Part shown: positions 1-35,338 of the stretch, in pieces
Layout: every line of letters starts with the position of its first letter
How positions within the stretch are numbered: the first letter of the stretch is position 1
Origin: a virus
Strand: one strand, 5' to 3'
IMG/VR virus record: IMGVR_UViG_3300020312_000687
Location: 1-35,338 of that record
DNA length: 35,338 nucleotides
The notes under the pieces: generated by a model
Databases searched by the model: none
Told to the model about the DNA's origin: nothing
The model's input: only the letters and a program-made list of their open reading frames with translations
Program-made: the position numbers and the translations under genes

Positions 1-271
1 CAGGTGCATACAATTCTATCAAGTCTTCTAACTCTTGTCTACTACCAAATGTGTGAACTACATCAATATACTTAATTGCCTCAAGCATTGCAACTCTATA
101 ACATAGATTATTAATTGGTCTATGATCTCCTTTATCTGCCTTTATCTTTTCATCTGTATCGGTAGCAACAATAACTTTATTACCAAGTGACCTTGCAACC
201 TTAAACAGTTGAATATGTCCTGGATGAAGTATATCAAATGTACCATTACACCATACTATGTTATTCTCCAT
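1..271 (-). CDS. Nucleotidyltransferase, cytidylyltransferase-like (partial, 3' end outside window)
   Basis: Ninety N-terminal residues are visible; the reading frame runs off the window edge at base 1. The protein opens MENNIVWCNGTFDILHPGH and carries the HxGH nucleotide-binding signature (H16-P-G-H19) right after the first strand and TFD. It continues with an IVATDTDEKIKAD stretch and an R-x-M-x-E helix. This is the pattern of the glycerol-3-phosphate / ADP-heptose type cytidylyltransferase family, which activates a phosphorylated sugar or polyol with a nucleotide. The substrate cannot be told from this half, and the C-terminal ISSTxIR-type motif would lie outside. The start ATG shares one base with the stop of the upstream oxygenase gene (TAATG), so translation is probably coupled. 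Its place after sulfotransferase and glycosyltransferase genes suggests sugar-nucleotide supply for glycan or virion decoration (inference). Confidence 0.85.
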   Translation of the reverse strand, partial: MENNIVWCNGTFDILHPGHIQLFKVARSLGNKVIVATDTDEKIKADKGDHRPINNLCYRVAMLEAIKYIDVVHTFGSRQELEDLIELYAP

Positions 272-963
272 TAGTTTGTTACCTCAATATTATATCTTTT
301 AGATAAATCTGCATTAATATCCGCAAGTGTAGGAAATCCTTTTACCTCAGCCCAACATACCATAGAATATCTCATTCCTTTTCTTACAGGTTCCACTCCA
401 TGTTTATAAAGATATGTAGATGGAAATGCAACCAACATTCCTGGTTCTGGTCTTACTCTTACACCCATATCTGGAAAAAGAAAATCACCACCCTCATATC
501 CATCATTCAAATAAAATACCATAGAAATATCACGGTCTGTTGATTTCTTCCATATCAACTCACCTTCAGGTGTTTTCCATAAACTCTCTGCATCAATATG
601 TGGTTGATAATGACCACCCACACCATACGAAAGTAATTGAGGCACTTCACTATAACTGATTTCTAACTCATAAAAAGGATTAATTATATCTTTTACAGTA
701 TTCCTCAACAATTCTTCTATCTTAGAAGCTAGAGGACCATGATCCACAACTTGAGTATCTCTTATTTCTTTATCAGTTCTCCAATGAGTATCTCCAGTTT
801 CATTAGATTTTTTAGGATCAAACACTTGAAGATCATTCTTTTGAGAATCTTCCATATGTCGAACTATTTCTTTAAGTCCCTCTGGATTTATCACATTCCT
901 TCTTATAAGAACCCATTCAAGAGGATTCCTAGTATTGTAACGATTCTCAAAAGTATATGCCAT
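271..963 (-). CDS. 2OG-Fe(II) oxygenase, prolyl 4-hydroxylase-like
   Basis: A 230-residue soluble protein with the complete double-stranded beta-helix dioxygenase signature. The Fe ligands are H122-x-D124 (in GGHYQPHID) and H188 (in YKHGVEPV), and R198 (in GMRYSMVCW) is placed to bind the 2-oxoglutarate carboxylate. Between them runs DISMVFYLN...GGDFLFP...PEPGMLVAFPS, the usual order of the P4H-like subfamily. Family members hydroxylate protein side chains, often proline, using O2 and 2-oxoglutarate. In marine T4-like phages they are common accessory genes of unknown target. The gene lies 38 bases downstream of the sulfotransferase, and that gap carries an extended -10-like motif. Its stop overlaps the next start. 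The substrate is unknown; tail proteins encoded nearby, which contain Pro-rich linkers, are candidates by context only. Confidence 0.87.
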   Translation of the reverse strand: MAYTFENRYNTRNPLEWVLIRRNVINPEGLKEIVRHMEDSQKNDLQVFDPKKSNETGDTHWRTDKEIRDTQVVDHGPLASKIEELLRNTVKDIINPFYELEISYSEVPQLLSYGVGGHYQPHIDAESLWKTPEGELIWKKSTDRDISMVFYLNDGYEGGDFLFPDMGVRVRPEPGMLVAFPSTYLYKHGVEPVRKGMRYSMVCWAEVKGFPTLADINADLSKRYNIEVTN

Positions 964-980
964 ATTATATTTTTTTTTAA

Positions 981-989
981 ATTATATCA
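981..989 (-). promoter_or_regulatory. Extended -10-like motif upstream of the prolyl-hydroxylase-like gene
   Basis: On the minus strand this reads TGATATAAT, a perfect TGN-TATAAT extended -10 hexamer in the 38-base gap, 17 bases before the ATG. No convincing -35 box is visible, which is usual for extended -10 promoters. The AT-rich background makes a chance match possible, but the same 9-mer pattern recurs before three other modifier genes in this window. Confidence 0.35.
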
Positions 990-1001
990 CAAAAAAACAT
1001 A

Positions 1002-1838
1002 CTATGCAATCTCCTGAAAAATATACTTGTGATTATTATTCTTCCAAAACTCAAAATCACTAAAATTATACAATACAGCCTCATTTAAAATATCTTTAGG
1101 ATCTTTTGATATTTTTTTAAGTTCTTTTCTAACTTTATGCATATCTTTTAAATTCCATTCCTTATCATTCTCAGGATGTTTGTTATCAATATAAGTATAA
1201 TTATGCTGATAATAATCAAGTTCTAAAAAATCATATATCCTTTTCATAGTAACATCAGGATTATTAACTATATCCTCATATTCTACTAATAATAAATGAG
1301 AATCGTCATGACATATAAAAAGAGATTTATATAAAACATAAAGAGATTGTCCTACTATTCCTTCCATACTCATTAAATGCTGACACCTCAGCTCATCGGT
1401 ACATGGATATCCCTTTTCTATTAAAAATTCATCAAGATATGAAACTTGATCATTATTTTTATGAACTAAGGTTATAAAAGATGTAAGTATATCCAATACA
1501 TTCCTAACAGTACAAATAATTTTAGGATTAGGATTTATATAAGTTTTTATTCTTTCAATATTACCAGGCCATGCACGATTATGATCTATAATTATCGGTT
1601 TTTCAATATCATAATAATAATTATCAATTATACTACTAACAATTCTATGTGCTGCTTTAGGTTTTGGAAAAGCATCATAAGATTCACTATCAATAAAATA
1701 TTTATTATTATAATATAATAATTCAACCACTGGACTTATAGGTCCACTATGTATTTTTGGATTTTGATCCAAAAGAGTTTTTAATAAAGTCACACCAGAT
1801 CTTGGAAGACCTGCCATAAAATAATATTCATGTTTCAT
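1002..1838 (-). CDS. Sulfotransferase family protein (PAPS-dependent)
   Basis: A 278-residue protein with both PAPS-binding elements of the sulfotransferase P-loop family. The 5'-phosphosulfate loop AGLPRSGVT lies at residues 9-17, directly after the first strand. The 3'-phosphate-binding stretch IICTVRNVLDILTSF has R112 and S120 in the usual R-x7-S spacing. VEYEDIVNNPDVTMKRIYDFLEL near residue 200 matches the family's later E-D-L...P...l..i..FLg region. Such enzymes transfer sulfate from PAPS to a hydroxyl on a sugar, tyrosine or small molecule; the acceptor cannot be predicted. The gene follows the 1000-residue kelch-like protein by 20 bases, and its start lies in a 37-bp repeat shared with the gap after another kelch-like gene. 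No ribosome-binding site is obvious. A role in decorating phage fibres or host glycans is inference. Confidence 0.88.
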   Translation of the reverse strand: MKHEYYFMAGLPRSGVTLLKTLLDQNPKIHSGPISPVVELLYYNNKYFIDSESYDAFPKPKAAHRIVSSIIDNYYYDIEKPIIIDHNRAWPGNIERIKTYINPNPKIICTVRNVLDILTSFITLVHKNNDQVSYLDEFLIEKGYPCTDELRCQHLMSMEGIVGQSLYVLYKSLFICHDDSHLLLVEYEDIVNNPDVTMKRIYDFLELDYYQHNYTYIDNKHPENDKEWNLKDMHKVRKELKKISKDPKDILNEAVLYNFSDFEFWKNNNHKYIFQEIA

Positions 1839-1867
1839 AATAAAATTATTATATCATATTAAACTAC
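1831..1867 (-). repeat. 37-bp intergenic direct repeat, copy 1 (kelch gene end / sulfotransferase start)
   Basis: Two mismatches in 37 bases separate this element from 5520-5556. It covers the last codons and stop of the kelch-like gene, a TGATATAAT extended -10-like motif (1848-1856) and the first codons (ATGAAACA) of the next gene. Both copies occupy the same kelch-to-modifier junction although the following genes are unrelated (sulfotransferase here, DUF6445-like protein there). It could be a recombination joint, a small promoter, or both. Confidence 0.8.
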
Positions 1868-4861
1868 ATTAGGAGTTCCTACCTCAGTAATTCCTTGGTC
1901 TCTTGGTCCATATCCAAATCCATTAGTTCTATTAGTTGGAGCTCCTGCAGGTACAGTGCTCATAGTCTCGGTAGAAAAAACTAATTTTTGAGTACCAGGA
2001 TATGGATTATTTGAACCCATAAAATAACCTTTTTCATTATCTCCAGTATTTACTTTATAAGCATTTGCATTCAAATTAGGAGCAGGGGAAAGAGTTTCAG
2101 TTGCATAAGTCACTTTAAATAATAAAGTATTTTGACTTCCAGGAGTAGCCCATACACCACCACCAAAGTATCCCTGTGTTTTATTTCCTGTTCCTGCTAT
2201 CTGACCATATCCCCAATAATTAGATGGAGATGAACCAGGATTTGGTACATTTCCTATCGAAGGAACGTATTCCTGAACATCATCATTAGAAAATGTTACT
2301 TTTGCAAAACCAGTTCTATAATAACTCATAGAAGCATATAATGCAGTTGGAGAAGAAGCAGCTCCACCTCTTTGTCTATTATTTGACAGATTTGATAAAC
2401 TCTCACTTGTATCATTAGAGTAATTCAATTTTTCAACACTAGATCTACCACTAGGTGCATTACCACCAATAGTATATCCATGAGTAGTAGATCCAGATGA
2501 AAAGTTATGGTATCTGGCACTAATCATATTTGAAGGAGATCTTGACGTTGTACTACTCGAATATGTTGATTTATAAATTGTACTATAATAATTTCCTTGG
2601 AATTGTCCTCCCATCATATATCCATGAGTGGCACTTCTATTAGAAGATCCATCAGTAAATTTACTTGCACTTCCTGGTAATCCAGGCAAACCAGGCATTA
2701 CCATTCCAGGCATGGTTGTATACGTTTCACTAGAGAAATCCAATCTCTCTGTATTAGAATAACCAGGAGCTGAAGGACCATTTCCACTAGTAAAATAACC
2801 ATGAGCTGTAGCTCCTGTAGGATAACTAAGAAATTCAGGATTAGTTGGTGTTTCTACTGGAGGTGTTTGGAATGGCATATTATCATCACTAGCACTCATT
2901 CCTGCTCCAGAAACCATTACACTCGCTAAATTAGGTAATTGTGAGAAAGTTTCAGTAGAATAAGTGTATTTGTAAATATCACTTCTATGATAAGCTGGAT
3001 TTGGATTACTAGACCAACCTCCTACAAGATAAGCATTAGTAGGATTACCCACTGTTGTTATCTTGGCATTAATTGCTGGAAGTGCAGCTGGATTAGTTGA
3101 TGTTGTCTCTGTTGCAAATGTTGTTTTGAAAACAGAGCTATACCAAGTGCTACCGTTATCAATTCCACCATAACTATATCCTGCAGAAGCTTCACTAGTT
3201 CCATAATTATTGTTTAACATTGTTGGTAAATCAGCACTAGGAACCTGAGATGTCGTTTCACTACTAAAATGTATTTTATCTACCTTAGTTCTAGCAGTTC
3301 CAGGATATTGTCCACCACCAGCCATATAACCATGTGCATTGTTTACATATGATGAACCTGCTCTTCTTGCGATACTAAGATATGCATTAGATGGTAATGT
3401 AGTTGGACTCTCAGTGGCATAATCCATCTTATATGAATTATCCTTTAAACTACTACCAGGTTGCCCTTTACCTCCAAGACCATAAAAAGCTGTTTGAGGC
3501 CCATCAGTCATTGCAAATGAATCAAATCTCCTGTTACCCCAATTAGGACTACTACCTCTAGTGTCCGTAGAATAATGGAATTTGTCCATCGATTCTGACC
3601 CATCACCTGGAGTTGAACCAGATTGTCCTCCTGCTATATACCCTGTTGATGAATTTCCTGCAGCAAATTGATATCTAGTAGCAATATTCTGATCAGCTGA
3701 TGGAATTCTAGCACTAGTATCTGTTGAATAATTAATTTTAAATGTTCTTGTGTTTCCACTACCTGGATATGGTGATACTTGCTCTCCTCCAGTGACATAT
3801 CCAAAATCAAAAGATGCTACCTTACCAGTAAATGTTTGAGTTGGTTTTGGAAGTGCTTTATTATCTGCAACTGACGATAATGATCCTAAATCTTGTACTC
3901 CCTGTGACAAATCCAATGCAGGAAGTCTAGTCATACTATTGGTTGAGAATTGCATTCTTTCAACAATAGATGTCTCTGTTCCCCCTGCAAAATATCCTCT
4001 ACTATGACTTCCTGTACCAGTCAGTCTCATTCTTCCATTGTTAGTAGGAACAGTACTATTAGTTACAATACTACTAGTTCCAGATGCAAAAGTAACTTTT
4101 TGCACTCTACTACTATATGGGTTTGAACCACCAACCAAATAAAATCCAGTATCACTTGAAGCCTGACCTGCTTTTTGATTTCTATTTAAGTTTGGTAAAC
4201 CAGGAAGGTTTGGAAGAGAACCCCAAGAATCACTAGAATATGTAAATTTATTAACTCTACTTCCACTTTGTGTTGCACCACCAACCCAATATCCAGCATT
4301 ATCTCCATCACCAGATGCAGAATTATTCCATGCACCACTAGGATATCCTGGCATATTAGCTCCAGGAATACGTTCTAAAGTTTCAGTAGAATATGTTAAT
4401 TTCTCTAATCGTGTATAACCATTTGGTTCGCTAGGGCCAATTCCACCACAAAGATATCCAATCGTTGAACTACCACAACTTCCACCCTTTGAATATGCTG
4501 CAGTCATATTAGCACTTGGGAGTGCAGCATGTGTTTGAGTAGAAAGAGTTAATTTGTCAATACTGCTGTAATGGGTACTAGGATTGGCCATTCCACCATA
4601 AGTATATCCTGCAGAAGGACTCGCAGTTCCAAATACTCCTATTTTTGCTATAGATAATGGTGATATATTTCCTTTAGTCTCTGTACTATAATTAATAGTT
4701 TGGTAATTAGAAGTTGATTGATTACTCGAATTTTGGCCACCAACAATATATCCAACTTCTTGTAAACTATCTTTACCATAAACATCATCCAAAGGAACCC
4801 ACTCACCTTCTCTCTGGCGAGTCCTTACAGTTTCTAGTATGAAGATTCCTCTAGTTGTCAT
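1859..4861 (-). CDS. Giant kelch-like repeat virion protein A (three predicted six-bladed propellers)
   Basis: A 1000-residue protein made of about 18 repeats of roughly 50 residues. Each has a GYxxGG turn followed by a K-x-T/N-Y/F-S-T/S-E/D-T-x(4)-P strand pair, the pattern of kelch/galactose-oxidase-type beta-propeller blades. Repeat turns fall near residues 38, 86, 136, 191, 241, 290 / 354, 408, 460, 511, 561, 611 / 689, 748, 796, 841, 898, 946. That is three groups of six, separated by linkers at about 335-345 and 661-677 rich in Pro and Thr. The N-terminus (TRGIF.L...EGE.VPL) is shared with two paralogs in the window. Collagen-like PGLPGLPG occurs near residues 723-730. There is no signal peptide or membrane segment. 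The family appears in marine myoviruses as tail-fibre or structural protein; a receptor-binding role is likely but inferred. The fourth repeat of block 3 has a degenerate turn (ALYASMSY). Confidence 0.75.
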   Translation of the reverse strand: MTTRGIFILETVRTRQREGEWVPLDDVYGKDSLQEVGYIVGGQNSSNQSTSNYQTINYSTETKGNISPLSIAKIGVFGTASPSAGYTYGGMANPSTHYSSIDKLTLSTQTHAALPSANMTAAYSKGGSCGSSTIGYLCGGIGPSEPNGYTRLEKLTYSTETLERIPGANMPGYPSGAWNNSASGDGDNAGYWVGGATQSGSRVNKFTYSSDSWGSLPNLPGLPNLNRNQKAGQASSDTGFYLVGGSNPYSSRVQKVTFASGTSSIVTNSTVPTNNGRMRLTGTGSHSRGYFAGGTETSIVERMQFSTNSMTRLPALDLSQGVQDLGSLSSVADNKALPKPTQTFTGKVASFDFGYVTGGEQVSPYPGSGNTRTFKINYSTDTSARIPSADQNIATRYQFAAGNSSTGYIAGGQSGSTPGDGSESMDKFHYSTDTRGSSPNWGNRRFDSFAMTDGPQTAFYGLGGKGQPGSSLKDNSYKMDYATESPTTLPSNAYLSIARRAGSSYVNNAHGYMAGGGQYPGTARTKVDKIHFSSETTSQVPSADLPTMLNNNYGTSEASAGYSYGGIDNGSTWYSSVFKTTFATETTSTNPAALPAINAKITTVGNPTNAYLVGGWSSNPNPAYHRSDIYKYTYSTETFSQLPNLASVMVSGAGMSASDDNMPFQTPPVETPTNPEFLSYPTGATAHGYFTSGNGPSAPGYSNTERLDFSSETYTTMPGMVMPGLPGLPGSASKFTDGSSNRSATHGYMMGGQFQGNYYSTIYKSTYSSSTTSRSPSNMISARYHNFSSGSTTHGYTIGGNAPSGRSSVEKLNYSNDTSESLSNLSNNRQRGGAASSPTALYASMSYYRTGFAKVTFSNDDVQEYVPSIGNVPNPGSSPSNYWGYGQIAGTGNKTQGYFGGGVWATPGSQNTLLFKVTYATETLSPAPNLNANAYKVNTGDNEKGYFMGSNNPYPGTQKLVFSTETMSTVPAGAPTNRTNGFGYGPRDQGITEVGTPNVV

Positions 4862-4897
4862 ATCTAAAGAGTTATTACTACTCTAAATTACTATATG

Positions 4898-4905
4898 TAT
4901 TTAGA
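4898..4905 (-). promoter_or_regulatory. Late-promoter-like motif before kelch-like protein A
   Basis: The minus strand reads TCTAAATA, one mismatch from the T4 late consensus TATAAATA, placed 36 bases before the ATG in a 45-base gap. Spacing suits a short leader, but the gap is AT-rich and no strong ribosome-binding site follows. Confidence 0.35.
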
Positions 4906-4906
4906 A

Positions 4907-5527
4907 CTAATCCCAGTCTATAGGATTAAAAAAGAATAATTGAACAATTCTTCCATTTTCAAGACAGTCTCCAAAATTATAATTATGAGAATGCCACATG
5001 TCAGCTCTGAATATTACTATCCTATTAAACTTCATTGCAGATAAAAAATATCTTGTCCACTGAGATCTATCAAGACCACCTCCATATACAGTACTATGCC
5101 ATTGTTCTTTTAAACTTCCATATCCATAAACATTTTCAGATTCTTTTGGATTCATAGAAATGTAATCCATATTGGTTTTGTTATGAACCCAAAATGATGT
5201 ACCGCCTTCATCAATACATTGTTCTGGTGTATTCATATAGCATACTGCACCATATTCCCAAGATGGATCTACATGAATATCCTGCTTAAAACTATCCTTC
5301 TCTAACGACAACCTAAAATATCCATTAGGTTTAGCAGGAATTAACTTTTTATTTAATACATCTTCAAATTTCTGGTGCAATTCTTTTGGATAATATGCTC
5401 TTTCAGAATTTCTACCAGGATATGTGTATCCGTCACTTGGAGGTGGATATCCAGCATTTAATGCAAATTGACGGACTTCTTCAGCATTATGATGAAAATC
5501 ATCAATAACAATAATATTTTGTTTCAT
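4907..5527 (-). CDS. DUF6445-like putative 2OG-Fe(II) oxygenase-fold protein
   Basis: A 206-residue protein starting MKQNIIVIDDF. It has the order expected for a 2OG dioxygenase-like jelly roll: H85-V-D87 in DIHVDPSWEYGAVCYMN, GGTSFW at 108-113, NRIVIFRADMWHS with H179, and R193 in NGRIVQLFFFN. All three candidate metal ligands (H85, D87, H179) and a carboxylate-binding arginine are present, so it may be catalytically active. Assignment to DUF6445 is from memory of the family's pattern and not from a search. It sits between two kelch-like genes, 45 bases before protein A and 20 bases after protein B. Its start codons lie in the 37-bp repeat shared with the sulfotransferase. It is a divergent paralog of the protein at 7655-8197. 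The substrate is unknown; a fibre protein is a contextual guess. Confidence 0.68.
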   Translation of the reverse strand: MKQNIIVIDDFHHNAEEVRQFALNAGYPPPSDGYTYPGRNSERAYYPKELHQKFEDVLNKKLIPAKPNGYFRLSLEKDSFKQDIHVDPSWEYGAVCYMNTPEQCIDEGGTSFWVHNKTNMDYISMNPKESENVYGYGSLKEQWHSTVYGGGLDRSQWTRYFLSAMKFNRIVIFRADMWHSHNYNFGDCLENGRIVQLFFFNPIDWD

Positions 5528-5556
5528 AATAAAATCATTATATCATATTAAACAAC
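5520..5556 (-). repeat. 37-bp intergenic direct repeat, copy 2 (kelch gene end / DUF6445-like start)
   Basis: Matches 1831-1867 with two substitutions. It includes the stop of kelch-like protein B, the motif TGATATAAT at 5537-5545 and ATGAAACA of the following gene. The -10-like hexamer is only 9 bases from the ATG in both copies. If it drives transcription, the mRNA would be nearly leaderless. Confidence 0.8.
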
Positions 5557-7662
5557 ATATGGTACACTTACCATACCATTAGTATCATCTTGTGCAGATC
5601 CTGCTGTATTGTAAATAGCAGTGAAAGTCATATTTGCAGGAGATTCTGAAGTAGTATCAGTAGAATAAATATATTTCATATAACTGGTATGATCACCACC
5701 TGACATAAATGCATTTGTAACATTACCAGATGCAGCCCAGTCTCCTTCACCTCTTGTCAGATTACCTCCTATTGAAATAGTTTCGGTACTATAATTAAAC
5801 TTATTTGTTATAGAAGTATTATCATTTGTTCCCATCCAATATGCATCATTAATATTTCCTGCTGATGCTCCACGCATTGGTTGACTAGGCCCTAATTCTA
5901 ATTTTGCTCCTGGTATGAGTGACCATGTTTCATTAGAAAAAGTTAATTTTGAAGTATTTGAAACATTAGATGGACTAGGAGCATCTGCACCACCACCACG
6001 GTATCCTGCTGTTGTGCTAGATCTACCAAATGCATCTGATCTTGCATGTGGTACATTTGCTGATGGCATGTCTGAATAAGTTTCAGATGAATAAGTAAGT
6101 TTAGTGGTAATAGATCTACCACCAAACCAACCATCACTTCCACCAGAGAAATATCCTTTTCCACCAGCAGGATATGAAAATCCTGTCATATTATTACTAC
6201 CAAAATGATTATGACTTGGAGTATTTCTAGCTGATGGCATATTTAAGAAATTAAGAGTTTTTGTATCAGTGGAATATACTATCTTATCAGTTCCAGACCA
6301 TCTTGCAGGAGAACTTGGGTGAGAATATCCACCAGCTTGATACCAAGTAGTATCACTAGATACCACTGCAGCATCAGCAAGATCTTTACTTAGATTACCC
6401 AAACCAGTAACAGTTTCAGTCGCATAATTTAATTTATTTGAATTATTATCATAAGAACCAGTACCCCAGTATCCAAAATTAGGAACTCCTCCTTTTGCTT
6501 CCTGTCGAGGAGTAGTATCCGTTGGAGTTGGTGTTGGTGGATCAAATGTCGCAAGTGCATTCTTTCTTGCACCTGTTCCCATCTGACCAACTGCTCTAGC
6601 ATTTTGAAGAGTAGTTTTTCTTCTTTCAACTGTGTCAGTAGCAAAATTTATTTTATCAACCCAACTTCTCATATCACCTGGAGTACCAGGAGCAGGATAC
6701 AATCCACCTGCAAAATACCCAGATTGTTTATCACCCGAACCAGCTAACCCTCTTCTTTCTCCTGGTCCCCAATAAGAGGGTAGATTATAATTATAACTAC
6801 CATATATGGTTGGAGACGCTGCAAAAGTTTCAGTTGCATATGTCAATTTCTGTGCTTGAACTTCGCCACCAGTAAAACCATTATGTGGACCTGATGTACC
6901 ACCAGCAAAATATGCATGAGTATCATTTCCAGTCGAACCCATAGAGAAATAACTCATATTACTATTTCCAATTTGAGTCATAGTATCAGTACTATACTCC
7001 ATTCTTGATGCGTCTGCAGTAGTAGGAAATCCTCCTACAAAATAACCTCGTGTCTCATGTCCAATACTTGATTGCCTAGTTCTATTACCAGGCAAATTAG
7101 CAGTTGAAGGTAAATTGGAAAAAGTCTCTTCAGAAAAAACTATTTTTTGAACTACAGAAGTAGCATTTGATTGATCTCCACCAGCAAAATAACCAGTTTC
7201 ATCATTTCCTACTGCAGCCTTCTGCGTCCATTCATCAGATCCACCAGGTCCATTTGCAAATGTTCCACTCGGACTAGACGACTGCGACTCAGTGGAATAA
7301 GTTAATTTATAAACCCTAGTTCTCTGATTTCCAGCATACCATGATATAGTAGTTGATGGAGTATTGAAACCATCGTCAGTTGCACCTATAGTAAATGGCA
7401 ATTGAGCACTTGGTACACTAGAATTAGTATCAGTTGATATATCAATTTTATCAGCATATGTTGTTTTTTCTGGAAGACTTGATGGATATCCAGGTTGATA
7501 CCCATTACCTCCAGTAAAATACATATTAGAAGGTAGTTTTGCTTTACCATCTACAAATCTTGTATCTCCAGCCCAAACAGAAGGCAGTGGCACACCTTCA
7601 CCTTCTATGGTGGCATCATTATACTCACCTAAAGTAAAAATGTTTCTGGTAGTACTAGCCAT
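5548..7662 (-). CDS. Giant kelch-like repeat virion protein B (two predicted six-bladed propellers)
   Basis: A 704-residue paralog of the proteins at 1859-4861 and 10794-13961. GYxxGG-type turns lie near residues 48, 108, 158, 207, 251, 316, then 398, 440, 504, 554, 608, 651, giving two groups of six. One linker at about 374-393 starts FDPPTPTPTDTTPRQ. Each blade carries the K-x-x-Y-S/A-T-E/D-T strand. The first 28 residues (STTRNIFTLGEY...EGEGVPLPSVW) match the N-termini of the two paralogs, suggesting a common docking peptide. Its start overlaps the preceding DUF6445-like gene by 8 bases, so it is likely co-translated. It is probably a secreted-side or fibre-type virion protein, since there is no signal peptide; host-surface binding is inferred from the fold type and location. 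Confidence 0.75.
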   Translation of the reverse strand: MASTTRNIFTLGEYNDATIEGEGVPLPSVWAGDTRFVDGKAKLPSNMYFTGGNGYQPGYPSSLPEKTTYADKIDISTDTNSSVPSAQLPFTIGATDDGFNTPSTTISWYAGNQRTRVYKLTYSTESQSSSPSGTFANGPGGSDEWTQKAAVGNDETGYFAGGDQSNATSVVQKIVFSEETFSNLPSTANLPGNRTRQSSIGHETRGYFVGGFPTTADASRMEYSTDTMTQIGNSNMSYFSMGSTGNDTHAYFAGGTSGPHNGFTGGEVQAQKLTYATETFAASPTIYGSYNYNLPSYWGPGERRGLAGSGDKQSGYFAGGLYPAPGTPGDMRSWVDKINFATDTVERRKTTLQNARAVGQMGTGARKNALATFDPPTPTPTDTTPRQEAKGGVPNFGYWGTGSYDNNSNKLNYATETVTGLGNLSKDLADAAVVSSDTTWYQAGGYSHPSSPARWSGTDKIVYSTDTKTLNFLNMPSARNTPSHNHFGSNNMTGFSYPAGGKGYFSGGSDGWFGGRSITTKLTYSSETYSDMPSANVPHARSDAFGRSSTTAGYRGGGADAPSPSNVSNTSKLTFSNETWSLIPGAKLELGPSQPMRGASAGNINDAYWMGTNDNTSITNKFNYSTETISIGGNLTRGEGDWAASGNVTNAFMSGGDHTSYMKYIYSTDTTSESPANMTFTAIYNTAGSAQDDTNGMVSVPYVV

Positions 7663-8197
7663 TTTTTATAATAATCTTCTTGTAAAGCATAGAAGTATTT
7701 AGATCTGAACCAAATCCATTACCATAAGAATGCCATAAATCACTACGAAATAGAATCAATCTATTATGTTTAATTGGTATAGATCCATATTCTTTCCAAT
7801 ACTTTGCATTACAATCAAATGTTTTAGATATATCAGTAATATTATGTTTTTTTATTTGTTCTTGAGTTGGAAATGAATCAAGACCAGTTTCTTTATGAGA
7901 ATAAAATTTAATACCAACCTCACCCCAGTTGACAAGAGGTAAACTTAAATATAAAACTCCAATATAATCACTTCCCTGATGACAACAGATTGGGTATCTA
8001 TCATTTTCTTTTAGAATATGATCGTTACATTCTAATACTTGAATCTCAGATTTAAGAATAGAGGATATATTCTGAAAGATTTTACTCTCAGGATATTGCT
8101 CCTCTATCTTTAATCTAAATTCAGGTTTAATAATTTTATCATAATATGCAATAGGAAATTCAATAAAATTATCAATAACAAAGATTTTTTGTTTCAT
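7655..8197 (-). CDS. DUF6445-like protein, catalytic site degenerate
   Basis: A 180-residue paralog of the protein at 4907-5527: the start MKQKIFVIDNF and the block NRLILFRSDLWHSYGNGFG correspond closely. The first metal-binding motif is altered: where the paralog has H-V-D it has H73-Q-G-S-D77, and the arginine expected for 2-oxoglutarate binding near the C-terminus is not apparent (NTSMLYKKIII). H156 is kept. It may be inactive, use another Asp, or act as a partner or scaffold for the active paralog. The start ATG overlaps the stop of the glycosyltransferase gene by one base (TAATG), and the stop overlaps the next kelch-like gene by 8 bases. It is therefore embedded in a tightly coupled operon with both a glycosyltransferase and a propeller protein. 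Confidence 0.6.
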   Translation of the reverse strand: MKQKIFVIDNFIEFPIAYYDKIIKPEFRLKIEEQYPESKIFQNISSILKSEIQVLECNDHILKENDRYPICCHQGSDYIGVLYLSLPLVNWGEVGIKFYSHKETGLDSFPTQEQIKKHNITDISKTFDCNAKYWKEYGSIPIKHNRLILFRSDLWHSYGNGFGSDLNTSMLYKKIIIKNG

Positions 8198-10029
8198 TAA
8201 CGACCAAATCCTTCACCTGTTGAATAATAACCTCCTTTCTTTTCTCCTTCTATCTGCTTTTTCTCTTCTGCAGGTTTTATTGCACCAAGATTTTTACCAG
8301 ATAATTTCTCATATCCACGAAGAACCTTATTCTGAAGATCTTTTACAAATTCATCTTTTCCTGCTTGTGTAAGCAAAGTATCCATAGGAAGATAACCTTC
8401 TTTCAATTCATTCTTAGGATCTACAATAGCAGGGCCAGATGCACGACGCATTGCCTGAATGTTACCTATAGAAATACCAGTACGTGATGCCATAAGATCA
8501 TCAAGAGCCTGTTCTGCAAGACGAGTATCCCAATATTCCTCATTCTCTTCTAAGAACTGTGCTCTATTTGGAGGTACACCACCATTTTGTTCCACCAACT
8601 TATCCATCATCTTATCCATATGCTCCATTTGATGAAGACGATCACGAATTTCAAGTTCACTAGATCTTAAGTAATGTGTAAGATTAAGTTCCTCTAAATC
8701 ATACCAACAAAGATTTTTTCTACCACCATCAGTTCCAACATCATAAATCAAAGGTTGTGTTTTATCCTCATGATTTGCCCACTTCCAATCAAACTCACGA
8801 ACTCTTTCTTTCATTTCAATAAGTTTCTGCATATAACCACTTGCCATAATTCTGCGTTCTTTCAAAATATGCTCAAAAGTAACAGATAGGTTATGAGTAT
8901 TCAAACCAATAAATTTCTCAAGTTGGAAGTTAGTTCTTCCTTGAGCCATCTCTCTATCACTTTGCTCCCACCTAAAAACATTCTCAGAAGCAATCTGCAA
9001 ATAATCTTCATCAGTTACTGCTTGATGTGCATTAATTGGATCATAAGGCAACATTGAAGTTTCTTTCTTTGCAGTTGTTTCTACAATGTTTTCATTTGAT
9101 TCAGTCATAGTAATTGATTCTCCAGTAATGCTATGTATTAAAGTTTTCCATTGGTTGGAAATGGTCTTCCAATTATATTTTTCAATAACATAATCAGAAA
9201 TTCTTTTTGAGACTTGTTTATGATAAGACTTATCCTTATCATAATGATCTAAAATCAAGCAACAAGTTTCAGCAAAGTTATTTATGAAGTTGTCTGTAAC
9301 CTCATACCCTTTATTTGTAGGGTTTCCCTCTATGGGAACTATTTGTGCATTGTTTTCACCAGCGACTTCAGCAAGTGCTCCAATATCAGTAATGATTGGA
9401 AATGCACCACACCTCATTGCTTCGGTCATTGAAACACAAAATGTTTCTTCCCATTTATTAGGATGAACAAAGAATGCAGCCTCTTGATAATGCTCTACTA
9501 AGTTTTCTCTATCGATTGCTCTTGAGTATTCTACATTAGAAAGTGATTTAAGTAAATCATATGTGTCAATATAAGTATCTAATTGATCATCACCATACAA
9601 AGACATTGATGAAAATATCTTAAATTTAGTATCAGGATGCTTTTTATGGACAATAGGAATCACTTTAGCAAGCACTTCCAAACCTTTATATGGTATAGAA
9701 GTATAAATCATACTCTTTGTCTTCTTATCTGAATAGGAAAACATTTCAGCAACTCCATTAGGAATTACACTAATCTTATCTTCTGGAACCTTATGATATC
9801 GAATAAACATCTGTCTATTCCATTCCGAAGGAGATACAATATGATTAACTATATTATGATCAAATTCATAGAAAAGATGTTGATCGTATGCATGATGAGC
9901 CCATAAAATTTTATATGCATGATCTGATAATTTTATCTGATCAGGTAAATGAGATACAAAAACATTATCAGGAAATTGATAATGCTCATGTAAATACATA
10001 TATGATGTCTCGGTTGCTCCTGATTTCAT
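8197..10029 (-). CDS. GT4-type glycosyltransferase fused to a C-terminal domain of unknown function
   Basis: A 610-residue two-part protein. Residues ~60-300 show a GT-B family 4 C-terminal half: HIVSPSEWNRQMF, VIPNGV at 88-93, IYTSIPYKGLEVL, FVHPNKWEETFCVSMTEAMRCGAFPI with the E195-x7-E203 donor-site motif, and GALAEVAG. The part before IPNGV is only about 90 residues, against roughly 170 in typical members, and an in-frame TAA just upstream rules out a longer start. The acceptor-binding lobe is thus shortened. Residues ~330-610 are a mostly helical, charged region (FRWEQSDREMAQGR, DYVIEKY-free, WANHEDKTQP, EIRDRLHQMEHMDKMMDKL) that I do not recognise. It ends in a flexible GGYYSTGEGFGR tail. 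The gene starts 2 bases after the preceding glycosyltransferase, so the two probably act on the same glycan or target. Confidence 0.8.
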   Translation of the reverse strand: MKSGATETSYMYLHEHYQFPDNVFVSHLPDQIKLSDHAYKILWAHHAYDQHLFYEFDHNIVNHIVSPSEWNRQMFIRYHKVPEDKISVIPNGVAEMFSYSDKKTKSMIYTSIPYKGLEVLAKVIPIVHKKHPDTKFKIFSSMSLYGDDQLDTYIDTYDLLKSLSNVEYSRAIDRENLVEHYQEAAFFVHPNKWEETFCVSMTEAMRCGAFPIITDIGALAEVAGENNAQIVPIEGNPTNKGYEVTDNFINNFAETCCLILDHYDKDKSYHKQVSKRISDYVIEKYNWKTISNQWKTLIHSITGESITMTESNENIVETTAKKETSMLPYDPINAHQAVTDEDYLQIASENVFRWEQSDREMAQGRTNFQLEKFIGLNTHNLSVTFEHILKERRIMASGYMQKLIEMKERVREFDWKWANHEDKTQPLIYDVGTDGGRKNLCWYDLEELNLTHYLRSSELEIRDRLHQMEHMDKMMDKLVEQNGGVPPNRAQFLEENEEYWDTRLAEQALDDLMASRTGISIGNIQAMRRASGPAIVDPKNELKEGYLPMDTLLTQAGKDEFVKDLQNKVLRGYEKLSGKNLGAIKPAEEKKQIEGEKKGGYYSTGEGFGR

Positions 10030-10031
10030 AA

Positions 10032-10748
10032 TTATCCGTTATAGTATCCCCACTTTTGAAGTGGTTTAGGTACAGGTTCTACTGTTGGTTGAGCAGCACC
10101 TTCGTAAATATGAAACCCACAATGATTCAATGCAATACTAGTATCTAACCACATCTCATAACCCACTGCCTCAGCTCTTGCAAAGAAACTTTTATCTTCC
10201 GCAACAAATCCATCACCTTTCTTCAATTCAGCAAAATAATGATATGAATTATCCATTTCTGCCTCTGTAGGAGGAACATCACTATCCTTCAGTTCAGGTG
10301 TATATTTTAATTCAGGATGGGCTTTTGCAACATCAAGAAAAACTTTACGATGTATCAAACAAAATCCCATTCCATTCCCATCAATTTTAAGCAAATCTCC
10401 CTTTCTTTCTTCTGGTTGTTTAACATTAACACAATATCTCATAGGTATCGTTTTCATGGGATATGTCCCAGATACCATTGGCAATTTATAATTTAATAAC
10501 TTTACTACATCAGTTGGTTCAAAACCTATATCACTATCTAAAAAGAACAAATATTCAAACTCTGTATTATTAATAAAGAAATTAGCACATTTTGATCTTG
10601 CCTGTGTAATCAGGGAAGAATTAGTAAGTGTTAATAATCCATGATCAATATTATTTCTCAAAAAAAGTTTACCGAGATTGAATAACCCCAGAGTTGTTTT
10701 TTCCATTACAATTCCCCCATGAGCTGGGAGGGCAATCACGACACTCAT
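10032..10748 (-). CDS. GT-A-fold glycosyltransferase (family 2-like)
   Basis: A 238-residue protein opening with MSVVIALPAHGGIV. It has the DxD sugar-nucleotide/metal motif D71-S-D73 in YLFFLDSDIGF, the acceptor/donor segment GNGMGFCLIHRKVF, an E-D acidic pair in VAEDKSFFARAEAVGYEMWLD, and a late His in LNHCGFHIYEG. This order is typical of GT-A enzymes found widely in tailed-phage genomes. The donor and acceptor are unknown. It is the first modifier gene after kelch-like protein C and lies 2 bases before the GT4-type enzyme, so a two-step glycan is plausible. An extended -10-like motif precedes it in the 45-base gap. Soluble, with no membrane segment, so it likely acts in the cytoplasm of the infected cell. 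Confidence 0.82.
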   Translation of the reverse strand: MSVVIALPAHGGIVMEKTTLGLFNLGKLFLRNNIDHGLLTLTNSSLITQARSKCANFFINNTEFEYLFFLDSDIGFEPTDVVKLLNYKLPMVSGTYPMKTIPMRYCVNVKQPEERKGDLLKIDGNGMGFCLIHRKVFLDVAKAHPELKYTPELKDSDVPPTEAEMDNSYHYFAELKKGDGFVAEDKSFFARAEAVGYEMWLDTSIALNHCGFHIYEGAAQPTVEPVPKPLQKWGYYNG

Positions 10749-10765
10749 AAATTATCTTTTTTTAT

Positions 10766-10774
10766 ATTATAACA
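10766..10774 (-). promoter_or_regulatory. Extended -10-like motif upstream of the GT-A glycosyltransferase
   Basis: The minus strand reads TGTTATAAT, 17 bases before the ATG at 10748, in the gap after kelch-like protein C. A loose TTGCAT lies 16 bases upstream of the hexamer, a poor to fair -35 box. TATAAAAA, one mismatch from the late consensus, overlaps just downstream, so early and late readings compete. Confidence 0.35.
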
Positions 10775-10793
10775 TACTTACACTAATATGCAA

Positions 10794-13700
10794 CTAAAGA
10801 TTTACTGGAGATGGATTTTGAGAAATTGAATGATCTCTTGCTGTTGTGCTAGCTCCAGCACTTAAAGGTAATGGTAATGCTGCACCAGGAGCATATGCAA
10901 CAGTTTCTGAACTATAAGTCAATTTTTGAACTCCAGTGTTATCATGACCAGAAGGGTTACTTGAAGCACCACCAAAAGTATAACCATCAGTAGTATTTCC
11001 ACTTGCTTGAGCAAAATATTTCATATAACTTGGATGTCCATTTAAAGAAATTGATGGGACAACTGATCCTGTTTCATTACTCATATTAATTTTATAACCA
11101 GAATTAGTATTTGAAGAAGGAGTATCTTCACCACCTAAAAGATATCCACTATAAGGACTTCCTGATACGGCTCCTGCCTTAGATCTTCCTGCAGTTATAC
11201 TAGGTAAAACTGATGCTGTATCTGAAGAATAAACCATTTTATCAGTAGTATTAAAAGCTGCTGGAGAATTTCCTTCTCCACCTATCCAATAACCTATTTC
11301 ACGATTACCTGTTGCATTTATAAAAATTCTTCCTTGATTAAGAGTTGCTGGTATTTGTTGTGTAGAATCACTCGACCAGGTCATTTTTAAGAAATGAGTA
11401 GAATATCCACTTGGCCAATTAAGTCCACCTGCAGAATATCCATGAGTAGGATTACCAGTTGCACCAAATCCTCTCCAGTTACCTGTAGTACCACCCATTA
11501 AACCTGGTATTTGAGATCTACTATCAGTCGCATAATTTACTTTATCACTATTTGGAGCATAACTACCTGCTGGATCTTTTCCTGCATGGAAGTATCCATT
11601 TGTCTCAGTGCTATTTGACGCATATTCAAATCTTCTTATCGATAGAGTAGCTGCTTCTCCCTGATTGGTATCAGTAGCTAAATTAGTTTTATAGATTGCC
11701 ATCGGATTACTACCACTTTTAGGATTGTAACCAAACGCAGTAAGAGCAGTATTAGTAGCAGAAGGGCTAAGAAGAGGAACAGTTTGAGAAGTTGGTGTTG
11801 CTGTTGGTGCAGTTGGAACAGGTTTACCATTTGACATCTGACTAAATGCAGCTGATCTATTTCTACCTGAACCTGGAGAAAAACTACTAGCTTCACCTAA
11901 AACTGAAAAAGTTTCAGTTGTAAAACTCAATTTTCTAACAGTGCTATATCTTTGTGGGTAATTAGTAGCTTGTCCACCTCCAGAATATCCATCAGTTGAA
12001 TTGCCAGTTGCATTAGCACTATAGACCCGATATGCTGGACCTGGTTGTGGAACCGTAGATCTAGTCTCGGTAGAAAAATTAAACTTCTCTACATCACCAG
12101 GTATTTCATTAGATCCAGGATAATATCTTCCACCCATAATATATCCATGAGTAGAACTGGACATTGATGAATGCATAAAAGAACCAGGATTTGTACCTAT
12201 ATTTGCAGGAATGTTTGATACAGTTTCAGTAGCATAAGTAAGTTTATTGATCGTTGATACTGCTACATTTGAACTAGATGGAGCATCACGATTTCCACCA
12301 TAAGCATATCCATGTGCCAAATTAACATCTCCCCATGAAGCTATATAATTTGCAGCATGAGAATAATTTGCTCCTGGAACTGTTGTTGCTGTATCTGTAG
12401 CAAATGTGATTTTATCAGTACTAGATATTAATACATTACCTGAATCATTTTGACCAGCAACAATATATCCCACTGATGGTTGTACTATACTATTATTATC
12501 ATTATTTCTTGTTCTTTTTACACCAGGATAAGCACCAGGAAGGAATGAATAAGTTTTAGTGGCATATGTAAATTTAATAAAATCATTATTACCACCACTT
12601 GGTTCTCCACCACTTACCAATACTTTTGTAGTATCAGAAAGAACACCAGCATAATTTGATCCATCTCTAGGCATCGTACTAGAAGGAAGTGCTGAACGAG
12701 TATTAGAATTGAAATCTATCTGATCAGTACTACTAGTTTGAGATGGAGATCCTCCACCACCTGACCAGTATCCTACATTTAAGGTTTTAGGATCAAGATC
12801 ATCTATCCATCTATAAGGAGCTCCACCAGGTGCAGGACTTGGAGTTGAGTATTGTCTAGGGCCCGCAGTCTGCATTAGAGACGTTGCTTGACCCAAATTA
12901 GCACCTGGCGTTGCTGCCATAGTACCATTACTAAAAGTTAATTTATTAGCACTACTATAAGGGCCACCAGGTCCAGCAGGTGCAGCATTATTCCAACTAT
13001 TTCCACCTGCAAAATATCCATCAGACCCATTATCTACTCCACCATGTCTAAATGTCGCATAAGTTAATTGAGTAGATGGAAGACTATACTCAATCGAATC
13101 AATTGACATAGTAAGTCTCGACACTGTTGTCTGACCTATTAATGAACCACCTTGAGGCCCTATTTGCATACCACCTGCATACCAGATATATTGATTATTC
13201 GCAGCTGCTGCTTCACCATCTCCTTTATACTTACTATTACCTAAGTAAATACCTGGTGCTTGCACCATAGTCTCATTTAAATATGTTAACTTACTAATTT
13301 TTGTGCTTAGTGAAGAAGGAGAACCAATATTCCCACCCGTTACAATTGCTTTTTCCTGATTTCCTGCTGCTGTTGCTCCATAAAAATCATAAGAAAGATT
13401 TGCACCAGGTATTCGTTCTGAAGTATCATAAGCAAAAGTATATTTCTGGGTATAACTGGTTCTTGAAGAACCATCCATCTGATTCACACCACCAAAATAA
13501 TATCCAAAGTTCATACCATCACCTACTCCTTGAGTAGATTGTTTAGGTTCAACTTTAAGTCCATTAGAACCTGGTAGAAGAGCCCAAGCTCCAGTTGCAT
13601 AAGTTAATTTACGAACATTTGTCTGGTTAGGGTTTAATCCAGGTACATTAGGACCACCTCCAGAATACATAGCAACAAGAGAGGACATTCCCAGTCCACC

Positions 13701-13961
13701 ATACATTGGATTATTAAGATTAGATCCTGGCAATCTTGAAGTCGTGCTTGTGGCATATGTAATCTTATATGTCTCACTACTTACATTAGAAGCACTGTTA
13801 GTGGAGTCATACTCATTCCTCAGACCACCAACCATATAGGAGGCATCTTCTGTTGCTATGGGGGCAGGAGGAACCCAAGCATCAGTAACTGCTACTCCAT
13901 CTCCTTGTACATTTTCTGTTCTTAGAGTTCTAAGTCTAAAAACACCTCTATTTTCAGCCAT
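10794..13961 (-). CDS. Giant kelch-like repeat virion protein C (three predicted six-bladed propellers)
   Basis: At 1055 residues, the largest of the three paralogs. Blade turns (GYxxGG or variants) fall near residues 42, 98, 154, 206, 260, 316 / 398, 448, 499, 552, 607, 659 / 745, 790, 842, 891, 940, 994. These form three sets of six, split by linkers at about 367-395 (STPSPAPGGAP) and 710-740 (PVPTAPTATPTSQTVP). Each blade ends with K-x-T-Y-A/S-T-x-T-x(4)-P. The N-terminus (ENRGVFRLRTLRTE...GDGVAV) matches the shared docking motif. The gene begins 6 bases after the GIGT-repeat fibre gene, which ties the kelch family to the structural operon. A tail-fibre or receptor-binding function is inferred; sugar-binding or enzymatic activity of the propellers cannot be excluded. 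Confidence 0.75.
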   Translation of the reverse strand: MAENRGVFRLRTLRTENVQGDGVAVTDAWVPPAPIATEDASYMVGGLRNEYDSTNSASNVSSETYKITYATSTTSRLPGSNLNNPMYGGLGMSSLVAMYSGGGPNVPGLNPNQTNVRKLTYATGAWALLPGSNGLKVEPKQSTQGVGDGMNFGYYFGGVNQMDGSSRTSYTQKYTFAYDTSERIPGANLSYDFYGATAAGNQEKAIVTGGNIGSPSSLSTKISKLTYLNETMVQAPGIYLGNSKYKGDGEAAAANNQYIWYAGGMQIGPQGGSLIGQTTVSRLTMSIDSIEYSLPSTQLTYATFRHGGVDNGSDGYFAGGNSWNNAAPAGPGGPYSSANKLTFSNGTMAATPGANLGQATSLMQTAGPRQYSTPSPAPGGAPYRWIDDLDPKTLNVGYWSGGGGSPSQTSSTDQIDFNSNTRSALPSSTMPRDGSNYAGVLSDTTKVLVSGGEPSGGNNDFIKFTYATKTYSFLPGAYPGVKRTRNNDNNSIVQPSVGYIVAGQNDSGNVLISSTDKITFATDTATTVPGANYSHAANYIASWGDVNLAHGYAYGGNRDAPSSSNVAVSTINKLTYATETVSNIPANIGTNPGSFMHSSMSSSTHGYIMGGRYYPGSNEIPGDVEKFNFSTETRSTVPQPGPAYRVYSANATGNSTDGYSGGGQATNYPQRYSTVRKLSFTTETFSVLGEASSFSPGSGRNRSAAFSQMSNGKPVPTAPTATPTSQTVPLLSPSATNTALTAFGYNPKSGSNPMAIYKTNLATDTNQGEAATLSIRRFEYASNSTETNGYFHAGKDPAGSYAPNSDKVNYATDSRSQIPGLMGGTTGNWRGFGATGNPTHGYSAGGLNWPSGYSTHFLKMTWSSDSTQQIPATLNQGRIFINATGNREIGYWIGGEGNSPAAFNTTDKMVYSSDTASVLPSITAGRSKAGAVSGSPYSGYLLGGEDTPSSNTNSGYKINMSNETGSVVPSISLNGHPSYMKYFAQASGNTTDGYTFGGASSNPSGHDNTGVQKLTYSSETVAYAPGAALPLPLSAGASTTARDHSISQNPSPVNL

Positions 13962-13967
13962 GATTTA

Positions 13968-16880
13968 TCAAACAGTTATTTTCTTAGCAGATAATTGAAC
14001 ACCCATTGTGCTTGCCTCATCCAATTGTACTTTAATAATCGCACCAGAAGCAATTCTCTTCTGATTATCTAATATTTCAACAGATCCATATTTTGGAATT
14101 ATTAGATTCTCAACAAGTCTTATGGTTTCTCCACCATCAACAACCTGAACAGTAATTGGTTTAGGACCAGCATCACTTATATTAGCGATTCTAATAGATT
14201 GTAATACACTTGGTGCTCCAGTTGAAGTATATAGAGTGTTTAGATTTGTATTATTCAATGTATTAGCTCCCAATCCAACTCCAACATAATCAGTTCCACT
14301 ATCAAGGGTTTCATATGTTCCATAATATTCAACAACACTGTCAACACCATTTCTATCAATGTCAGTAGATCTAAGTAGAATCTTATCTGATGGATTTAAA
14401 ACTTGTGGTTGACGTAGTAATTCAGCAGCCATACCTACAGGAATTGGAAGGTTATATCCCATATAACTTCTTTCTCCTCCATTAAAGTCAAATGCACCAA
14501 TTACATTAACTTCAGTATTTGCTGTGGCCACGTTAGTAGCAAGAAGTGAACGAAGAATGTACTTCTTACCAGCAGTTGATGGGAATGTGAATACAGTAGA
14601 ACCAATACCAACTGCAGTTCCGTGGAATTCCCCAGACAATCCAGTATTGAAGTCACCTGATCCACCACCGCCTCCACCAGCGATACTAATATCAACCGTA
14701 GAACCATCAACAGCAAATGTATTACCAGCACCAATAAAGTTTAGTACAGTTGCATTTCCTATTGAAGTTCCTGCAGATGATACACCAACAGTTGCATCAC
14801 CCCAAGTAACAGTTGTAGAGTTTCCTGCTGATTTAAGTACTTGCCCTGCTGTTCCGTAGTTAGCACCACCAATACCAAGTTGGCCTGATGCACCTATACG
14901 AAGTTTTTCTGAACCATTATTACTAAATTTAATATTACCACTAGCTCCACCATTATTTGCGAAATTTACATCAGTTCCACTGAAACTAATTTGAGCATTA
15001 TTAGAAGCATTATTTGTTAATCTAGTAAGTCTTATTGTTGCACCACCTGGTTGTTCGATGTGCAAACTATTTTGAGGAATATCAGTTCCAATACCAACAT
15101 TTTGGTTACTACCCTTAATGGTTAAAACATCATTTGTTACACTACCACCAGACCCATTATTAGTAGGAACACCAAATGTTAAATTTCCATCAAAAGCATT
15201 AGTACCATTTTCTTTTAATTTTATATAACCAATACCTTCAGGAGAACCTGAGTGTGCATAACCAAATCTCAATTCTGCCTGTGATGCAACACTTGTATTA
15301 TGATTAGCAGCATAAATGAATACAGTTGAACCAGTTCCAGCAGTAGTCGTAACATCAAGAGTACCAACTGGAGATGAAGAGTTAATACCTATACCACCTG
15401 AAGTACCTTGAATTAATGTTCCTGCTCCAGCATTACCAAAGTAAACACCTTGTCTTGCAGTAACAACACCAATAGAATCTACATTGGTTACATCTTGCTT
15501 AGTTAATGTACCCCCAACAGTGACGTTACCAGTGAATACACCGTCTACTGCATTAATATTTCCAGTAACAGTAGTTGTTCCTACAATATTTGTACCAGTC
15601 GCATTAATGCGAATTCTCTCTACTCCTGATGTAACAAATCCAAATTCATTTGCAGCTGGAGAATATATACCAGTATTCGTTGAACCATTAACAAAAAGTC
15701 CTGGATTACCTGTTGTTCCTGCTGCAAATCCAAGAGCTCCACCCATATTATCGCCAGTTTTCTCAATAAACTGACCTTGCATATCAAATGGTGAAGCATC
15801 AACCCAGTATGAACTAGCACCTATACCAAGTTGTACCTCATCATAATAAACAAATGTTCTCGCAGTTGTATTATTATACCAAAGTTGTCCCAATTCAGGA
15901 TCAACAGGAGCATTACCACCAACACTAGTTGCAGCACCAGCACCGCCTCCACCAGCAATACTAATATCAACTATACCAGCATCAGATCCATTTACAAGTA
16001 TAGAATTACCAGCACCAACAAAGTTAAGTCCCGTAATACCTGCACCAACTACTACACCACCAGATTGAATACCAACAGATGCAACAATAGACGAACTAAC
16101 ACCAGTAGCATTAGAAATATCTCCGTGGAAAGCAGTTGCAGTTACAATACCAAGTATATTTGCACCATCACTATTGAAAGTACCAATTCCTCCAATAACT
16201 GCTGAGTCAAGAGTAGTATTTCCTGAAACACTAAGTCCACCATTAGCGTCTATCAGTCCAGTAGAAGTAGTTACACCTGTAACAAGCACACCAGCAGGTG
16301 TAAGTGTATATCCATCAAATCCTAAATTAGCACTATCTTGTAATTCTCCACCAGCACCAACAGTTACTACTTTATTAATAGTTAAATCTTCTACTTGAAG
16401 TGTATTAGCAGTAATACCACCATTAATATCAACTGCTCCTGTAAATGTGGATACACCAGATTGAACTTCTAATCCACTACCAAATGTAGCAAGTCCAACA
16501 AATGTAGATACACCTGTAATATTTAAATTAGCAAACGTATTTGGGCCTGCTTCGATAGCAGCTTCAATAGTTGCTGTAGTTGTGGCATCTAATGATGCAA
16601 TATTTTGTAACTGTCTTGCGGAATTTATTACTGCCGTGCTACCCATCGAAATGGTAGTAGCAGAAAGGTTAGTAATCGTACCAGTCGTTGAATTCAACGT
16701 TGGTATTGTTGCTATACCCGAAATAACAAAATCTGTACCAGCGATTCCTCCGTTCACATGGAGGGTATCTGTTGGTAAGGATGTCCCTATACCAACTCTG
16801 CTGTTAGTAGTATTAGCAAGAATAAGGTCGGTTCCTACCTCTAACCCATTCTTTACTACAAAATTCTTGTTTACAGCCAT
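13968..16880 (-). CDS. Tail-fibre-like structural protein with GIGTxxP repeats
   Basis: A 970-residue protein starting MAVNKNFVVKNGLEV, an N-terminus I associate with marine T4-like fibre proteins. RVGIGTSLPTDTLHVNGG occurs near residues 28-45, with further VGIGT.xP/LHI units, the beta-rich repeats often seen in fibre shafts and in S74-type fibre proteins. Two near-identical DISIAGGGG segments (around residues 307 and 730) mark an internal duplication visible also at DNA level. The last ~225 residues (TFPSTAGKKYILRSLLATNV... to MGVQLSAKKITV) look like a distinct beta-sandwich tip domain. A good late promoter sits directly upstream. It lies between the glycine-rich adhesin-like gene and kelch-like protein C. 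I see no catalytic motif, and the exact position in the virion is not determinable from sequence. Confidence 0.78.
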   Translation of the reverse strand: MAVNKNFVVKNGLEVGTDLILANTTNSRVGIGTSLPTDTLHVNGGIAGTDFVISGIATIPTLNSTTGTITNLSATTISMGSTAVINSARQLQNIASLDATTTATIEAAIEAGPNTFANLNITGVSTFVGLATFGSGLEVQSGVSTFTGAVDINGGITANTLQVEDLTINKVVTVGAGGELQDSANLGFDGYTLTPAGVLVTGVTTSTGLIDANGGLSVSGNTTLDSAVIGGIGTFNSDGANILGIVTATAFHGDISNATGVSSSIVASVGIQSGGVVVGAGITGLNFVGAGNSILVNGSDAGIVDISIAGGGGAGAATSVGGNAPVDPELGQLWYNNTTARTFVYYDEVQLGIGASSYWVDASPFDMQGQFIEKTGDNMGGALGFAAGTTGNPGLFVNGSTNTGIYSPAANEFGFVTSGVERIRINATGTNIVGTTTVTGNINAVDGVFTGNVTVGGTLTKQDVTNVDSIGVVTARQGVYFGNAGAGTLIQGTSGGIGINSSSPVGTLDVTTTAGTGSTVFIYAANHNTSVASQAELRFGYAHSGSPEGIGYIKLKENGTNAFDGNLTFGVPTNNGSGGSVTNDVLTIKGSNQNVGIGTDIPQNSLHIEQPGGATIRLTRLTNNASNNAQISFSGTDVNFANNGGASGNIKFSNNGSEKLRIGASGQLGIGGANYGTAGQVLKSAGNSTTVTWGDATVGVSSAGTSIGNATVLNFIGAGNTFAVDGSTVDISIAGGGGGGSGDFNTGLSGEFHGTAVGIGSTVFTFPSTAGKKYILRSLLATNVATANTEVNVIGAFDFNGGERSYMGYNLPIPVGMAAELLRQPQVLNPSDKILLRSTDIDRNGVDSVVEYYGTYETLDSGTDYVGVGLGANTLNNTNLNTLYTSTGAPSVLQSIRIANISDAGPKPITVQVVDGGETIRLVENLIIPKYGSVEILDNQKRIASGAIIKVQLDEASTMGVQLSAKKITV

Positions 16881-16895
16881 GTTATTTCGGGTTCA

Positions 16896-16905
16896 CTCTC
16901 CCCCT
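16896..16905 (-). promoter_or_regulatory. Purine-rich ribosome-binding-like site of the GIGT-repeat fibre gene
   Basis: The minus strand reads AGGGGGAGAG, a clear Shine-Dalgarno-like tract in an otherwise SD-poor region, 15 bases before the ATG at 16880. The spacing is longer than the usual 5-9 bases, so either a weak upstream pairing is used or the leader folds to shorten the distance. Confidence 0.45.
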
Positions 16906-16915
16906 ATTTTTTTAT

Positions 16916-16924
16916 TATTTATAG
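16916..16924 (-). promoter_or_regulatory. T4-type late promoter for the GIGT-repeat fibre gene
   Basis: The minus strand reads CTATAAATA, containing a perfect T4 late-promoter octamer TATAAATA. It sits in the 44-base gap right after the stop codon of the glycine-rich gene and 35 bases before the ATG, leaving room for a short leader with a ribosome-binding site. It is the best late-promoter match in the window. Confidence 0.75.
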
Positions 16925-19345
16925 TCAGACAACTCTAAGTATTACTCTAGGTTCGTTAAATTGATTACCACCCAATTGCGAAGAAACAATAGTTACACCA
17001 CTAGCATATCCAGAACCACCTCCTCCACCACCTTGACCAGATCCACCATTACCACCATTCGCTCCATTACCACCAATACCACCATTACCAACTGCTGCTC
17101 CTGCAGTTTCGATAATATTATATCCAGTTTTATATCCTCTAGTTATAGAAGAAGAAGTATTAGTAACTATAGATCCATCAGATAATCTATATTGAACATT
17201 ACCAACATCACTACATTGTGTCACACCTTGTTGAGCCCAGTAAATACCTTTTGGACAAGAAAGTATTATTCCACCGTTCGGTGCAACTGATTGAGAATCT
17301 CCTGTTTGTAAAGAAGCATTGATTATAGAACCAAAACTACCATTTACTCCTGGAGTAGAAGTAGTTCCACCCGAACCACCTATATTACCACCACCATTTT
17401 GTCCAGCAATATTATGTCCACCTCCTCTTCCACCTACACCACCTTGCTGACCACCAGATCCACCTTGACCAACAATAGCAAGTAAAGATGCTTTTCTATA
17501 CAATGCAGGGGAACCAATTGCAGTAGATATTCCAGTTAATACATATTCAACATTCTTTTCTAAAGTAAATCTAATCCTACCATATCCACCTTGACCACCA
17601 AAAGATGTTCCATTTACAAAATTATCATACCCCTTCCCACCATACATATCCATCTCAACATCAATATCTCTCTCTGGAGAGTATAATACATATTCTCTTA
17701 TAGTATTTGTATTATCTGTTCTAGTATCTGATGAAGTAAAAGTAATTTCACCATTACTCAAATTAATTGTTGAAAGAGAAGCAGAAGTTGTAATTCCAAT
17801 TGCCTCTATATTAACAATAGCTTGATCAAACTGTGATACTACATTATACCCAACAATATCAGATGTTAATGGAGAATTACTTGCAGTTGCTGTAATTTGA
17901 ACTCCAACAGTATATGCTACACCTACCTTATCAGTATTTAATGTTAAAGACGCAGTTTGAGCACCAGTTACAGTGGTAGTTTTAGTATCATTTGTGTTTG
18001 TAGTTGAAGTAGTAGTATATGTAAGAAATGCCCAACCAGAACCAGCACCACGAAACTTCTCATATCTATTATAAGAACCACCATCAAGAGTTGCTAAACT
18101 AGTTTTATATGCACTCAATCCATACTCACCACCAGTTGCAGATGATCCCGAAGTTCCTGCATTAGCTGCACCATAAGTAGTAGAATTATATGTAAACGAA
18201 GCTCCTGCTCCACCTCCACCTCCACCAGCTCCAGTTGATGTAACAGCAGATACACCATTCACAGATGAAAAAGAATCACTATCAGATAAACCATAGAAAA
18301 TTACACTTCCAGATGTTGGACCTGCATCACCACCATTAGTTCCAGCACCAGATTCACTAGCTCCACCACCACCAGCACCACCACCTAGAACAATTGCAAG
18401 TGTTCCATCAATTGTTACAGTAGTAGGAGCACCGCCACCACCTCCAGATCCATTTAATCCTGTAGAACCAGATTTTGCACCATTACCTCCTGCCAAAGAA
18501 CTTCCATCAATAGCACCACCAAATCCACCAATACTTTCTGTTCCTACCAATCCATCATTTCCATTCCTACCAACCTCAATAAAAACTGTTCTTGCAGATG
18601 AACTTGATGGAATAGTAAACCATGCAGCCATTCCATCACCACCATCACCACCACTATTGAGATGAGTATCCGCACCACGACCACCACAACCAGATCCAAG
18701 ATCTATTCTAATATCAGTAGCATTTGCAGGTATAGTAAATGATCCAGTTGTAAATGTTTGTTCTGTTACTCTTACATTACTACCTACAGTTTCTACACTT
18801 TGTTTTGTAATTGTCCCATCACTTACATTAGTTCCATCCACTTGCCATTGATATGATAAATTTTGCGTATCTCCATTTACGTTAGATACAACATTAAATG
18901 TATTATTTGTTGTTGTTATTCCTGTAATTGGAATTGGTTGTGTTGTAATTTGAATTACATCGGCAACAGTGACACTACCAATTCCAGAATTTAAAGGTTC
19001 ATTAATTGCATTTCCTGTTTGATAATATGATGGTGTATAGTCAGCCTCTAGATAAAACTGTCTTCCATTATCACCTGGTGTTACTAAATTACTAAGAGTC
19101 AAAGTAGTCGTAGCAGTTCCTGCTAATTTTCCACCATCACTTAACTTACCAACACCAACTTCATACCATTGATAATCAATTGATCCTGAATTATCAGCAG
19201 CATTAGGAAATGTTGCTGTCGCAATTCCTACAAATGATACACTATCACCTGTATTACCATTTTGATTTGATGGGTTAGTTGTAAATGACAGATTTGGACC
19301 ATTAAGATCCAAGTCTGTTTGCTTATTTCTAAAAATTTGATTCAT
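16925..19345 (-). CDS. Ig-like / glycine-rich adhesin-like tail protein
   Basis: An 806-residue protein. Residues ~18-128 form an Ig-like sandwich (SIDYQWYEVG, SDGGKLAGTATTTLTLSNL, FYLEADY). A second Ig-like unit starts at ~131 (LSYQWQVDGTNVSDGT) and appears to resume at ~457 (TVTGAQTASLTLNTDK, VGVQITATAS). The ~270 residues between (184-456) form a glycine-rich domain beginning FTTGSFTIPANATDIRIDLGSG. A second glycine-rich domain covers ~560-806, with GGGGGGSGYASG near 772-782 and a terminal VILRVV strand. Long GG-rich runs resemble the polyglycine loops of distal phage adhesins of the S16 gp38 type (established for that family, analogy here). There is no signal peptide. The gene starts 2 bases after the 1955-residue gene, so translation is probably coupled. 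Likely a virion receptor-binding component. Confidence 0.72.
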   Translation of the reverse strand: MNQIFRNKQTDLDLNGPNLSFTTNPSNQNGNTGDSVSFVGIATATFPNAADNSGSIDYQWYEVGVGKLSDGGKLAGTATTTLTLSNLVTPGDNGRQFYLEADYTPSYYQTGNAINEPLNSGIGSVTVADVIQITTQPIPITGITTTNNTFNVVSNVNGDTQNLSYQWQVDGTNVSDGTITKQSVETVGSNVRVTEQTFTTGSFTIPANATDIRIDLGSGCGGRGADTHLNSGGDGGDGMAAWFTIPSSSSARTVFIEVGRNGNDGLVGTESIGGFGGAIDGSSLAGGNGAKSGSTGLNGSGGGGGAPTTVTIDGTLAIVLGGGAGGGGASESGAGTNGGDAGPTSGSVIFYGLSDSDSFSSVNGVSAVTSTGAGGGGGGAGASFTYNSTTYGAANAGTSGSSATGGEYGLSAYKTSLATLDGGSYNRYEKFRGAGSGWAFLTYTTTSTTNTNDTKTTTVTGAQTASLTLNTDKVGVAYTVGVQITATASNSPLTSDIVGYNVVSQFDQAIVNIEAIGITTSASLSTINLSNGEITFTSSDTRTDNTNTIREYVLYSPERDIDVEMDMYGGKGYDNFVNGTSFGGQGGYGRIRFTLEKNVEYVLTGISTAIGSPALYRKASLLAIVGQGGSGGQQGGVGGRGGGHNIAGQNGGGNIGGSGGTTSTPGVNGSFGSIINASLQTGDSQSVAPNGGIILSCPKGIYWAQQGVTQCSDVGNVQYRLSDGSIVTNTSSSITRGYKTGYNIIETAGAAVGNGGIGGNGANGGNGGSGQGGGGGGSGYASGVTIVSSQLGGNQFNEPRVILRVV

Positions 19346-19347
19346 TA

Positions 19348-22300
19348 TTAACTAAAATTTTGACCAGTAATAACTCCAAATAATCCATTTGCGGCTAAAT
19401 TAGAACCATCTATAATCTTAAATGATATAATATCACTTCTATTTGGTGTAGATGTGACAATAGGTGCTACTCCTCCAGGCCAATAAACTGGTACTGTAGT
19501 TGATGATCCATCTACAAATGTATCTATACCAACTGTTCTAGATCCAGCACCATCCTGAGTTATTTTTAAAACAAAGGATGAAGATCCTGCAGGTGCATTA
19601 ATTACCTTGAAACTTGTAATATTATCAGATAAAGTATAATCAAATGTTTGTGCAGTACTCAAATCAATTGTTGCTACATTTGAATCAACTGAAAGTGTTC
19701 CAACATTTTCAGAATAAGTCTTAAGTCTTGTATGACCTTCAACATCCAAATTAGCTCTTGCATTTAATATTCCGATACCTATTCCACCAGCAGATGTTGC
19801 TAGAATAGTTGATCCAGACCCAACCTTAAGATCAGTTGTGGTAATAACACCAACTGTTATCTTACCAGTTGCACTTTGTAAATTATAATTTACTGATGTA
19901 AGAATACCAGTAATATTTACAGTATTGGCATCAATTTGATCTACAAATCTTGCATGACCATTCACATTTAATGTGGTATCACCTGTTCCTACAGTACCAA
20001 CCTCAAGAAGGAAACTAGGAATTGTACTTCCTATACCAACTCGGCCGTTACTAGATAAGTTTGTATTGTATGTTATAGATGATCCACTACCAACATAATT
20101 AGTCCATCCAGTTGCTGCTGCATTGATTCCAGTTAATCCAGAACCATCACCAACAAATTTAGTTGCAGTTAATATACCAGTAATATTAGAATTACCAGAT
20201 ACATTAAACTTAAAGCCACTAGCGGTTACTCCAAAACCAACATCACCAGCACCACTTACTGCAATAAGAGATGTTCCAGCACCTACTTGAAGTGTATTTG
20301 TGCCAGGTGTGGTAGTTCCAATTCCTACTTGATCGAATACATTTATATTTGCATCCTTAGCAAGACCAACACTACCAAATCTTCTCCACTCATTATCTAC
20401 ACTATAGATCCATCCAGCATATCCACCTTGTGATGGATCAGAGAAGTATGTGATATCACCAGGATTACCTGCAAGAATAGGAGTTGATCCAGAAAGAGTA
20501 TACTTTCTAGATACAGTCTTATCACCCTGTAAGAATAATGAGTTAGCCTCAAATCCTTCACTAGAATTAACAGTCAACTTATTGTTAACAATAATAGGAC
20601 CATTAAACTCAGTTGCTACCTTGTTATCAGGACCACCCTCAACTCTAATTGATCTTGAGAATACACCTTCAGTTGCCTGAGTTACATTAAGATCTTCAAG
20701 ATTTCCAATATCCTCACCAGTTACTGTTTGAACTGGTGTATCAAAGATTTCTTCTTTTCCTGTAATACTACTTGACTTCTTATTACCAGTGAATGATATA
20801 CCCTTAGCATTCATACCAGTATAGAAGTTAACACCACCATCCTTACGGATTGACTGTGCTAATAGTTCCTCTTCAGGAGTTATTTCCCTATCATGCTTGT
20901 CAGGAAGTGCAGTTGAGTAGTTACCTGGACCATATCCAACATATTCAAATGTATGACCAGATGCACGAATAATAGAGTGTCTTCTAAGTTCAATTGGATT
21001 AATATGTATCCTTCTAACTAAAGAACCACTAATATGAGTAGCTCTCTTAGAACCTAATACTCCACGGAATACACTTACAGAATCACCTACTCCTGATGGT
21101 GCGGTCTTAACTCTTACAATCTCATCATCAATTGTAAAGTAATCACCATTCCTTATATCAAGACCAGATCTACCATTAAGTGCTACAGTTTCTGTTGTTG
21201 TATTTGTAACAGCAGCTGCCAATGTAGTTGTAATTCCAGCATAAGATGGAATCATACGACCATTTAGATTTTCATCGTCAACAGTAATTAATCCACCATT
21301 TGATGCATAACCATCACGATATGCAAAGATAGTTCCTGTTGTTGCTGGTGATGATGCATTAACACCAATATTAACAACAAAAGTAGATAATCCTACATTC
21401 TCAGTTACAACAAATGAATCATTATATAATGCCTGATCTGCACCTACAAATTCAACTCTATTATCAACTTTTAATCCATGATTATTTACTGTTGTAACTG
21501 TTGCAAGTCCAACAACATTGTTATAAACAATTGAACTGACTCTTAGTGATTCTCCCGTTAAGTATGAATATGATCCTGCAGCTGCTGTTGCTCCAATACC
21601 AGTGGTAGAAACTCCACTAATAGCAGACGTAGATGTTACATAGATCTCTTTACCCTGTGTACCAACACCAGTAATCCTATATGTTGAATTGTATCCAGCA
21701 TAAGTTGCAGATGATACACCAACAACCCTAATGGAGTCACCAGTATTATCATATACCTTACTTACAGTAACAGTTGCTTGACTATATCCAGTTGTAGTTG
21801 CAATACCAACAACTGCTAATGTATTTCCAACATTAAATGAACTACCACCATCCATCAATTCGATAGCAGTAATACCACCTGTTGGAGCAACAGTAACTTT
21901 TGCAGTAGCATTAACACCAGTTACAGAAGCACCTATGGATACTAAGTTAGCATTATAATATGTTTCTTCAACAGCAGATCCAATACCATATCCATTTCCA
22001 CTATTTGCAATACTTACAAGTGTTGCCTTATTTAATCCATGATCTACACTTGAATGAAGAGTATGTGCAATACCTGTTGTACTTGAAACAATGTTACTAA
22101 GTGCGATGCCCGTATCAACATCTCTATTGAATTTGGTAAGAGTTTCTTTTGTTATACTCTTCTGAACATCATTAACAACAACTTTACCGATCATATCAGG
22201 AACGGCAAATGATTTTGTCTCTTCTGGATCAGATACTGGATTATCCCTATTTGTTTGTGGGAATAGTTCCTTAACAGGTTGTGAATACTTATCACCAGCA

Positions 22301-25215
22301 AACTCAGATATAGTAGGAGAGTTTGAAGCATTTACTACTGTTAAGTAATAGATACCATCCTGACTTCCTGCAATAAACTTCTGAGCTTCATGACTTCCTT
22401 GAATATAATAAGTATCCTTAAATCTCTTTCTCTTAAAGTATGGTAGTGATACTGTTCTTGAAGTAACATCACTTGTAAATGTACCTGGATCTGTTGTTAA
22501 TCCTACAGTAAAGTTCTTTGCACTACTAATACCAGTAACGGCAAATGTTCTGTTAAATCCAGAGTTACCTACACCAGTTGTATTAGTTGTACTCTTAACA
22601 TTAACAAGTTCAACTTCAGAACCAACCGTTAAATTGTGTGGTAATTCAGTCTGAACGGAAACTTCTGTTCCACTCCAATTTGCATCAGCAACAATTCTAA
22701 AATTCCTTAATTGATTTTCATTCGTAAGAGTTCCTGATCCGAAGTATGATTGAACTTCTGCATCAGTTGCACCAATACCAGTATTTGATTCCTGAAGAAT
22801 AAATCCATCACTTGGTGGTCTTGCGGTTCCTGCATCCTTTGGAATTACATATCTTGCACGATAAATGGTGTCATCAGCATTTCTTGCATCAGGTATTCTA
22901 GTAATAAATGTTCTAGGAGTTGCACTACCAAGAACAGTTGTTCCTAAGCTTACAAGACTTGGATAAATGGTATTCTCACTTGGAGTGGTAGAAACATTTA
23001 CATACCACTGACTATTTGTAGTATCAAACTGAATTGGGTGACCTAACTCACCAGAATTCTTATCAGATACTCTACTTACAACCTTTAAAGAACCACCACG
23101 GTTATTGATTGTTAGTTCTTGTCCAGCAGTTGTGATTAGTGCATCACTTAATGTCTTAGATAATTTAACATCAGTATTTGTATTAATACCACTACCAGTT
23201 GTAATTACATAGTATAAGGTATTCGCATCTAAACCATCAGGAAGATGTCCATTATCACTAATAACTCTAACGGATTCTCCATTAATAAAGTCATGAGCAG
23301 CATCTAAACGAATTACGTTATTTGTAATTGTATTACCTGTTGCAGTTCTAGCAACATCAAAAGATTTCTCAGAACTAGACTGAGATCCAGCCATAACAAT
23401 TCTTGCTTTCTTCTCTGTTACTGCACCAGCATCAGAAATTAGAACCTTAAGATCATCATTCTTTCTTGCACCAACTCTATATCCTTCAATAACATTTTCG
23501 GGTGGGGTATCTGGATTAGTCTTACCATATAAGTAAAGATTACCTGTAGATGCAACACCAACAGCAGTTTTCTGAACATCTAAAGATTCAACCTCTACAG
23601 ATACTTCAGAAAGAGGTAATTGTTTTGGTGGAATAATATGAGTTATATAACCCTTATCATCTTGGGTAAATGCATCCTTCTTAAATCCAGATGCAGATAA
23701 TGACTTAGAACCAAAATTAGAGTTAGAGTTTGTAAGACTTATATCAGCACCATTCTGAGATGAAAAATGCTCTGCATAACCAATAGCAAATATAGAAACG
23801 GCCTGAATAAAGGCATCATTAGTTACTCTAATATGGAAGTTTCTATAAGAAGGTTTATAGATTGCCTTTGAATTATTACTTAAAACAGAAGTTACTGCTG
23901 TACTATCATCATATTCACCATTAGTTGTATTATATAATACAAATGCATTATCATCCTTTTGTAAACCAATACCAGTAAATTGAGCAACCACCATAGATTT
24001 AAATCCAGTTGCTTTCTTACCATCAGCAAGAAGTCCACATGTACCAAATACAGATCTTAAAGATACATTGAAAATATATGGAGATGCAGATGTAACAGTA
24101 TTTGCAGTTAAACTTAATTCAGAACCTGCAGAACTTGGATTTGCAACAATTGGGGCATTCTGTACTTGATATTTAATCTTACTAGGATTAATAACCTCAG
24201 ATACAACAAATTGACCATTATATTCATCTACTCCAACATCCTTAATACTGAATGGAGTATCTACCTGCAATTCTGGAACAGGAGTATTGGTAGAAACGGT
24301 AACAGTTGTATTTGCAATTACACTATCTCCAGAGAAGATACTAGAAATACCAACAGTTTTACCTTGAGACCCAACTATGCGATATTCATCAATTTTTGGT
24401 TGAATGTCAAGACCAGAACTTGGATAATCTGGCTCAATAGCACGACCAGAAGAAGCACCATAAACTAGACCAACCTTTTCATAATACATTTGAAGGTCTG
24501 TTCTATCAAATTCTCCATCAGTACCACTAATGAAGGAATCATTGATTTTTACATTATTAACACCATCTGCATATTCAAAACAAGTTAGCTTATGATGTGA
24601 AAAATTAGGAACAAAGAGGTTTTCACTATAATCCTTAAAACACTGACCATTAGGATCAGCATCAAACATTGAAAATTGCCAGAAATAGCAACCACCAGTA
24701 ACTCTGAATAGAGCAGATCTCTCTATATCATCATTTGTTGGATTTGGAACATATCTTGGTCTTATCTTTGTCTTTCTTAAATCTAGTCCAACAAGTGAAG
24801 TTCCTCTTGGAACAATTACACCACCATGAACACTATTAAGTTTGTATAATTCATTGTCTGATGTAGAAAGATCAAAATTCGATGTTAAATCAAATGGAGG
24901 TAAATTATTTGTTGTTGACCCATTACGCAAACGATACTGATTTGCAGCAATTGGTATATAACCAGGTCTATTATCGATCACATGATCGCCTGGATATATT
25001 AATATAGTCGTTTTTGCGAAACGATCATTTTCTAAACCCTTCTGATATGAAAACCTTGCAGATTCAATTAATGCACGTTGAATAGTTTTAAAAGGACGGG
25101 TCAATGAGTTTCCCTGATTTTCAATACTATCAGTTGCATCTAAATCATTAGGGTTAACATAGAGAATCGTCCCTCTCGCTGACTTTAGAAAATTATCTAA
25201 CCTGGAAAGACCCAT
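19348..25215 (-). CDS. Very large fibre/baseplate structural protein with pectin-lyase-like N-terminus
   Basis: A 1955-residue protein. Residues 15-80 (GTILYVNPND, LTRPFKTIQRALIESARFS, TTILIYPGDHVIDN) match the opening of right-handed parallel beta-helix, DUF1565-like proteins. The central ~1100 residues are beta-rich repeats without a recognisable enzyme. GGITAIELMDGGSSFNVGN near residue 1112 is one copy of a G-x-G-Y/F motif also seen in the hub and PA14 proteins here. From ~1630 VGIGTTTP and RVGIGSTIP units appear, as in the 970-residue fibre protein. The C-terminus ends NGLFGVITGQNFS. Proteins with this MGLSRLDNFLKS start are conserved structural proteins in marine T4-like phages. Whether it corresponds to a baseplate wedge or a long fibre I cannot tell. 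The ATG follows the window's longest non-coding gap. Confidence 0.75.
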   Translation of the reverse strand: MGLSRLDNFLKSARGTILYVNPNDLDATDSIENQGNSLTRPFKTIQRALIESARFSYQKGLENDRFAKTTILIYPGDHVIDNRPGYIPIAANQYRLRNGSTTNNLPPFDLTSNFDLSTSDNELYKLNSVHGGVIVPRGTSLVGLDLRKTKIRPRYVPNPTNDDIERSALFRVTGGCYFWQFSMFDADPNGQCFKDYSENLFVPNFSHHKLTCFEYADGVNNVKINDSFISGTDGEFDRTDLQMYYEKVGLVYGASSGRAIEPDYPSSGLDIQPKIDEYRIVGSQGKTVGISSIFSGDSVIANTTVTVSTNTPVPELQVDTPFSIKDVGVDEYNGQFVVSEVINPSKIKYQVQNAPIVANPSSAGSELSLTANTVTSASPYIFNVSLRSVFGTCGLLADGKKATGFKSMVVAQFTGIGLQKDDNAFVLYNTTNGEYDDSTAVTSVLSNNSKAIYKPSYRNFHIRVTNDAFIQAVSIFAIGYAEHFSSQNGADISLTNSNSNFGSKSLSASGFKKDAFTQDDKGYITHIIPPKQLPLSEVSVEVESLDVQKTAVGVASTGNLYLYGKTNPDTPPENVIEGYRVGARKNDDLKVLISDAGAVTEKKARIVMAGSQSSSEKSFDVARTATGNTITNNVIRLDAAHDFINGESVRVISDNGHLPDGLDANTLYYVITTGSGINTNTDVKLSKTLSDALITTAGQELTINNRGGSLKVVSRVSDKNSGELGHPIQFDTTNSQWYVNVSTTPSENTIYPSLVSLGTTVLGSATPRTFITRIPDARNADDTIYRARYVIPKDAGTARPPSDGFILQESNTGIGATDAEVQSYFGSGTLTNENQLRNFRIVADANWSGTEVSVQTELPHNLTVGSEVELVNVKSTTNTTGVGNSGFNRTFAVTGISSAKNFTVGLTTDPGTFTSDVTSRTVSLPYFKRKRFKDTYYIQGSHEAQKFIAGSQDGIYYLTVVNASNSPTISEFAGDKYSQPVKELFPQTNRDNPVSDPEETKSFAVPDMIGKVVVNDVQKSITKETLTKFNRDVDTGIALSNIVSSTTGIAHTLHSSVDHGLNKATLVSIANSGNGYGIGSAVEETYYNANLVSIGASVTGVNATAKVTVAPTGGITAIELMDGGSSFNVGNTLAVVGIATTTGYSQATVTVSKVYDNTGDSIRVVGVSSATYAGYNSTYRITGVGTQGKEIYVTSTSAISGVSTTGIGATAAAGSYSYLTGESLRVSSIVYNNVVGLATVTTVNNHGLKVDNRVEFVGADQALYNDSFVVTENVGLSTFVVNIGVNASSPATTGTIFAYRDGYASNGGLITVDDENLNGRMIPSYAGITTTLAAAVTNTTTETVALNGRSGLDIRNGDYFTIDDEIVRVKTAPSGVGDSVSVFRGVLGSKRATHISGSLVRRIHINPIELRRHSIIRASGHTFEYVGYGPGNYSTALPDKHDREITPEEELLAQSIRKDGGVNFYTGMNAKGISFTGNKKSSSITGKEEIFDTPVQTVTGEDIGNLEDLNVTQATEGVFSRSIRVEGGPDNKVATEFNGPIIVNNKLTVNSSEGFEANSLFLQGDKTVSRKYTLSGSTPILAGNPGDITYFSDPSQGGYAGWIYSVDNEWRRFGSVGLAKDANINVFDQVGIGTTTPGTNTLQVGAGTSLIAVSGAGDVGFGVTASGFKFNVSGNSNITGILTATKFVGDGSGLTGINAAATGWTNYVGSGSSITYNTNLSSNGRVGIGSTIPSFLLEVGTVGTGDTTLNVNGHARFVDQIDANTVNITGILTSVNYNLQSATGKITVGVITTTDLKVGSGSTILATSAGGIGIGILNARANLDVEGHTRLKTYSENVGTLSVDSNVATIDLSTAQTFDYTLSDNITSFKVINAPAGSSSFVLKITQDGAGSRTVGIDTFVDGSSTTVPVYWPGGVAPIVTSTPNRSDIISFKIIDGSNLAANGLFGVITGQNFS

Positions 25216-25342
25216 TGTATTCGTACTTATAGTTCTTGTTATGGATTATTTAGCATAACAAAAAAACTCTGCCGATCTAATGGGGGTAAAAAAACCTGGG
25301 GATTTTTTTCCCGACATTTTTGGAATTAAAAGCTAATTTCCC
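25216..25342 (-). promoter_or_regulatory. 127-base intergenic leader with promoter-like motifs
   Basis: Longest non-coding stretch in the window, between the 60-residue ORF and the 1955-residue gene. On the minus strand it holds GCTAAATA (25248-25255, 6 of 8 with the late consensus) and CTATAAGTA (25224-25232, one mismatch from CTATAAATA but only 8 bases from the ATG). A strong hairpin lies upstream of these. No ORF of note is present on either strand. Confidence 0.4.
25282..25312 (-). terminator. Hairpin with A7/T7 stem in the intergenic gap (possible terminator or RNA element)
   Basis: On the minus strand GGG-AAAAAAA, an 8-base loop region, then TTTTTTT, one unpaired A and CCCCC form a 10-bp stem with one bulge. 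It lies about 30 bases after the stop of the 60-residue ORF. A T6 run follows about 15 bases after the stem, too far for a classical intrinsic terminator, and the stem is mostly A-T. It could attenuate read-through, block an exonuclease, or shape the leader of the following gene. Confidence 0.4.
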
Positions 25343-25525
25343 TCAGAGAGGATCAGAATACACTAACACATCTTCTGGACAAGTTTCACGTACTAAATTC
25401 AATACATTCATAAATTCATCTACCGTATCACACTTAACTACCTTTTCATCTCCTTCAGAAGAATAAATTGTAATTGTTCTTCTTAATGTGTCTACTACAC
25501 ACCTTGTAAGGTATTCATCAATCAT
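25343..25525 (-). CDS. Small conserved-looking protein of unknown function (60 aa)
   Basis: A 60-residue acidic protein, MIDEYLTRCVVDTLRRTITIYSS..., with alternating beta-like stretches (TITIYSSEG, KVVKCD) and a helix (TVDEFMNVLNLVRETC). It starts one base after the stop of the upstream tip-like gene, with AGGA 13 bases before the ATG, so it reads as a true operon member and not a chance ORF. No family is recognised. Its place in the baseplate/tip operon suggests a small virion part or an assembly factor, but nothing in the sequence decides this. Confidence 0.65.
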   Translation of the reverse strand: MIDEYLTRCVVDTLRRTITIYSSEGDEKVVKCDTVDEFMNVLNLVRETCPEDVLVYSDPL

Positions 25526-25526
25526 T

Positions 25527-26315
25527 TTAACGAGTCCTAGTGTTGATCACCTCTGCATATTTAGGGTCATGGTTATCTTTGTCAGGATAATCATCCCAAT
25601 CCTTCCCTTCATATTCTACAATCAAAGCATTTACATCCTTTCTCTCAGCATAAACATGATAGAAACAATCAATAGGGATAGGGCCTCTTGACTGTAGATG
25701 TACTTGCTCATCATCCCATCTTTTTATAATAATATCCTGATGAGCACCAATTGGTTGAAGTTGAACAGAGATACTGTCAGCATGTACTAAATCCTTCCAG
25801 TATGTAGGTAACTCTATCACATTACTGTTCTTAAGTCTACCTCTATAGTAAACTCCCACCTCTGGGCCTTCAATACAGGCATGTGCAAGACGATGACCCT
25901 CACCCTTAGAAGGATGCTCCATATCAAACTTCTTAGGAGAGGCATCTGCTGCCTTATGTCTTGCTTCTAGTCTTCCAGATGAAAAACAATCAACAGATCC
26001 TGTAACAAATAAATCTCCTTGCACATACATATTTCCTTTAGAAAATATTGCTTGTGGTTGAGCACCAGAAAGTCCAAGCACTGTCCTGTAAGGAACAGTG
26101 TCCTCTGGCATATTAGGATCATCATTACCAATAGGACCAACCATCAATGTTCCCTCTATCTCGGAGAAAGCATCAGGTCTACCCATCACTACAGGGCCTT
26201 CTGCAAACATTGATCCATTGATCTTACTATCACCTTCTTGTATAGGAGCAACATCAATACCTGTACCAACCTTTAACTGACCTCCTACATTAATATCATC
26301 TACATTGTATGACAT
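25527..26315 (-). CDS. Tail-fibre-tip / baseplate-like structural protein
   Basis: A 262-residue protein. Its N-terminal third contains short beta repeats of structural type (GGQLKVGTGI, SKINGSMFAEGPVVMG, GNMYVQGDLFVTGS). Residues ~129-171 read KFDMEHPSKGEGHRLAHACIEGPEVGVYYRGRL, the HP...HACxEGPExGVYYRG motif found near the C-termini of many phage and viral tail-fibre proteins, often close to S74 chaperone modules. No S74 catalytic Ser-Lys dyad is evident in this short protein. A purine-rich GAGGGGG precedes the start by about 8 bases, one of few good ribosome-binding sites here. It starts one base after the needle-like gene and ends one base before the 60-residue ORF. Likely a virion component at the tail tip. 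Confidence 0.72.
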   Translation of the reverse strand: MSYNVDDINVGGQLKVGTGIDVAPIQEGDSKINGSMFAEGPVVMGRPDAFSEIEGTLMVGPIGNDDPNMPEDTVPYRTVLGLSGAQPQAIFSKGNMYVQGDLFVTGSVDCFSSGRLEARHKAADASPKKFDMEHPSKGEGHRLAHACIEGPEVGVYYRGRLKNSNVIELPTYWKDLVHADSISVQLQPIGAHQDIIIKRWDDEQVHLQSRGPIPIDCFYHVYAERKDVNALIVEYEGKDWDDYPDKDNHDPKYAEVINTRTR

Positions 26316-26316
26316 G

Positions 26317-26937
26317 TTAAACCCCCTCGTTCATTTGTTTTTGGAATCTTTGTCCACCTACCTTAGAATCTTTTACTGCCACGGCATCAGTAACTCCCCT
26401 AATAATAGAACTATACAATTTTAATACTCCGTTTGCAACAACCTCTCCTGTCTGTGGAGAAGCAATTCTATAAAATGATTTAGCAGTCATCAATAACTTT
26501 TTAGAATCAGTTGTAATAGATTCTGTAGCAGTCATTTTAATATTACCTTTAGCACCACCCTCACCTACTGCAACTAACTCAATATCAGTTGCTTGCATTC
26601 TAATCTTACCATTAGTGGCTAATAAAATGATATTACCATTCTTAGCATTTAAAAGAAGACTATCTTGTGCTTCTTGATTAGCAGAACCACACTCTACCTG
26701 AAAATTACCAGGACTACTAGAACAAGTCCACCCTGTTCTTTCACCGTCTAAATCAAGAGATAATTGATGTTCACCATCTGGAGTCTCAATCATAACAGAA
26801 GATGTAACATCTCCTTGCTTATGAATCTGTCCAAAGGAGATTGATCCTTGGTTGTTACCATATTTTAATGCAGTGTAATTCTGCTTGGCACTTCCCTCTC
26901 GTTTGTTATTTCTACCTTTGTTACCTTGTCCTGCCAT
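26317..26937 (-). CDS. Baseplate spike/needle-like beta-repeat protein
   Basis: A 206-residue protein with a basic disordered start (MAGQGNKGRNNKREGSAKQ). It is followed by short strands of about 8-10 residues in register: LLLNAKNGNIILLATNGKIRMQATDIELVAVG, GNIKMTATESITTDSKKLLMTAKSF. This spacing resembles the intertwined beta-helix of T4 gp5 C-terminal and VgrG/DUF2345 needles (known for those families). Its neighbour two genes upstream is gp5-like but lacks such a needle in obvious form, so the needle may be encoded as a separate polypeptide here (inference). It lies one base from both neighbours, in the core of the hub operon. No catalytic motif is visible. Confidence 0.6.
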   Translation of the reverse strand: MAGQGNKGRNNKREGSAKQNYTALKYGNNQGSISFGQIHKQGDVTSSVMIETPDGEHQLSLDLDGERTGWTCSSSPGNFQVECGSANQEAQDSLLLNAKNGNIILLATNGKIRMQATDIELVAVGEGGAKGNIKMTATESITTDSKKLLMTAKSFYRIASPQTGEVVANGVLKLYSSIIRGVTDAVAVKDSKVGGQRFQKQMNEGV

Positions 26938-26938
26938 A

Positions 26939-29900
26939 TTAGATTAAATTATCTGGGGTGTTTGGGATATCAAGTCTAGGATCATTACTTGATACATCAG
27001 TTCCTGAACGTTGAATTGCAGATGGATCTGATCTATCCATAGCATCTATGCTATCTTGTAGTGTATCATAGATACGTATCTTTTGTCCAACAGTTTCATA
27101 TAATCCAGCATATTTCAAATCATTTTCATAATATATTGCACCATAATATGGTCTACCATCAACATAACCAGTCTGTTTCAATCCAACTAAATCCGTAACC
27201 TGTAATAATTTATCAGGTGCAACATCTAATGGATCTCTTACAATTTCAAATTGTGGTTTGAAGACAACACCAACACCAGTATCAGATGGCATACGAATTG
27301 TAGGATACTTTGTCCACCCAAGACCAGGATTCTCTATATTAACAGCAATAGGTACTCCATGAGGACCAAATACAGGAGTCAATTTAGCTCCATTAGGAGG
27401 ATCTATGATAATTTGATCACCAGTGCCATCATTAGGAGTATTAGGTTCTTCGGTAGAATAAGGTGGAAATACAATTGGATTATCACCAGGATCGTAATTA
27501 ATTCCTCCATCAGGAATTACCTTTTTCAATTTCAAAGTAACAGGATAACTTACTTCAGGTGGTTCTTCAGGAGTTGGATATGGGCCGCCAGGATCATCAA
27601 CAATTACATCAACAACAACACCCTTTCCTTTTATTTTCTTAGGACAAGGAGGAGGAATCATTATTGCTGAGATTGCTGTAGGATTATCTTTCCATGATTT
27701 TCCTCTCTGTGCTATCTCTTCTTTTGATCCAAATGCTGGAGCAGTTTCGGTCTTGATTGTAATTCCTATCGCAAAACCACTTGGGTTAGCATCAAACGCT
27801 GCTGTACCTCTATAATAATCTTGACTTGGTTTACGGAACAAAGCATCTATAAATCCTATTGGGCCTCCAGACTCTTCAGTATAAACAGTTGGTCTTACTG
27901 AAAGAGTATGCTTACCTTTTTTTACTTTCACTAATTTAGCAGTTCCCTCACCAGTCAAGTCTTGACCATGAGTTCCTTCCACCCCAATATAACTATTTTG
28001 TTGTATTTTCTGACCATCAAGATAAAGAGTTGCTGAATGATCCATCTGAAATTTAATTGCGTACTCACCATCTCTTGGAAAATCAACATTACTCCATTCA
28101 TATGTGACAAGTTCTCCACCACCAAACTTAGGATAATCAGGTGAAACACTACTCTTATTCATAAATGATCCCCAACTTTTAAAAGTATAGTGGAAAAGAG
28201 CAGGCCCTTTATAAGTAACACCACCTCTATCTAAATTTGTATTATGAGGTTCAGGAAGCACATACTTGGCCTTATTACCGTTTATTCCAAAAAATTTTCC
28301 TTCTGTTACAGTTATAATAACATCATCAAAAAGAATCTTTTGATCTTCTATAGGTACATGAGGAATATCCTCCATCTGAAGAACTCTTTCACCTTTAGTT
28401 CTTAACTTAATACCTTCTGGATTTGATCCTGTTGCAAAAGTCATATCCTCCCCAATCTGTGTAGTTCCTGAACCCAAGGTTATGGTATGAGTTTCAGAAC
28501 CCACTTCACCATTTCTAGTCCATTGAATATTCCCCATCCTAATAGCATCTAAAGCAAATCCATCAGCAGCACGTCTATCTCTATAGGATAATGTTAATGT
28601 AACTTGAACATTATCTCCTGTATAATCTATTCTCTGACCATTTGGATTAAATTTAGCTGTTCCTCCAACAACATTATCAATAGTAAAAGCAGCATTACAA
28701 TCCCATCCATTTTTAATAGGATCTTCATCATATTCAATTCTTGTACTACTTATCCATTTAAATCCATTTACAGGATCTTTCATATTAATAACATTAATTT
28801 GATTACTATTAACAGGTACATTAACTGATCTAAAGGTATTACTCGTCAATATCACATCATATATTCTACCATACTCAACTGTTCTTTTAAAATCTTTTGG
28901 TGGGTCATATTCACCACCAAATGGTTTTTCATGATATATTCCTAATGCTTCTATAGATGCAGTAGCACCGTGGTATGTTGCAGTGGTTATTTTAAAATCA
29001 ATATCTTTTGTTCTACCCGATGCTCTTGATACTTGATTTTGCCAATCTTGTGTATTAAATATCTTTTGATCTATAAAGAACTTGGGTGTCTCATAATCTT
29101 TTTTATTTTCAACTTGAACTTCAATATCATGAGTACCCTCTTCTAAATAAACTTTTGTAGATTGTATCTTAGGACATAACTCAGTTGGTGAAGTTAAACC
29201 ACCAATTTCTCTCCCATTAACAAGAAGTTTTCCAGTATCTTCTACTGTACCCTTTATCATATAATTTCCTGCATAAGGAGCATTCATCTTCCAAGAAGTT
29301 TTATATAATGCACCAACTCCATCACTTCCAGGAGTATCTAAAGGTGGAACTGGAGAAAGAGCATATGTATTCGTAAATTCACTCCAAGATTTATGATTAG
29401 CTGGATACCATGATTCACTAGAACCTGGTGTCATAGTTGACCAAATTGGATTCTCAGGACATCCTCCATCACCCGAATCTGGCAATTCTCTTTTTGGTGG
29501 AGGTGGTGGTGGAGATTCAATCGCTAATGCAACAGCAAAAGGATTTTGATTCCAACTCTTCTTCTCAACTTCAGTTCTCAAACTACCTCTAGATCTTATA
29601 TCAATAGCAAGTAACATTGAATTTGCATTCATCCCATACTTACCACCTCGTATTTGCTCCAAGTCAGCAGTTAAAGTATATGTTCCCTCCTTAACTCTCT
29701 TACTATAAACAGTTGTTCCAGTTGATGTTCTCCAGTCACCTCTTACAGAGAAACCATCCTTCTGAATATCAACCTGATCACCAATTCTTAATCTTACATT
29801 ATCATCAACAGCAATAGTAATATCATAGTCAGCAGTCGCAGGGAAAGTAACATTATCCCAAACAATTTTATGAAATCCTGGATAATTTGTATTATGTTCA

Positions 29901-32191
29901 ATAGTAGGATTGAATGGTGTTATACCATATCGATTACTAAAAGAATTGGAACTATCTTTTCTCTGTTGAGGACTTAAATTATTTGTTTTCCATAACTTTC
30001 TAGAAGACTTATCTATGAATGAGAGAGTATCAAATACTTTTAGATCATCACTTGATGATCTATCTACAGGTAATGGTGCATCTAAAGTATATTTTGCCTT
30101 ATTACCTTGAATATTAAAAAATCTACCTTGAGATGCAGTTAGAACTACATCATCAAAAAGAACCTTTTGATCTTCTATAGGTACATGAGGAATATCTTCC
30201 ATTTGAAGAACTCTTTCTCCTTTAGTTCTTAACTTAATACTTGCACTAGCATCACTTCCTAATTGCTGTGTGATATTACCAAGAGTAATCTTATGACTTT
30301 CACTACCACTTCTACCAGATTGTGTCCAAATTGTAGTTCCTATCTTAATTCTTCTTACTGCAACTCCAGCTCTTCTAGGATTATCATTCCATGTTAAATT
30401 TATAGTTACTTCACCATTACCTTCCAATCTTTTACCATCAGCAGAAAATTTAACATTACCACTATCAATTGTAAAAGATGCATTGGTATCTCTACCGTCA
30501 CCATCCCTTAAATTAAGTCTCTTCCTGTTGGCACTAACATTAATAGGATTATTAACAGGATGAAGACCTTCAAATATAATATCTCTATTATTAGAAGGTC
30601 TAGTTTCTGATCTAAAAGTATTGCTTGTTAATATAACATCATATACTCTTCCATACTCAACCTTTCGATTAAAATCTTTACTAACATCTTTATCAGGACC
30701 ATATTCTTTCTCAATATACATATCCAATCCTTCAATAGATGCAGTAGCACCATGATATGATGAAGTATTAAATTTAAAATCTACATCATTTGTTTTTGCA
30801 GTAAACTCATCTGGTTTAACAACTTTCTTTTTACTTACTAAATTTAAAAGATCAAATCTAACTTTATGATTTCCTTTAGTCAAATTCAACATCTTTTTCT
30901 CTGGAGGAGATAATGTAGCTCCTGAAGCACCACCAGCACCTATATTATACTCACTTTGTTTTTCACCATCAACAAATAAAGTTCCCTCATTATCGCATTG
31001 AACTATGAAAGTATAATTACCATCATAAGGAAACTCCACATCCCATTCCATAGAATATAAATCTCCACCACCATCAGAACCAAGTACATTAGACATTGGA
31101 AGAGGTGATATAGCATACTTATTCATGAAGTTATTTTTATCATACTCCCAATATGAACCAGCAAGATAAGTAACATCTGGCATAACAGGTTTACATTCAC
31201 CTTCACAAACACGTTTCCACTCAGGAAAGGTCTTCATTGATGCCTCTACTTGAGTAAGATTTTTACCACTAGCTTGTATATCCCTCCAATATTTCAGTCC
31301 ACTTGGTTCACCCCTTCTTCCAAATAATTTTATATAAAGGTTATCAATTTCACCTTCAGGATTAATCCCTGCTTTTGCACCCCATGCCCAATGGTAAACG
31401 TCATATTTTAAACTAGAAACTTTATCATCAGATGTTATAGTTACTGGAGTATTACTTCTTGGAGTCCAAAAAGGATTTTTAAATTCAGCAAGTTGTTTCT
31501 CATAAGCAGCCATCTCCAAATCAATTGGATCTCCTAATATATTATCAGTATATTTTGTCGGATCCCAAGGCCCTATATCTACACCTTCTTTATTAAACAT
31601 TCTTCCCCAACCTGCCTTCTCTACAGGAGTTTCAGGACATAATTCAATTACTCTTTCTATACCAGGACACTCATCATAATATTTTAATGTGTCTATTGTA
31701 TATCCATCATCAGATAAAACAGATTCAAAAAGAGATCCATCACCAATATCACAACCATTTTTAACTTCTACAATAGGAGGATATTGATATCCAAAACCAC
31801 CTTCAACAATATCAACTGCTAATACAGCACCATCAGTTCCTATAATTGGATTTCCAAGTACACCAACACCTCCACCACCATAAAAATTAGCAACTGTTTC
31901 TTTATTACATGGTGATTCTAATTGCAATCCATCACAACTACCATCAGATGCTGTTTTAGATGGTATTAATTCATCAATATTTAAAGTATTAAGTTGATCA
32001 ATATCTAAGTATAATACTTTATCCCTGTTTTCATATATGAATATAGTTCCTGGATTATTCTTCTCATATCTATTAGCTTCACAAATATCAATAGGTGTAA
32101 CATATCCTCTATCAGTGGATATGTAACCAACTCGTATTTCATTATTGGTAACTGGACCAAAAATATTAAATGTAGGTTTAGTATCTGCCAT
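26939..32191 (-). CDS. PA14-repeat giant virion structural protein
   Basis: A 1750-residue protein with a clear modular build. Residues 120-143 carry a G-x-G-Y motif (AVLAVDIVEGGFGYQYP). Residues ~282-328 (DNLYIKLFGRRGEPSGLKYWRD...FPEW) look like a DUF4214 domain. PA14-like sandwiches follow near 345-450, 750-850, 925-1030 and 1334-1450, each with D-G-x-Y-x-F/I...L-x-V/L-D/N-G. Between them two copies of a ~235-residue unit occur at ~468-705 and ~1062-1315, starting DVDFKF/DIDFKI and ending GNKAKY. PPPPPP occurs near 894-899 and the C-terminus is Pro/Asp-rich. PA14 domains often bind carbohydrate. Together with location beside the hub, this suggests a large tail-tip or baseplate protein that contacts the host envelope. 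An AATAAATA box overlaps the upstream stop. Six acidic-Cys segments near the N-terminus may bind metal. Confidence 0.72.
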   Translation of the reverse strand: MADTKPTFNIFGPVTNNEIRVGYISTDRGYVTPIDICEANRYEKNNPGTIFIYENRDKVLYLDIDQLNTLNIDELIPSKTASDGSCDGLQLESPCNKETVANFYGGGGVGVLGNPIIGTDGAVLAVDIVEGGFGYQYPPIVEVKNGCDIGDGSLFESVLSDDGYTIDTLKYYDECPGIERVIELCPETPVEKAGWGRMFNKEGVDIGPWDPTKYTDNILGDPIDLEMAAYEKQLAEFKNPFWTPRSNTPVTITSDDKVSSLKYDVYHWAWGAKAGINPEGEIDNLYIKLFGRRGEPSGLKYWRDIQASGKNLTQVEASMKTFPEWKRVCEGECKPVMPDVTYLAGSYWEYDKNNFMNKYAISPLPMSNVLGSDGGGDLYSMEWDVEFPYDGNYTFIVQCDNEGTLFVDGEKQSEYNIGAGGASGATLSPPEKKMLNLTKGNHKVRFDLLNLVSKKKVVKPDEFTAKTNDVDFKFNTSSYHGATASIEGLDMYIEKEYGPDKDVSKDFNRKVEYGRVYDVILTSNTFRSETRPSNNRDIIFEGLHPVNNPINVSANRKRLNLRDGDGRDTNASFTIDSGNVKFSADGKRLEGNGEVTINLTWNDNPRRAGVAVRRIKIGTTIWTQSGRSGSESHKITLGNITQQLGSDASASIKLRTKGERVLQMEDIPHVPIEDQKVLFDDVVLTASQGRFFNIQGNKAKYTLDAPLPVDRSSSDDLKVFDTLSFIDKSSRKLWKTNNLSPQQRKDSSNSFSNRYGITPFNPTIEHNTNYPGFHKIVWDNVTFPATADYDITIAVDDNVRLRIGDQVDIQKDGFSVRGDWRTSTGTTVYSKRVKEGTYTLTADLEQIRGGKYGMNANSMLLAIDIRSRGSLRTEVEKKSWNQNPFAVALAIESPPPPPPKRELPDSGDGGCPENPIWSTMTPGSSESWYPANHKSWSEFTNTYALSPVPPLDTPGSDGVGALYKTSWKMNAPYAGNYMIKGTVEDTGKLLVNGREIGGLTSPTELCPKIQSTKVYLEEGTHDIEVQVENKKDYETPKFFIDQKIFNTQDWQNQVSRASGRTKDIDFKITTATYHGATASIEALGIYHEKPFGGEYDPPKDFKRTVEYGRIYDVILTSNTFRSVNVPVNSNQINVINMKDPVNGFKWISSTRIEYDEDPIKNGWDCNAAFTIDNVVGGTAKFNPNGQRIDYTGDNVQVTLTLSYRDRRAADGFALDAIRMGNIQWTRNGEVGSETHTITLGSGTTQIGEDMTFATGSNPEGIKLRTKGERVLQMEDIPHVPIEDQKILFDDVIITVTEGKFFGINGNKAKYVLPEPHNTNLDRGGVTYKGPALFHYTFKSWGSFMNKSSVSPDYPKFGGGELVTYEWSNVDFPRDGEYAIKFQMDHSATLYLDGQKIQQNSYIGVEGTHGQDLTGEGTAKLVKVKKGKHTLSVRPTVYTEESGGPIGFIDALFRKPSQDYYRGTAAFDANPSGFAIGITIKTETAPAFGSKEEIAQRGKSWKDNPTAISAIMIPPPCPKKIKGKGVVVDVIVDDPGGPYPTPEEPPEVSYPVTLKLKKVIPDGGINYDPGDNPIVFPPYSTEEPNTPNDGTGDQIIIDPPNGAKLTPVFGPHGVPIAVNIENPGLGWTKYPTIRMPSDTGVGVVFKPQFEIVRDPLDVAPDKLLQVTDLVGLKQTGYVDGRPYYGAIYYENDLKYAGLYETVGQKIRIYDTLQDSIDAMDRSDPSAIQRSGTDVSSNDPRLDIPNTPDNLI
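28320..28413 (-). repeat. 94-bp near-identical direct repeat inside the PA14 gene, copy 2
   Basis: Four differences in 94 bases from 30147-30240. It encodes the KLRTKGERVLQMEDIPHVP core of the second internal unit of the PA14-repeat protein. Flanking parts of the two units are far more diverged, so this core is either under strong selection or kept alike by gene conversion. Confidence 0.85.
30147..30240 (-). repeat. 94-bp near-identical direct repeat inside the PA14 gene, copy 1
   Basis: First copy in reading order, about 1.83 kb from its partner at 28320-28413. It lies at residues ~651-682 of the PA14-repeat protein, at the end of the first duplicated unit. Confidence 0.85.
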
Positions 32192-32197
32192 AATTAA

Positions 32198-32205
32198 TAT
32201 TTATT
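32198..32205 (-). promoter_or_regulatory. Weak late-promoter-like box before the PA14-repeat gene
   Basis: The minus strand reads AATAAATA, matching the relaxed NATAAATA late motif reported for marine T4-like phages. It overlaps the stop codon of the gp5-like gene and lies only 6 bases from the next ATG. A transcript from it would be leaderless, so it may be a chance AT-rich match. Confidence 0.2.
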
Positions 32206-35173
32206 ACCCAATTCCAAAGGTATCTGTTACATCATCCACCAAACCCTCTGCAGTATCTACTAGATCTTCTGCAGTATTTCTCAATTCAGCTAACTTAGTG
32301 ATATTAGGTTGTCCTTTTTGTGGTTGTACAAAACTTAATGCCTGTTCAGGATCAGGAATAAGTTGATCTACATTAACATTCTTCGCAAGAGCTTCAAGAC
32401 TAGGTAATTGAGTCTCTGCTGCTGCAGCACCACCTCTTACTAATTGATAGAAATCAGAAACTGCAGGATTAGGTGGTAATTCAAAGGGGAACAAATTAGT
32501 TTTCATATTCTCAAAATTCAATGCCTTACTTAAGTTGCCCTGAATACCATTCAATTTACTAAGCAATCCTGATAAATCATTTGGTTTCTTAGCACTTTTT
32601 TCCTTGGGTTTTGGTACATCATTAACTGCAGTAAGAGTGAAACTAGCATCAAATCCACCACCATTAATCTTTAATACATCTCCTGTCTGGTAATTCCCAC
32701 CATTCTTTGCAATCACAATACCATCAGCATCAATAGCACCTGCAACCATATCTAATTTAAAACTACCATTACCTGCAACAGAACTTCCACCTCCTGCCAT
32801 ATGTGGAATGATAGTATCTCCTACTTTATATCCTGTACCTATTGTATGAACAAATATAGTTTGTATTGCTCCTCCACTAACAACCATATTAATTTTCATA
32901 CCAGTACCATCACCATCAGTATCAACATCAGTAGCATTCTGATTACCGTTAGTATAATTTGTTCCCTGACTAATCCAAGTAAAGTGTTGAGCACCACTTC
33001 CATTACCAAAACCAGCAAGTCCACCTGATGATACAGTTATATCAACAAGAGCTCCAGATCCTGGTGAAGTAGTAATGCCTGGTTTAATATTTTTAAAGAA
33101 TGTTATACCAACTCCTTTAGCGGTGAGATAATTACTACCACCTCTAACTTGATCCAACACTTCTTCATCAGTTATATTAACAATCGCACCTGGTTCCAAT
33201 CCTGGAAGTAAATCACTAGCCTTTTGTTGTTCTATACCCATCATAGTTTGCATATCCCCAATAAAATCATTCATATTATTGATAATTTTATTATTAGCAT
33301 CATCAATAATTTTTTTATTTGCATAGATTATTTTAGCAGCAACATCTTCAGCATAGCAAATGGGAACAGTTGGTTTTGTCAATACATCAACAGAAGAATT
33401 GATTGTTAAATCAGCAATACCATCACTATTAGCATTTGATACAATCTGTTCCGAAAACTCTGAAACCGATGGTGGAATTAAAACAGCTTGTCTAACTACA
33501 GGAGGTAAAGATGTGTCTGGTGTTGAAGTAACTAGACCTCTCTTTGCTTCTTTATATTTTATTTTACCCTCTTCAGGTCCAAACTGTGCGATCCATTCTG
33601 GTAGTGGAGGAATCTGTTGAGGTGGAGGTGGAGGTGGCAACAATACTTCCTGTGGTGGCATTGGTATATCTCCTTGTGCTTCACTAGCAGGACTAATCCA
33701 AGGATCTTCTTTGGTTCCATTACCACTAATTACTCCTGGTGGTGGTGTCTTTCCTGTGGATCTTCTAATTGGGAAAGCAACATTACTTTTAACTGAATCA
33801 AGAACACCTATAGCCTCATTAGCAAGATCACTAATCTTAGGTAAAGGAATATTAATATCTAACATATCCATACCAAGTGCTCTTTCCTTCGCCTTATCTA
33901 ATATATTATTAACATTCAATGATTCCTTTAATATAGGGCCAATTGTCTCACTTAGATTGTTACCAATATCAAGATACATTGAATGAGTTGTTTGTCCAGT
34001 CAATTCTTTCATATCAGCAAACATAAATCTCATACTCGATGGCATTGCAGATACAGCACTAGATAATTCTTTATTAGTTGTTTTATTCACAAACTCCATC
34101 ATCTTATCAGTAACAACCTTCATATATTTCGACATCTCTTGAGAAGCACCCTCTATTTCTTTTTCTAAATCAGCCATAGGATTCTTCAAAGAAACCATAT
34201 CAATATATCCACCACCCTGAACTGCTTTTTGATACTTGTCAATTTTATTAGTAATATTATCAATGACAGTTTGCATAGCTTTCATTGAAGATCCAACTGG
34301 ATCATCAGGTTTAGCAACAACTATTTTTTCTCTATACTTATCTTCTCTCTGTACCTGACCAGCATTTAATCTATGAGGAGCATCAGCACTCTCACAAGTA
34401 GCACCTGGTTCTGGTTTCTTTATAGGAGAATTTGCTCTCTTTACCCTATTTCTTAATTCTTGATGTACTTTACTCTTAACAAAAACTTCTTTTGCTTCAC
34501 CAAGTAAACCTAATAGATCCGCTTGAGATTGTGCATTAGTAATATCTTTTAACTGTTCTGCAGTAGCGGCTAAATCTTTCTTTAATCCAAACTGATTTAT
34601 TAAATTTTTCTCATTACCTACAGCTTCTGCAACTTCAACATCTTTTTCTTCAGATGCTGTCTTTGGTCTTGATGTTACTTGATCATACTTTGGAACAACT
34701 TCTTTAGTCCTATATGTTTTTGGTACTTTTCCTTCTGCATATCCACTGGTAGGTGCAAAATTAGAATCTGTTTCACCTATCTTCTGTTTTAATTTTGTAG
34801 TCGCATTATGACCTAAGACACCTGTAATAATAGGTACTTGCTGTTCAGGCCCATCTTGGAAATAACCATATACAAACATCCCCTGACGGAGATTAGGAGT
34901 CATATATGCTCCTGCTTGCCCTCCACCACCAGTAATGGGCATCTCAACCTGAGCCCAAGGAAGTTGATCAGAACTAATACTTTCTTCTTCCTTGTCATGG
35001 ATGCCCATGATTCTTACTTTATATCTTCTTCCCCATCCCTTAGTTGCACCAGGATTCTCTATTTTACCAGGACTTATGTTATCTCTCCACCCAGAATCAT
35101 CGGCAATTTGCCCTTGCCATCTGGACGAATTACCATAAACTTCTGGATTAAATAAACCTGAATCTGCTACCAT
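32204..35173 (-). CDS. 5: gp5-like baseplate hub subunit, no lysozyme domain
   Basis: A 989-residue protein. Residues ~45-122 form the OB-fold hub domain typical of T4 gp5/VgrG-type proteins (GWGRRYKVRIMGIHDKEEESI, LPWAQVEMPITGGGGQAG, PNLRQGMFVYGYFQDGPEQQVPIITGVLGH). I find no T4-lysozyme-like catalytic segment after it, where T4 gp5 carries one. Instead residues ~150-420 are helical and charged, then comes a Pro-rich hinge near 510-535 (PMPPQEVLLPPPPPPQQIPPLP). Repeated G-x-G-Y beta units follow near 740-870 (FVHTIGTGYKVGDTI, VIAKNGGNYQTGDVL). The ATG overlaps the preceding stop by one base (TAATG), with AAGG about 14 bases upstream. It should form the centre of the baseplate that nucleates the spike. 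Gene symbol 5 by analogy with T4. Confidence 0.8.
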   Translation of the reverse strand: MVADSGLFNPEVYGNSSRWQGQIADDSGWRDNISPGKIENPGATKGWGRRYKVRIMGIHDKEEESISSDQLPWAQVEMPITGGGGQAGAYMTPNLRQGMFVYGYFQDGPEQQVPIITGVLGHNATTKLKQKIGETDSNFAPTSGYAEGKVPKTYRTKEVVPKYDQVTSRPKTASEEKDVEVAEAVGNEKNLINQFGLKKDLAATAEQLKDITNAQSQADLLGLLGEAKEVFVKSKVHQELRNRVKRANSPIKKPEPGATCESADAPHRLNAGQVQREDKYREKIVVAKPDDPVGSSMKAMQTVIDNITNKIDKYQKAVQGGGYIDMVSLKNPMADLEKEIEGASQEMSKYMKVVTDKMMEFVNKTTNKELSSAVSAMPSSMRFMFADMKELTGQTTHSMYLDIGNNLSETIGPILKESLNVNNILDKAKERALGMDMLDINIPLPKISDLANEAIGVLDSVKSNVAFPIRRSTGKTPPPGVISGNGTKEDPWISPASEAQGDIPMPPQEVLLPPPPPPQQIPPLPEWIAQFGPEEGKIKYKEAKRGLVTSTPDTSLPPVVRQAVLIPPSVSEFSEQIVSNANSDGIADLTINSSVDVLTKPTVPICYAEDVAAKIIYANKKIIDDANNKIINNMNDFIGDMQTMMGIEQQKASDLLPGLEPGAIVNITDEEVLDQVRGGSNYLTAKGVGITFFKNIKPGITTSPGSGALVDITVSSGGLAGFGNGSGAQHFTWISQGTNYTNGNQNATDVDTDGDGTGMKINMVVSGGAIQTIFVHTIGTGYKVGDTIIPHMAGGGSSVAGNGSFKLDMVAGAIDADGIVIAKNGGNYQTGDVLKINGGGFDASFTLTAVNDVPKPKEKSAKKPNDLSGLLSKLNGIQGNLSKALNFENMKTNLFPFELPPNPAVSDFYQLVRGGAAAAETQLPSLEALAKNVNVDQLIPDPEQALSFVQPQKGQPNITKLAELRNTAEDLVDTAEGLVDDVTDTFGIG

Positions 35174-35338
35174 TAATCGTCGTATACCTTACACTCATCT
35201 GCATCTGGATGATTATCACAATAAATTTCTAGGTGACTATCTTCATGTCGTGTATGATAATCATTTATTTTACCTTCATTCGCATCAACTACATCATCCT
35301 TATGATACTCTTCATAATAAGCATGAGAGTTTTCTAAA
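35173..35338 (-). CDS. Small acidic hypothetical protein (partial, 5' end outside window)
   Basis: The C-terminal 54 residues are visible, from LENSHAYYEEYHKDD to the end CKVYDD. The segment is very acidic and His-rich, with two cysteines in IYCDNHPDADECKVYDD that could bind metal. No family is recognised. The stop codon shares a base with the start of the gp5-like gene, so the two are probably translationally coupled. Real coding is supported by the open frame through the window edge and the exact stop/start overlap. Confidence 0.6.
   Translation of the reverse strand, partial: LENSHAYYEEYHKDDVVDANEGKINDYHTRHEDSHLEIYCDNHPDADECKVYDD

Follow-up and report, generated by a model that had tools for sequence, protein, structure and literature searches.

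Kelch domains are common protein-interaction modules in cells; the BC and DA loops form their ligand face, and in KEAP1 a C-terminal strand closes blade 1. Six-bladed examples include the domains of KEAP1, KLHL3, KLHL12 and KLHL17, as well as the designed SAKe6. Kelch-like propellers are also found in large phages, such as BcepSaruman (QBX06523), CBB (CBB_550, CBB_552 and CBB_554), Pseudomonas phage EL, PhiPA3 and Noxifer, and CBB_552 was detected in the virion of CBB, a jumbo phage with tail whiskers (PMC5259590). Additionally, beta-propellers have been described in the phage host-recognition or baseplate-periphery proteins phi11 RBP and PhiKZ gp131C (PMC4901313), which have five blades in a homotrimer and seven blades, respectively, and carry one propeller per subunit rather than chains of Kelch propellers.

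We analyzed a 35,338-nucleotide stretch of DNA (IMG/VR record IMGVR_UViG_3300020312_000687; hereafter the window), probably derived from a marine phage of cyanobacteria, which encodes three kelch-chain proteins, A, B and C. These share the ~48-residue repeat, the six blades and the fold of KEAP1, the KLHL domains and SAKe6, but are viral, lack BTB and BACK, and carry several propellers per chain. The best BFVD match was the BcepSaruman kelch protein, which at 313 residues is only as long as one propeller, in contrast to the window chains of two or three. All three proteins matched phrog_19111, a family annotated without function, whose 443-position profile misses the six-per-block architecture, and for which the present results provide a defined architecture and a role that can be tested. 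Pfam Kelch_1 was above cutoff in A only (21.7 bits, cutoff 20.1), and a Pfam search of B and C returned no match. The gene block directly follows tail-fibre genes, and chain and enzyme genes are intermixed within what looks like a single transcription unit, with the following features:

271–963, minus strand: P4H-like 2OG-Fe(II) oxygenase, with H122xD124...H188...R198
1002–1838, minus strand: sulfotransferase, whose orthologues adjoin kelch chains
1859–4861, minus strand: kelch-chain protein A, 1000 aa, 18 repeats (6+6+6); phrog_19111, E = 2.7e-31
3872–4753, minus strand: A propeller block 1, residues 37–330, repeats 1–6 by the repeat HMM
3803–3871, minus strand: A linker 1, residues 331–353
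2888–3802, minus strand: A propeller block 2, residues 354–658, repeats 7–12 (modelled stretch, residues 342–661)
2801–2887, minus strand: A linker 2, residues 659–687, containing TPPVETPTNP
1901–2800, minus strand: A propeller block 3, residues 688–987, repeats 13–18, repeat 16 degenerate
4907–5527, minus strand: DUF6445 2OG-Fe(II)-oxygenase-like protein, H85xD87 and H179 invariant in 29 aligned sequences
5548–7662, minus strand: kelch-chain protein B, 704 aa, 12 repeats (6+6); phrog_19111, E = 1.1e-20
~6496–6564, minus strand: B linker, about residues 367–389; FDPPTPTPTDTTP
7655–8197, minus strand: second DUF6445-like protein (2OGc), without a clear HxD motif
8197–10029, minus strand: GT4-type glycosyltransferase, matched in its N-terminal half only
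10032–10748, minus strand: phrog_1574 protein, weak glycosyltransferase match
10794–13961, minus strand: kelch-chain protein C, 1055 aa, 18 repeats (6+6+6), repeat 13 degenerate; phrog_19111, E = 1e-24
12774–12854 and 11736–11825, minus strand: C linkers, residues 370–396 and 713–742
13968–16880, minus strand: tail fiber protein, immediately upstream of C, marking the adhesin module
19348–25215, minus strand: large tail fiber protein (phrog_529)

The initial annotation had counted 18, 12 and 18 repeats in A, B and C by eye. A 48-position repeat HMM run over the three proteins agrees with this count, with a single weak repeat in A and another in C. Raw matches numbered 18, 12 and 19, and given that residues 743–788 of C are a single degenerate repeat scored as two weak matches, the biological count for C is 18. 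The repeats have the GG doublet, spaced aromatics and ~44–56-residue length of Kelch repeats, seen as GYFxGG and K..Y motifs. The weakest ones, A repeat 16 (residues 841–893; 1.7 bits) and C repeat 13 (1.3 bits), are barely detected by the HMM alone and owe their inclusion to spacing and the sixfold context, both of which call for a repeat at these positions. Pro/Thr-rich linkers follow repeats 6 and 12 in A and C and repeat 6 in B, within ~10 residues of where they had been placed by eye, and contain 18% proline vs 6% overall (Fisher P = 6.5e-7). Distances between repeat starts were 41–64 residues within blocks vs 65–85 at the five boundaries; the 85-residue step in C precedes the degenerate repeat, and the two 23-residue steps after it reflect the split match. 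Given that one within-block step in B (64 residues) is close to the smallest boundary step, the boundaries rest on linker composition together with step length. The chance of obtaining 6+6+6, 6+6 and 6+6+6 with linkers placed randomly between repeats is 1/(136*11*136) = 5e-6.

The same rule was found in homologues. Among 60 complete, non-redundant proteins baited by the neighbouring sulfotransferase gene and not by kelch, 55 had a repeat total that was a multiple of six, namely 6 (4 proteins), 12 (20), 18 (16), 24 (7), 30 (6) and 36 (2), and the mean step was 69.4 residues after each sixth repeat vs 48.3 at other repeats. Of the five off-rule proteins, two were a frameshift pair, two came from collapsed genes and one had a repeat that went unscored. 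In a second, kelch-baited set, 190 of 210 blocks had exactly six repeats. Candidate exceptions were dismissed where 12-repeat blocks proved on inspection to be two sixes joined by short linkers (L037, L100), or where short blocks ended at a contig edge (L085, L044, L083), while block 3 of L092, with four repeats, is genuine. The linker placement anticipated from the window thus recurs in relatives, and the rule of exactly six repeats per propeller holds generally, in chains of one to six propellers. Blade-blade identity inside blocks averaged 60%, with a best pair of at least 80% in 69 of 208 blocks; with blades this similar, unequal recombination should alter the count, yet six is retained. 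The repeat count thus acts as a built-in record of the closed ring. In the cultured Synechococcus phage S-SKS1, which carries the cassette, the chains are divided among several ORFs. No relative was found when bacterial and archaeal genomes were scanned once with a single close query (a block of L016), a slight hint that the chains may be viral only.

The initial annotation had also predicted three, two and three six-bladed propellers, with the middle block of A as one place to check. An AlphaFold2 model of A block 2 (pLDDT 85.3, pTM 0.88) had six-bladed Kelch domains as its best Foldseek PDB matches, with a TM-score to target of ~0.9 at only 14–19% identity. The block profile matched SAKe6FR (2e-24), KLHL12 (2.8e-11) and KEAP1 (~1e-9), the latter end to end, and the last strand of the model (E312–315) sits beyond the sixth repeat, at the velcro position. 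For this block, we conclude a closed propeller of four-stranded blades, with closure taken from the end-to-end match rather than from coordinates. One of the eight window blocks was modelled well, and a full-length prediction of A (8-row alignment; pLDDT 28.8) was set aside; propellers in B and C are supported by alignment with the modelled block. These same modelling results leave some room for an open solenoid or another blade number, with the sixes merely inherited by duplication, but totals remain multiples of six over many chain lengths despite similar blades and A block 2 matches six-bladed Kelch domains, which makes this reading very improbable. A seven-bladed, galactose-oxidase-type Kelch propeller is excluded by the six repeats per block in the window and homologues, and a BTB-Kelch E3 adaptor, as in KEAP1/KLHL or poxvirus kelch proteins, by the lack of any BTB or BACK Pfam match up to E = 0.1 and the ~35 residues that precede A block 1. 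Taken together, the rule of six, the AlphaFold2 match and the profile match support A, B and C being chains of two or three closed six-bladed Kelch propellers. As to the novelty claimed for such chains, phage propellers as such are not new and single kelch ones were already known, whereas we found neither linked six-bladed kelch units nor a kelch/enzyme cassette described in the papers found, and both appear new.

The best explanation of the locus as a whole, to which we assign a probability of about 70%, is that of beads-on-a-string Kelch propeller tail adhesins, possibly enzyme-modified. An N-terminal segment of ~35 residues, conserved in sequence (consensus near TRGVFSLEDVRERQVEGNWVVLSDVW) and confined to kelch ORFs in the loci examined (155 vs 0), is followed by two or three propellers separated by short, often Pro/Thr-rich linkers. 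Judging from sequence register, each HMM unit would comprise strands B, C and D of one blade and strand A of the next, so that strand A following the sixth unit would close blade 1. Ring closure would set the blade number at six, and chain length would therefore change in six-repeat steps, from one to six propellers; such a fixed unit could serve as a model for phage fibres that change reach in whole-domain steps.

A comparison of the window with AG-345-O18 identified A (41% identity) and C (75%) as the fastest-diverging genes of the cassette, with neighbours at 82–99.5%. The C-terminal half of B was 91% identical to its counterpart, so rapid divergence is not true of every chain. The most variable repeat columns were 7–8, 10–12, 35 and 38–39, with insertions of up to 9 residues after column 8, positions that would correspond to the BC and DA loops of the ligand face. 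Given this variability and the placement after tail-fibre genes, the chains are most likely diversifying tail adhesins, with virion location and ligand binding inferred from genome position and rapid divergence. The propeller chains could instead be capsid or tail decoration or whiskers that do not determine specificity, as the virion-borne CBB_552 might suggest and as would suit variable chain length. However, the window chains come after tail-fibre genes, and A and C diverge far beyond neighbouring structural genes (90–94% identical to their AG-345-O18 counterparts), unlike passive decoration, and we regard this alternative as unlikely. Less probable still is a non-virion role as intracellular scaffolds or as substrates of the neighbouring transferases and oxygenases: the shared transcription unit and the frequent interaction role of cellular Kelch domains would fit, but the chain genes are in the tail-fibre module and A and C diverge rapidly.

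Adhesion by the chains remains our preferred reading; the fixed six-repeat unit and the accompanying enzymes suggest a host-attachment fibre that is modular and may be chemically decorated. The chain genes belong to a conserved cassette that also encodes glycosyltransferases, 2OG-Fe(II) oxygenases, a sulfotransferase and a P4H-like enzyme, and related chains of one to six propellers likewise usually lie next to enzymes that add sugar, sulfate or hydroxyl groups. These enzymes would modify the chains or an attached glycan; such modification is probable, though less firmly indicated than the adhesin role. A fuller version, which we hold only tentatively, has an adhesin that is hydroxylated, glycosylated and sulfated, grows one propeller per step by recombination of similar repeats, and carries Pro-rich loops or linkers decorated to match or evade the host surface. 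P4H action on Pro-rich linkers was rejected on its own and kept only within this version, given that linker proline differed little between loci that have a P4H (13.0%) and those that lack one (11.9%) and that several chains beside a P4H have linkers that are not Pro-rich. The larger contrast with freshwater-type spacers (15.5% vs 2.5%) is confounded, as two lineages are compared. In light of the cassette, one may ask whether cyanophage fibres bear glycans, sulfate and hydroxylated protein residues. The 2OG oxygenases of cyanophages have been considered in the context of host metabolism or DNA repair (PMC3037559); for some of them, the cassette hints at a different role.

All 37 sulfotransferases of at least 53% identity had kelch repeats within 6 kb, while 27 of 43 loci with relatives at 41–45% identity had none nearby within the flanks covered, and at three inspected loci of this distant group the enzyme adjoins other fibre-like genes. 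The sulfotransferase is therefore not kelch-specific. Its match to protein-tyrosine sulfotransferases was weak (E = 5e-4), with the alignment mainly in the P-loop region. The 271–963 product has the HxD...H iron triad and basic 2OG-binding residue of prolyl 4-hydroxylases and is a predicted enzyme; H122, D124, H188 and R198 are each kept in at least 96% of 45 aligned sequences, with arginine at the 2OG-binding position where animal P4H has lysine.

Three open reading frames (ORFs) in the window encode kelch-chain proteins, and their translations agree with the description in the initial annotation:

1859-4861, minus strand: kelch-chain protein A, 1000 aa; linkers at residues 331-353 and 659-687
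5548-7662, minus strand: kelch-chain protein B, 704 aa; linker at residues about 367-389
10794-13961, minus strand: kelch-chain protein C, 1055 aa; linkers at residues 370-396 and 713-742

These linkers, delimited by the boundaries of a repeat HMM, separate blocks of six repeats. The HMM (48 positions, seeded with 22 repeats and refined iteratively against A, B, and C) gave 18, 12, and 19 matches; in C, one degenerate repeat (743-788) was split into two matches, which brings its count to 18 and recovers the 18, 12, and 18 repeats initially read by eye. Repeat 16 of A and repeat 13 of C, both degenerate, were counted by spacing and context. The Pro-rich linkers reported after every sixth repeat were also confirmed, with 18% Pro vs. 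6% overall (P = 6.5e-7) and a probability of 5e-6 for the observed pattern under random linker placement.

Six-repeat blocks, in chains of one to six blocks, were general among homologous viral loci, in line with the proposed rule of six. Among loci retrieved with repeat-derived DNA patterns, 210 blocks scored as complete, of which 190 had six repeats. Part of the 20 exceptions was inspected: L037 and L100 contained two sixes joined by short linkers, L005 had one weak repeat left unscored, and Synechococcus phage S-SKS1 (L006, 47-6192) had chains distributed across several ORFs with overlapping frames, attributable to frameshifts or sequencing errors, whose summed counts were still sixes (6 then 3+3; 3+3 then 6). 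A genuine exception was block 3 of L092, with four repeats, in a 22-repeat protein (L092:6143-9700; blocks of 6, 6, 4, and 6). Given that these loci had been picked by kelch motifs, the count was repeated on loci baited with the neighboring sulfotransferase, a set that shares some contigs with the first and is thus incompletely independent. Filtering out near-duplicates (90% identity over 90% of length) left 60 complete proteins, of which 55 had 6 (4 proteins), 12 (20), 18 (16), 24 (7), 30 (6), or 36 (2) repeats, and in these the mean repeat step was 69.4 aa after every sixth repeat vs. 48.3 aa elsewhere. The other five were L143 (23 repeats), where a 119-aa step probably hides one missed repeat, the L129 pair (17 and 2 repeats in overlapping ORFs), likely a frameshift, and two very short genes. 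At L137:6809-7096 and L144:1841-2122, in both cases between the sulfotransferase and P4H genes, a gene retained the N-terminal segment of the chains and just one repeat, with a beginning like that of blade 1 and an end like that of a block-terminal repeat, as a deletion between repeats or assembly collapse could produce.

The prediction that each block forms a six-bladed propeller was upheld for A block 2 by a structure model (pLDDT 85.3, pTM 0.88), for which 39 blocks were aligned, drawn from viral contigs as well as from the window. All 50 listed Foldseek matches in the PDB were Kelch domains, including a Plasmodium Kelch protein, KLHL3, KLHL12, KLHL17, KEAP1, and designed SAKe6 proteins, and TM to target was about 0.9 for six-bladed ones. 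At the sequence level, the block profile also matched SAKe6FR (2.2e-24), KLHL12 (2.8e-11), and KEAP1 (about 1e-9, spanning profile positions 7-301 of 313). Full-length A yielded no usable model; the remaining blocks are predicted to be propellers by membership of the same alignment family. The HMM unit begins at strand GYFxGG, and the R..LAAxG strand just before it belongs to the same blade, so that a strand after the sixth unit would complete blade 1; such velcro closure would fix six per block. Blades within blocks were on average 60% identical, with a best pair of at least 80% in 69 of 208 blocks. Blades so similar should make copy-number change easy, and the retention of six nonetheless argues for ring closure behind this constancy.

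Upstream of the kelch genes, in the direction of transcription, were a baseplate-hub-like gene and tail-fiber genes, and between or after them were a glycosyltransferase, a phrog_1574 protein, two DUF6445 2OG-oxygenase-like proteins, a sulfotransferase, and a P4H-like oxygenase. The order fiber, kelch, 2OG, sulfotransferase, kelch, phrog_1574, glycosyltransferase, 2OG, kelch, P4H recurred, whole or partial, in many related loci. Kelch repeats occurred in the 6-kb flanks of 37/37 sulfotransferases at ≥53% identity and 16/43 at 41-45% identity. More distant sulfotransferases (L158, L170, L196) had no kelch repeats nearby and adjoined other fiber-like genes, with NNFFGxxAG-type repeats in L158 and L196; the sulfotransferase may serve several fiber types. 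Active-site residues were conserved in the P4H-like enzyme and the first DUF6445 protein. The cassette enzymes may modify the chains. Linker Pro content compared with P4H presence gave no support for linkers as the specific P4H substrate. The 2OGc protein (7655-8197) had no clear HxD motif and nearly invariant H101 and H156; across 24 aligned sequences, the position of its HQG motif was H in 15 and N in 8. Altered chemistry or a misalignment may lie behind this. The glycosyltransferase (8197-10029) had a fused C-terminal half of about 300 residues without a Pfam match. In a second type of locus (L019, L031, L033, L094-L109), six-repeat blocks formed part of larger proteins of up to 2956 aa, with SGNIASGQ-like repeat spacers in many and TP-repeat linkers in L100 and L106; neither P4H nor sulfotransferase was detected within the sequence of these loci.

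Kelch proteins or genes are already known in phages, namely in CBB, where one is present in the virion (PMC5259590), and in cyanophage P-HM2 (PMC3037559). Propellers of phage recognition proteins are also known, with five and seven blades (PMC4901313). Neither six-bladed propeller chains nor this cassette was found described in a search thin on subscription papers and without bioRxiv preprints.

Among 50,697 phage records, close sulfotransferase and P4H relatives were found in the marine phages AG-345-O18, AG-345-L05, and S-SKS1, the same ones that bear the kelch chains. Photo_RC (psbA/psbD-type) genes were present in 8 of 17 records tested, which makes cyanobacteria the probable hosts of many of these phages. 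The 67.6-kb contig IMGVR_UViG_3300020470_003365 (L002-L004, L121), carrying kelch proteins and sulfotransferase 100% identical to those of the window, had no Photo_RC genes.

The chains have in common an N-terminal segment about 35 residues long, which no non-kelch ORF in the collected loci contained. Identity to AG-345-O18 was 41% for A, 75% for C, and 91% for the C-terminal part of B, vs. 90% for P4H, 82% for sulfotransferase, 99.5% for DUF6445, 91% for fiber, and 90% and 94% for two more neighbors. Within repeats, entropy peaked at columns 7-8, 10-12, and 35, 38-39, and up to 9 residues were inserted after column 8. By register, these columns match the BC and DA loops, which make up the ligand face in KEAP1, and we infer a tail-adhesin role for the chains.
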